In this document: positions 1 through 64,000 of the stretch, one piece after another
Layout: each line of letters begins with the position of its first letter
Position numbering within the stretch: the stretch's first letter is position 1
DNA from: Berberis thunbergii
Taxonomy: Eukaryota > Streptophyta > Magnoliopsida > Ranunculales > Berberidaceae
DNA: 64,000 bases
NCBI GenBank assembly: GCA_003290165.1
Contig: QNQO01005788.1
Coordinates: 166,859-230,858, forward strand
Reading direction: 5' to 3'
Notes under the pieces: generated by a model
Databases searched by the model: none
What the model saw: only the letters and a program-made list of their open reading frames with translations
Told to the model about the DNA's origin: nothing
Position numbers and translations under genes: made by a program

Positions 1-292
1 ATACCACATCTTGCATGAGAGTGGATGCTCACCTCCTTAACCACCAACTTAAGGCAACATAACGCATTGTTGATAATTGCTTGAGGTGGCACCACCACCA
101 TTTGCATGGGTATGAATGTCCACTTCATGCTAATCCCTTATGCCTATATATAGGCTTGTTTCACATATAAATGTCCAAACAGATAATGAAATCTAAAATG
201 AAAAGAATACATAAACTTTTTTTTAGATATAGCTTTGTTGTATGGTAGATATATGTATAACATTTTAATCTACAAGATGTTATCAACACGAA
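1..292 (+). mobile_element. 5' end of Ty1/copia element (partial LTR and leader)
   Basis: This is probably the right part of a copia 5' LTR, cut by the window edge. A TATA-like motif (TATATATA, about 145-152) is followed by a short transcribed-looking stretch. A TTATCAACACG motif at about 280-290 resembles the TTATCAGCACG found just after the LTR in copia elements of this gag type. A degenerate gag begins about 450 bases downstream. No LTR start or flanking duplication can be seen, and the LTR/leader boundary is approximate. Confidence 0.45.
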
Positions 293-734
293 TACTTCGA
301 CCAACTGAGCCGATCATATTTTCTTTGGTATTTGATTCGACGAGTTTGGCACACAAGCAATTTTGACTAACATGCATTATTATTTATTCTGGTTTTCTTT
401 TCAATCCGAGCGTTTTGGATGTATGTATCTCTAACTCGAGTTAATTTCATACTGATTGGACTTTGTTATTAGCATATGATTTAATGATGTGCATTATAGT
501 TTAGGAGTAAATATTATTAGTTTTCATTGGATCAATCAATATCTCATTTTGGCAAATTCTAGTTATATTTTGTGTATATTGTTAGATTTTGGAATCATAA
601 CAAAAGTCATAGATAAATCAAGTTTCCAGATGTTATGATCTTTATATAGAAACTTGAAATTTTATTTATTTTTTGCTTGAAATTTTTGCGTGACTAATAC
701 ACGTATATTATTTATGTGTGTTTTCTCATAGATG

Positions 735-1760
735 TAAAACCTCGCAAAACTTGAGTTTCAAACCCTTTCTGTTAATGGAGAAAATTATATGTTATGACAA
801 CTTGATGCTAAGCTTCATTTGCAAGCTATGAAATTAGGTGATGAAATTAAATAATGAAATACAGTGATTGTAAAAGATATAACATCTGCACATTTTCTTG
901 CGTCACCATATTCATAGTGACCTAAAAAAAATGAATATCTCACTGAGAAAAACCCTTCTAGTTTTGTGGTAGTCCCAAAGGACAAATACGATCATCAGAG
1001 GGCGATCATATGCTCTTTTGCCAATAATGAATGGTTAAAGTTGAGATTTCAAGATTTTAAGACGATGTCAGAATATAATTCTACAATGTTCATTATTGTC
1101 CCCCATCTTAAGTTTTGTGGAGAAAATGTAACAGATGCTTAGATGATTGAGAAAACTTTATCCACCTTTCATGCATTAAGTGGATTCTGCAGTAACAATA
1201 TCAAGAACTTCACTTTATTAATTATTCTGAATTAGTGAATTGTCTTTTAGTATTAGCAGAAAATGCTAACGTTTTAATGAAAAATCATAATGCTAGACCA
1301 TCTGGTTCCAGGGCATTTCCATAAGCAAATGCCAACTATAGCTCTCAAAGAAGTCGAGGCAATGGACATGACAGAAATAAATACTCCAAAAGAGGTGGTA
1401 ACTTTGGAAGAGGTAGCCACAATAATCACTCCGGCAAAGGTGGTTATAACAATTACTCCAGCAGAGTTAGTCACAACATTTACCACAAATGGTTCAAAGC
1501 TCTTGCCCAGGACAATGATAAACTTCTACTAAAGATACCGAAAGTCCTTCCACAGATGATACTTGTCATAGATATGGCAAACGTTGAAACTGGTCACATA
1601 TTTTTCATGCACCAAAAGTGGCAGTAGATAATTATCGAGCTTTCATTAAAATCAAAGAGACAAATTTGATGCAATGAGAAGAAAATAGTAATACATCTGA
1701 AGATCCAATCCATGTTACTCACTTAGACTCTTCTGACTTTTTCCAAGATGTTGACTAGGC
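735..1760 (+). pseudogene. Ty1/copia gag remnant (UBN2 type)
   Basis: A broken gag of a plant copia element. Translation with frame changes gives a start resembling LAKLEFQTLSVNGENY, then a helical gag core (around 920-1200), a glycine/asparagine/arginine-rich linker (around 1330-1470) and a decayed CCHC zinc knuckle near 1565-1620. It ends in an acidic segment resembling DSSDFFQDVD. Several stops and frameshifts interrupt it, so no functional Gag can be made. The order gag, protease, integrase, RT continues at 1930, 7107 and 20720, which shows that one copia element was later split by insertions. Confidence 0.7.
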
Positions 1761-1929
1761 ATTTTTGTAATGTTGTGTTTTGATATCACCTTGTACAATC
1801 TCATGTTTTGTTCATTTTTGCTACTTATATGTAAAGTATGCACAATTTATCTAAATTTATATATATAGCTCGATATACATTTATTAGACTGATATATGAC
1901 TTGACTACCTATATGTTTATTATTTAAAG

Positions 1930-2465
1930 GCACGTATCACGACATGCCAATGTTGGATGATAATACATGTTTGATTGATATTATCACTACTCATACAATA
2001 CAAAAAAGTCACAAACTTTTTCATCACTAGAGAATAAAACAAAAAGGTGTATACCATAGTTAGCCCTGTGCAAATTATTAAAGGCTCTGGTAGAACTCAC
2101 TTGATGTTACCAAATGTATCCATTTATTTATTCTGAATGCGTTCCATTCGAGCAGTTCCAAAAGAAATTTTCTCAGTTTTAAAGATATATGCTTAAATGG
2201 GTATCGTATTGAGACAACTAATGAAGAGAACAAAAAAAATATTTATGCATCATATATAGTATTGGAAGCCATAAGCTCACATTCTAGAAATTTTCCATTG
2301 TCTCATTGGGATTATATTGTACAACCATTGGAATTGTTGAATTACATGCCATTTTAAGCTATAAGCTTAAGGATCTCCATAAGCTATAAGCTTAAGGTCA
2401 TTTGGGTCATCCTACATTCGCCATGTTGAAGAAAATTGTAGAGAACTCTAATGGTCATTCCTTAG
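1930..2465 (+). pseudogene. Ty1/copia protease / pre-integrase remnant
   Basis: This continues the copia polyprotein. Around 1960-2010 a fragment resembling CLIDIITTHTIQK corresponds to the aspartic protease active-site region (usually CLVDSATTHTI), here with changed catalytic-triad residues. Segments resembling NLLSFKDI and NGYRIET follow (about 2165-2215). The GAG-pre-integrase stretch with HSLAHTQ is interrupted at 2473 by the hAT element, and the reading resumes at 7107. Stops and frameshifts show it is dead. Confidence 0.65.
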
Positions 2466-2699
2466 CACACACTTAAGGTTAGTAGTGGGGTGATATCTAC
2501 CTCGCCCAGAATGGGCGGATTTGGGTTTGCCTAAATGTATTTCGGAGTGGATTTAGGGATTCAAATGGTATCCATCATAGATTCGGGGTGGATATGGATT
2601 TGGCCTTAGCTGCTCTGCACATATCCGTTTATATTAGGTAATTTACTAAAATCCCCTTAGGCCCTTAAGACAAAACATCCCTAACCCTTACCGAAACCA

Positions 2700-4235
2700 C
2701 TCTCCACCATACTCACGACCACCCCCACCTCGTCTGCCACCTCCTCCACCAAAGTTACCCCTTTTCACCTCCACCATCTTAGTTCGTCCATCACCACCAT
2801 CCCTTTGCTCAATCTGGAACTCCACAGTCTCTCCCCTCTCATTGGAGAATCACATGTCTTCTTCTGAATCAGAGTAAGTCTTATTATCCTTCCTCTCTTC
2901 TTATATTTTTCTTTCTTCCCCTATTTCTATTCTTTTTATTCTAATATTCTTTCAATTAATCTTTGTGTTCTTGCGTATTTGTCTCTGCATGGTGTAGCCG
3001 GAGGAGAACCAGCAATCACCCGAAAAATCACAACCTCATAGATACTTCCTCTTCTTATTTTCGATTCATATTTTCCCTTTTTATTCTTCTTCTTGATAAT
3101 CGAAAGGATTCCCACTGTTGTAGGAGATCCAATTCTTCCTACAACATAATTGTTTTGGTTCCATCCAAACATATTTGTAGCATATTATATGGACAATGTT
3201 GTGAAAAACCATTGCAGGCTATCAATGATTTCTCGGCAAGTCATTTTGGATGATTGTCAAAGTGTTTGTACTGAGTCATGATTGGTCACAATGTTTTTCC
3301 TTAATTGCTAGATTAAACATTTTTATGCATATGTTAAATAATGTGCTTTCTTTGCTTGAATACAGGAAGCAAATCCAAAACCACACCATCAGCTGGGCCA
3401 TTAGGTGGTTTGATTATAAAAGTAAAGCCACAACCAAATAAGGCCAAAATCTAGAAACAACTTTAGAGAAACCTTTTACAAAGGTAGAAACAATACAAAA
3501 ATTATTTCAATTTCAACAATGTAATATTGTTTATTCTTGTTTAACTAGCTAGCATGCTTTCCGAATCATTGAATTCTTGATGATTTTTTGCTAATAGGTC
3601 TAATTTACCTGCTATTAAGCTATGCTACGCAATAATTAAAAAATCTCTGATGAATTAAATTAGTGCAATGTAGTAGTTGAATCGAAAGTTCTGAAACCCT
3701 CAAACTATTTTTTTTGGTTCATTAGCTGAGAGTGGGCGAGTGAATGAGAGAAGACATTTTTTGAGTGATTATTCAATTTTACAAGATAATAGTATGAAAC
3801 CACATTTGGGATTATGACTGTTCAACTTTTCCGCAATCTATCAAGAAAATTTCAAGATTTTTTTCTTTAGTTTGATTATTTATTTCTTTCAAAGACCAAC
3901 AAAAATTTATCATCTTTAATGTATGTCGATCACAACTATTTTTTCTTCAATTCATACATTTAGTATAGCAATGAAATCAAATACTTGATTTTTTATCTGT
4001 AATGATTTGTTCCAAGCATGGTCGTTTTTTTAACTAATTTGTTTTACTAGGTTCATAGAAACCAATTAGTACATGAGCACTTTGATTCCACTGAAAACTT
4101 TGTTTAGAACAACTAAAGTTCGATTTCTTAAGAATTACTATTGATTTCTTAAGTATCACTACCCTACATGGTATAAGCTATATGGAGGTTCATTTGGGTT
4201 GGTAATGCATAATAAGTTTTCTTGATGTAGAGAAT
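2700..4235. other. hAT 5' non-coding region
   Basis: This is the stretch between the left terminus of the hAT element and the transposase reading frame. It holds a C-rich, then T-rich leader (about 2690-2960) and AT-rich sequence that could be intronic. Short reading frames here (for example 2963-3253) resemble nothing recognisable. I see no second gene. Confidence 0.4.
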
Positions 4236-4435
4236 ATGGCAAGAGATCGTCTCATACTAGTTAAAAATCAACAGTCTTCCCCTTTTGATTGGGATGATAA
4301 TCACTTTCCTCAAACACCCTGGGTGCAGATGCCTTACAATCACCCGAGGTACAATCAAATATCATTCCTACTGATGTTCAAAGCAATAATGTTAATACTA
4401 ATGTTCCTCTACCACCACTACCACAAACAAAAAAA

Positions 4436-6125
4436 TGTTCAGATCTATAGTATGGAATCGTTTTACATTGAAAACCATTAATGGCGTAGATAAAACTAAA
4501 TGCAATTATTGTGATACTTAGTTTAATTGACCAAAGTAAAAGATGTCTAGAAATACTGTAAAAAACAATATCTTGAAGACTTATGATTTTGAAATGGGGA
4601 AAATAATGAAATTGTTGGAGAGGAACAAAAGTAAGATTGCAATTACTATTGATATGTGGACTAGGAGTAATCAATAGAGGCAGGTTATGGTTAACACAAC
4701 ATATTTCATTGATGACAATTGGCCATTGCCAAGTCGTTTTGTAAGGTATACATATTTTCTTTCTATTTACATTTATAACTAGTGTAATAGTGTGTAAAAT
4801 GTTATTAATTAATATGTTTTAGATTATTACATATTTGCTGTTAGGTTCATTTATGTGTCATGCCCTCCTACTGCTGAATTTTTTTTATGCATTGATGGAT
4901 TGGCATTGGATCGTAAGTTATTAAATTGTTCAACTAGTGATAGAAAGTGTGGTTCATTTAATATAACCACACTTTTTTGTTAAGCAAGCTTGATGTAGGC
5001 ACCATAATGTTAGGGGGTGATTTATTCCACATGAGATGTTCTGCACACATTTTAAATTTGATTGTTAAGGATGAGTTGAAAGTTATAGGTGATGGTGTTG
5101 AAAGAATTTGGCATAGTGTTGCATATTGGACAACCATGCCAAAGAGGGAAGAATGTTTTTGGAGGTAGCTAGACAGTTGAAAATTAATTGTGATAAGAAG
5201 TTGGCTTTAGATTGCAAAACAAGGTAGAATTCTACTTATTTGATGCTTCAAATTGCATTCATTTTTAATGATGTTTTTCCTAGATTGAAGTAACGAGATC
5301 ACAATATAAATGGTTGTCACGTGTTGAAGATTGGTTGCTTGCATATGAGATACGTGAGAAGTTGAAATTGTTTCATAAGGCAACCAAAGTATTTTATGGA
5401 ACCAAGTATGCTACAACCAACCTTTATTCGATTAGAAAGTCATTAGATCAATGGCTTTGCTTCTAATTATCCATCGGTAAGAGAGATGGCATCAAACATG
5501 GTTGAAAATTTTGACAAGTATTGAAATGCAATTCATGGGATAATAGATGTGACCACAAATTTGGATCCTCGATTCAAAGTGAAGTTGATTGAGTATTAAT
5601 TTCCCAAACTCTATAATCATGATGATGCACAACAAAAACTCCAAGAAGTTTGGAACTTGTGTTTTGAGTTGCTAAGTAATTATATGAGTTCAAGGTCTAG
5701 GGTACGTTCTTCAAGAGATAGTCAGTCATCTATTAGCCAATCACAAAGTCTAAATGATGGTCATGATTATAGTGATTTTATGGATTTTATGCAAAATTTC
5801 AGGGATGCACATAGTAGTATAGTCAAGTCGGAGTTGGATTACTATTTGGCTGATGTTGTTATGCCTCCGGAACAAAATTTTGACGTTTTGAATTGGTGTA
5901 AGACTAATGGAAGTAAATATCCGACCTTGAATCGGGTTGCTAGAGACATTTTAGCAGTTCCAGTATCTATAGTTGCTTTCGAGTATGCATTTAGTATAGG
6001 TGGTAGGTTTATTAGTCTACATCGCAACATACTTTATTTAAAGACAATAGAAGTTTTGATGTGTACCGAAAACTAGTTACGGGTTGATATTAGAGGTAAT
6101 AAAAAAAGTCTAATAATGGAATATC
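4436..6125 (+). pseudogene. hAT transposase (zinc finger BED, RICESLEEPER-like), degenerate
   Basis: A dead hAT transposase. In order it shows a BED-type finger start (VWNRF... TKCNYC, about 4450-4525) and a catalytic-region segment resembling IAITIDMWTRSNQ (about 4635-4675). After a likely intron comes a segment with LLGGDLFHMRCSAHILNLIVKD-like residues (about 5000-5080; the C..H motif is typical of hAT). The DUF4413/RNase-H region follows (5160-5650), then a C-terminal hATC dimerisation domain (about 5860-6075, with DILAVPVS and GGRFISLHR). In-frame stops and frameshifts occur throughout. Residues normally SESAFSTGGR read FEYAFSIGGR, so the hATC core is altered too. It is the former mobility gene of the element at 2474-7098. 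Confidence 0.85.
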
Positions 6126-7106
6126 TTATTTATTTTATGTTTGCATATTTTTTAGTAATTAACAACTTAACCATATAGGAGGTCCACATTTCAAGATAAT
6201 ACAGATCATCTTGAGGTAAACATGTATTCAAATGAGCCTATAATGAACTAACAATATTATATGCCTTGCTAAAATGAGTTAATTTATATTGTAGGAACAA
6301 AGTTGCATTTCGATTGCATGGTTGAAAGTTTGGATTGTTTTTTATTTCAAGGACTTGACGGAAGTGATGTCAAACAACACCAAATTTTCTATTTGTTCTT
6401 ATATAACTTGTTTTTTTTTCATATAGAAACTAACTTAGAATTTTTTATTATTTTAGGTTGTCTAAGTTTTGTAACAACAAAATAACAAAGTGTGAATGCA
6501 TGATGCGGGATTGTTGGTGGCCATTGTTTTGTTGTTTGTTTCAGTTTTAGAACATTATAGAATTTAGCTTGTTGCCAGAACACATTAACTTCTTGTTTTG
6601 TTAGAATATTCTTGATACAAAATGTGTAATATTTGTTGTGTAAGACTTTGCTAGTTATGTTAGACCATACTTGGTTTAAGTTAGACTTTGTTATGACTGA
6701 AATGATTTTATACAAGTATAAGTGACTGAAGTGATTTGAGACTTGTTCGTTGTGAAGACTATTATGGCTCTAAGTGATTTATACAGGTTTATGATTTCAT
6801 ACAGTTTTATGTTAGACTTTGGTTTAACAGATTTTATACAGGCATGTAAAATGAGCCTGAAAAAATTCAGGTCCAAATGAGCCTGAACTTCAGGCCCAAG
6901 AAATCCTTGGGTTGAGCGGGATCCATTTTTACCAGAAAAATTGAAGCTTAAACATGTATTCGGGGAGAGGTAGATACCCACCAATCCGTCCGAAGTGGGG
7001 ATGGTTTTAAAAAAAGTTATATAAACGTATATTCGGGTATCCATGATCCCCGGTGGGGCGGGTCGGATTTGCCTAAAGTTGCCCCATTGCCATCCCTACA
7101 CACACT

Positions 7107-7969
7107 CAACTTCACTTCCCTACCGGATACTTATGCATTCATTGTTCACAAGATAAACTTATTACTAAACTACATCTTCTAAATATTGCTACTGAGTCGA
7201 CATCATTCTTACAGAGAATACGAAGTGATATTTGTGGACAAATTCACCCTGCTAGTAGACATTTTAGATATTAAGACTCTTCCACTAGATGGTCTTACGT
7301 GTGTCTTCTTTACACCCGTATTTTTGCTTTTGCCAAATTCCTAACATAAATTATAAACTTAGGACCCGATTTCCATACCATCACATCAAGTCTATTCGTC
7401 TTGATAATGAAGCAGAATGCTTCACAAGTGTTTAATGATTTTTGCTCATCAATAGGGATTGATGTTGAGCATTCAGTCCCACATATACATCCACAAAATG
7501 GTTTAGCGAATTTGTAATTAAGTGTATACAACTTTTTGCTAGGCCTTTACTTATACTATCTAAACTATATACCGACTAATGCTTGGGGACATGCAATCAT
7601 GCGTGCTGTAAAATTGTTTTGTCTTAGACCTAATTCGTAAATATTCCTCTTTATAACTTGTGCCAGGTTGCCAACCAAATATTTCACATTTATGCAAATT
7701 TGGTTGTGGTGTACATGTTCCTATACTACCTTGAACAAAAACCAAGATTGGTCTTTAATGTCACTTAGGCATTTATGTTAGTTTTGACTCACCTTTTACC
7801 ATCCGTTATCTTGAACCTTTAATTGGTAACATTGCTAGATTTGCAGATTGTAAGTTTGATGAGTTTATATTCCCACCATTAAGGGGAGATAAAAAAATTC
7901 TTACAAAACAACAAATGAAGAAGGAACAGTGTGAATTATCGTGGAATACTTCCACTTGGTCTCATCTCG
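7107..7969 (+). pseudogene. Ty1/copia integrase remnant
   Basis: The copia polyprotein resumes directly after the hAT target duplication. A pre-integrase finger with CIHCSQDKL (about 7135-7160) is followed by an rve integrase core: IRSDICGQIHPAS (about 7217-7255), RWSYVCLL (about 7288-7312) and EHSVPHIHPQNGLA-like residues (about 7467-7507). A post-core segment near 7560-7970 ends at SHLDP, where the gypsy composite is inserted. Single-base losses shift the frame repeatedly. Confidence 0.75.
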
Positions 7970-7974
7970 ACCAT

Positions 7975-8908
7975 TATTAAGAATATATATATGCAATTTT
8001 ATTGTTGTATTTCTCCATACTTTCTTAGCTAGTCTGTGTTATTTTTGCAGCAATTTATGTTTTTTTGGTTTTGCAGGTTGAAATAGCATAATTCCAAAAT
8101 AGAAGCTAAAAGGTGCAAATTGGTTTGAATTATGAAGACTTGTGGCAAAAGGAAACTGCACAAACAAGGAAACCGGAAGAAAACATCTATAGATGGAACA
8201 ATACCTAGCTCTCGAGAGATCACCACCGTTTGCAACCTTCACATAAGCCTGCGCTCATCATTCTTAAACCCCGTTTGCAACTTCATGTCACCATCGCCAT
8301 TACCCTTCACCTCGCAACAATCCCAAAAATCTCATCATCTCCGTCCATCTCTTACTGTCAACTCACAATTCAGCCCATTGTCATCACCATCCTCCATTCA
8401 TCCATCACAGTCATACACAGACACAACCATAGACCGATCACAGCCTGATCTCCTCTTTCGCCTTCAGCCAGACACAGCCACATGCAGCAGGAACGTTGTT
8501 GTCCATTTTTTTGCAACCAAATCCTCTCTCTATTCGCTACCCTATCTCTTAGATCATCGCTGACATGCACAAATCTCTCACATGCCTTATTCAGTCACAA
8601 ACACACACACACACAGATCACAGATTTGAAGAAGAGGAGAAGTTGTCATTTTCTTGCTGCTATCCAGACCACACGATCCACTCACCACCACTACTTGCAG
8701 AAGACAATATTTATTATGTATTGCTATGCAAACATGATTAATGTCTAACCAAATCCCTTTTTAGCTAGGGATGAATTCGAAACCTCGAACATGTGTTTAT
8801 GGATTATTTAGATTCAATATTTCATTGTTAATAAGTGAATGTGTTTTGCTTAACTACTTTATAGATAACTTATCTATGTATGTTTATTAAGGCTGCCAAC
8901 TTAGTAAG
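7975..8908 (+). repeat. LTR copy A (5'), 3'-truncated
   Basis: The first gypsy LTR starts TATTAAGAATA, where copy B reads TGATAAGAATA. It matches copy B (split by insertions) up to the motif TTAGTAAG at 8901-8908, then jumps to internal sequence GATCC. It lacks the last 650 or so bases of the LTR, the PBS and gag. It includes a short CA microsatellite (about 8598-8616). Reading frames inside it, such as 8132-8563, are not conserved in copy B and are not genes. Confidence 0.8.
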
Positions 8909-9202
8909 GATCCAACACAACATCATCCAAACAGAGCCAACCAAACTTGAATCCTAGCAGTCCTTCCCCCACAGTTGAAACACCAAAACACCAAGGTCAA
9001 AAGGCGAGTATTTTAAATTTGGTTTTTGTTGATCCTTATTTGTCTTTTCTAACCGCACAGTTTTGCCAAGTCTACGAAAGATGAACAGGAGAAGAAAATC
9101 TTGGAAACCTTCTGGAAAGTATAAGTTAACATTTTGCTTCTTGATACTATTAAGCAAGTGCATAAGTACACAATTTTTTAAAGGAGTTTTGCACCACAAA
9201 AA

Positions 9203-10180
9203 ATGACTTCGGATGGAGAAATGGTAAGGGTGAGTGAGAATGTTTTTGCAGTTCTTAAGAGGAAATTGCTGCCTAAGTGTAAGGATCTGGGTAGTTTCAC
9301 TATCCCTTGTGTAATCAGTAATACCAAAATTGAACATGCGATGTTAGACTTAGGTGTTTCCATTACTGTTATGCCCTATTCCGTTTATTGCTCCATGAAT
9401 CTCGGTGAGCTTAAAGATGATGGTGTTATTATTCAGTTAGCTCACAGCAGTTCTAATCCATATCCTCGAGGTTTGATGGAAGATGTTTTGGTGCAAGTTA
9501 ACCTTTTGATCTTTTCGGTGGATTTCTTTGTTCTCGAGATGGATGATTTGGCATTTTTAGCACCTTTGCCTCTTGTTTTAGGGCATCCCTTTATGAACAT
9601 GGCAATGACAAATATTAATGTGTATGCAGAGAAATTGACCATGGAGTTTGATGGTGATGTGATTAGCTTCAACATTTTTGAAGCCATGAGGTATCCTACT
9701 TATAATCATTTTTGTTTCTCTATTAACGTGATTGGAAATTTGGCCCAGATATTGTTAGAAGTTTGGAACAAGGATGAACTTGAAACCACCATTACTACTG
9801 TTACCGGATATGAGAGCAATGGAGTTTCGTATGACAAAAAAAAGTGTAAGAAATTGCAATTGAATGAGCTTGAAGAGATTCAAAATGAGGCATATGAGAA
9901 TCAAAACATTTACAAGGAGAAAACAAAAGTTTTTCATGATCAAATGATCCGTGGAAAGACTTTTGTTATTAGACAGAAAGTCTTGCTTTTCCAATCACGT
10001 CTTAGACCTAGTAAGTTACGTTCTAGATAGTTTGGTGTTTTTATTTTTACTAATGTTTTTCCCCACGGTGCTATAAAGGTTAAGACTTTCACAATCGGTA
10101 AGGAGTTTAAGGTGAATGGGCATCGACTTAAGCCCTATTTTGAGTCATCTGTGAAGCATGACGTGGAAGATGTATAACAA
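9203..10180 (+). pseudogene. Gypsy protease fused to integrase C-terminus (RT/RH/IN core deleted)
   Basis: An open frame of 275 codons (9203-10030). The N-terminal two thirds is a retropepsin-like domain with the active-site stretch MLDLGVS (about residues 48-54, usually LDLGAS), [12 protein letters not shown] and [17 protein letters not shown] segments. From about residue 215 ([16 protein letters not shown], then [12 protein letters not shown] and KVLLFQSRL) it is the C-terminal tail of an Athila/Tat integrase. After a stop at 10030 the tail continues to VNGHRLKPYFESS (about 10110-10150). All of RT, RNase H and the integrase core is missing. The protein could at most be a protease with an orphan tail. 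The second copy at 18973 shows the same junction. Confidence 0.75.
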
Positions 10181-12451
10181 TATGTTCTCACTTAGTTAGA
10201 TGATTGATTGGAGATACCGTCAGACTGCATGACATTAAATCAAACGCTTCTTAGGAGGCAACCCAATCAGATTTGCTTTCTTTATCCTGTTATTTCTTTT
10301 TCATTTTCTTTGTTTGTTGTTTGTTGTTTGTTTTTCCTCTTTTAAAAATTTCATTGCATATGCTCTACTCTTTAAACATTGAGGACAATGTTAGGTTTAA
10401 GTATGGAGGAAAGTATATTTGTTTTGTAGTTGATTTTGGTGTTAGGTTAAAAAAAACTAAAAAAACGAAAGTGTCGGTCAATAAACCACAAAACTTTATA
10501 AAAAATGCCAGTTTTTGTTTGTTTTGTTTGTTTTAGTGTGGTTTAAAATAAATAAAAAATATTTTCGTAGTTGTTTTGAGTCTTAGGATACTTTCCAACA
10601 CAATGATGAGATTTGGTTTATTAACTGCATGACTTTAAGGTGATTTATCTGACATTATTATTTGGTTAATTCTTATGGTTATTTGGTTTAAGGATAAAAT
10701 TATGAATGAAAGATTTATGAGATACTTAGGTGTAGCACTTATAGAGAACAAAATTAGAGAAATGTGTTTAATGTGGTTTGGTCACGTGCGGAGGAGACCA
10801 AGCACGACCCCAATTAAAAAATGTCTAGATTGGTAAGTTAGTAAAGGGTGTAGACGAAAGGGACAACCACTAAAAACTTGGATGAAGGCAGTGAAGGAAG
10901 GCATCATTGAGCTTGGATTACGGGAGGATATGTGGGAAAACCACATTGCTTGGAGAACTAAAATACGTGTACCCGAGCCCCTAGAGTATCGATAACGAGC
11001 TTTAGCGATGATGATGATGATATGTGAATTCACATGTAATCAACTGAGTAATCGGTATTCATAGTATGCTTAATTAAATTTAACTCTATAACCTTTGTGT
11101 GAGTGTTTGAGTCTATTGTTCCTTGATTCTTAGAGTTTTTAGTTAGTTCATCCTTCACTTTCTTGTCTATAATAATTTGGTGCATTATCTCATTTTGTTT
11201 GCTTTGGTTGCTACTTGGATTGCTTTTATAATTTAGAACTAAACCCGAGAACTTATGCTAATTTTGTTTAAATCATTATATTGAATTGCACGATGTGTTT
11301 GACATGATAAATACACTTAGTTTCCACCATTGTCAAATAAGCTCGTGTCCATAATAAATTTAGTTTATGTTAATCCCCGTTGAGCTTGCCATTAAGCCTT
11401 TTTGTTTCGTTACCCTCATCTTTCATACCTAACCTAATCAGAAGAGTGAAGCATAATTTGATTTGTAGGCTTTATTGTGGTTCAAGGCATGTTAAAAAGC
11501 AAGTGCCGGTGAAGGCCCTTAAGTAGACAGTTCAAGAAGAAAAGAGTTGCCAAAAAAAATGTTTTGCAAAAAATAAAAATATTAATAAAATTGGTACAAA
11601 GTTACAGCAAGGATACAAGCCCTTGTCTATACTCATTCAATATTTCAGTACTGTACAAATAGTCCAGTTCTTTTCACTTTTAGTAGATACAAAATAATGG
11701 ATGGAAACTTTTCATTATCAGTAGGCTGCCTCTTTTGTTTCATGCTAGAGCTAATGTATCGGTGTTGCATTTACGTTGTATGTCTTGAACAATGTGATTT
11801 TTTGCTAATGTCTCTAATTTTATTGCATGTTTTCACCACTTCCTTAAGCCCTTCGTAATTTTCATTATTTCTTTCCTTTGACCCCTTGGCCCATTACAAC
11901 TTGAATTAAGACCTTTTGATTGAGTGAGTTGTGCAATGTCACGATGTGAAGATTCGAATGAGGTATGAGCATATGGTGTTATTAGTTCTTGCATTCAAAA
12001 AGTAGCATTCCTTCCATGAGATCATATGTCTGGAAAAAAAAATAACATGCCAGAAAATGCATTTCTTTATTGTTACATCATATGTGAACAATTTGTTCCC
12101 CTTTTACATCAATCATCTCACATATAACGAGAATATGAAGAATGATTTAACCAAAAATCACAAAAAAAGTGCATCCAGTGAGATTTTTGGGTTATTTCTT
12201 TTTGACATGTTTTTTAGTTTCACCTGTTGCATGGATTGATTTAATTGTGGGTTTTCATATCACTGCTATGAATGTGTATTAGTTTTCGAATGATGTGGAC
12301 TTTAACTTGTGTTTGTAAAGAGTTCTACTATGTCATGATCCGTTAAAAATCTCTGAGATAAATGTTGGAAAGTTTAAGTTGAGTCATTGAGTCTTTTATT
12401 TTTCTTTCTTTGATTTGTTTGAAAACTAGCAAAAGCTAAATGTGGGGGATT
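10181..12451 (+). other. Gypsy post-pol internal region with polypurine tract
   Basis: A non-coding internal 3' region typical of Athila/Tat elements. It has an AGGAGGCAACCCAATC motif (10253-10268), the conserved TTGAGGACAATGTTAGG stretch (10379-10395), then long AT-rich sequence and the PPT TGTGGGGGATT (12441-12451) abutting LTR copy B. A LINE 3' fragment is embedded (about 10690-11015). The short frames 10273-10536 and 12057-12239 look spurious. Confidence 0.65.
10690..11015 (+). mobile_element. LINE 3' fragment (5'-truncated)
   Basis: A 5'-truncated non-LTR retrotransposon tail. Translation of the + strand gives residues resembling the extreme C-terminus of plant LINE reverse transcriptases: RYLGVALIENKIREMC, then WFGHVRRRP, then KGQPLKTWMKAVKEG, ending LREDMWENHIAWRTKIRV. 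A short GATGAT-type tail (about 11008-11020) replaces poly-A. One in-frame stop is present after CLDW. No convincing target duplication was found. Confidence 0.65.
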
Positions 12452-12506
12452 TGATAAGAATATAATTATGCAATTTTATTGTCGTATTTCTCTATACTTT
12501 CTTATT

Positions 12507-13706
12507 GGCAGCGACTACTCCACACCAGCACTTCCTCTTTCTCACACCACCATTGAGTTTTTTCTTACTTACTCACACCACCAATAGATATGCATAACTT
12601 AACAGAGAAACCAAACTCAAAATAAAAAAAAAATGCAAAATAGGGTAACATTCAACCAATTTAAACACTCAATTGACACCAATTATCAAGCTCATCAAAC
12701 ATGAAAGTTGTAGTACTATGAATTATCTAATAAACACAACTTGAATCACTTGAAAATGTTTTGAAATGAGAAAGTTATGATTATTTTACAAAATTCGCTA
12801 ATCGTCTTGCAATGAAAATGGGATAGTGTCCCTGACTTTCGAATAACTTATATGCTCAATCAAGATCGATTCTCAATCTAATCCAAACACAAATATTGTA
12901 GTAATCTAAGTTATCTAATAAACACAACTTGAATCACTTGAAAATGTTTTGAAATGAGAAGTTATGGTCATTTTACTAAAGTCATGCAAATTTGTCTTGC
13001 GATTAAAACGGGATAGTGTTCCTGAATTCAGCCAACTTATGTGCTTGATTGAGACCGATTCTCAAGTTGATCAAATCACAAATATTGTGGTGCTCTGATT
13101 TATTTAATAAATACAACTTGAATCACTTGAAAATGTTTTGAAATAAGCAAGTTGTGGTCATTTTACTAAAGTCGTGCAAATCTGTCCAAAAATATTTGTT
13201 GATTCATGTTCACCCGAAACTCTGCAAGTCGCATTGTTCTGGGCAAATAGGAAATTTCAGCAAATTTTTTACTGTTCGCCCAGATCAATATTTTTTTGTG
13301 ATTTCTGAAATTTTTTTTGAAGTTTACTTTGTTTTTGAGATTCAAAATTTTTCTGAAGTTTCCGTGAGATTACTTTGTTTTCCTGAAAAAAATTTGGGAG
13401 GTTGCAATTTGGGATTCGATTTTTAAGGGTTTCGATTATGAGGGAGAGGGAAGAGATTGATTTTGATTTTGCAAGAGATTTGAATGTGGGGAGAGATTTG
13501 CAAGAAATTTGAATGTGGGAGATGGAAGAGATTCGAATGGGGCGGGAGGAATAGAGTTTCAAGTTGAATGGGGAGGGGGGAAATGTTGATTTTTTGTTTA
13601 TATAGGTGTTGTGGGAAAATATGGTGGTGTGAGAAAGAATGTAGGTGGTGTGGGAGAGTATAATGATGTGAGAAGGAGAAAATGGTGGTGTGGAGTAGCC
13701 GTTGCC
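12507..13706. mobile_element. Mutator-like MITE with 9-bp TSD
   Basis: A 1,200-bp non-autonomous element inserted in LTR copy B. The flanks carry an exact 9-bp duplication TTTCTTATT (12498-12506 and 13707-13715), the hallmark of Mutator-like transposition. The ends are inverted: GGCAGCGACTACTCCACACC on the left, and GGCAACGGCTACTCCACACC as the complement of the right end. Copy A of the LTR shows the empty site. Internally three tandem units of about 188 bp (12720-13190) precede a purine-rich right part. Frames 13154-13426 and 13269-13823 run through it but resemble no protein. Confidence 0.85.
12720..13190. repeat. Tandem repeat, about 188-bp period, 2.5 copies, inside MITE
   Basis: The core ACAACTTGAATCACTTGAAA recurs at about 12735, 12923 and 13112, each followed by a similar AGTTATGRTCATTTTACTAAA stretch. 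The units are diverged by substitutions and small indels. They lie entirely within the Mutator-like MITE. Confidence 0.8.
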
Positions 13707-14634
13707 TTTCTTATTGGTGTATGTTATTTTTTGTAGGTTGCAGTAGCAGAATTCCAAATTATAAGCTAAAAAGTACAAATTGGCTTGAATTAAGAAGGCT
13801 TGTGGTGAAAGAAAATTGCACAAACAAGGAAACCTAGAGAAAACATCTACAAAGGGAACAATGCCTGGCTCTCAAAAGATCACCCTCGTTCGCAACCTTC
13901 GCACTAGCCTTCATTCATCATCTTTAACCCCGCTCGCAACTTCACAGTCACCATCGCCACCACCTTTCTCCTTGCAACTACCCCAATGGTCTCGTCGTCT
14001 CCGTGCATCTCTCTTACTGTCAGCTCGTAATTCAGCCCATCACCATCACCTTCATCCACCGTAGCCACACATAGACACACCATAGTTCGATCAAAAGAAA
14101 TTGACAACCTATCTCCTCTTTCGCTTTCCATCCAATCACAACCACATGTAATAACACTGTCGTCATCCACTTTTTCGCCACCAACTGCTCTCTTTATTGC
14201 TACCCTCTCTCGTCGATCATCGCTGCCATGCACATATCTCTTGCTCACCTTCTTCAGTCATAAAACACACACACACAGATCACAGATCTGAAGAAGAGGA
14301 GTGGTTGTCATTTTCTTGTCACTATCCACACCACACGATGCACTCACCACCACCACGCGCATGCGACAATTTTTATATCTCTCATCCCTTCTTTTTTCTA
14401 TTTTAGATTCATATGTTAATATGTTTAGCTAAATCTCTTTTTACTAGGGGTGGGCTCGGGATGGGATGGGACAGGACAAACCTCATCCCTATCCCATCCC
14501 ATACATTTGGGATCGTGACGAGACATGATAGACTTCATCCCTACCTCGTCCCATCCTAAACGAATGAAGAATACAAAAGAATTTAATCACACATTGCTCA
14601 CATACCAATAATGTCAAATTTATGTACATATAAC

Positions 14635-15732
14635 TATGGATGACAATGGGGTGGATTGGTAAGGATCTAGGCAAATCCATCCCTACCTCACTAAAAATCA
14701 CGGATCCCCGAATCCGCCCTGAATATCCGTTAATACGATTTTTTTAAAAACCATCTCCAATCCGGAGGGATTTATGGATATCCGCCCCACCCGAATATCC
14801 GTTTAAAAAACCTCCATTTACTATAACATCAGATTCACAGAACATAATCATTCAAATTATACTTGATACACTAGAACATCAGATTCACATTCATTAAAAA
14901 AAATTAGATCCATTAAAGTTTTTTACTAAAACCAAGATCTTGACAAATTCTTGATTGAAGATTAATTGTGGTTGATTTGGATGATGACGGATCTATGATG
15001 GAGAGATCTGACGATGATGATGATGACAGATCTGTGAAGGAGATGAGTTCTGAAGACAATGATGATGAAAAATCTGTGATGGATAGGAGATATGACGACA
15101 GTGATGATGACAGATCTGTGATGCAGATGAGATCCGACGACAATGATGATGACAAATCTGTGACGGAGATAAGATCTGACGACGATGATGATGATGATGA
15201 TGATGATGATGACAGATTTGTGAAGGAGAGGAAATCTGCGATAAAGGAGATCTAACGACGATGATGATGACGGATATGTGATGGAGCCCTGTGATGATGA
15301 AGAAGACGAAGATCTGTGATGAAAAATAAGAATATCCGTGATGAAGAAGAAGATTTGTCACGTAGAAAAAGAAGAAGATCTGGGAAAAAGAATAAGAAGA
15401 AGATTTGTAATGAAGAAGAAAAAATTTGTGACGAAGAAGTTATTATTGTTTGACTCTACATGCACTTGTGGAGAGGTGAAGTCATGTGCTCTTTGGGTTT
15501 AACTATTATAAATGAGAAACAAGTTTTGGGAAACTGATTATTTATTTATAATTAGATTATGTTACCAAGATTAGCCTGACAAGGTGGGAAGTCTTAGGTA
15601 GGGCGGATGTGGTTAAATCCGTATCCGCCCCAAATTTGGGACGGATACAGTTTGGATCTCCGAATCCACCCCGAAATCCATTAAGATAAGCTCAAATCCG
15701 TACCAAATGGTTCCGCCTCACTGCCATCCCTA
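14635..15732. mobile_element. Small hAT derivative, related to the 2474-7098 element
   Basis: A 1.1-kb element nested in the preceding hAT. The flanking 8-bp duplications are CATATAAC (14627-14634) and CATAGAAC (15733-15740), with one mismatch. The ends are TATGGATGACAATGGGGTGG and, as the complement of the right end, TAGGGATGGCAGTGAGGCGG. Its left subterminal sequence (GGCAAATCC, ATCCCCGAAT, TATCCGTT, TTTTTTAAAAACCAT) matches in order the inverted right end of the large hAT at 7000-7098, so both belong to one family. It lacks a transposase and is filled by an acidic-coding minisatellite. Confidence 0.8.
14975..15300 (+). repeat. GAT-rich minisatellite, unit about 48 bp
   Basis: About five diverged units, each combining a GATGATGAC run with a (G)ATCTGTGA(T/A)GGAGAT block. 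The + frame 14968-15255 reads as an aspartate-rich repeat (DDDDRSVKEM-like units) purely because GAT is repeated. The matching minus frame is a serine/histidine-rich shadow. I read it as repeat expansion within the small hAT and not as a gene. Confidence 0.75.
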
Positions 15733-17067
15733 CATAGAACTATCATTGTAACAATATTAAATGTCATGTAAAATTTATGGTCCAATGAACTTACAATTTT
15801 TTTTTTAATGTAAAACATCATTTGTGTGATACACTAACCAATAGTTGTACATATAAGTCATAATGCAAAACTAAAACAAGCCATCATTTGGCTTTAATGT
15901 CTTAAAAAATAATTGTCCTATAACCAATCTAAAATGTGAAAAAGTAAAAAAATTTCATGGGTTCTATTTGACCTAAAATATCCAAACTTAAGTTTTATCT
16001 AAACAAAAAGTACCAAATCAAGCGAATTTTCAAATATTAGATGTTTTGATTTAATTTAAACACATCCTAAACTTTCCTTTAGAAGAATAGTTTGATTAAA
16101 ATTAATAATAATAAATATTAAATAAATAAGTTCGGGACGGGATGGGATGGGATGGACGAAAATCTCTATCCCGATCCTATCCCATTTTAGATTGGGATGG
16201 GACAGGATGAGTTTGATCAATCCCAAAAGGACCCAAAAAAATCGGGATGAGATGCCCCTACTTTTTACCTAGTAGTGAATTCGAAGTCCCGAATATGTGT
16301 TTATGGATTAATTAGATTCAATCTTTCATTGTTAATAACTGAATGTGTTTTACTTAACTGCTTTATAGAGATATCTTTGTTTGTTTGTTAAGGTGGCCAA
16401 CTTAGTAAGCGTGCTAGGATTTGGTACTAGAGTATAGGAGAGTTTCACCTAATAGTTATGATCTTGTATTCACAAGTAGTAAATACCAAGGAATGTTGGT
16501 AAGGTTAAGATAAACCTAGGTTAAGAACACGATGATGTTCATACTTGTAATTGTTTAGTCAATGCTCATATTTTTTTATAGAACTTAATGATATTGGATT
16601 GTTTATCTAACTTGTGATTCCTTATTAAATAGCATGAAAAGAATAGTTTGAAAGTGATGTTGAGTTTAATTCAATGAATTTGGGAAAATAATAACATTAA
16701 TGCAGTGCGGTCATGGTTAATCTTGAACATTGTCATTTACGACTTAGTAAAGAAATTGTTGGAGCTTAGTTCATGAGCACATGTTTGGCGTGTGAAGATA
16801 AATCCCTTAGCTAATTTCTCATCATCTACTTCCCTTAAGTTTTATTATTCTTACATTAATCTTCTTAGTAATTTTCTTAGTTTAAAATTAGAAAACCCAA
16901 TCTCCATCATTTCCTTATTTAGTTTGTTAGTTGTCTTTTATTTACCCTTAGTGTTAGTTAGCAAGCCCTCTAATCCTCGGTTTTTTAGAACGATCCATAC
17001 TTATTATTTACTACAACTACAAAATGGGGTATTAAGTTGTGTGCTAGTAAAATAGTGCATCAATTTT

Positions 17068-17085
17068 TGGCATTGTTGCTGAGGA
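17068..17085 (+). other. Primer binding site, tRNA-Asp type
   Basis: TGGCATTGTTGCTGAGGA lies five bases after the end of LTR copy B. It differs by a few transitions from TGGCGCCGTTGCCGGGGA, the complement of the 3' end of plant tRNA-Asp, the primer used by Athila/Tat gypsy elements. The changes are C-to-T or G-to-A, as expected for methylated DNA decay. Confidence 0.75.
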
Positions 17086-17199
17086 TTAGTAAAATTGCTA
17101 ATTACTTTATTAATTCTTATTTTTATTTTACTTCATTAATTTTATAAAAAAAAAACCTAATATTTTCATTTCTTCTGTCTTAATTTCAGGTACTAGTTC

Positions 17200-18645
17200 A
17201 TGTGCAATAGGAGATCTAGTGAGAACCTATTAGAGTATGATCTGGAGCCTGAGAAAACCTTTAGGAAAATAAGGAGAGAAACAAAAGAATCCCAAATGTC
17301 CAACTCTGAATCTGAATCAAAAGAGCTTGACATGGCAGACAACAGGTTTATTAAGGAACTTTCGATGTCCACCTTGGACAATTTTGTGCCCCTATGCATT
17401 TAGAATCCAATAGCAGCACATAACAATATATAGTCATTTGAGTTTCAATCTAGTTTGCTTCACCATATTTCGAAGTACCATGGCCTTTCTATGGAGGATC
17501 TGAATAAGCATCTCAATGAATTTGATGTTATATGCTTCAGTATGACAACAATCACTGTGGATGAGAACATCCTGAAGTTGTGAGCCTTTCGATTTTCTCT
17601 GGCTGATAAGGCTAAGGATTGGCTCTATGAACTACTTTCCGGAATAGTATACCCTGAGAAAACATGAAGAAGGTGTTTCTAGAAAAATTCTTTCCAACTT
17701 CAAGAATCATCTTGTTGAGGAAGAAAAACAGTGGTATTCAGTAGGGTCCAGGAGAACCATATCCGACAAACTATGTTCATTTCAAAACTCTCATAGCTTC
17801 ATGTTCGTAGCACCAGATGAAGGAGGAGCTCCTGATTCAGTATTTTTATGAAGGATTTCTTCCTCTTGAGCAACATATTTTAGATGTAGCAAGATGATGA
17901 GCTTTAGTTGATAAAACCCTAGCAACAACAAAGACCTTGATTGCAAATCGAGCCTTGAACGCCCAACAATATGAAGGAATTGAAGAGCCTTCATGCCAAG
18001 TCCATGAAGTAAGTACTAATTTTAATTTAGAAGCTCAAATTGCTACTCTTACTTCACTTGTGTTTCGGGTTCTGGGAAAGCCAAATGTGTTAGGATTTGC
18101 ACAAGTTTGTGGGGTGTGTACTATGTTGGGACATGCATCTGATCAATGTCCTCAGCTAATTGAGAATGGCGGTTGGAAGAGTGTCAATTCTGTGGTTTTC
18201 AAGGGTAGAATCACCATAAGAATAACATTTTTTCTAACACTTATAACGAAGGTTCGAAAAATCATCCCAGCTTTCGATAGAAGAATTCATAACAGCCTCA
18301 GCAACAAGCCTATACTAGGTCACCCCCTGGTTTCTTCCAGAGGTTGCAAGAACCACCTCAGCAAGATTCAAGTACGTCACCTAATTATGATGAAATTCTT
18401 CAACAATTAACTGTTTCCCATGCTTCTTTGGTTCAGAGACAACAAAACCAAGAAAATGACATAATAGATTTGAAGCTACAGATGGGACAGTTTGTGAGGA
18501 AGACAAATTTCCTAGTTCTACCATTCAAAATTCAAAAGGAAGGTTTGAAATTGCAAAAGCCATTGGACTGAGCAGTGGTAAGAAAATTGAGAATGAGTAG
18601 ACAACACCTAAATGGAGCCTGAACTTGGAAGCAAAAGCTAATGGT
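17200..18645 (+). pseudogene. Gypsy (Athila/Tat-type) gag remnant
   Basis: A broken gag of the second internal region. Recognisable pieces are MADNRFIKELSMSTLDNFVPLCI (17332-17400), a retrotrans_gag core with KYHGLSMEDLNKHLNEF (about 17470-17525), RFSLADKAKDWLYELL (about 17590-17640) and EKFFPTSRI (about 17683-17710). These are followed by LIQYFYEGFLPLEQ (about 17830-17875), a CCHC-like knuckle CGVCTMLGHASDQC (about 18108-18150), and a glutamine-rich tail with QLTVSHASLVQRQQNQEND (about 18405-18463). Several stops (for example at 17401 and 17581) and frameshifts are present. The first internal region has lost gag completely. Confidence 0.8.
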
Positions 18646-18972
18646 CAAGGTAGAGGAGAAGGATCCAACCACAACATCAGCCAAACAGAGCTAACCAAAG
18701 CCAAATCCTAGCAATCCTTTCCCACAATTGAAACACCAAAACATCAAGGTCAAAAGGTGAGTATTTCATATTCGATTTCTGTTGATCATTATTTGTCTTT
18801 TCTATTTTTCCTGTGCAGATTTGCCAAGTCTAAGAAAGATGAGTAGGAGAAGGAAATCTTGGAAACCTTCCGGAAAGTCCAAATTAACATTTTGTTTCTT
18901 GATGCTATTAAGCAAATACCTTAGTATGAATTTTTTTGAAGGAGCTTTATACCACAAAAAGAAGATTTCAAG

Positions 18973-19645
18973 ATGGAGAAAGTGGTAAGGATGAGTGAGA
19001 ATGTTTTTACAGTTCTTCAGAGAAAATTGTCACCTAAGTGTAAGGATTTGGGAAGTTTTACTATCCCCTGTGTAATCGATAATACCAAAATTGAACATGT
19101 GATGTTAGACTTAAGTGCTTCCGTTAATGTTATGTCATATTTTGTTTATCGCTCCAAGAATCTCAGTGAACTTAAAAATTATGATGTTATTATTCAATTA
19201 GCTAATAATTCAAATGCATATCCTCGAGGTTTGCTGGAAGATGTTTTGGTGCAGGTTAACCATTTAATCTGTCCGGTGGATTCTGTGTTCTCGAGATGGA
19301 TGATTCGACATTTTCAGCACCTTTGCCTCTTCTTTTATGGTGTCCCTTCGTGATAACGGCAAGGGCAAAGATTGATGTGTATGCAGGGAAATTGACTATG
19401 GAGTTTGATGGTGATGTGATTGGCTTCAACATTTTTGAAACCATGGGGTATCCTACTGATAATCATTTTTGTTTCTCTATTAACATAATTGACAATTTGA
19501 CCCAAAAATTATTAAACGTTCAGAACAAGGATAAACTTGAGACCACCATCACTACTGCCAATAGATATGAGAACAGTGGAGTTCTATGACACAAATAAGT
19601 GTAAGAAATTTCAATTGAATAAGCTTGAAGAGATTCTGAATGAAG
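18973..19645 (+). pseudogene. Gypsy protease remnant, second copy
   Basis: Collinear with 9215-9895. It carries MLDLSAS at the active site (glycine after LDL replaced by serine), PRGLLEDVLVQV and [15 protein letters not shown] frameshift near 19286 splits it into two frames (18973-19353 and 19296-19589). It ends in the integrase-tail start (ISIE then AGCTTGAAGAGATT), showing the same loss of RT/RH/IN core as copy one. Then at about 19646-19649 (CATA) it jumps into the middle of an LTR. Confidence 0.75.
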
Positions 19646-20719
19646 CATAAATCTCTTGCACACCTTATTTAGTCACAGAACACATACAGATCGCAGATCT
19701 GAAGAAGAGGAAAGGTTGTCATTCGCTTGCCGCTACACCACCACGTGCAGGCGATAATGTTTTATATTTCTCATCCCTTCTCTTATCTTTTTAACTTCAT
19801 ATTTTATTATATATTGCTATCAAATGATTAATATGTCTAGCTAAATGCCTTTGTAGCTAGGGATGAATTTGAAACCCCGAACATGTTTTTAAGGATTATT
19901 TAGATTCAATATTTCATTGCTAATGGCAAGACAACTCAACGGTTAGAGCTTGGCGGATGGTACTAGATCATGGGTTCAAACTCAGCTTGCGGCATCTTTA
20001 TGGGTTCTGGGATCCTATAAAAACCCTGCTTGCCTTTCAAAAAGAATATATATATATATATATTTCATTATTTATAGAGAACTTATCTTTGTATATGTCT
20101 GTTAAGGTGGCCAACTTAGTAAGCATGCTAGGATTTGGTGCTAGAGTATATGAGAGTTTCACCTAATTGTTATAATCTTATATTCACAAGTAGTAAATAT
20201 GAAAGAACCTTAGTAAGGTTAAGTAAAAACCTAAGCTCATATTTTCTATAAAACTTAATGATCATGGATTATTTATTTAACTTGCAATTTCTGATTAGAT
20301 AGTATGAAAATAATAGTTTGAAAGCGACACTGAGTTTAATTCAACGAATTTGGAAAAATAATAAGGTTAATGCAGTGCGGTCACGGTTAATCTTTAGCAT
20401 TGTTATTCACGATTTAGTAAAGAAATTATTGGAGTTTACTTCATAAGCATGTGGAGATAAAACCCTTAGCTAATTTCTCATCTTCTACTTCACTTAAGTT
20501 TTTATTATTCTTAAATTAATCTTCTTAGTAATTCTCTTAGTTTACAATAAGAAAAATCCAATCCCCAACATTTCCTTGTTTAGTTTATTAGTTGTCTTTT
20601 ATTTACCCTTAGTGTTAGTTAACAAACCCTCTAATCCTTGATTTAGAATGATCCCTACTTATTCTTTATTACGACTACAAAGCAGGATATTAAGTTGTGT
20701 GCTAGTAAATAGTTCATCA
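19646..20719 (+). repeat. LTR copy C (3'), 5'-truncated, carrying a SINE
   Basis: Starts inside the LTR (AAATCTCTTGCACACC, matching about 8570 in copy A and 14230 in copy B). It continues through GGCCAACTTAGTAAGCATGC (about 20108) to the terminal TTCATCA at 20719, which abuts the outer duplication ACCCT. It lacks the 5' part of the LTR. A 136-bp tRNA-derived SINE interrupts it. Confidence 0.8.
19925..20060 (+). mobile_element. tRNA-derived SINE with short TA tail
   Basis: A 136-bp insertion in LTR copy C. The head looks like a tRNA with an A-box-like stretch (GGCAAGACAACTCAACGG) and a good B box GGTTCAAACTC (19973-19983). It ends in a TATATA run. The flanks share TATTTCATT (about 19910 and 20061). 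Copies A and B of the LTR have the uninterrupted sequence CAATATTTCATTGTTAATAA or a close variant, giving the empty site. Confidence 0.7.
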
Positions 20720-21665
20720 ACCCTAAAACATCTCAATGTGATTGCGAGATATGGAGAATGCTACATCGTTAGGCAATTGGAATCAATTACCTAATGCATT
20801 TAATGATGCAACTAAAATAACAAAGTCTAATGTGCCTGTTATAAATGCAACACTCAAATTTATGTCCCTGAATGACAAACTTCAAATAAGCCAGCTAATG
20901 CATCTGTTGCACACCAAAAGCCTGGAAGACCTATGGGTTCCAAAGATTCAATTCTCAGAAAATGAGAATTAGTAAAAATTCATGTCTTGATGCTCCCGAA
21001 TAAGAAATTCTTGAAACTCTTGCCGAAGTTGTACAAGCTCCAGAAGCATTACCTAACGCTCATGAAGATATTCTGTTTAAAAAAAATCAAATTTCTCCAT
21101 AACCCCATAAGTGGTTAGTCATATACCTGAAGTGATTCAAAAAGCCTCCGAAGAGGTTCAAGTACCTGATATAATTAGATTTCAATATACTCAGGAGAAA
21201 TGTGAAATTCAAATGTAATGGTCATCGATGACATATTTATGTACATGGTAGCTACCAAAATATCAAAGGGTGTTGATATTTATAATGATATTGAATCGTG
21301 TAGCATCTAAGAATGTCGACAAAGAAATGATTTGCTAAAATGGAAAGATGATATCCAAGCGCAATTGGATTATCTTGAGAAACATGGGGTAGTTGGACCA
21401 ATAGTACAAACACCTAAACATGCAAAGCGTATTGGTTTCAAATGAGTGTTGGTAAGAAAACAAAATGAGAAAAACGAAATTGTAAGATATAAAGACTAAT
21501 GGCGCAAAGGTTCCTACTGAAACCAGACATTGATTTTGATGAAACATATTCCCCGCTTATGGATATAACTACATTCCTATATTTAATTAGTCTTGTAGTT
21601 TCTAAAAACTTGATGTGAGACTGAATGTCGTTATTGCTTATTTATATGGCCTTCTCCAAATACTT
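20720..21665 (+). pseudogene. Ty1/copia linker and RT N-terminus remnant
   Basis: Continuation of the copia polyprotein after the gypsy insertion. The linker region has NAFNDATKITKSNVPVINA (about 20796-20851). Around 21310-21500 the start of the RVT_2 reverse transcriptase is visible: a stretch resembling KWKDDIQAQLDYLEK, then VVGPIVQTPKHAKRIG, then VRKQNEKNEIVRYK, then YSPLMDITTF-like residues. Many stops are present. Similarity fades after about 21660 and no RT active site, RNase H or 3' LTR could be found. Confidence 0.7.
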
Positions 21666-22600
21666 ATGATCCTCAACATAACTCCATGAAGGTCAAGTCC
21701 TTCCCCATATAAGAAATGACTGACACAAATTGTAGCTACCATAGAAAGCACTGAAAAGACAATAAGGAGAACGTAGAACACAATCTCTACTACAATAAAT
21801 AGTAAAACATGTTCTATGATTTCGAGGAGTAGATAGGGCCTGTTGGATCTGTGGTTACTAATGACAACGTGTCCTTTGTGAAATAAGCGAATAATGATTT
21901 TGAGGTGTAGAAGTTAGCTATAGGTAGAAAGGAAAAAGGGATGAGAGTGAAGAAGGTGATGGAGAACAGGAGCTTTTGAAATTTGATTCCTATGAGAAAT
22001 TTTCTGGCTTTCCTTTAAAGTTCCTATAACACTTGGCATTTTAGGGGATTCCTTGGCCATATTTTGATTTCTCTTGGTTTAATTCATTTTCATTGGAGCT
22101 AAATAAAATATTTTATGTATGCTTGTTGTGTTAGTATTCAGTAAATCATGGTTCATTGACATGTTCTTATTAGAACAATTCAGTAGAAAATGTTGGTAAT
22201 TCTTGTATGTGGATATGGTCCTCGACAGAGAGCAGAAAAAGAGAGAAGGAAACAAGACTTACACAAGTCAATTCACTAGTTATTTATTCGTTTACTTATT
22301 TTTGGAATTGTAAATGTGGCGGGGTTGATAAATCTGGTTCCTGACATCTTTTAATATAAAAACTTGTTGGTTTTATTATAGGTATAGACATCTAATTGGG
22401 TTCTGAACAAGTAAAGAATAAGTGAATCAAAGAAGGAGCCATGATCACAATGGTTGATCCAACCAAAATTTTGGACAATTGACTTGTAAGAAAACATGGT
22501 TTTGGATGGTGGAATAAAGATGGTGATGCCATTATTGCAGAGCTGTATTCCAAGAACTCTTCATATTGCAGACCAAACAATAAATCTCATGTAATATACT
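21666..22600. other. Unassigned sequence between copia debris and CAS
   Basis: About 930 bases without a recognisable coding region. The left part is probably further copia debris. The right part (about 22380-22600) lies downstream of the CAS stop codon and could hold its 3' flanking sequence. The frames 21335-21547 and 22392-22580 on the minus strand show no family features. Confidence 0.4.
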
Positions 22601-22711
22601 GAAATTGGAATCCAACGATCTGTCACTCATTCCTCAAAGAATTACAACAAACAACACATTAAGAATGCAGGGTTACAGCATTCTTCTAGTAATTAATCCT
22701 AAAAAAGGCCA

Positions 22712-25700
22712 TTATTCGATACGCCCGGGAAGAAACTTTCTACTCGACTGAATTGATGTTGAGCTCGCAGTACCAATACTCCTGACCGCGGGAATGATTC
22801 GAGATGGTGATAGCACCTCAGCAAAAGATACATTGTAAGAGTCTGTCCCTAGTCGACTTTGAAGCCATCCCCGGCTTCCAGAAAATCCATCATCCACAAT
22901 CCAGATATTCTTAAAGCCAAGATTGGTAAGGGCCCTTGCGACTATTTTGGCTGTGTCCGAGTACCTAAGTGTTCGACATAAACTTACAGTCGTTGTTAAT
23001 AAATTATTACTAGAAAGGATCCAAATTATAAATAACAAAGTGGAATGAGTTAATAATAACACCATTGATTAAAAAGTCAGATATTTAGGAGGTAAGGAAC
23101 TTACGAGTCCATGATCACAATGTTGGAACCTTTACCGATTCTCTTGAGATAGGAAATCTTCAGGGCAGCTATTTCAGCTTCCACTTTCTTTGTGTTTCTA
23201 ACTAACTTTCTTATCTTGCTTGGGAGTTCTTCCAAACTGATAATAGAAGGAAGCTCACATAAGAATGACAGACAAAACTAAATGATGCCGACAACAACCA
23301 AGAGTAAATGCTTTCATGCCCTTCATTGATGCCAAAGATTCTACTCCATCAGAGTTTTCTCGTTTCCCACGCTTGTATTTCAAGTACCAAGTCATTCATG
23401 TTCTTTAGCCAATATGAAAGGTAGGTGAGAAATACTTTGTTGCATGAAGAGCATGACAGGTTTACTCATCTACATTGGTTAATGGTTATTACACATACAG
23501 TACAGAACCACTTGGGAAGAAAGTAAACTTGACCAAAAATAACAACACTTACGGAAGTGAGATCATCTTGTTTTTAGCACTGGAGGGGAGGCGAGGAATA
23601 CCAGCTTTGTTCTTGTCTTTCTCTGACCGAATATCAACCATGAGGTAATTTTGTGTACATAGCAGGTCCAGGGTCTGAGCAGGAGTGAGCTTCCCTGTTG
23701 AAATAGAAAGCAAAAGCCTATCGTTTGTACAACTTAATCTCCATGTCAAATGCTAATTTCATTGGAAGAAGACCAAAATAAATCCTACTTCAGAGATCAC
23801 CATCAAATGCAGTATTGTGTAATCTAAACAATCAATTCCCTACAGTAACTTCCAATAATAAATTTGGAACTCTATACTATTTAAACATGCAAACAGTAAT
23901 GGTATAAGTAGAAAAGAAACTGGGGAAATGATCTCAAGTAGTTACTTGGATTTAGTTTTATCATTGAGTTTCTTCTAGCTCAAGTTTCCATTTTATTTTA
24001 TTTTTTAAATTTGGGTCTTTAACCATTTTTATTTATTTATTAATCCATGCCCGAAGGCTACATGATTGACCATATAGGGTTCACCAAACCAGGCCCGAAG
24101 GCTCAAGTTTCCATTTAAACATGTAATTTGGTTTGTTTAGGGTATCAATATCTAATTGCATCAATAAAGTTTGTTACCTTTCTTTTCCTTTGCTTACTTT
24201 CTTTCTTCTTCTTTCTCCCTTATTTATTTGTTTAGCTAATGATATGTCTATAATACTATTAAAACCAATATTTGAAAACCAAGAATATGAAAATGCAACA
24301 GATTCCTATAAAGTGTAGCATTAGTGAAGGACGAAAAATGGTGGTCAGTAGTTTCCTCCCTTAGGCCTAAGCTTTTTAAATTTATGTTCAAATCAGGAGG
24401 CTTAGTTCTAAGGGGTACACCTTCAATACCTTAGAAATTTTGAAAACAAACAAAAATGGCTTCTTGTGAACTGTCATCATTTCTGACAAGCCTTTTTCTC
24501 CATCCTACAATAGAAAGGATATCTCATGAAACAACCAAATTTTACCTTTATAACCACGAAGGCTGAACGAGATTGCTGACCAGACTGGTGGAAAGAGGAG
24601 AGTAGAAAGAAAGACGGCCCCAGCAGTCCCCACAATTACAACTGGGTCCGCTGATAAGATCGTTTCAATTGTTGATGAAGCAATAGGTTTGGCTACTTCA
24701 ATTGCTTTAGTGGTCTGTTGTGCTGCACCGGTAACAGTCTGCGATACCCAAATTTGAAAGCTTCAATAGGGAGACACTTTAAGTAATAATCAAGCATCCA
24801 ATTATAACAAAAATAATGCAATATCTTGAGCAAACTGGCAATTATCGCCATGAATTATAAAATTTAGTATAGGAGAAGGGGAGTAGAAAATACAATGCAC
24901 AAGTAACCTTGTAACTAATATCAAATAAAAGAAAAAATCAAATTCATTGAAGCCATCAGGTTCAGCTGTAGGTCACAGTTTGGTATCTTTTAAAAACTAG
25001 AAAGATACTCAAACAGCGAGCTTATGCAAGGTACTAGAAGTCTAGAACATGACGCTAAACTCATGCTTAGCTTTTCAGCATCTCAATTTAATAGTCAGAC
25101 AATTCTTCTAATTGTAAAAATCTAGCAACTGATCCATCACCAACCTAAGCCATTAGTCGCAACCACCACCTTTTTTTTCGGACTTATTTCTTCTTTGCAT
25201 CCTCAAGCAGTTCTTTTAACAATCACATAAGTAAATGCTCATTTTATGTTCACTGAATCAATCACCCACATCCCCATATTTTCTTTCAGTCCTATTCATA
25301 GCTGCTTGAATTCACAGAATCAACCCCCTCGGCCAGTTGTTCAAAAATTTGAGCTTTTCTACTCTATGTCACTGAGTCCTAAAGACTAAAGAATTGATAC
25401 ATTAAACCCATGTTTTCCAAGTTGAGTCTTTCCAGGAATATCCAATGATGCAAAATTATAATAGACACGTTGTATAATTTGAATAAACCCCATCAGTGCA
25501 AAGAGACTAAATTGAGGAAAAGTGGGAGAGAAGAAACCTTAGCAGCAGTAGCAACTGATTCAGTATCAATGCCTGAGCCCTGAAGGGCTTCTTGGGCCTT
25601 CTTAGAAGCCTCAGAAAATGCAGGTGTAGCAATCTTCAGTGCCTGATCTCCAGCTTTCTGTAAAAGGGGCAACGCCACATCGACCCCAGGCTTCAATGTA

Positions 25701-26090
25701 TCAATCACCACCTCAAGAACACGCTGTGTAAAGCCCAGAACACCTGAACCCACCTCTTCTGCTTGATCAATAGTGTTCTCCACCTAATTCAAGCAAACTC
25801 AACAGATGGGTATGAGAGAAACAATAGATTAAGAGTGCAACGAAAATGAAATTACTCACTTGAGTGAGAGATGTCATGATCTGGTCCTTGGAGAAGCTAA
25901 AGGCCTGGGCATCATTGGGAGCTAAGAAGAGAGCAAATAGAGGGAGTGTTTTTTGTGTAGCGAGGGATATGGGTCTGAATTGGGGTCTTGTTGAAGTGGG
26001 TTTAGGGAGAGAAGGAGCTCTGGGTGTGGAAGGTGGAGAAAACGGAGAAGATGGAGGAGGCCTTGCTGTGGCAACAGCTTTGAAGGCCAT
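22712..26090 (-). CDS. CAS: Calcium-sensing receptor, chloroplastic (CAS)
   Basis: A nuclear gene for the thylakoid CAS protein, which takes part in chloroplast Ca2+ signalling, stomatal closure and high-light acclimation (known for the family). Six exons join in frame: 25860-26090, 25538-25783, 24546-24738, 23553-23694, 23105-23236 and 22712-22964, giving 398 residues (about 387 in Arabidopsis). All introns are GT-AG. Residues 1 to about 60 are a Ser/Pro-rich transit peptide. Residues 65-190 are the amphipathic N-terminal region (KDQIMTSLTQ; ATPAFSEASKKAQEAL). Residues 191-214 form one membrane span (VVIVGTAGAVFLSTLLF). From 225 there is a rhodanese-like domain (LTPAQTLDLLC, MVDIRSEKDK, GRGWLQSRLGTDSYN). 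The active-site cysteine is absent, as is normal for CAS. The C-terminal tail (SIGTASSTSIQSSRKFLPGRIE region) is longer than I recall from Arabidopsis. A GATAAG (I-box-like) motif lies about 205 bases upstream of the ATG (26296-26301), a weak hint of light regulation. Confidence 0.93.
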
Positions 26091-26289
26091 CTCCAGAAAA
26101 CAAGAACAGAGGTGTGTGATGGAAATGAGAGAGATAAAGAGATCAAACAAATCAAAATTGAAATGGTTGTCTAATAATGTTCCTCTATGGGCTATGCTCG
26201 GCCAATCTTGATTGATTGTCTTCATCTTAAGGCTCTTCACGCCCACTGGATTTTTCCAAGTGCTCTTCAATTGGAGCAAATACAACACT

Positions 26290-26350
26290 GCTAGTCTTAT
26301 CAGTAATTCTTTTTACAAGGAATTTTGGATGTATTGTATTGCATAATATT
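26290..26350. other. Upstream flank of CAS (probable promoter region)
   Basis: AT-rich sequence between the CAS leader and the tandem repeat. It includes the GATAAG motif on the minus strand. No clear TATA box could be fixed at the expected distance, so the transcription start cannot be set. Confidence 0.25.
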
Positions 26351-27275
26351 CTGAAATTTATGTTTTTCTTTTTCTTTTTTAATTTCAACAAAATGCAAAT
26401 TCACATTTAAATATTCGTAACATAACTCCACGATGATGCAAATATCTTGAGAAACTCTTGGCTTTGTCGATAAAAGGGGAACGTATATTATTATCATTAT
26501 CATTTTTATCACATTTCCCACACGAATAATAATTATTAGTTTTTTTTTTAATCAGAAACACCGCTACAAAGCCATAACTTAGTCAATCCTTAATTTTCTT
26601 TCTTGTTTACAAAATAGTTATTTTTCTTCCTTTGATTTTTCTTTACTTTAGTACGAGTTTCAATTTATGTTATTCTTTTTCTTTTTTAATTTCAACTAAA
26701 TGCAAATTCACAGTTTAAATATTCATAGCGCAACTCCACGATGATGAACATATCTTGAGAAATTATTGGCTTTGTCAAGAAATGAGCTTATATTATAATC
26801 ATCATCATTTTTATCATATTCCCCACATAAATAATCATTAGTTAGTTTTTTTTTAATCATAAACACCACTACAAAGCTATAACTTTGTCAATCATTGATT
26901 TTCTTTCTTTGCTGCAAGACAGTCATTTTTCTTCGTTTGATTTTTCTTTACTTCAGCACGAGTTTCATATTCTAAAATATATGTTTTTCTTTTTAAATTT
27001 CAACTAAATGCAAATTCACAGTTTAAATATTCATAATGTAACTCCATGATGATGCACATATCTTGAGAGATTATTGGCTTTGTCAAGAAAAGGAGCGTAT
27101 ATTATCATCATCATTTTTGTTGCATTCTCCACATTAATAATAATTAGTTTTTTTTATCATAAACACCACTACAAAGCCATAACTTAAGTCAATCATTAAT
27201 TTCTTTCTTTGCTACAAGATAGTCAATTTTCTTCCTTCAATTTTTCTTTACTTCAGCATGAGTTTCATATTCTTC
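26350..27275. repeat. Tandem repeat, about 305-bp period, three copies
   Basis: Three diverged units start near 26350, 26660 and 26965. Each contains in order a CTTTTTnTTTTTTAATTTC stretch, ATGCAAATTCACA, ACTCCAYGATGATG, CTTGAGA, GGCTTTGTC, a run of ATTATCATCA, CACTACAAAGC and CTTTACTTCAGCAYGAG. The array begins about 260 bases upstream of the CAS start codon. No coding sense was found. Confidence 0.8.
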
Positions 27276-27815
27276 AACCTTCGATGAAGCATAATTCGAT
27301 CAAATAGATCAACAAATATGATAGATTTTCCTTGTAAAATCTTACAAAATCATCTAATAATGTCACTGGATCTATCCTTGAATTTTTTTTTTAGAAAAAT
27401 GCGAGTAAGGCTCAAATGTAAAGGAGGAGGAGGTGATGATAGTTCGGTCAAGCTCAAATGTTGAACATTTTCATTTCAATCATCAATCATGTTTTGATGT
27501 ATTTAAAGCTCGGCAATAATTAATTACACGATGGAACTTATTATGTAACTTTATTGTTGAAGTGAATGAGAATGAAGTTAATGACATTTTTAGACATGAT
27601 TTCACAATGGGTGTACAAGTTATTGAATTTATCGACTTCAAGATCTAGTTTATTCTATAATTATATGTTTCGTGAACCAATATGAGATGGCATAAAGGTC
27701 TAGTAAAATGGTTACATATTTGGTAATATTTGATGCAGAAAATGTATCATTTCATTTTATTTTATTTTTTTGAGCTATTTTATTGAATTATTCTTAATTG
27801 ATCTGCATTTGAAGT
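27276..27815. other. Intergenic AT-rich sequence
   Basis: Between the 305-bp array and the 105-bp duplication. No coding, RNA or element termini recognised. Confidence 0.4.
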
Positions 27816-27816
27816 T

Positions 27817-28027
27817 GAAGAATATGGAAATTGCGGGAAAAAAAAGGTAAAAATAAAAGAGGAAGAACAACAACAACAATAATAATAGTTGAGGCGGTGT
27901 GTTTGTGATAAAAACCAACTAAAGAATATGGAAATTGCGGAAAAAAAAAGGTACAAATAAAAAAGGAAGAACAACAACAACAACAATAATAGTTGAGGCG
28001 GTGTGTTTGTGATAAAAACCAACTAAA
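27817..28027. repeat. 105-bp tandem duplication
   Basis: Two nearly identical units (about 27817-27922 and 27923-28027). Each reads GAATATGGAAATTGCGG, an A-run, GGTA(A/C)AAATAAAA, GAAGAACAACAACAAC, then AGTTGAGGCGGTGTGTTTGT and GATAAAAACCAACTAAA. Their near identity suggests a recent duplication. The minus-strand frames 27780-28022 and 27794-28120 are products of this repeat. Confidence 0.85.
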
Positions 28028-28126
28028 AGGCTGGTGGTGGTAATATACGCTAAAAAAAGAGAGTATGATGGTCATTCTGCTATATGTTTTAACCAAGAAC
28101 CATCGATCGACTGAAACCAACCAGCA

Positions 28127-28193
28127 GCTGGAGTAGCTCAGTTAGAGCGTATGGTTGTTAACAAAAGTCGAAGGTTCAAGCCCTTCTACTGGT
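28127..28193 (+). pseudogene. tRNA-Asn(GTT) pseudogene
   Basis: Resembles a cytosolic plant tRNA-Asn: GCTGGAGTAGCTCAGTTAGA at the 5' side, the anticodon-loop stretch TTGTTAACA with GTT, and a T arm GAAGG-TTCAAGC-CCTTC that pairs perfectly (28170-28186). The A-box region lacks about three bases of the D loop, the anticodon stem is badly paired, and the acceptor stem is mostly G-U or mismatched. A long T run (about 28201-28214) follows. I judge it a decayed tRNA copy or the head of a tRNA-derived repeat, not a working tRNA. Confidence 0.65.
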
Positions 28194-28501
28194 TTTATTC
28201 CTTTTTTTTTTTTTATTATACTCATATTGATGCCAACTGTTGGGCTTCACAAAGCATACAACTTGAACTAGTTCTGGTGTAGCTTAGTCCAACCAAACCA
28301 TTAAGTTAGATCTTTGACTCTATACTATGCAACTCATAGCATTGATCATTAGACAAACTCACGCAATACTGCACCAAGTCCGGGTTTTGATTATATGATT
28401 GTATAAATTTAAGAAAAAGGTATAAAAATTCGTATATACTTGCCATGAAACCAAACTTGAATACATGAGACAACTTTAATACAATGGAAACTAGTCGCGA
28501 A

Positions 28502-31500
28502 TTAAAAGGAAAGCTTCATAAAGACCAGTACATGTAAAACCAAAATGTAGAGCACAAAGGCAGACCTAAGTAGCATAAGCCTTTGTTGGCTTTCTATTCT
28601 GGCCCCAGCATAAGGCCTCAAATGGTCTGCATTGAAGTCTGCAGAAGAAAATCTCCCTCCTGAGGAGCTTCTCCCAAAACGATTCCTTGTGGCATTCAAA
28701 TCTACATTCCCATTGTCAAGCCCCCTACGGACCAAATTTAAATTCTCTAATTCTCGCCCCTTTACGTGGATGTCACTAGCTAAGCTTTCTGCTTGTGCCT
28801 AAACAAAAAGAGAGAGAAAATGTCGCGGATAAGATTCAAAATAATGAAAATGCAGGTTGACAATTGTGTAAAATGACTAACTTGCTTAGCAGCTAGTTGC
28901 TCAATCAAACTGTGCAGCTGTTTATCCAATATCTTCTCTCTTTGAGCTGCAAAAACAAATTAGTAATTAGCTAAAACAACCAAAAACCAACATCATTGAG
29001 CAAGGAATTAATTATTACTATCAACTGTTCTATATTTAGAAGTACTTGGGGTGAAAATCAAGAAGGTCGTCAAGTTTTTATTGATACAATGCATTGACAA
29101 TTTTCAATTGGAGAAGATGAACTTTCATGTTTTGGAGTTAGTTGACAAAGGAAACCCCAAATTTACTTTGATATGGTATGACAATATACCACATATGGTG
29201 CACAAAGCTTTGTTGCAAGGAAACACGGACTAGCTCGACGCACCTCTGACACGCGTTAGACACTTGGTCAACGTGTCTTGGGTGTTAGACACATGGTCAA
29301 TGTGGTCCACATGTCGAACACGCCTCCGTTACACCCAAAACTTAGTCGGGACACAGTCAAGACTCAACAACCAACTTTGTTTTATTTTTTAGTTTTAGAT
29401 ATGTGCAAATAACCACCTAATTTAATGGTTGTTCATCATTCTGAATGACTCTTTCAATTACAATTTAAGACAAATAGGGGAAAAAATCACTAAAGCATAA
29501 AGGTAGTCTATGTTTTTTCTTCTCTCATTTGCTTATTTTCTCCTCTACTTCTTATCTACTAGGTAATCTATGTTTCTTCTTCTCTCATTTGCTTCTGTTC
29601 TCCTCTACTTCTTATCTACTATACTTTTTCTCCACTTTTTTTTTCTTATAAAGTGTCATCTTCTTCAAGACACTTTAGGAATGCACTTTATTATATTATT
29701 ATTTATGTTTATATGACTTATTACAAAAATAATATGACGTGTCGACATGTCCCCCAGTCCTAGTTTTGGAGAAATTATCGAGTTGGCCGTGTCCGTGTCC
29801 GTGCATAGTTCAAATACATAAAAATTAAAACAATTATATAAATTAAGCAAAAAGGATAGGAAGAAAATTGAAACACAAAATTTTGATCAGCGCAACTGAT
29901 TTGGTATCCAAAGTGTCTGAACATTGACACAGTGTTGAAGCATTTGTGCTTCGTGGATACAAATGGCAACAAATAAGTACAAAACCAATATAGATATATC
30001 TGTTTCAAGAGAAAAATTTTCTAAAGAGAATTTGGCAAAAGTTAGAATGGGAAGGTGCGAAACTGGGAGAAAGAGTGAATGGAGGGAATGGAGAACATGA
30101 GTTTGATGATGACATCTACCCTCATGGTATTTTACAAATCTCAGGAAAATGTTTTCTTAGGGTAGAAGCAAAGAATATTTCCAAAATGTATGGTCATCTT
30201 CAACCTCAAGTACCAATGTTTCCTCTCTCTCCCATTTCCTCTCTTTACTTGTAGTTTTCCCTAGGAATATGTTCTTTCAAATACAATAGGTTTAAGGTTT
30301 ATTAATTTGTTTTTGCTTCACCATTTGCATGAAAATAAATTAGGAAATACTGCATGTTGAATGCCATGATTTTTTTGGTTATCATTTTTCATTAGCATAA
30401 AAATGCCCTGTTTTTTTTGTCATCATTCCAATCCCACATTTAGAAATTGAGTTCATATAATTATTTTGGATGAGTTCATATAATTATTTTGGACGCAGCG
30501 TTTGAAATCGCTTCCCTGCAATTTCTGACACCACTCATATCATAAGGTATCCAACCTGATTTTAACGAAATTGAGTTCATATAATTATTTTGGGCACAGC
30601 GTTTGAAATCGCTTCCCTGCCATTTATGACACCACTCATTTCATAAGGTATCCAACCTGATTTTAAAGACATATTTACAGACCAAGAACCCCAGGGCTCA
30701 AGGGAAGTTACATATAAAATAATAGCAGATGGACCAAGGGTGATACCTGGGGAAGGCTGCCTCATGGAATTATGCTGAACCATTGCCCAGCTTTTCTCCA
30801 AGTCTTCTAACCGCTCTTCAATAGAACTCTAAAAGCATCAAACCAGACAATGTTTCACTAGACACGGTGTAATAAGAGCATCAAGGCCAATGTATAAGAT
30901 GGAAGACATAACGTACCAATTCCTTTTTTTTGGCATCCAACTTCTCCAATATATCTGATTGTGGAGTTGTATCTTCTTGGTTTTCTCCTGTTGGTTTGGA
31001 ATCACCTAGTGATTCATCATAATTTCTTACCTCCAGTGCAGCTTGTGTTCTTTCTAGCTCAGATCTTAAATTCTTCTCAGTTGTGTCAATTTCCTTTTGA
31101 AGAATCAATGGTCCAAATAAGTTGTTTCTAACTCAAGAAATTCAAGTACATATACCAAATACGGTTTAAATGATTTGTGAATGCACGAAGTTACTGACAC
31201 ACTAAAACATTAAGAACAATGGACTGTCATGTCATTGAAGTTATGGTGCATGAGTTGATAAATAATGGGAAAGAAGGATCTCAATAAGAACTTTATGTTG
31301 GTTTACTGATTGAAAGTACTAATGAATTCATCTGAGAACAAAAAAATGAAAAACAAGACAGTCTGGTCGGCTGAAGATTGGTTTAAATGAACCAAACTAG
31401 CAGACATGCATAGCAGGTGGATGAACCACAATAGGTATATACACACTAGTATAAGCTTAAGTAAGATGGATTCCCTTGACAGCTGATGAAGTTCTCAGTA

Positions 31501-32660
31501 GAAAGTCTGGTGTCGCACTAAGGAAGTTCTATTGTGAACAAAATGTGACGCTCTTCAAATTTATATTTGAACCAATGCACATGGAACGAAATGTATCCAG
31601 GTGGGCATTACTTTGCTTCAACATTCATGCAAGCTAAAGACGAGATTTCTAAATCCAAAATGGAATTTCTACAACATTAAATTTATGGATTTGAAATGGT
31701 ATTTCTAAAACTTTAAGGATGTATTCTTGGAGGGTTTATGGCAATCTACATATTCCATATATTCGTGTGTAGTAGTAGCATACAGAATACAAGTTTCAAT
31801 TTCATAACTGATGTTATTACTGACCTGTAGCTTAGTCTGAAGTATGTCAGCTTCCTGCAACTTTTCCTGCATTTTCTTTTCACAATTAGATATAGCTTTC
31901 TCATACGCAGCATTTTCTTCTTGCAGCGTTATCTCTCTCAATTGTGCCTGAACACAGAAAGGGTAATCCCTGCAGTTAATAACATAAAAACAATTTTTTC
32001 TTCATTTAAGACAAATTTCAGGTTTTTTAACCAACACCCACACTCTAATTTTCCACAATCACTAAACAAAACCCAGTTCCTCATGATTATACAAATTAAT
32101 ACTTCCCTTGCAATAGATTAAAGCACTGATCTTTGATCTAAAAAACAGCTCTTGAAAAAAGAAAAGAAAAGAAAAAAGAAAAAGCCCTTAAAGAATTCAC
32201 CACAAAATGTCAAAGAAAGTTGGATAACACAAAAAACCTCAATCAAATTCAACACAAAAGAGCTCTTCAAACAAAACCCTTATTGAATGCGTCCCCCAAA
32301 AAACTAAAATTCAGTAGAGAAAATACAAAACCAAGATCGAAATTAGACAAAATGAAAATAAATAAATAAAACCTCTTGTCGAGTGGATGAATGGGCAGTT
32401 AATTGGAGGGCAAGAGCTGCACTTGAGGCGATGGAATGAGCGTGAAGATGAGGAAGACGTTGAGAGATGTCAGGGGGAGGTAATCTGAGACGCAGATCTT
32501 GAATTGAGCGTCTCAAAACTGAGGCTCTGTGATCCAATTCAAGTGCGTATTTCTGCTGCTCGGGAGTGAAAACAACTGCGGAGAATCGATTGGTTTCTTC
32601 GTCATGGAGTTGCCCACTCCCTCCCACTACATCGGCTGCCCAAGCAAGCAAACCAGCCAT
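28502..32660 (-). CDS. Coiled-coil protein with C-terminal membrane anchor, unnamed
   Basis: Six GT-AG exons join in frame: 32373-32660, 31825-31947, 30917-31093, 30747-30828, 28882-28946 and 28502-28798, giving 343 residues. The start ATG follows a short leader and gives MAGLLAWAADVVGGSG, a moderately hydrophobic N-terminus. A helical Gln/Arg/Leu-rich part (about residues 34-95, with LDHRASVLRRSIQDLRLRL) leads into charged heptad-like coiled coil (about 97-196: EENAAYEKAISNCEKKMQEK; EKNLRSELERTQAALE) with an acidic Ser/Thr/Pro linker (DSKPTGENQEDTTPQSD). More coiled coil follows (KQLHSLIEQLAAKQAQAESLA). The last 25 residues form a single membrane anchor (LMLLRSAFVLYILVLHVLVF) ending KLSF. 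This is the layout of tail-anchored tethering proteins such as Golgi or ER golgins, but I do not recognise the family and assign no function. The acceptor of exon 3 is the least certain boundary. Confidence 0.8.
28947..30746 (-). other. Long intron 4 of the coiled-coil gene, repeat-bearing
   Basis: An 1.8-kb intron. It contains a 60-bp tandem duplication (about 29505-29625, with TTCTTCTCTCATTTGCTT in each copy), stretches with repeated GTGTCCGTGTCCGTG and GACACGYGT motifs typical of an old transposon (about 29225-29350 and 29740-29810), and a roughly 100-bp direct repeat near the exon (30471-30666). No intact reading frame was found. Confidence 0.6.
30447..30666. repeat. Direct repeat, about 100-bp unit, in intron 4
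   Basis: The unit GAGTTCATATAATTATTTTG, then GTTTGAAATCGCTTCCCTGC, then TCATAAGGTATCCAACCTGA occurs twice (about 30471-30562 and 30572-30666). A short partial copy is at 30447-30470. The second copy ends about 80 bases from exon 4. Confidence 0.85.
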
Positions 32661-32769
32661 CTCTACTGTAGAATTTCCAGAACAGAGGACTCGAATGAAA
32701 ACTAGAAAATAGAAATTCCAGTTTTCAAGCCGGGCTCTCCATTTTCGCTCTAGACACCACAAACATTAC

Positions 32770-34190
32770 TAACTTCCACCACATTAGAAGAGAATTTTGT
32801 TAAGGACCTTTCGGAATGGGGTCCATTTTAATTTTGACCGTCAAACCTTGGATGTTGAACCCAACGGGGCCAGCCTCAGCCCAATTTTCATGACATGGTG
32901 AATCACATTCACACACACACCTGCCTGCAAGTTTAGGCTTTGTTGGTGAAGGATGAAAATGGGTGGTCGCAAACTATAATATTACATAAACCATGGATCT
33001 GAAAAAGCCTGGAGGAAAATGAATTACTGGTGAGAATTCAGAGATATGATGAGAAATGGATTTATTGCAAACTCGTGTGTTTGGTTTGGACATACTGCTT
33101 GGAATGTCTAGGAAACAATTTTGATGTACATCACTGGTAACAAACCGTTTTTGTTTTCATTCTTATTCTTCAGGTGCCAAACTAATTGTAAGACTAAAAA
33201 AGGATGAGAGAAGTGTGAAACATGCAAGGATGGGACAAAGTTTCATCAAACTATGAGAAAAATAACTCTACTAATTCACCCACATGCACTTGATGAAAAG
33301 AAAAATAATTTTCTCAGAGATATTTGTAGACCTAAAACAAGGTGAAAAACCAGACAAGGTTTGAATGAGATGAAACGGTCAATATCAGGCCTCCGGTAAA
33401 TAAATATATATGAGATTCATAAGTGATGTGGTCCAAGTCTATTCTCCTTGACCTTGATCTGCACAGGAAATACATGTGAGCTAAAGATCATTGTTATGGC
33501 AGTTGATGACACTCTGATGCTTAAGTCAAATAAGGCTTAAGAAATGTGTAAATGTTGTAATTTGGGTTCTCTAGTGTACATTTGTTCATCAACTTTTGGT
33601 GGCGAGGTTTAGGGAAAGATATCTTGTGAAGATCATTTTCTTACCAAGAGTCGTCCATGTATGAGAGTTTCCCTACACGACTTGTGCTCCTAGATTTCTG
33701 GGAGATTCTTGTGGAGTGTTGTCCATGCAGGGGAGTTTCCATGCATTACTTATACTTCAGTATTTATTTCCTAGTCGAAATCAATGTATTGCTGGCATGC
33801 CATCCTAGGTCGATCCCCATATACTTGTCTTATTAGGTCTTACGGGTATTGGGCTTGACCATGTAACGTATGAGCTTAATAGGACGCTGCAATTTGAGTC
33901 CAACCTCTTGAACCCTGGCAAGAGTGTTGTTTGGACTTTGCCAGATTGGGCAAGCAATCATGTCTGCTTTACTTTGTTGACAAAATTATCATGACATGTG
34001 TACGGCACAGATTGACGAACGGTTTGGTGTATCATCGGCTACTCCTCCCGAGCTAGTGGGCCAGCTCGCCGGTCCACTAAGTCATGTCATGAAGGAACTA
34101 TGCAGTCATGATGATTGAGTCTGAATCATCTCATCTAGCGGTGCGCGTCATTAATTAGGCGTGCGACTGCTCAGAAAATGCGGGAATTCT
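32770..34190. other. Intergenic region, possible 5' flank of gypsy-type remnant
   Basis: No host gene recognised. From about 33600 there are short internal repeats (GAGAGTTTCC and GGGGAGTTTCCATGCA near 33662 and 33732; GAGATTCTTGTGGAGTGTTG). The base composition becomes less AT-rich toward 34000-34190, consistent with the LTR or leader of the element starting at 34194. Confidence 0.4.
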
Positions 34191-34193
34191 GCT

Positions 34194-34207
34194 TTATGTA
34201 TAAATCC
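34194..34207 (+). promoter_or_regulatory. TATA-like box upstream of gypsy-type gag remnant
   Basis: The motif TATGTATAAATCCCC (about 34195-34209) lies some 45 bases before the first open segment and about 190 bases before the first gag-like coding. Its sequence and place fit a retroelement promoter. Not tested. Confidence 0.35.
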
Positions 34208-34239
34208 CCTTCATCGCAAAGTTTAGTTCCTTTACTCTT

Positions 34240-36605
34240 TTGATCCCAGAGACTTTGTTTTGTCGTTTCGCTTTCCGCGCTGTAGACTTTGTTCAACTTC
34301 TGCAATCAAAAGTTTGTACGTTTTTCAGGGCGGGCCGCCAGAATCAGCTTTTTGATGAACTATGCGCTAAAGGCTGTAAGTTTTTCGAAGAGATGTCAAA
34401 TCTCCAAGTCGAATCTGGAAGGCCTTCGCAAGAAATATGGGATCCTAAATATATGTGCTTTTCACATTGGGCGCTGGTCAGACGCCATTATCTCATCCAG
34501 AAGAATTTATATGTTTGCACCAAGGCACGAGTGTTTGTTTTCCTATCATCAAGGAAATATGGAGCTTCCTAGCGTACCTCGGCATTCTGCCTGCTCAACT
34601 GTTGCCAAACGGGTACAGGATGCAAATCGCCATTCTGATTAGGGCGAGGGGCGATGGTGTCCAAGTGTCTCCAAGGGCGATCCAATTGTTCGTCTCTCAT
34701 CAGATAAATGAGCACATTGTGTGCTTTTTAGCGTCGTCGGCTTATTTTGGCAAGCTGCCTGACGATTACAAGTTCTGGTAGAAATATTGTTTCATGGCTT
34801 CTGCAGAATCGAAGTATTTTGAACTTGATGGTCGTCTGATCGAGCGGGAGTTCAAACAACTGACTGAGTTCAATTATGTTCTCAATCTTGTTTGTGCTGA
34901 TTGCATATTGAATTGTTTTTTGTAAGAAAATTTTCAATTGCGCCCCTTTCTTCTGAGGACAAAGCAATAATGGATAAATTTCGTGATATGTCTCGGATGC
35001 GGGTGGAGGATGTCGTCCAACCCTTTAATATCAAGCGCAGAGGACTATGGGCTTACTAGCATGAGGTTCCCACTCTTTTTAGAGTTCCAAAACCTAAGTT
35101 TGAAAATGAACCTTCTTCGAAAAAAATGAAGCCCCCGAAGGTTAAGATTCTCAGCCTATCAAGGAGGGCGTAGTTGAATGAGGCACTGTCTTCTTCTGTG
35201 CGTTCGAAAAAAACCTCACACTGCAGCTAAGCCTATTCCTGAGCGTTCAACACTTTCAGAGGGAGACGCAAAGTTGTGGGCAAGGTCTTGATTCGTCCGC
35301 GAGACAGAAGCTGTTGTGCTCGAAGGTCATAGTGCTCGGGTAAAAGCCCCTATTTCCCTTTCTCAACTTGGAGAAGGCATGTCTACAAATGGTGGGGGTC
35401 AAAAATGCAACGAAGCTGAGCACTGAGCAGGCGAATAACCTGTTGTTTCAGGCGGGTATGGTGGCTTCATCCAATGCTGATCAGACTTGTCCTTTTTCAT
35501 TAGAGAAATTCGAGTATAACCCCTCATTGGATCGTGAGTCTTCTCAGCTTGGTAAAGAGTTGCTTGGCTTTCGTCTTCATGGCGAAAGGTCCCATCCACG
35601 TCACCCGTGCTATCCTCCGTCCCGATCTCGACCTCAATTTGAGGTGACGATGGGTCCAAGGGATAATTCACTTCCCTATTTCCTGTCAACTATTTTCGAA
35701 TTGGCTCATGAGAAAGAGTCGATCGTTGTGAGTAAGGGGAAAGTAGTGAAGAAGGGCCCTGATGCGGTGAACCAATCTATTCGCCTTGGATGTGTTGAAG
35801 ATGAGCAACCAAGCCTAGCACCAGAAGGTTGATATTTCTTATGCCTTTAGGAAGCATATTAGTGGATGGAATGATAGGCTTACGAATTGTGCTCTGAAGT
35901 CAAAAGGCGATACGCCAGGAGAGCGTATGGACAAAGGGCAAAAACATCTCGTGCTGGGGTATCATATCTGAACCAAGTTGTTGTCGCTGGAACGGATGTT
36001 GAGGTTGCTCGTGAGAGAGTGTATACCATGGAGCGACTCTTTGAAAATGTGTTGAAGTCGTACTCTGATACGTTATATCAGATAGATTCCTTAAACAAGC
36101 ATTTGGAGGAGTCTGGCGCTGGGACGAGCTCCGATTCATTGTGGGTTGTGCGGGTCGATCTTGAGCTGAATTCTTCCAAGACTGGCTTGGTATTCGCTGA
36201 AACGGAGTTTGGATGCACTCGGTAGGAGCTGAAGAGCGTGGAAGAGGTAACGGGCAAGGCGCAAGCTGATCTACAAGCCCGGACTGTTGAAAGGGAGCGA
36301 CCTGATTCTGAATGGATTGTTTTACGCCAAAAGCTTGAATCTGACGTTGCTAGCGGACTTCATCATTTCCGCAAAGTGGAGGATCGAGCTACCTCCCTGC
36401 AGGATAAGTTGAATCTGCTAAAACAACAACTGGTAGAGGAGCAGTCCCAAATAGCCGCGCTTGCGAACAATCTAAAGGAGGCAGAGAAAAGTCTGGTGGA
36501 GTCCAAAGCTCACGAACAGAAGCACCAGGCAACCCTGGATTTTGCTGAGATTGTTCAGAGTAGGTTGGATCTGCTAGAGCTAATTGAATATGAGTACCCC
36601 TGACC
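34240..36605 (+). pseudogene. 'Putative gypsy type transposon' gag-like remnant
   Basis: A frameshifted coding region of the class annotated in plants as 'transposase (putative) gypsy type'. The PF04195-like part is at 34440-34800: a segment like LAYLGILPAQLLPNGYRMQI, then ARGDGVQVSPRAIQLF, then YFGKLPDDYKFW followed by a stop. A middle section (35368-35832) is low complexity. The 3' part is a long coiled coil (36000-36603: MERLFENVLKSYSD; LQDKLNLLKQQLVEEQSQIA; NNLKEAEKSLVES), as in these Gag-like proteins. GC content is higher than in the flanks. At least five frames are needed to read it, so it is dead. No RT is nearby. Confidence 0.6.
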
Positions 36606-37313
36606 TTAAACTCGACTTCGGTTACTACAAAAAGGTTGCTTATTAGAAAATTGATGAGGAATAAGTTTTCGATCCAGCGCCCACGACAGCAATTCGAAAC
36701 AGGCCTCTGACGACTCTGACTTATTTGTGTAATCCCTTCTTATTCTTTGTAATCCCTTCTGAAGCAGATCCACCACAACAACTGTAATCCTTAAGATATG
36801 ACTTGAAGAAAACTTGTTAAGTAGTATTTTATACTTGTACTTTCTAGAGCTTAGCTACTGAGTCTGTTCTACATTTTCATGATGTCGTGTTGGCCTCTTA
36901 GACGTGTAACTCGCATAGTAGATTATGAAGTTTTTGCACTTCAGATTCCCTAGAATGTCTTAATTCGCTTATTTGCAGGCTAGTCTGTCGGTCAGACTAG
37001 AAACAATCGTCATCAGCAGGAATTGACTAAACTTTGGTCGGGTTCAGGCATCATTGTACATGGTGGGACAATGATCCATGGCAAACCATCGTGATCAGGC
37101 TCAATAAGCTCTGACTAGACTCCCACTTTCTAAGTCATCGTCATCCACACTCGATGGACTAGGTGTAGAGAGGACCAAAAGCCATCGTCATCAGTCAGAA
37201 CTATCTAAGTTTTGGTCAAGTTTGACCATCATTGTCTATGGTGGGACAATGATCTCTGGCAAGCCATCATGATCAAGTTGCATTAGGTCTGACTAGACTC
37301 TAATTTTCTAAGC
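36606..37313 (+). repeat. 3' flank with 176-bp imperfect tandem repeat
   Basis: Follows the gag-like remnant. A unit running from ATCGTCATCAG through GGTGGGACAATGATC and CTGACTAGACTC to TTCTAAG is present in full at about 37008-37183 and partly at 37184-37313. The CACTA element begins exactly where the second unit stops at TTCTAAG, so the element interrupted this repeat. Confidence 0.6.
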
Positions 37314-37329
37314 CACTACACCAAAAATC

Positions 37330-37810
37330 CCCATTAGCAACGGTTTTAAACCGTGGTGGTAACCCATTGTCACGGCTAAGAGCGTGGGTTACAGAGGCGT
37401 CGCGAAATTCCTTTTCACGGCTATAAACCGTTTCTAAAATGTTTAGCAACGGTTTTATGTTTGAGGAGGTGTGGTAATTTTCAGCATTTAGCCACGGTTT
37501 TAAACCGTTGCAAGAACAATAGCAACGGTGTTTAGCCGTGGCCAAAGTAGCCACGGTTTTTAGCCGCGATAAGGTGTGGAAACTAGCAACGGTTTTAAAC
37601 CGTGGCTGACAAAGTAGCATCGGTTTTTAGCCGTGGCTAACCCTGGCCACGGTTTTAAGCCGTGGCTAAACATGGAGAAATAAGCCGTGGCAAACGTCAT
37701 AGCAACGGTTTTTAGCCGTGTCAAGTCATGGCCACGGTTTTAAACCGTGGCAACTGATGGAGAAATACCACGGTTTGCAGCAGTGGCAAGATGCGACCAC
37801 GGTTGTAAAC
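37330..37810. repeat. CACTA left subterminal repeats
   Basis: More than fifteen short palindromic units of the form (A/T)AGC(A/C)ACGGTTTTAAACCG(T)GGC in both orientations. They differ in spacing. Such arrays are the binding sites of the TNP1/TnpA-type protein in CACTA elements (family knowledge). Confidence 0.9.
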
Positions 37811-37829
37811 TGTCGCAGTTAAAACAAAA

Positions 37830-38368
37830 TTCAAAAAAAAAAAATCTGATTTGTTGCGAAAATAATATAATACAAAAAAAAAATTAATTTTTTTTTGCTG
37901 CTGCTGCAGAATTGGAACAATCCAATTTCAAACTGATAATGCAATCACAGAGAATACTGAAAGATGATATTGCAGTTTCAGCATTATCAAGCATTATCAA
38001 GAGAATTTACAGAAAGGGAAGACAAAGAATTCACAGGAAGGAAAGATTTATTTGATTGGAATGTAAAGGTTACAATGGTTTGATAGACTAGAATGTATTA
38101 GGCACAATTCGAGATTGCCAATCTCCTACACTTGTACAATGTGTTTACAAAAATGAATCAATGGTTTATGTTACAGACTCCCCTACTTATATTAGTTCCT
38201 AAAAGTTCCTAATGCCTTTATAATTCTCCATAAAGCACAAGACAACACTGCATTGATATAGCAACAATGCCACAACAGTTTTGTGTAACCATCCAGACTT
38301 CCAGACTTGCTAACAGACCTGCTAACCAACCATAATGTAAAATACAGCATGAGTATACCTGCAAGAAA
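37830..38368. other. CACTA interior between subterminal repeats and solo LTR
   Basis: About 540 bases of AT-rich sequence with no coding similarity recognised. With 42355-43000 it formed one continuous stretch before the solo LTR inserted. Confidence 0.4.
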
Positions 38369-38373
38369 TGCAT

Positions 38374-41300
38374 TGTCACGCCCCGATTTTCGAGAAAAAC
38401 GTAAATCCTAAAATCCACGTAGGATTATTCGTTTCCCCAAAACTCGGGACGTGAAATTCAATAACAACAGAAACATTTAGCAGCAATGAGAAAATATAGT
38501 TTAGAAAATAGAACAAACTAAAATTTATAATAAAACTCTAACATGAAAAACTGACGTCGCTAGCCCCACTAGCGAAACTCCCGTAACGCTGCTCAATAGT
38601 CTCTGAACCTGAAAGCTAATTGACTACATTCCCAAAGGAATGTACCCAAGAAGCAAGAGCTCACTTGGGTCAGCAATAAAGCTGGTGTGAGAAATCTTCA
38701 TTCCAAAAATCAATAAAATTGCACGTGATAAACATCAAGCAAAACACGAACAACAAACATCACACCAATAGGTAGTTCCTCAACGAGGCAAAGTGTGATG
38801 CAAGAAAAACACAGTCCACAGAATTTAGTTCCTCAACGAGGCAATCATATCATCATCCTAATATGTAAATATGCGTTTATCTGTACTTACCCTATAGGAG
38901 TTACTATGGCAAGTCGGACCTGCAGAAATATTAGTGGACTTGCCATCCTGCATAAAAAAGGATTAGAAACAATGTATCGTAATTTATTCTCTTTTATGAA
39001 TTAGGTTCATCTTTTTAACGGGATTGATCACTTAGACGATACCACACTCGCACCACCTCCGTGCCGACATACATGCCCGTATGCCTCTCTCATATAAGGA
39101 GACTACTCCGTCATTCATGCCCAAGTTGGGACATCACATACAGACATGCATCGCGGATACCCCTAACTATATGAGTACCAAAAAGCCACCCTTGGGCTAT
39201 CCAATGCGCATAAACTCACGTCACATTTTTGGACGGATAAATATCAAAGCCTATTTTAGGCATACAAACTCACCACATTTCCGCAAGACTAACCCGAAGA
39301 TTATTTTAGTTTCTCTAGTAAGAAATGGGTGCCCCAACTCCGCAAGACGACCCGCAGGTTATTTAGTTTCTCTAGTAAGAGAGGGGAAATCATAAACAAA
39401 AGAGATGTGGTAGTTCTAAGTGATCACAGCCCAAGTGTTTTATATTTTCAGAAGTCACTGTTTACTAATATCATTTATTTTTCCTAATTCAGAATTCTCC
39501 ACGATGACATTTTGTCATTCGTAAATTGATTCACAATCTATTCACCCACATTTTTGGGGAAACATAGCATATTCATTAATCATGTATGTAACAATATGGC
39601 AATCAAGCACTCCTTGATTCAAATATCCAAAATCTTTATAATGCATAAACAAGTCAACATGCATGATAATACCAATCTCCACATTAATCACAATGCATTA
39701 ATATTCACCAACCATTCACATCTCAAGCATCACTATTAACTTAGAATATGAAAAACATAGTTATGAGCTACTAACTGTAGTTAACCAAGCCAAACAAATC
39801 CATATCTAATAGTCTTTCTTAAACACTTGATTTCGGTGTGAGCTAACTTAGCTTACAGTGCATTAATAAGAAATACGACATTCATATACCCAAATGCTAG
39901 ACAAAATGTGGGATTGTCCACATCATAATCAAGTCCTACTAAGAAGTAATTGTACAATGGAAAACCAGCCACACTTAGTAGTAGCCATTAGAAGATCTAA
40001 CTTACCATGACCTTGCGACATGATGACAATGACCTACACTATAATATTGATCATAAATTAATAAAAATAGTAAAATAGAATTTTAGCTTCAAAAACGTGT
40101 AATCCTCCTCTCTGTCCCACTCCTATTCTTGTACTAAAATTACTTGTTCACAAGCAAAACTTACAAAAGAGTGACATGTCCTTGATTACGCAAGAACACT
40201 GCATTGTGACTATCGGTCAAAGTTTATCCAATGACTTACCAAAATTTATGATCATCGATAGATTCATCAAGTATTGACTCATGTCAAGGGCAACCCTTCA
40301 TAACCCATCACTAATACAAACACTCTATTCGATGTTGCACATTCCAAAACCCTAAATACCCATCACAGAATTCAAACACAAACATTGCAAAGAAACATGA
40401 ACAAAATGCACAAAGAAAACAAACCCATTCTCACAGGCAAAACCATTCTATTTTTGTAAAGGGGATATTATATTTTCAAGAAACAACATGAACTAGCCAC
40501 CCAATCAACCAATCAAACAATCCAACAACAGATTATCTAAAAATGTACTATTTAATATATACTCTACTCATCAAAGACAACAAGTGGAACAAGAAACAAG
40601 TAACACAGCATAGGCAAACTGATAGAAAAGAAGGACTCAAAGTAGAAGAGAAAGAAATGAAGAAACTCACAGTAAAAGAGGAAATGAAGAAAACTCACAG
40701 TAAAAGTAAAGGAGAGGAAGAAAACTCACCTTAAAATGAATCAGTAAACAGCCTGCACTCAGCCAGCCCAGCTAATGTAATTCCTCCATCAACAACTCTG
40801 GAACCATACAGAATTGAATGATTAAAAAGGGGAAAAGAGAACAAGTAATGGCCCACTCAATCAAGGAGCCCCTGGACTATCAACCCTAAGAGAACTTGCA
40901 CAGTTATGTAACCAGTTCGGACTCCCTACATTGTCCACACCGATGCCATGAATCCCCACTTCCATCCTTATAGGATCAACTAGCTAAAACATTATCAGTT
41001 TCTACTTCTAGGTGTCAAAAGATGTAGCATGGAATCCCCACACTAGCATAGCTTATTATACTATTGGTTTGCAAATGAACCCAACTAATCATATGCATGG
41101 ATATCAGAACAAAGGTTAATATAAAAGTATTAACGTATTGTAAACTGTGTGGAAATAACCTTGGAAACAATTTTAGGAACAATACCAAAGGTTAGAACTT
41201 AACATGGAAGTATGGCAATCTGCAATAATTAATGACCACCATAATGATCTTTCCTTGAGTAAAAGGGACCAATACAGAAACTAGTAAAAGAACATATTGT

Positions 41301-42349
41301 GACTAAATCAATAAACATGATGAACTCATATAAACATCTTGTATAAGAAAAGCTTACCCTTGAGCACAAATCCTTCCAGCCCAAGTGCATTATGACAACT
41401 TCACTATTACCCATGTCATCCTCAGTAGGGAGACCAACTGCTTTCCCATGTGTAATAGCATCCCTTCTGTCTTCGAATCTGCAATGTCATCATTGGCCGC
41501 ATCAAACAAAATGGAATGTTCATCTCAATCCCAATCTGTTCAAGAAACTCAAACCCATCATTTCCATCAGTTATATGCCCTGTGATGTAAACCTGGAATC
41601 AGTAGGTTTGACTAATTGGAAGACTAAAGCATCTCCTTCCACTGATTGACAGACACCACAAAGACTCATCGCACATACAACCATCTTCCTCACACACAAC
41701 CCGCCATCGCCATCGTACATCACTACCATCACACTTCCGCTGTCCACGATCCATCGACCTGCTCCCAGCACCCAATAGCGAGGTTCACCTCAGTTGATGA
41801 CATCTCTCTCAATGTCGATCGGCTCATCCAGGTCTATCAACTCACCAGATCGATTAAGTCTATCCCCGACTGTTATCTCTCTCAGGCGGTGTCGTACCAC
41901 TGGTCAGCCTCCCGTCCAGTTCGTCTCGACAACCTCAAACCAAGTCGATCGACTTTCCTCGCATAGGGCTCCATTTAAGATCAAATCACTAACACTCTCT
42001 GGCTGTGCGAATCTGTTTTTTTTTTTTGCAAAATCAAATGAGACGAGGGGGAAGATAAATGAGAAAAAAAAAGGCAGCTAGGCTGTGAAACCCGTGGCGG
42101 AGTTCGATTACATGAGTACTCGCTGGTGAATTGGGGAAAAAGGGAGGAGGCACAGTAAGGAAGAAGAAAAGGGTTTGAAAGAAGGGTTTGGTTTTATATT
42201 ATGGGTGGTTATCGCCCACTAAATTCGGAGGGCACCCCTCTAAACACACTAAATAAAACCTAAATTTCGAAATTCACATTCAATTAAATGTAACCTATTT
42301 TATAATTAAAATAAAATAAATTATCTTTATGAAAATTAGGGATGTTACA
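38374..42349. mobile_element. Solo LTR, about 4 kb, nested in the CACTA element
   Basis: Ends TGTCACGCCCC and GGATGTTACA with an exact 5-bp duplication TGCAT (38369-38373 and 42350-42354), as for LTR-retrotransposon insertion. TGT...ACA ends with an ACRCCCC-like start recall Ty3/gypsy Tekay/Del LTRs. No internal copy of the ends, PBS or coding domain was found, so the simplest reading is a solo LTR. A repeated TAGTTCCTCAACGAGGCAA motif (38771 and 38826) and GTTTCTCTAGTAAGA (39308 and 39367) occur inside. Frames in it (for example 39081-39395 and 41646-41966) are not genes. Confidence 0.65.
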
Positions 42350-43424
42350 TGCATCCAGCTCTTCAGCTAGCAATCAAACACATCACCCTTCAATCAGCTG
42401 TAAGATAATTTTAACCCACAAGCCACACCACACTACTTTTCAGAATTATATTTAGATACCTATAAAGGCTATTAGGAACCAGATGATCTAACTCAAATAC
42501 AAAATATAATTAGTCCACTACCACACTACTTTTCAATTCAAGAACAAATCAGAAAGCCATTGTTATTAATCATTCCGTAACTAAGAATATTGCTCAAACA
42601 AGAAGGGGATGAATTCCATCTTTGGGTTAATACTAGCTTATACAATCAACAACCATTATCAATTAACTAAATGTACATTTATGATTTAACTTCCCCCTTC
42701 AATAGTAAAGGTAGAATGTTGTCAGAAGGCAAACTGATCTTAACCCAGGCTGGTTGGCCGGTTGTTGCCATAGCCAATCATATTACACTTACAGTTCACA
42801 TGAGTCGTAGTTTATTAGTATATGATACTAAAAAGACAACCATGTACAACTTTAAATTCTCTTTTCATTCCTTTGTCACAAACAATCAAATTTCTGAGAA
42901 TATCTTAATACACATTGGGTGTCTGCATATAAATTTTAAGAAGTAAATTTTTTCAAAAATAAAATGGGAAGTAAGATTTGGAAATGACAAAGAACAACTT
43001 ACAAGTCTCTAAGAGTTTGATCCAAGGCTTTTTCATGGTTTCTCTGCTATAACAATTAGATCTTCTGCACCCAATTCACTTGAGAAGAAGTCTCTGTACT
43101 ATAGCTAATGTACTGCAGATCACCTGAATAGACCATAACCATAATAATAAAGTTAGCCATACACAAAAGAAACTAATGTCTTTTGAAATAAAAATCATCT
43201 AATTAAGAATTAATATGCTGATAACCATAGTAATAAAACATAAAAAACAATAACAAGTTTTAAGAACAACTCTCAGCCCTTTACTTGAAAACATGGCTAA
43301 AATTCCAACGAAAAATAGGGAGGAGAGAATGATCACAGTCCCACAAGACTTCACGAGGGAGACCCCAAGGAAGGGGATCTTAAAATGAGATTCAGAATAC
43401 CCGAACCTAAAATACAACAAAAAT

Positions 43425-44045
43425 CATTCCGTTCCAAAAACTGTACAGATATGTAAATCTTGGAAGACCACTTCTTGGTATCCACCACCTTCATCAAGAT
43501 CTGTGGATACAAGAAAGTTGAGTTTTTTTTCTAAACTAACTCGTTTACAGAGTAGAAAGAAAACTACCATATGTGTTTGCATGTATATATGAATGTGTAC
43601 GTATGTCTTGCATTGGTGTATACTAATACTATGCACATCTTTATGGATAAAACTGAAATAGAACCTAGTAATTGATCACATGGGCATAAACAATGGCAAA
43701 GCTTAGATGTGTGTATGTAAAGTTTATTTCAACTACAATTCATCATTAATAATCAAGCACGTACTTTATTATGACATCTTCTAACCCATAGCAATATGAT
43801 TCTAATGGAGGTGCATCTCTTTCAATGTTCATGATGGTGTTAAGAAAATATAATGAGTTACGAAAAGTGAAATTAGGATCACCATAGATGTCGATATTGG
43901 GTGCGCTCCCATATCTCGTAACAAACAAAAAGGGCAACCTCAATAGCATGACGTGCTACAGCCACAAGAGACTTTAGTATGTATATAGCCGACGCAATCC
44001 GGTTCAGGATTTGGATCATGCAATGCCACGCGCTGCCCTGAGTTT
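43425..44045 (-). pseudogene. Captured fragment: pyruvate dehydrogenase (acetyl-transferring) kinase
   Basis: Exon-like pieces of the mitochondrial kinase that phosphorylates PDH E1-alpha. Read on the minus strand with frame changes: ALHDPNPEPDCVGYIHTK (about 43975-44028), VAVARHA (about 43950), YGSAPNIDIYGDPNFTF (about 43868-43918), a piece like APPLESYCYGLEDVIIK, and the nucleotide-binding GHKL box DEGGG followed by IPRSGLPRFTYLYS (about 43438-43497). The catalytic box is separated by intron-like sequence, so genomic DNA was captured. Frameshifts occur within the exons (before IYGDP and after DEGGG). It is not functional. Possible further 3' traces (GDLQYIS near 43100) are weak. Confidence 0.85.
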
Positions 44046-44184
44046 GAAAAAAACTTTGAAGGTCAGCAATGAATCTGATATTTCTAACAAATAAAAAGCT
44101 AACTTTTAACATGGGCAAACAAAATAAAATTAGATGGAAAAGGAGTTACAATCAGCATACGAATCCCATTCTACATGTAATCTG

Positions 44185-44530
44185 TCGAGAAACTGGTGGA
44201 TTTTGGTCAATAATTGGCTTGTGATCAATAATAGATGATTTGGCAGCTGCAACTTTTGCCTTAGCGAAAGCAGCTCCGGTGCTGATTGTCCTAAAGCCCT
44301 GTGGAAATAGCATGGTTTTAAATTTTGGAACCAATTAATTCAATACAATAGAGATGTGTTTGGGTGCTTACAGTCCACCTATCACTAGATGACCTCCATA
44401 CCAAAGTAGAAGTGCGTAGCACAGAAAACAGTGAAGTACGTCGACACCAACCCCCCTTTGGCCAATCCAATCTTGTAACCAAGCTTTTGAGCTACTCGCA
44501 ATGCAGATGAATAAGTTTGCAAAGCTCTTG
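44185..44530 (-). pseudogene. Captured fragment: ABCB-type (P-glycoprotein) ABC transporter
   Basis: Two exon pieces from the first transmembrane domain of an ABCB1/ABCB19-like auxin-transporter-class protein. One has ALRVAQKLGYKIGLAKG, then after a one-base shift CYALLLWYGGHLV (about 44380-44515). A short GT-AG intron (about 44301-44371) separates it from the second, ALGQSAP then FAKAKVAAAK and IIDHKPIIDQNP (about 44195-44300). A retained intron and several frameshifts show genomic capture followed by decay. No nucleotide-binding domain is present, so no transporter can be made. Confidence 0.85.
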
Positions 44531-45306
44531 ATTCCCCAAACTAGGAAAACTGTCCGAATTTGAACTATATCTATACAATTCAGATTAAAATCAGTCATGT
44601 TAGCTGATTGCCTCCCATGCTATTGAATACAAACCAAGTTTTTATGAGGAGATTCTATCAGATGGAGCAGCATTACTGGCATACAATACCCCGACAAACT
44701 GGGGAAAAATCTTGCTACTTAGCGAAATGAAACTAAGACAGTGACTTAAAATCGCAAGATTGGTGTCGAGATGTAATTGAGTGAATAAAGTTTGAACAAA
44801 AAAAAAAGAATTTTAAAATCAGAGCCTGATCTTTTGCTAGACAATGATTTTCATAAATATTCAGAAGCGGTAAAATATTTGAAGATATTGAATCATTACA
44901 GTTATTATAACTTCGCAAGATAACAATTTAGATCTAGTTCATGCCAATTTCACTTTGTTTACTATATTAAGCAGAGTCAATTGACTGGGTAGTGCTCATT
45001 ATTTGTTTTTTTCAAGGTTGAGAACCAAATTCAGGAATGCAAAAACATTCTCACTTTACAGCATTCGACATAACTATGATTTTCATGGCTTCAATTCAAA
45101 CTTTCTTCAACAAAGAAATGCATACAAAATACAACCTCTCTGGGTAGGACTACACTAGTATGCCAACATAAATTGAACAGGTAAGTGTAAGCATATCAAA
45201 CCAAATTGTACTCCCATAAGATCACCTAGTGGATTCAAGGAATATGCAAGCACTGATTCACAGGAATTGTAGCGCACTGAAAATGGGAAAGAGCATCCAG
45301 AAATAC

Positions 45307-47490
45307 TCAAATCATGCCAGCGAGTGAGCAAGTAGAAATCATTGTTTCCGCGTCATAAAAACTTGACTCTTGTGACACGCTCGACCTCTTTGATTTTCCA
45401 GTTTTCGCAAGCAGCTTCAATATACTTAAAATGAATGTCGGGATCCTAACTGTACCAAGAAATGACCAGGAGAGAATCAAGAAAAAGGAAGTGAGTATAC
45501 TGGAAAAGGGGAGGGCAGTAGTTACTAAAAAAAATACCTGGAGCTCAAATACGACCAAGAAAAATATAAACTTCATAGGATTTGAATTGCTCAAAGAGTT
45601 TTATACATGACTCAACACCCATGCTGTAGAGTACTCTTTGAGCCTGCAAAAAAAACATTTCATTAGAGTTAAAAAGATAAAACTAAACAGGTCTATATTA
45701 TAAAGAAAGCAGGTAAGCGACAGATACCTGCACGATGATCTGTAAGTTAGTCATTCTCTCAAATTAACCAGCAAAAGGTCCTTCATACATTCCCAATGCC
45801 CACTCCTGGAAAGGTTTCCAAAGAACTCTACAAGTGACTGGACAACATATTTTAGAATAACATTACATGCACTACTCTCAAGCCAAAGTATGAGTATAAA
45901 CTTTACAAACTGGGGCTCAATGCATGAGTATTCACAATGACACGTTTAATATCCGATAACTCAGTGTAATGCTGCAGGGAGGCACACAAACAGAATAAAC
46001 ATCTTACACATAACAAAAGGTTTTACCAATACAAATGTAAATCAAATACCTGAAGAGCACGGATATAAAGACCAGCCTTTTACAGAGTTGTGCTATTCTA
46101 GGACGGTCATAGTGACTGAACATTCCATTGGCCAATATGGCATCAGCTACATTTGGAGTCACTAGATTGATCTCCAGGACCTGCATAGAAGGAAAATCAT
46201 GTGTTTAATGTTGACTTAGGTTGAATGAAAGAACATACACCATAATAAATTCATTGAAAAACTATATCAACTTTGTTTGAAGAAAAATGCTCTGGTAAAT
46301 CTGGCTTCAACACATCAACCTAAACAGAGTCCTGATAACTGGTGTTTTTAGCATTTACTTGATAAACATAGAAGCACAAGTCCATGAAATTTGAAATGAA
46401 CTAAGATTTGATGATTGTCCCAACACACCATGAATAATTGAAACACACTGTATCCTAGAATGTTGATCATGTTTATTTAAGATGGCTTAACAGCAAAATT
46501 TACATGCATCAACATTACAAAATACCTGGGGATCTGATCTGAGGATTGTTTGTAGTAGAAATAGGTAATCGGGTGTATACCCAACCTGCATTTAACCAAA
46601 TCAACAAGAATAACAAATTCCAGAAACAATGTCAACCAATTCCAAATTATCCTTAAACAAAATGCGAACTACAACTGAAGATCCTTAAACAAATTTCAAA
46701 AAGGTATGAAGACATACAGTTGGACCAGCAAGCAAGGATGTCCAGAATCCACAATTGCAGCACACCCACTCTGACAGAAACCTGCAACGACAAAAACTTT
46801 GATATTTTGAATAAACTCATTTAATTTCAACATAAAAATCAGAAAGCAAGGACCAAACTCTTTTATTCAGAATTCAATTATTATCCTTCACGGTTACATT
46901 CGACTAATTCTATTGTAATGTTTTTTTTTTTTTTTCCTATAATTTATTTTCTCAATAGAGAAAACTAAAATCAGCAAGAAACCAGTCAACTAGCAGAGTT
47001 TAGTGGATAAACTATTATCCAATGAATATAAAGTGTACGAAACTTCCATGTAATAATCAATACATACAATAATTACTGAAGAAAGATATAACACACTTAA
47101 ATGGGTTCAAGTAGAATGACCTGTTGAATAGTTCCCAATGAGAAAATCTCCCATTTCGATCTGGATTAAGAAAAAGGTGGGTAGAAGAGAAAGGAAACAT
47201 AAATTCCACCTCTACAAAATAAAATAAATGGAAAATTATGTTGCATAGGAAGCAGTGACCTCCAACCTGCCAGTATCCTTTTACGGTGACTGGAGTATAA
47301 GTGTGATGTTGTAACAGTGCCTACCTTTCTTGGTTTTCATTAGATTTAGAGGGTTAATGTGACAATCAAATACCTGAAATTTTGCAACAGTGTCAGGGGT
47401 ACGAAGGATTCCTTGAGGAGAATCAGCAGCAAGCTCAGCAGCTTCCTTATATTTGGTCTGGGAGAACAACTCCTGAAATCTTTGAACAAC
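45307..47490 (-). pseudogene. Captured fragment: clathrin heavy chain exons
   Basis: At least eight exon-like pieces in the correct order, covering roughly residues 380-790 of the 1,700-residue vesicle-coat protein. The first (47374-47490) is an intact 39-codon exon, VVQRFQELF... to TPDTVAKFQ, with good splice sites. Next are [20 protein letters not shown] (46526-46585, intact), LDVLKPDLPEH (about 46255-46315), [31 protein letters not shown] (46055-46182), YTELSDIKRVIVNTHA (about 45905-45972), a frameshifted VEFFGNLS..CMKDLLLVNL (about 45730-45840), CIKLFEQFKSYE (about 45577-45615) and [21 protein letters not shown] (about 45330-45445). Exons encoding about 100 residues are missing between the first two pieces, where an aspartic protease exon lies instead. 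No N-terminal propeller or C-terminal legs are present, so it is non-functional. Confidence 0.9.
46711..46781 (-). pseudogene. Captured exon: phytepsin-type aspartic protease
   Basis: After an AG acceptor the minus strand reads GFCQSGCAAIVDSG, and with one base missing, TSLLAGPTV. DSGTSLLAGPT with the preceding CxxGCAAI is the second active-site segment of plant aspartic proteases (phytepsin/cardosin). The single-base loss breaks it right after the catalytic DSG. It lies between clathrin exons 47374-47490 and 46526-46585 in the same orientation. Confidence 0.8.
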
Positions 47491-47639
47491 CTGAGACATA
47501 GAAATTTGTTGAAAATGTAACATAATAACAGCAAATCAAGCATATTTCCCAAATAGAATTTGATCAATTGTGTCTACTTCTTTTCAACCCCAAATGGCAC
47601 ACTCCTAAGCTAAAACTGTCGCATGTTACAATTATGTCA

Positions 47640-47870
47640 GCTCACAAACTACTGACCCGAATGGAAACTGGCAAGACAAAGAAGAGGAAACCAAAAAATA
47701 CATACCACATAACCACAACATCTAATACATTGTGGTCAAAACTCAGAAGTACAATTTGTGAGATTGAGGTCTTCAATGCCAGTTTTTTGGCTCTATCAAA
47801 ATCTGCTTCTATGGATAAAAATTCCAACGACCCTGCATCAAGAACCTACTTAATAAAAATTCCTATGCTC
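47640..47870 (-). pseudogene. Unidentified exon-like segment in the CACTA element
   Basis: A 60-residue open stretch (frame 47642-47827) with FLSIEADFDRAKKLALK and SQIVLLSFDHNVLDVVV, preceded upstream by VLDAGS in frame and a TAG acceptor-like site. It is more protein-like than surrounding sequence and has the same orientation as the known captured fragments. I do not recognise the parent gene. Confidence 0.35.
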
Positions 47871-48584
47871 TCACAAGTATATGCAATTGATGAATATTAA
47901 TCAATGCAACCTGAGATGTTGCAACAGTGGGAAGAAAATAAAAGCTTCTGTAAAATCGAAATATGTATCCGAAATATTCAATCTCCGAGTAAAATTAGAC
48001 ACAGCAAAACAAAACTTTCAATGATAACATGGTAGCACAAAAAAGAGTACATAAATTATAGGAAACATTTCAATCCAATCTCTAAAATCCTGTTGATTTG
48101 GTTAGAAAAACCACACTTTTTTCTTCACCCGTACAAAGCAACATTCACCCCCTATACATAAAATAAAAATATGAGGTTAAACAATTTTTGGATTTAACTG
48201 GGGCTAGCACATTGATAAAAGCAGAAAGACATTTCAACCAAAACAGAAAGCAGAGAGCTGCTTAAGATCATAAACAGCCAAAACATGTCCCTATTTCAAA
48301 TCAATCAAAAATGTTTATTACTATAAAATATCGATTCTTTCTTGAGGCCGTCGTAATACACCTTTGGTTTCTTATAGCTTGGGTTGAAGAGGCACCATGA
48401 CACAGGAACAGGGCTAGTCAAATATGCATAATGAAGTTTAACACCATCATGAAGCATGATGAGAGGAAGCTGATCAAGCATGAATATTCACAAAGTTCAA
48501 ACCTCGGCAATATGTAATTTTATTTACTTTGTTTTGACTCTCTGTTCAATTACCTACATTATAAGCTATATGAATCAAAATTGG

Positions 48585-48800
48585 TTAAGACCACGCTCTT
48601 CCGATAAATTGAAGGCCTATAGGCATCCCCATCTTGTCATATCCAACCTACAAAAAACACACAGAATTGTAACAGATAAGAACATGTCACTACGACTAAG
48701 CAAGGTCAGAGGCTCAAAAGGGTAATTGAGATCCTACTAGAACTGATATTGCCGGCAATCCAGAAAATTTCCTGCTGTCTGGCACCGTACAAGTGCAGCT
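48585..48800 (-). pseudogene. Captured fragment: amidase-signature enzyme (fatty acid amide hydrolase-like)
   Basis: Two exon pieces near the C-terminus of an amidase. One (about 48737-48798) reads GNFLG then, after a one-base loss, LPAISV. The second (about 48588-48648), after an AG acceptor, reads VGYDKMGMPIGLQFIGRAWS followed by a stop. These are the conserved segments downstream of the catalytic Ser-cisSer-Lys triad, which itself is absent. A further piece resembling the end of the protein (KKPKVYYDGLKKES, about 48345-48385) may belong to it. The intron between the pieces is retained. Confidence 0.8.
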
Positions 48801-48889
48801 GAAACAGCATAACAGAATTCACACAATCAGTTTTTTCTAATTTTCATTCACAATTAAAAGAACAGAAACCATCACCCTACAAGTTCCAT

Positions 48890-49835
48890 GCATACCTCCG
48901 TTTATGTAATCAAATTCATATTTAAGAGCTTCATCACTGATTTAAGTATGTCCAACATAGCTGATCTGCACTCAGAGTCTGTAATCATGGGGCCTAGCTG
49001 CCTGCTCGGATGTCATCACATAATTGGCCTCACCTCTTCTTCATGAAGTGCTCTGTAGGATCACAGTTTCATCATCAAAGATATGTAACAAAAGATAAAT
49101 GAACAACAAAGATAAAGAGTTTGAGATGATACCTAAAGAACAATACTTGAACTAGGTTAGATGGCCACCACATGTAAGGAGAATACCTCAACCACAGCTC
49201 AAAACCAGTGTGCTAACCACAGCACGTACAACAGACACGCTGAATCGCACTCTGTCTGCAATGCAGAGCACGCTAAAACTGCAGCGCACCCTGCCTGGGA
49301 CGCGCTCTGTGCTGCAGTGTTTCCTTGGAGACAATTGACTGCCATACCTGACAGTTAGATGAAATAAATACATAAATAATTAAAACTGCAAATGCAAACT
49401 TCACAAAAAGCAGTCAAGCAATGAGAGTCTTAAATATGTATATTGATCATAAATAAACATTAAAATGTAAATATAGTCAGAAAATTCACCATTAGACTCT
49501 TGGTTTTTGGGTGTTTTTGTGTAGAAAATAGAACTCATGTATAAAGAAAGACATCATAATCAATATCAAAAGCAATAGACATAAATATGAGAACAAAGCA
49601 AACTGTAGTATATGCACCATAACAATCAAAGATGAACTAAGGTCATACCAATTGTTGCGAATGAGAATTCAAATAGAAGAAACAATGTTTCAAATGGACT
49701 GAGGCAAGCAATAGTCATTTTGTTGTTAAGTCTATAGATACTGCACTTAAGCTGCAGCTAGTGTATTTTACTCAGCTCCTCTTTTGCTGCCACCATACAT
49801 TGCTTCCAACATAGTTGTAACTATCAATCATCAAG
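48890..49835. other. CACTA interior with no assigned gene
   Basis: Between the amidase fragment and the PTTA gene. It includes a relatively GC-rich stretch (49190-49350) with repeated CTGCAATGCAGAGC-like words and no recognisable protein, then AT-rich sequence. Frames 49161-49358 and 49188-49373 overlap on opposite strands and look spurious. Confidence 0.35.
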
Positions 49836-49839
49836 TTCC

Positions 49840-51470
49840 ACATGATTTTTACACCATACGAAGAAATCACCAACGTCCAAATCCCCCATCATGTCTCCTT
49901 TTGGATCACTTTTGTAAAGTTTCACCCCAGTCCTGAATTTGAAGCATAAGGAAAGTCTGATCTCTGTTGCAGGGTTCAATGATCCATGACAAGCGCAAGA
50001 GAGAGATGGATAGGATCTACAACCTCTATTGCTATCGCAATGACATTCTTTTCCCAATCACAAACTTTGTAAGTCCTTGACACTGAAGGAACAAGATTGC
50101 TTGGAGAAGGAAACCTCGCAACACCTTGAGACGATCATGGTAATGGAGATGGTGGTAATGGAGATGGAGGTAATGAATTTTCTGGTTGCCTTGTCGATTG
50201 TGCACGGGATGACGGTGTATCTTCAGTTCTTTGTGTCCCTCCTTGTATTCCCTCACTTGTTGAGGTCTCACATAAGGTCCACTTTCAAGTCTCTCTCGTA
50301 TCCATCTAACGTTTTCTTCCAATCTATCATATTTTTTGCTAAATTTTTTTACTTCCAATGTTTTTTCCAAAAGCAATGAACGAGCGGGAAGTGCAGCATC
50401 ATACTTCCTTTTAGAGACGATGGTTCCAACACAACAAGTACGTCCCCTCGCTTCTTGGCCAAACACTTGGCTTAGAGGATCATCATCAATAGTGAGGTCA
50501 GTGGTACCCTGGGTTGAAGATTCTTCTTGCAAGGCAATTTTTTTGTTTTAACTTGTTCCTTCAAAAGAATGAAAAAATAAAATAAATCAGGACACAAATA
50601 TATTCAAATAACTACAAAGTAAATTAAGAATTGTGTATAAAAGACATCATTAAGCACATACCATATATAGTTCAGAACCATGCGTAGGTTTTCCATCCTT
50701 TCCCGTGTGACAAGCAATCCATATGTCAGTGCGTGTGACTGGTTCCCCATCAGGATTCTTCTCAACCCATATACTTAAAGATTAGTCTCACCCTATATAG
50801 TTAAATGGTATATAATATTGTACTAGTAGCTAGAAACTCAATTACCATTTCATACTCTATTCTGCAGCACTCTTTTGGCCACCCCCTATACATACTTTGA
50901 AGCCTTTTTGTTTTTTGCATTTTGGGCTCTAATTGCCTTCGCTTCAGGGGTGCTCTCATAGTGAACAAACTCCTTCCAATCCTCCTCTCTTACACCATTT
51001 GGAACATGTTTCTCTTGTTCCTCAATGGTAGGATACTTATCCAAATAATTCTTCCTAAGATCTGCCTTGAACCTTCCATAATATTCAGGCATTTTCAAAT
51101 GCACACTCTTTTTCACATAATTTGGGATGTCGTATTCACACTGCAAATAAGCCATTGAGATATAAGTTGAAAATAAAATAAGACATTATGAAAATCAATG
51201 ATATAAAATCTCACCTTGAGGTCATTCCACACATCCTCTTTGTAGTTGTCAGTAACATGGTGCAACCCTTGAATTGATGGGCACGGGTTTCAACAAGCTT
51301 TCCAATGTTTTTATTGAAATTTCTAGCACCAGGTCCAACTGCTAAACCGTGGAGGTTGAACTGTATGGTCTGTTTAACTTCACTGTCATCATTTGTAGAT
51401 CTAGTGATATCAATGGGAGAGATTGCCGCGAGTACTATCCATTTCTATCAATGACATTATAGATATTAAC
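49840..51470 (-). pseudogene. PTTA / TNP1-like CACTA accessory protein gene, degenerate
   Basis: A 'plant transposase (Ptta/En/Spm family)' gene, the accessory DNA-binding protein of CACTA elements. On the minus strand: IQFNLHGLAVGPGARNF and GKLVETRAHQ (about 51285-51370), then a one-base shift and HHVTDNYKEDVWNDLK. Next is an exon with CEYDIPNYVKKSVHLKMPEY.. (50886-51140, ending KASKYV with a stop where related proteins continue), VEKNPDGEPVTRTDIWIACH then TGKDGKPTHGSELYMV (about 50660-50780), and a C-terminal coiled-coil exon (50032-50532: DDPLSQVFGQEARGR; LLEKTLEVKKFSKKYDRLEEN). It is split by GT-AG introns. At least one frameshift and one premature stop are visible. It probably once bound the subterminal repeats. 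Confidence 0.8.
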
Positions 51471-51474
51471 CATT

Positions 51475-53180
51475 ATCAAACAAAAAGAAATAAGAATCAA
51501 CTAATTTGTGGACCAACATACATATAAACATTTTGTTTTAAAATGCACATTACAAGTTAAAATTATCCATTAAAGCTTCCTTGTAACTTTTGGTGGATGA
51601 TATTACTAGTCATGTATTTGAACCCTCCAGAACAAATTATGAATCAGATTGATAAAAATCTTGTATCCATTAAAATAAAAAGAATCAAATGATATGCTTG
51701 TATTGAACTCAAACTTTGGCTCCCCACCTATGCCTTCACTATTTCTAAATGCTTACAAATGCATTGAAAATTTTAGTTGCTTTGTTGTTCTTAATAGATC
51801 CTTTGGAGTAACTAAAAGTTGCCCTAGTAAGACTTTGCCTTATAATGCCAAAATTTTATAATTTCTTATTAATATGATGACATAGAAAAATCTTCCATGT
51901 TTCCCAAAATACAAGATTGAATTGTTGAAAACAAAAATGTCACTATTATGTCTTCACCCCATTCCCCACCAATTTTTTATGTATGCTTCCCTCACACTCT
52001 TCTTCATTTTTGTATGGGTTTTGAATATCTTCACCCTCTGTTCTCTCTCATTTTTTACTTATTCAGTGAAATGTCAGGTTCTAACTTAGTAGGAATCTGT
52101 CCCTCCATGGTACTCCTTCAAAAATAAATATAAATAAGCAAAAAATATATGATATCTTGCAAGCAAAATAAATTAACCTAACATGCAACCTTATAAAATT
52201 ATACCCTCATTTTCAAAACCCTAAGTTTTTTGTGCAAACCCATTTAACATCATAAGATAACTTACTTCTCAAAAAGCACCTAAAATTGAACTAGTTAGTA
52301 TACATTGCCATAAAAAGAAATGGGTCAAGTTCATTTATCAACCAAAACTACATCAATTACATTCTTTTAAGGCATTCTTTTATGAATCTCATATCGATTG
52401 GAGATGATTTTAAGAGATGTAGTTGCAATAGACCATTTAGTATCACCAAACCCCATTAATAAGAGATAATGAGACTTTATTAAAGTTTGAAATCAGATGG
52501 AAAATACCATCCACGGATAGGCCAACATAACCAAACACATAAAAACTAAAAGAATCGCCTAATGCCATTACTAAGTCACCATTAACAATATCTTCAAAGA
52601 TCTTTTATCATTAGTTTGTTAAGCTCGGCGCAGTGCAAAACTAAGCAAGCTGTAGCACTGCAAAGTCTCAGCATGCCAATAACATTTTAGGACCAACCAG
52701 TTCTGGCATCACAAACTCCACAGAACAGCAAGGTCTTATTGTTTTAGTGGATCCTAAACAGACTGATATGGCCAACAGAGCTCCCAATTCATAACATCTG
52801 AATAGAAAGCCAAATATATTCTCTTAAAAGTTTGATTATCCGGTTCAATTCCATCACAATAAAACCTAGTTTTTCCATAAAGCTTTCAAATGAAACCCCA
52901 CTCAACCCAATTGTATACACTACTTTTAAACTCTATCATAAATCAACTTGTGCTATTTAGGCCAGCTTCATTATAAATGAGACATATAAACAATTTTATT
53001 TTTTGGCATTTTTGATAAGAATAAGAATATTGCCAAAAGGAGATTGATTCCACCTTTTAAGTTTCATGCTAGTTAGGTCAGACAAAATAAAAAAACTCTA
53101 CATTCAGGAACCCTAATTTCATCAAAAATAAAAGAGAATAAGTACCTGTACGAGAGAATGGTTGCAGTGGCTGATCGATT
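51475..53180. other. CACTA 5' region, no gene recognised
   Basis: About 1.7 kb upstream of the PTTA gene on the minus strand, AT-rich, presumably first intron or leader. Nothing coding was recognised. Confidence 0.4.
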
Positions 53181-53189
53181 TTGAAGACG

Positions 53190-53400
53190 CCGAGTACTAA
53201 GGAGGGAAGACCAGGAAGGAGGGGAGAGGGAAGTCGAGGGAGGGGAGGAGGGAAGGAGAAGGAGCAGGGAAGTCGAGTGGAGTAGAGTCAAGGAGAGAGC
53301 AGGGAAGGAGACGATGTCGATGTCGAGTGGAGGGAGCAGATTTGTGGAGGGGAGGGAAGGTTTGTCGATGGAAGTCGAGTGGAGGAAAGGTCGAGCGCCA
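53190..53400 (+). repeat. Polypurine tract, GGA/GGGAAG-rich
   Basis: Some 210 bases almost free of C and low in T on the + strand, made of GGAGGGAAGG-type words and repeated GAAGTCGAGTGGAG or GATGTCGAGTGGAG units. On the minus strand this is a CT-rich leader directly inside the CACTA right subterminal repeats, placed like a 5' UTR or promoter of the element's gene. Confidence 0.7.
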
Positions 53401-53429
53401 AAATAGCCCGCCCAATTTTTTTTTCAGTT

Positions 53430-53670
53430 TTTCATGTAGCCACGGTTTTGAGCCGTTGCTAAATTTTTTTTTGCAACGGTTTTGAGCCGTTGCTAGACCT
53501 AGCCACGGTTTAGAACCGTTGCTAAAAAAATTTGTTGCAAGATTTTGAGCCGTTGCTAAATACCCATGGTTTTGAGCCGTTGCTACTAATAGCCACGATT
53601 TTTAGCCGTGCCAAATATACCAACGATTTTAGCCGTGGCCAAGTTTTTTTACCTACGATTTTAAGCTACC
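53430..53670. repeat. CACTA right subterminal repeats
   Basis: About eight units of the GCAACGGTTTTGAGCCGTTGC / AGCCACGGTTT type, more diverged than at the left end. They mark the other side of the element and end near the decayed terminus at about 53672-53686. Confidence 0.85.
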
Positions 53671-53689
53671 ATTTTTCAGTTAGGCCGAA

Positions 53690-56600
53690 ATTGTAAAAGA
53701 GCAAGGATATTAACACATAACATTTCTCTTAACTTTGATCTTGATGCAAACATGCAATCAGTTACAATTCTCACCCATACAGTCTTTCAGATATTCAATT
53801 TTGTTCAACAATGATGTTAATACTGGGCAAAGAGAAAAACTGTAAAACGATAAATTATGAACAAAACAAATTCTAGCTAGAAACTTCAACAATTCTAGAG
53901 AGTCTTCAACCTTATCAGGCTAACAAAAAATCATTGAAACCAAAGGAAAATTTCACTCATAAAGATTATTAAAAATATTAATAATAAAAAAGGTTGATAT
54001 TGATGATATTTGAAACAATATTCATTTGAGCAATTATCAACTTTCGAAATTCCATGATAATCAAATGATTGTTAGGTGGAAGCTATCACTCCAATTATAA
54101 AACAATTATAAAGATTCTTCACAATATTAAGCCAAACAAAGTTTACTAAATAAAAAAATCTTGATTATAGTAAGAAAATCATCTTTTATAACTCCCACCA
54201 CCTCCTTGTCTATAATGATCCACTCAGTTGCAAATCATAAATCCACCATGTCCACCACAACAAAAAAAAACTCACATCTTGATCTTCCCATTCCTTGCAC
54301 AAGGATATGTCACCCTTCTTAACCTTGCCCAACCATCCTTCCATAATCATCACCGTAGTAGTCACCCCTAAAAACTCCCTATTCTCAACCTCTCAATCTA
54401 TACCCTGAATCCATCCAGACCTTAATCCTACCATTCCCCACTCACTCCTGTATACCCCTGGAGTTGAAAATGTCACTATGCACGTTTGGGTGAATTCCAC
54501 CTCCTCTCATCAACTGGTTTGACCCCCAATTGCCATTTTGTGTGATTTTTTCTTTGGTTGGACCCAAAACCTTGCAGTCCAGCTTGGAATCTCTTGAATC
54601 GTCTTCTCCCCTTCTGGAGCAATGGCCTTTCAAGTTCTTCACTCTTTGTTTCGTTCTTGCCCAAACAGACCAGGAGATTCCCTTCGCAAAATCCCGATTC
54701 CAAAAAGTATCCAATAAGTGGTAAATCTCCCCGTGTACCACTCATTTAAACAAGACAATCCCGACTCAGAGTTTCTCAGACATGGTTTCCTTGCCAACTT
54801 AGCTAGTTGGGGAATGTCATGATTGTTCTGTTGTCTATGCTTGCTTTAGTGGTCAGATAGTACTGAATAACAAGTAAATTGAAGAGCTAGCGACCGGGTT
54901 GGAGCAAAGTGAGACGCGGTTCATTTGGTGGTGAAAGAGCGATGGTGAAGTATGCGTTGGGGTTGTATGGTAAGGTTCCTGATGAATTTGAGGAACAAAT
55001 GAATGGGAAAGGGTGTTGTGATTAAGGAAATGGCACCATAAGTTCTGATATAGGGACAAGAGCTCTCTTGTGTGTTCATGACCAGTGGTGGAACTCAATA
55101 TTCGAGCTGTTGTGGTGGGTACCCATGCCATGAGGCCAATGACAGCCTGACCAATTCCTGAATGCAACCTTGTTGGTGGACCAATAGGAGTTGGTCTCCC
55201 CAAAAGATTCTTAATTCCATTCCCCAACAAAGTCAACAAACGTCACACCTTGACAAGATTCCAAAAGGGCCCTTGAACAGTTGGAGAAATAACATTCTTC
55301 CAAGACAAGCACACCTCCGGATTCAACCCTCCATTATCGTCCTTGCTACTCAAAGGCAACTTCATCAAAACAAAGCAAGCAATAGAGTAGCTTCTCTCCC
55401 ATCCTATGTAGTCAAAGGTGTAGCCTAGGCACACTAGACACTTCAAATTTTCCCATGCTAGCATTGCTAGGGTGACAACTTAAAGGTTGTATCAAACACA
55501 AGATAGACAACCGCCCTGAACCACAGTTTGGCACATGCCGGTCATGTTGAATTTTTTAATGGTCCAAAGTCCATACTTATCAGTATCTTATGAATAAGTA
55601 TGATGTGAAACATGATTGTATCGTCTCTAAGCCTCGTAATACTGCACATGATATCTTACGATATAGGATGTCCGTCCTGTACAAGGATGTGATGAATAGA
55701 GGATGATAACCAATTGTTTGCTAACATGTTGTTACACAAGTCATATATCAATGGAAGTGTTTTAGGACCTCTTTGCTTGAATAAGTCTTATTTATGTATT
55801 TTATATGCTTAATATAATATTATTTTATATCAATATATTAACTTTTGCACCACATCTTACGATACACGATATGTTATCGTACATGTATCTTAAATTTAGG
55901 TTTCCAATATACGATACAATAAATGTTTTGATAACTATGTCCAAGTCATCCGACTTGCATGTTTGTTTACTAAGTCTACCCACACAAAACAAAGCCACAT
56001 CAATACAAGCCCTAACTTGCAAAAATGTGATTGCAAAACTCACTAGATTGGTGTTCTTCGATTGTGCCTGCTTTTTGGAGTCTACCAGCCCTATCACACC
56101 CTCACTTCTTCGATTTCGGATTTGGGGTTTTGATTTGGGTAAGTTTCTCAACTCTCTGTCTCTTCTCCATCACTTCTTCATCTTGTTATTAAGAACCCTA
56201 AAAAATATCTAATGAAAAACTTACCTAGGGTGGCTAAGCAAGCATAGGTGCCATGGTGGTTCAGTGATGGGTTTTTTCCTTTTAGGATTAGGTTGTCACC
56301 TGACCTTCCCTATCGTCCGAGATAACATAGCTCCAATTACAACAAGTTTCTTCAAGGATGATATCCCATCATCCACCTTAGTACCAAACTCTGCTACCAC
56401 CCTTTTTCTCTTTGAGGCGTGAATTTGCTAGATAAAGAACAAATGTTCCTCCACAGAATCGAGCCAAAAAAATTTCCTAAGTCAATTAGGAAGCGACCCA
56501 CCTTGTTATAACTGGTACTTTGCCACCACAAAATTTTCTCCATAGAGTATCTGATGAAAACAATAAAATAAATTAAACTTAAAATAAAAGGAATAAAACA

Positions 56601-56800
56601 AGAACACACAATATATTATTGAAAAATGAATAGCTCTCTTGGAGGTTTTAATCAATTCAAATACAATCTTCGATAATGGATACAGGTTGTATTCAAACTA
56701 AGCTACTATAACCCTACTTATGGATTACAAGCCAAATCCGACCTAATAAATATTTTTTTTAAATACCCTATTAGTCCGTAGGCCCAAACTAATCCTAATC
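53690..56800. other. Unassigned repeat-like sequence
   Basis: About 3.1 kb without an identified gene. Open frames exist on both strands (for example minus 54442-54741 and 54853-55239, and plus 55805-56212) but none shows a family signature that I can name. Short words such as TACGATACACGATA (about 55860 and 55910) recur. Probably transposon debris. Confidence 0.4.
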
Positions 56801-56804
56801 CCAT

Positions 56805-57480
56805 CACTCTCCTTCTAAAATCTCCAAGCCCGTTTATCGACAAGAGCTTGATTCATTTCTTTGAAAGGCCTAATTCCAAGGTCACACTTTTGAACACAAA
56901 ATCCAATTTTAAGGCATAAAATCCATTAGACTCCTCAATCCCTTTCCAAAGAAAAATTTGTAATAAATCCATCTTTTTGGCTATCGAATCTAGTGAATGA
57001 AGCACGAACAATACCGAGCATATTGGCGAAGGCCCTATGTAAACCTCCATCAGAGAGAAGTTCGCTACTCCAAATTGCCAACCTTTTTTTTATAGAAATC
57101 CAAACCCAGGTTTTCACATTTCCTTACTCCTCCAATTGCACCCCAAAGGCAGCCCGGAGTGTGTAGTCGGCAATGCTGCCACCTCACAACCAAACCACAT
57201 AGCCGTATCATGAGCAATGTTTAAATCCCCTAATCTCCGAATCCAGCTCTCAGTGAAGTTAATTCAGCCGCAAAGTAAAAGAAATTTGAGAACAAACTTA
57301 AAATCCGCACTTGTTGCAAGTATCCAAATTGAAGGTGGCATGCCTCCAGGACATCCCCACTCACCACTCACTTTGAACCTTGCAGAAAATGAATATCATA
57401 ACTCCTGCCCACCAACTTGCTAAGAGCCTAACTGCTATGATGAAATAAAGGGGAGAAGTGGGTCCCCTTGCCAAACATTC
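56805..57480 (-). pseudogene. LINE reverse transcriptase fragment, minus strand
   Basis: The C-terminal half of a plant LINE reverse transcriptase. Minus-strand pieces in order: GPTSPLYF-like (about 57450), VKTWVWISIKKRLAIWSSELLSDGG (57050-57115), NMLGIVRASFTRFDS (about 56990-57030), then in a shifted frame FLWKGIEESNGF (about 56925-56960), and finally IRPFKEMNQALVDKRAWRF (about 56812-56868), which matches the usual LGIRxLxxxNxALLxKWxWRF end. Frameshifts and stops are present. Confidence 0.65.
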
Positions 57481-57839
57481 CTATGGGATTTGAGAAATGC
57501 TCCATCATTCCTCTAACAAGGATAGGAATATTAATCATGAACAAGCGAATATGGATCCATTACTAACATCTCTCACCAAACCCCATCCTTGCATGTATAG
57601 AACTCCTTGACACATGGAAATAGACCTTGTCAAAGTCAACCTTGCGTACCAAGCCCAAATTGAGACAGTACCCTTGAATCAATAACCACATTGGCAATCA
57701 ACAACTAATCCCCATATATATCTTCCGTCCACAAAAGTAAATCATTGGCGAATAACACCTCATCCAATAAATGCATTCCCTACGAAGATAGGATCAACAA
57801 GTTGCATGACCTCATCTGGATTTCAAAAATCCCTCCTAG

Positions 57840-58440
57840 AGCTAACTTCCTCATCTGGATAGGTTAGCATGGCATGATCCTCACTGTGGAAAACATAGTC
57901 CACATCATCAGGAAGGGCCTCATTATTCCAAATCACTGCATCTTGTGTTCTATAACTGAACAATCTATTGATCATTTGTTGTTGGTGTGTCCTCTTCCTA
58001 GAGAGATTTGGCAGAGAGCTCTGGCTGAATTCCATATCAATGCTACTCTTCCCATGACTCTCCTTTCTTGGGTGGAAGTCTGGTCTTCTGCTTTCAGTTT
58101 GTCCCCAAATCCTCTGCTTTTGGCAGATGGTTCTGGGATAGGATGTTTCATGCAATTGTTTGGGTGCTTTGGAGGGAAAGGACACAACAGAACATTCAGG
58201 GGGGTCATAAATCTGTAGACAGATATTAAGATTACTCTTTGGCTTTGAAGTTGTAATTGGGAGAAATTCAGACATTCAATTCTCTGATTGTATGTTCATA
58301 TGGGACACTATAGTATTCAACACAGAGAACTGATGCATACTTTTGTGGAGTGTTGTTCAATGTTCTTATTCCACTGATCATTCTCATTTTTCTCTTCAAT
58401 GATACAATACACTTTCCTTTTTGCTGACATTAAATTAAAA
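57840..58440 (+). pseudogene. LINE 3' end with zf-RVT domain, plus strand
   Basis: A 5'-truncated LINE in the orientation opposite to its neighbour. The + frame 57874-58218 has the reverse-transcriptase zinc-binding domain: RKGLIIPNHCILCSITEQSIDHLLLVCPLPREIWQ with C-x2-C-x(n)-H-x(n)-C spacing. A 3' UTR and a TAA-repeat tail (58463-58527) follow. The minus-strand frame 57823-58275 is its shadow. Confidence 0.75.
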
Positions 58441-58462
58441 TTTAAAAAAACAAAATTAAAAT

Positions 58463-58485
58463 ATAATAATAATAATAATAAAATA

Positions 58486-58528
<43 letters not shown>

Positions 58529-58548
58529 GAAGAAGAAGAAGAAGAAGA
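58463..58548 (+). repeat. (TAA)n(GAA)n microsatellite
   Basis: A run of TAA/ATA trinucleotides with a few interruptions passes into seven GAA units. It directly follows the LINE 3' end and is probably its expanded tail. Confidence 0.9.
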
Positions 58549-58559
58549 GCTACAAGGAC

Positions 58560-59290
58560 TAGCGTGGCACAACTTTAAACAAACAAATGATAGCCTTTGG
58601 AGCCCTGAAAGACAAAATGGCCAAAATACTTTAATAAGACATAACAGTTATGGATTTAAACTTTATCAAAGGAGGGAAAATGTCCCTTGATGATACCATT
58701 TGGGCCTAGTACTTGAGATTGAAGACCCCAAATGTATGTGGTGTAGGACTGTCATGACCTAGTCTAATTGAATGAAATTCAGAGATGTCAAGGAATTGGA
58801 CAGAATAGACGATAATATAAAGGTTATTCATTTACAATGTGAACATGCAGAACATATACACTAGGTTATTATATAATCATTCAGACCGAATCACAATCCT
58901 AAAGTGATGTTCCTATACATGAATGGGAATGTCAATGATGTTTAGGCCTTAAATCCAATCCAGAGAAAAAATTTCAACATTCAATATGTCATTCAAGGTG
59001 TTAAAGGGTCAAATAGTGAAGTGTGAGTGATGTAATTGGCAGGTTTATATAGATAATAAGAAGTTTGTTTGGTGGTGAAAGAGAAGAATCCTAGATGAAA
59101 GGTTTAAAAAATCTTAGTCCAGAATTGAGGCGTGGCTTTTTCATGAGGTGTAAGGCGTATGATATTATAAAAAATCATTTGGATCGGTTGATACTTATTT
59201 ATCAATTGTTGAAACGCTTATGAGTCTAAGTCTCAGTTCATTAACTATAAGCCTCGCACCGGGGCGAGCTTCACAACATCTTTTAAACCA
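58560..59290. other. Intergenic sequence, no gene recognised
   Basis: AT-rich, with no long frames. It could include part of the minus-strand LTR that starts at 59582, whose left limit I cannot fix. Confidence 0.35.
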
Positions 59291-59299
59291 TACCTAGAT

Positions 59300-59660
59300 G
59301 AAACTAAGGAAAAATTCAAAGAAATGAGATAAAGGAAATAGAAATTGCCTTGGAATCTGATTAATTCTAAGCTACACTAAGCTGTGATAACCCTAAACAA
59401 GAGATAAATAAAATAGATTCCGTTACCACAACGTTCAACTTTATGCCTTATTTATAAGCTCAGAAGCTTCTTTGGCAAGTAAACTAATCTTAACCCTACT
59501 TTCGCTAATGCCCTAACTAATAACTAATATTGCTTTACTTGGCCCAATTACAACTAATAATAATTAATTACCCGTTACATCACCCTCCCCGGGTTGAAAA
59601 AGTTTGTCCTCGAGCTTGAAATCGAAGAAGTTCGATGAACCCAAGCAACCAGTTACCGAA
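59300..59660 (-). mobile_element. Ty3/gypsy 3' end: pol tail, PPT and LTR start, minus strand
   Basis: On the minus strand the sequence reads FDFKLEDKLF (about 59603-59632), then CCCGGGGAGGG as a polypurine tract (about 59583-59593), then TGATGTAACGGG (59582-59571) as the start of a 3' LTR. This pol-end/PPT/LTR arrangement is typical of chromovirus-like gypsy elements. The related LTR start TGATGTAAGTGGG recurs at 61267 and 62752 (minus strand). Confidence 0.55.
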
Positions 59661-60179
59661 CACGATGCTAAATGTACTCAAAGTAGTCGACCTCGAACCT
59701 TGCAGAATCACACGCATAAACTCGTGTCACAAAAATTTTCCAATATGGATCAACATAATCATCGCTACTCGCTGCTTTTGCCTCTATGGAAACCTCATTA
59801 TTCTCATGACCAAAAATAGGGAAAAAATCGCTCAAAAGTCAAATGGCTCACTTTTTGGAAGGCGAGTAAGTGTGACGGTGGAACCATATGAGACCTTGGA
59901 AGCCAGTGATCGAGGTGTGGCCAATGTCGTATCGTGTAGTATCACTATCATTTGCTGGTAGCTCTCTTCCTCGTGTTTTCTTGCTCTCTCCAGGCATCGA
60001 AAAATGGGGCAAGGCAGGCGCCCATCTGTTTTGCTAGATCTCTCAAAATTTATCCTAGTTTGTCTCAACATGCATCACAGTGGAGATGGTCGTGGTTGTA
60101 CATCACTAGCTGCTAGTAGTAGAGGTATAAGATAAACGAGCTCAAGTTCGAGGTAAAAGGATACATAGGTATATTGTGG

Positions 60180-61691
60180 TATAGGATAGTAAAATCGATT
60201 ATGGGTACTGGACACCGCGAGGTATCGGATTAGATTTGGGCTATATTGATATTAGTATGGGGACGGAGAATAGTATGGGTATGGATAGAGATAATAAAGA
60301 TATGGATATTGGGCATAATAGAAGTCACTTTTTTTTTGTTTACCATTTTTTAATTTAATGGTCACGTGTTCTCATAAGAACAGGGGGGGGGGTAAATAGC
60401 ATGTTGGGACAGGGACTAACTAATAAAATGGGATCAAGGGCTTATTCATAATTTCAAAAAAATGTCTTTCTTCTCCCACAGACTGCAACACAAAGAAGGG
60501 GAAGGAATTGTGCGCGGCCAGAAAGGGGTTTCATAGGGCGGCAACATGCAATGGGGATAGAGGCTAGGACACATCAGCTCAGTAGAGAGGGGGCGATGCC
60601 GGAAGCGGGCAAGGGGTGATGTGTGGCTGTATCTAGCAAGTCTGAATCAAATCTGCATTGGATTCATATCTAATTTTTGTGTGGCACGCTGCATGACGGC
60701 GTTGGTGTTGGAGGTTGTGCTGGTCGGAAGTAAGGACGGGGTGGGTGGATCAGACGATGATGAACGGGGTGGGTGGAGCAGACGATGATGAACGGGGTGG
60801 GTGGCTCCAGTAATTACTAGCAGATCTAAATCAAATCTTAAGGTGTAGATGTTGCGGATAATGGCTGGATTTGAGCGTGGTGGCAGCCCTGTTCAACTCG
60901 AAATCTGTGTTCTTTAATTATTTTTTGTTTTCTATCTTTTCTTCTTTCTCTTTCACGTCTCTTCAACAATCAATATTCTTCCTTTGAAACTCTTTCCAAA
61001 CCATTAATCAATAGAATCTTTGGCAATTGATAAATTCTAAGCTAAAACTAAAGCTACACTAAATTATGATAAACCCTAAACAGGAGATCAATAAAAAACA
61101 TAAATTTCATTAATCAATCAACCAACTATGCCTTATTTATAAGCTTAGTAACTTCTTTGGCAAGTGAACTAGCCCTAACCCTACTTTGGCTAATGCCCTA
61201 ACTAATATGAGCGTTATTATACTTGGCCCAATTACAAATGATACTAATTAATCACCCACTTACATCAGCATCACTCCAAAAGGTTTTACACCACTCCAAT
61301 CTCTAGAGAAATCAAAATTTTCATTCATTAGCATAATTTTTTCATCTCCAAAAAAAGAGTATAACAATCATTTTATGTATTATAGTTATTCAACCCCAGA
61401 ATAATCTCAATCACTGAAATAAATCAATAGTTATTATAAAAAAAATTCAATAGTTATTACTCATTACGACCATAACTACCTAAAACTAAACATAAGGACA
61501 TGTGTCTCACATGTCATAACTACCTAATAACTAAATAACTATAAACTAGAATAACTAAATGGACAACTCAAAAATTTGTCTAACAGAACTCCATGTTCAA
61601 TGGGCTAATCCACTGCTCCAATTGCAACCCGCATGCATATTTCTAGTGTGGATCCTTCATAATGTCATGCATGTGGGGTCTTCAACCATAG
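60180..61691. repeat. Direct duplication, unit 1 (about 1.5 kb)
   Basis: Collinear with 61692-63175 over its whole length. It starts TATAGGATAGTAAAAT and contains GGGTACTGGACACCGCGAGG, GCGGGCAAGGG, GTGTGGCACGCTGCATGACG, CTACACTAAATTATGATAAA and ATTTCTAGTGTGGATCC. It carries a small internal repeat (GAACGGGGTGGGTGG three times, about 60735-60800) that unit 2 lacks, and a GGGGGGGG run at 60384. No coding sense was found. Confidence 0.85.
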
Positions 61692-63175
61692 GTATCGGAT
61701 AGTAAAATTGATTATGGGTACTGGACACCGCGAGGTATTGGATTAGATTTGGGCTATATTGATATTGGTATGGGGACGGAGAATAGTATGGGTATGGATA
61801 GAGATAATAGAGATATGGATATTAGGCGTAATAGGAGTCGCTCATTTTTTTGTTTACCATTTTTTAATTTAATGGTCATGTGTTCTCGTAAGAACTGGGG
61901 CGTAAATAGCATTTTGGGACCAGGGACTAACTAATAAAATGGGATCAAGGGCTTATTCATAATTTCAAAAAAATGTCCCACAGACTGCAACACAAAAAAG
62001 GGGAAGTAATTGTGTGCGACCAGAAAGAGGTTTCGAAGAGCTGCAACATGTAATGGGGATAGAGGCTGGGACGCGTCGGCTCAGTAGAGACGGGGTGATG
62101 CCGGAAGCGGGCAAGGGTGATGTGGGGTCTGTGGGACTGTATCTGGCAAGTCTGAATCAAATCTGCATTGGAATCAAATCTAATTTCTGTGTGGCACGCT
62201 GCATGACGGCGCTAGTGTTGGAGGTTGTGCTTGTCGGAAGTAAGGACGAGGTGGGTAGATCAGACAATGATGGCAGTGGGTGGCTCCAGTAATTACTAGC
62301 AGATCTGAATCAGATCTTAAGGTGTAGATGTTGAGGATAATGGCTGGATTTGAGTGTGGTGGCAGCCCTGTTCAACTCAAAATCTGTGTTCTTTAATTAT
62401 TTTCTGTTTTCTATCTTTTCTTCTTTCTCTTTTCACGTCACGTCTCTTCAACAATCAATATTCTTCCTTCGAAACTCTTTCCAAACAATTAATCAATAGA
62501 ACCTTTGGTAATTGATAAATTCTAAGCTAAAACTAAAGCTACACTAAATTATGATAAACCCTAAACAGGAGATCAATAAAATAACATAAATTTCATTAAT
62601 CAATCAACCAACTATGCCTTATTTATAAGCTTCGTAACTTTTTGGCAAGTGAACTAGCCCTAACCCTACTTTGGCTAATGCCCTAACTAATATGAGCGTT
62701 ATTATACTTGGCCCAATTACAAATGATACTAATTAATCACCCACTTACATCATCATCACTCCAAAAGGTTTTACACCACTCCAATCTCTAGAGAAATCAA
62801 AATTTTCATTCATTAGCATAATTTTTCATCATCTCCAGAAAAAGAGTATAACAATCATTTTATGTACTATAGTTATTCATCCCCAGAATAATCTCAATCA
62901 CTGAAATAAATCAATAGTTATTATAAAAAAATTCAATAGTTATTACTCATTACGACCATAACTACCTAAAACTAAACTTAAGGACATGTGTCTCACATGT
63001 CATAACTACCTAATAACTAAATAACTATAAACTAGAATAACTAAATGGACGACTCAAAAATTTGTCTAACAGAACTCCATGTTCAATGGGCTATCCACTG
63101 CTCCAATTGCAACCCGCATGCATATTTCTAGTATGGATCCTTCATAATGTCATGCATGTGAGATCTTCAACCAAA
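61692..63175. repeat. Direct duplication, unit 2 (about 1.48 kb)
   Basis: The second copy follows head-to-tail with no spacer. It differs by scattered substitutions and small indels. The frame 62014-62292 lies in it and is broken in unit 1. Its last 400 bases form the left arm of an inverted repeat with 63276-63655. Confidence 0.85.
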
Positions 63176-63655
63176 GGTAGTAGGTCCAAATAGAATCATC
63201 AAACCATAAGGTTCACGACCTTTTCCGCCTTCTTTGATAAACTTTAAAACCATATTTATATCATCATCATTAGACAATATGAAGGATCCACACGAGAAAG
63301 ATGCATTCGAGTTGCAATTATTGAACTTGGATTTATGTGAAAAAACTCAGTCCATTTGGGCTGAATTTATGTTGGGTGTCTTTTTCGTTGTTCATTTAGT
63401 TATTTTAGTTTATAGTTATTCAATTATTAGGTAGTTATGACATGCGAGACATGTCCTTGTTAGTTGTTTTTACTTTTAGGTAGTTATGGTTGCAATCAAA
63501 ATAACCATTGATTTATTACAATGGATGAGATTATCCCGAGATGAATAACTAACTGCATAAAATGTAGTGTTGTAATTCTATTGGGAATTATGATGAAAAT
63601 TTATGCAAATGAAGAAAATTTTGAGTTCTCCTGAGATTGGAATGGAGTGATTGCA
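62762..63655. repeat. Imperfect inverted repeat, arms about 400 bp, about 105-bp spacer
   Basis: The sequence 62762-63168 recurs in reverse complement at about 63276-63655. The arms share AAGGATCCA(C/T)AC, GTTGCAATT, TAGTTTATAGTTATT, TAGGTAGTTATGACATG, GAGACA, GATTGAGATTAT/GATGAGATTAT, GATGAATAAC, ATTATGMTGAAAA and GAGATTGGA(G/A)TG in the same order. Transcription through it would give a long hairpin. Confidence 0.8.
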
Positions 63656-64000
63656 AGTTAATTTCTCTCAATCTACCCCAATAATTTGAATTTTTGCTTA
63701 GTTCCATATAGGATTCTTTTCTGTCACCACAATGTCACCACAATGCAGACTTGTTATTATCTATATACACATGTTCAACACATCACTCACATTTCACAGT
63801 CTCACAATCTACATTGACCCTCCAAACTCCATCACATGTTGATTGTTGAACTTGTTTCCAGTTTTGATTAAAGAACAAAGCATCATTGATTTTCCATTCC
63901 TACAAAGGAACTCTTGTGGTTCAATCTGAAATGTTCTATAAATTTCTATCGTTGTGTTCTATATTGTTACTTTGTAAATGAGTATTATCCAATGCACTTC
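63656..64000. other. Window end, no gene recognised
   Basis: AT-rich sequence after the inverted repeat with a short ATGTCACCACA duplication near 63730. No coding or RNA signal was seen before the window edge. Confidence 0.4.

What the first reader, a model, noticed from the sequence alone, without database searches (positions are those of the whole stretch)
37314..53686. Pack-CACTA element carrying fragments of at least five unrelated host genes in one orientation
A CACTA terminus and matching subterminal repeat arrays bracket a PTTA gene plus pieces of an FAAH-like amidase, clathrin heavy chain, an aspartic protease, an ABCB transporter and mitochondrial PDH kinase. All are on the minus strand, the same as PTTA, and at least the amidase, clathrin and ABCB fragments retain introns. 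Read-through from the element's own promoter would make chimeric transcripts antisense to none but homologous to all five parent genes, giving possible siRNA cross-talk. The motif matches are direct; capture and any regulatory effect are inferred.
Basis: partly seen in the sequence, partly recalled or inferred. Interest (0 to 1): 0.87.

Follow-up and report, generated by a model that had tools for sequence, protein, structure and literature searches.

The report
Plant transposon carrying five gene fragments
A non-autonomous plant CACTA transposon picked up intron-containing pieces of five unrelated genes, all pointing the same way, and spread them to dozens of places in its genome; this is a well-documented example of a known phenomenon (Pack-CACTA), and this particular copy has lost its right end.

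Summary
A complete relative in the same genome (C1131, 12,813 bp, 13-bp terminal repeats, TAG target duplication, inside a Dof-gene exon) is collinear with window 37314-53666, so both subterminal arrays belong to one element. Corrections: (1) 38374-42349 is a separate nested insertion (LTR-like ends, TSD TGCAT); (2) the last 100 bp with the right terminal repeat are gone, so the copy ends at 53666 and is probably immobile; (3) many frameshifts here look like deletion errors near a contig end, since the allelic contig lacks most of them. The five gene identities stand (FAAH-type amidase, clathrin heavy chain, phytepsin-type protease, ABCB1, PDH/BCKDH-type kinase), all on the minus strand with PTTA. 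For four of five, intron-containing loci elsewhere differ from sister copies by 1.7-4.4% of aligned bases (gaps not counted). The ABCB::PDK fusion, at a 4-bp microhomology, occurs at 88 places (haplotypes counted twice; reversed control 0): fusion preceded amplification. Copies differ by 2.5% on average, and changes in two captured exons are not skewed to synonymous sites: the cargo drifts neutrally. Read-through RNA and siRNA effects were not testable. Closest precedent: soybean Tgm-Express1 (five fragments, introns). New member of a known kind.

The parts
37314..53666 (-). Non-autonomous Pack-CACTA element, copy truncated at its right end (12.4 kb without the nested insertion); PTTA and all recognised cargo on the minus strand
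   Evidence: collinear with the complete copy C1131:119001-131813; ends
37314..37326 (+). left terminal inverted repeat CACTACACCAAAA (13 bp, as defined on C1131)
37338..37795 (.). left subterminal repeat array (units of the type AGCAACGGTTTTAAACCGTGGCTA); limits approximate
38374..42349 (.). nested insertion, TG...CA ends, TSD TGCAT (38369-38373 / 42350-42354); solo-LTR-like; not part of the CACTA element
   Evidence: absent from L012, L011, L019 and C1131, present in the allele C89; right part belongs to a repeat family (1844 first-look candidates, 40 scored; full-length match outside the window and C89 only on C976 and C9519)
43440..44203 (-). mitochondrial dehydrogenase kinase (PDK-type) fragment, two pieces meeting at 43824/43825, where gene-like loci have further sequence
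44200..44599 (-). ABCB1-type ABC transporter fragment (TMD1 exons and intron); joined to PDK at 44200-44203 through ATTT microhomology
45347..46639 (-). clathrin heavy chain fragment, two pieces (45347-46316 and 46317-46639) with introns; 1.1 kb of the gene is absent between them
   Evidence: gene locus C1174, L064
46640..47304 (-). phytepsin-type aspartic protease exon with flanking introns, lying between the clathrin pieces
   Evidence: (locus C2553, L082)
47305..47506 (-). clathrin heavy chain link exon (Clathrin_H_link)
48590..48800 (-). FAAH-type amidase, two exon remnants around an intron; limits approximate
   Evidence: no parent locus sought
50032..51444 (-). PTTA (Transposase_24) gene remnant
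53437..53666 (.). right subterminal repeat array; the following 100 bp with the right TIR are missing

Best explanation
It is a right-end-truncated copy of a recently amplified Pack-CACTA family. Shown: elements with CACTA ends and a PTTA remnant hold DNA pieces (exons plus introns) of clathrin heavy chain, an aspartic protease, ABCB1, a PDK-type kinase and, by protein similarity, an FAAH-type amidase, all in PTTA orientation; one fusion lies at a shared ATTT microhomology and is common to dozens of copies; two captured exons tested show no coding constraint among copies. Inferred: because no transposase was found in the 12.8-kb complete copy, it moves in trans using transposases of related CACTA elements; the pieces were acquired by tandem-insertion or aberrant-excision capture and trimmed by internal deletion; the window copy can no longer move; if transcribed from the PTTA side, it would give sense chimeric RNA.
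For: Complete copy with 13-bp TIR and TSD TAG, empty site restoring a Dof exon. 30 left-end loci fall into 22 flank groups, 8 of them pairs that look allelic, so at least 22 sites. Of 40 scored left ends (window and allele included), 15 have the full ABCB/PDK row, 16 a clathrin row and 12 both on the same contig. The ABCB::PDK joint is present in 20 of 20 loci fetched with a query spanning it (18 besides the window and its allele; three with a point difference or 1-bp gap beside it) and at 88 places genome-wide (58 exact, 30 with one mismatch; reversed control 0). Gene-like loci with introns, mismatches per aligned base: CHC 54/1512, AspP 9/542, PDK C249 34/779 (all against C1131), ABCB C1309 9/422 (against C277). 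No ORF over 165 aa in C1131; 7809 first-look Transposase_21 places in the genome, 150 scored, all above cut-off, some in open frames over 750 aa. Synonymous variants 9 of 39 (expected 0.22) and 6 of 32 (expected 0.25) in 19 copies.
Against: The window copy has one terminus only, so its own TSD cannot be checked. The amidase parent was not sought. Whether C249, C1309 and C2553 are functional genes or other gene-bearing repeats is not settled: clathrin, PDK and ABCB exons are amplified elsewhere too, and the C2553 exons downstream match a typed phytepsin poorly (45-56%, one stop). Counting gaps, C1309 is only 87% identical to C277 and 83% to the window over 470 columns. Only 14 of the 30 C1131 frames of 75 aa or more were put to Pfam. 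Which transposase mobilises the family is not shown. Cargo is not constant: in the 2.4 kb read, C57 keeps a longer clathrin piece and lacks window 46.65-51.50 kb (AspP, link exon, amidase, PTTA).
Confidence: 0.94

Rival explanations
1. The fragments are a decayed host gene cluster over which CACTA-like repeats happen to lie.
For: All fragments share one strand; C139/C6211 also hold ABCB and PDK side by side.
Against: Clathrin, AspP, PDK and ABCB match separate contigs; the block recurs at many sites between the same ends with different flanks; the C139 ABCB piece is itself broken.
Confidence: 0.02
2. The two subterminal arrays belong to two different elements and the block between them is composite only in this window.
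For: A 4-kb foreign insertion lies inside and the right terminus is missing.
Against: C1131 carries the same order from left end to right array between intact ends with a TSD.
Confidence: 0.02
3. The element is a functional chimeric gene or regulator: transcripts from the PTTA side splice the captured exons into proteins, or feed siRNA against the five parents.
For: All recognised cargo is sense to PTTA; Tgm-Express1 cargo is spliced into transcripts (PMC1947982, abstract and passages); captured sequences of other element types can act as siRNA reservoirs in maize (PMC13317346, passages).
Against: No synonymous excess among copies; stops in 7 of 19 ABCB exon copies, though in 0 of 19 PDK exon copies; the ABCB and PDK matches lie in different frames across the fusion in C277 (my reading of coordinates); no RNA data.
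Confidence: 0.08

Closest known systems
Tgm-Express1 (soybean CACTA element, wp allele; PMC1947982, abstract and passages)
   Same: Non-autonomous CACTA element with exonic and intronic pieces of five unrelated host genes.
   Different: Tgm-Express1 is 5.7 kb in an F3H intron and its cargo is shown to be spliced; here 12.8 kb, a PTTA remnant is kept, one fusion joint is present at 88 places, and no transcript data exist.
Pack-CACTA / Pack-TYPE elements (PMC8903248, passages; Catoni et al. 2019 not held, known only through citations in PMC8903248 and PMC13317346)
   Same: CACTA ends, no transposase, host coding DNA inside, multi-locus cargo (reported as greatest in maize Pack-CACTAs).
   Different: A passage there says most CACTA Pack-TYPE elements in the two species surveyed are low copy; this family has many copies sharing one fused cargo.
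CACTA-captured genes on wheat chromosome 3B (PMC4290129, passages including the abstract's)
   Same: CACTA elements capturing genes and fragments and multiplying some of them, with exon shuffling.
   Different: There 13% of captured genes were reported expressed with dN/dS below 0.4; here the two exons tested show no coding constraint.
Grapevine CACTA transduplications (Cactavine-5, PMC2528002, passages)
   Same: Gene piece carried by copies of a CACTA family.
   Different: Single gene, opposite orientation (antisense) there; five genes, all sense here.

Membership tests
CACTA superfamily | CACTA-type terminal inverted repeats | tested here: met
   Left end in the window; both ends, 13 bp perfect, in C1131. 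Right end absent in the window copy.
CACTA superfamily | 3-bp target site duplication | tested here: met
   TAG/TAG in C1131, the one copy where both flanks were read; empty site restores an open Dof domain. Not testable for the window copy.
CACTA superfamily | subterminal repeat arrays at both ends | tested here: met
   The only 500-bp bins with three or more motif hits are those of 37001-38000 and 53001-54000 (31 of 45 hits in the 64-kb window).
Pack-CACTA | host gene sequence inside the element, with source genes elsewhere | tested here: met
   Intron-level matches for 4 of 5 genes; the amidase by protein only.
Pack-CACTA | no functional transposase, mobilised in trans | tested here: inconclusive
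   Longest ORF 165 aa; no DDE match among the 14 of 30 frames scanned. Mobilisation in trans not shown; candidate transposases exist.
Pack-CACTA | multiple copies with different flanks | tested here: met
   22 flank groups among 30 left-end loci.
Tgm-Express type chimeric transcript | captured exons spliced into RNA | not testable with these tools
   No RNA data.
Host gene cluster | genes adjacent at their native loci | tested here: not met
   Best loci on C1174, C2553, C249/C71, C1309; C139/C6211 show ABCB and PDK together, with a broken ABCB in C139. Relatives not held.
LTR retrotransposon (nested insertion 38374-42349) | TG..CA ends and 5-bp TSD | tested here: met
   TGCAT TSD; internal domain and second LTR not examined.

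The most novel reading that the evidence does not exclude
The window's element is one trimmed descendant of a wider phenomenon: in this genome large, intron-bearing parts of a few conserved genes (clathrin heavy chain at more than 100 listed places, a PDK-type kinase at more than 60, ABCB1 at dozens) have been captured and multiplied by several repeat families. Elements repeatedly take large gene segments, then whittle them down by microhomology deletions while keeping the sense orientation, leaving a genome-wide homologous load on essential genes that silencing must tolerate.
Probability: 0.3. Interest if true: 0.65.

Novelty: new member of a known kind. Interest (0 to 1): 0.43.

Why it matters
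It gives a multi-copy example of gene-fragment capture by CACTA elements in which the order of events can be read: one shared fusion joint in dozens of copies puts the fusion before the burst, and intron-bearing source-like loci give capture divergences. Since the genes include clathrin heavy chain, it is a natural case for asking how a plant silences dozens of homologous sense copies without silencing an essential gene. It also warns that transposon-borne exons can be mistaken for gene copies in annotation.

Tried and rejected
Single short window translations gave weak or no Pfam hits for PDK, ABCB, AspP and amidase; sister copies C277 and C139 and the PDB sequence search settled them. A possible sixth fragment (GUCT-like, E 0.011, below cut-off) was not supported by PDB sequences and is left out of the parts. 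Aspartic-protease loci C1478 and C1036 match the element only over 58-60 bases at 75-76% (plus about 20 bases), so they are not the source; the stretches fetched from C1483 and C773 did not show the exon, so those two stay untested; C2553 matches over 552 columns at 96.6%. Clathrin paralogs C846 and C491 (70-83%) and C789 (83-90%; 137/1308 mismatches) and ABCB loci C191 and C197 (76-83%) are more distant than C1174 and C1309. Rfam: no match at gathering score in 36000-55000. A protein search with the C1131 clathrin piece found 139 proteins at E up to 1e-5 (best 120 listed), nearly all with the clathrin domain, uninformative on origin. A paper search on clathrin with CACTA gene capture (22 papers with 3 of 4 terms, 15 listed) listed none holding the clathrin term.

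Full report
What was checked. The window lies at the end of contig C5773 (bases 166859-230858 of 230858) of an unnamed 2.24-Gb genome; that it is a plant is my reading of its genes and repeats. A genome search with the left end gave 40 scored places out of 5555 first-look candidates. Apart from the window and contig C89, all 38 start within three bases of 37314, where CACTACACC begins. The 30 fetched left-end loci fall into 22 flank groups, 8 of them pairs with the same flank, as expected of an assembly that holds both haplotypes. The window's own partner is C89, collinear over window 31978-58630 at about 97.6% apart from a small break at 53437-53580.

One element. The copy on C1131 (pieces L075, L059, L076, L003) is complete: 119001-131813, 12,813 bp, 13-bp perfect terminal repeats, TAG on both sides. 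Joining its flanks restores an open reading frame with a Dof zinc finger (PF02701, E 3.9e-32), so it is an insertion in a coding exon. C1131 aligns to the window from 37314 to 53666 in order. The only large interruption is 38374-42349, flanked by TGCAT twice, starting TGTCACG and ending GTTACA; C277, C143 and one C782 copy lack it too. After 53666 the window and C89 lack the final 100 bp with the right terminal repeat.

Cargo. On the minus strand, from the right end: PTTA (PF03004 at 33.3 bits, cut-off 28.7, two window ORFs joined by me); FAAH-type amidase; clathrin link exon; phytepsin-type protease exon; clathrin middle exons; ABCB1 TMD1; PDK-type kinase (whose five hits are branched-chain dehydrogenase kinases; the typed plant PDK matched too). 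Several of these queries were taken from sister copies or mixed from copies. Five pieces all in the PTTA direction would occur by chance once in 32 if orientation were random; that is my arithmetic and weak evidence of a rule.

Capture. A clathrin gene locus on C1174 with open exons matches the complete copy over three separated pieces including introns (54 mismatches in 1512 aligned bases). The protease locus on C2553 matches over an intron-exon-intron stretch (96.6% over 552 columns; 9/542 mismatches). PDK: C249 34/779, C71 63/774 against C1131. ABCB: C1309 9/422 against copy C277, but 87% over 470 columns once gaps count. In 20 of 20 loci the ABCB and PDK pieces meet at the same joint, where both gene sequences share ATTT; these loci were fetched with a query that spans the joint, so the sample is not neutral. 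The joint, searched as a 34-base pattern with up to three mismatches, occurs at 88 places (58 exact, 30 with one mismatch) and the backwards-read control at none; distinct sites are fewer because haplotypes are counted twice. C139 holds a longer ABCB and PDK in the same order, with 3.6 kb where the joint lies in other copies. C57 holds a longer uninterrupted clathrin piece and, in the 2.4 kb read, passes within 80 bp from it to sequence matching window 51503 onward. The simplest reading is capture of larger segments followed by internal deletions; the order of events for the protease segment is not resolved.

Spread. Of 40 scored left ends (window and allele included), 15 have the full ABCB/PDK row, 16 a clathrin row and 12 both on the same contig (from the printed rows; these lists are lower bounds because only 40 candidates are scored). 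19 copies (window excluded, some allelic pairs included) differ by 2.5% on average (0 to 3.6%), with short inner branches in an unrooted FastTree tree in which C139 falls among the copies. With a recalled rate near 7e-9 per site and year this would be about two million years; that is an assumption, not a result. In 19 copies 9 of 39 variants in the PDK exon and 6 of 32 in the ABCB exon are synonymous, against 0.22 and 0.25 expected; 0 and 7 copies have stops and 5 and 5 have gaps. Over these two exons the cargo behaved as a neutral passenger.

How it works. C1131 has no open frame above 165 aa and no DDE transposase match among the 14 of its 30 frames of at least 75 aa that were put to Pfam. 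The genome has 7809 first-look places for the CACTA transposase domain; the 150 scored are all above cut-off, some in frames of 750-860 aa. Trans-mobilisation by one of these is the likely mechanism and is inferred. The window copy lacks one terminus and is probably fixed in place.

Quality warning. Against C1131 the window shows 166 deletion events, C89 only 21, while window and C89 differ at 95 of 16096 aligned bases; the left flank is clean (6 deletion events in 5.3 kb), the right flank is not (60 in 4.9 kb). The deletions look like assembly errors toward the contig end, so frameshifts in this window should not be read as biology.

Known or new. Tgm-Express1 already shows five unrelated gene fragments with introns in a CACTA element, with spliced chimeric RNAs (PMC1947982: abstract and passages). 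Pack-CACTA is an established class (PMC8903248: passages), and CACTA capture and multiplication of genes is known in wheat (PMC4290129: passages) and grapevine (PMC2528002: passages). The 2026 review (PMC13317346: passages) describes tandem-insertion capture and siRNA reservoirs. This is a new, well-resolved member of a known kind. In the five paper searches no listed title or abstract start names such a family; unlisted papers, supplements and subscription journals were not seen.

Noticed in passing
G000 contigs, e.g. C534:419235-432371, C42:1740670/1745121, C420, C236, C276: Clathrin heavy chain 5' exons (aa 13-85, 136 of 148 matches; aa about 415-482, more than 100 rows, some in the window's own family) occur widely, mostly in open frames, often about 3.6 or 4.5 kb apart on one contig; C534 has six copies about 2585 bp apart. 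Haplotypes are counted twice.
   Followed up: partly
G000 contigs: The PDK N-terminal exon (more than 60 rows) and ABCB1 TMD1 exons (dozens) are also repeated, some with several copies within 30 kb (C1171) or in facing pairs (C267, C394, C7700).
   Followed up: no
window 41380-41600, minus strand: The nested LTR-like insertion holds a piece resembling a type-B response regulator receiver (ARR1, E 8e-4, frames joined by me); sequence from that part recurs in other copies of the repeat.
   Followed up: partly
C9519, C382, C5801, C92, C7518, C2172, C6588: Matches to the nested insertion come in direct pairs 3.9-4.7 kb apart, as if long LTRs were separated by a very short internal part or arrayed in tandem.
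   Followed up: no
C1131:120074-120181, minus strand; window 42350-42450: Possible sixth captured exon, GUCT-like (DEAD-box helicase), Pfam E 0.011 below cut-off, no PDB support.
   Followed up: partly
L002, L004 (C6121, C127): Deletion derivative of the family: in L002 window position 44389 is joined to 52545, right terminus intact; L002 and L004 share the same right flank.
   Followed up: partly
C1131:119001-131813: The complete copy interrupts a Dof-domain exon, so at least one allele of a Dof gene is broken.
   Followed up: yes
window 37000-37313 and right flank of L002/L004: By eye, both insertion sites seem to lie in similar short repeats with many CATC/GATGA steps; possible target preference.
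   Followed up: no
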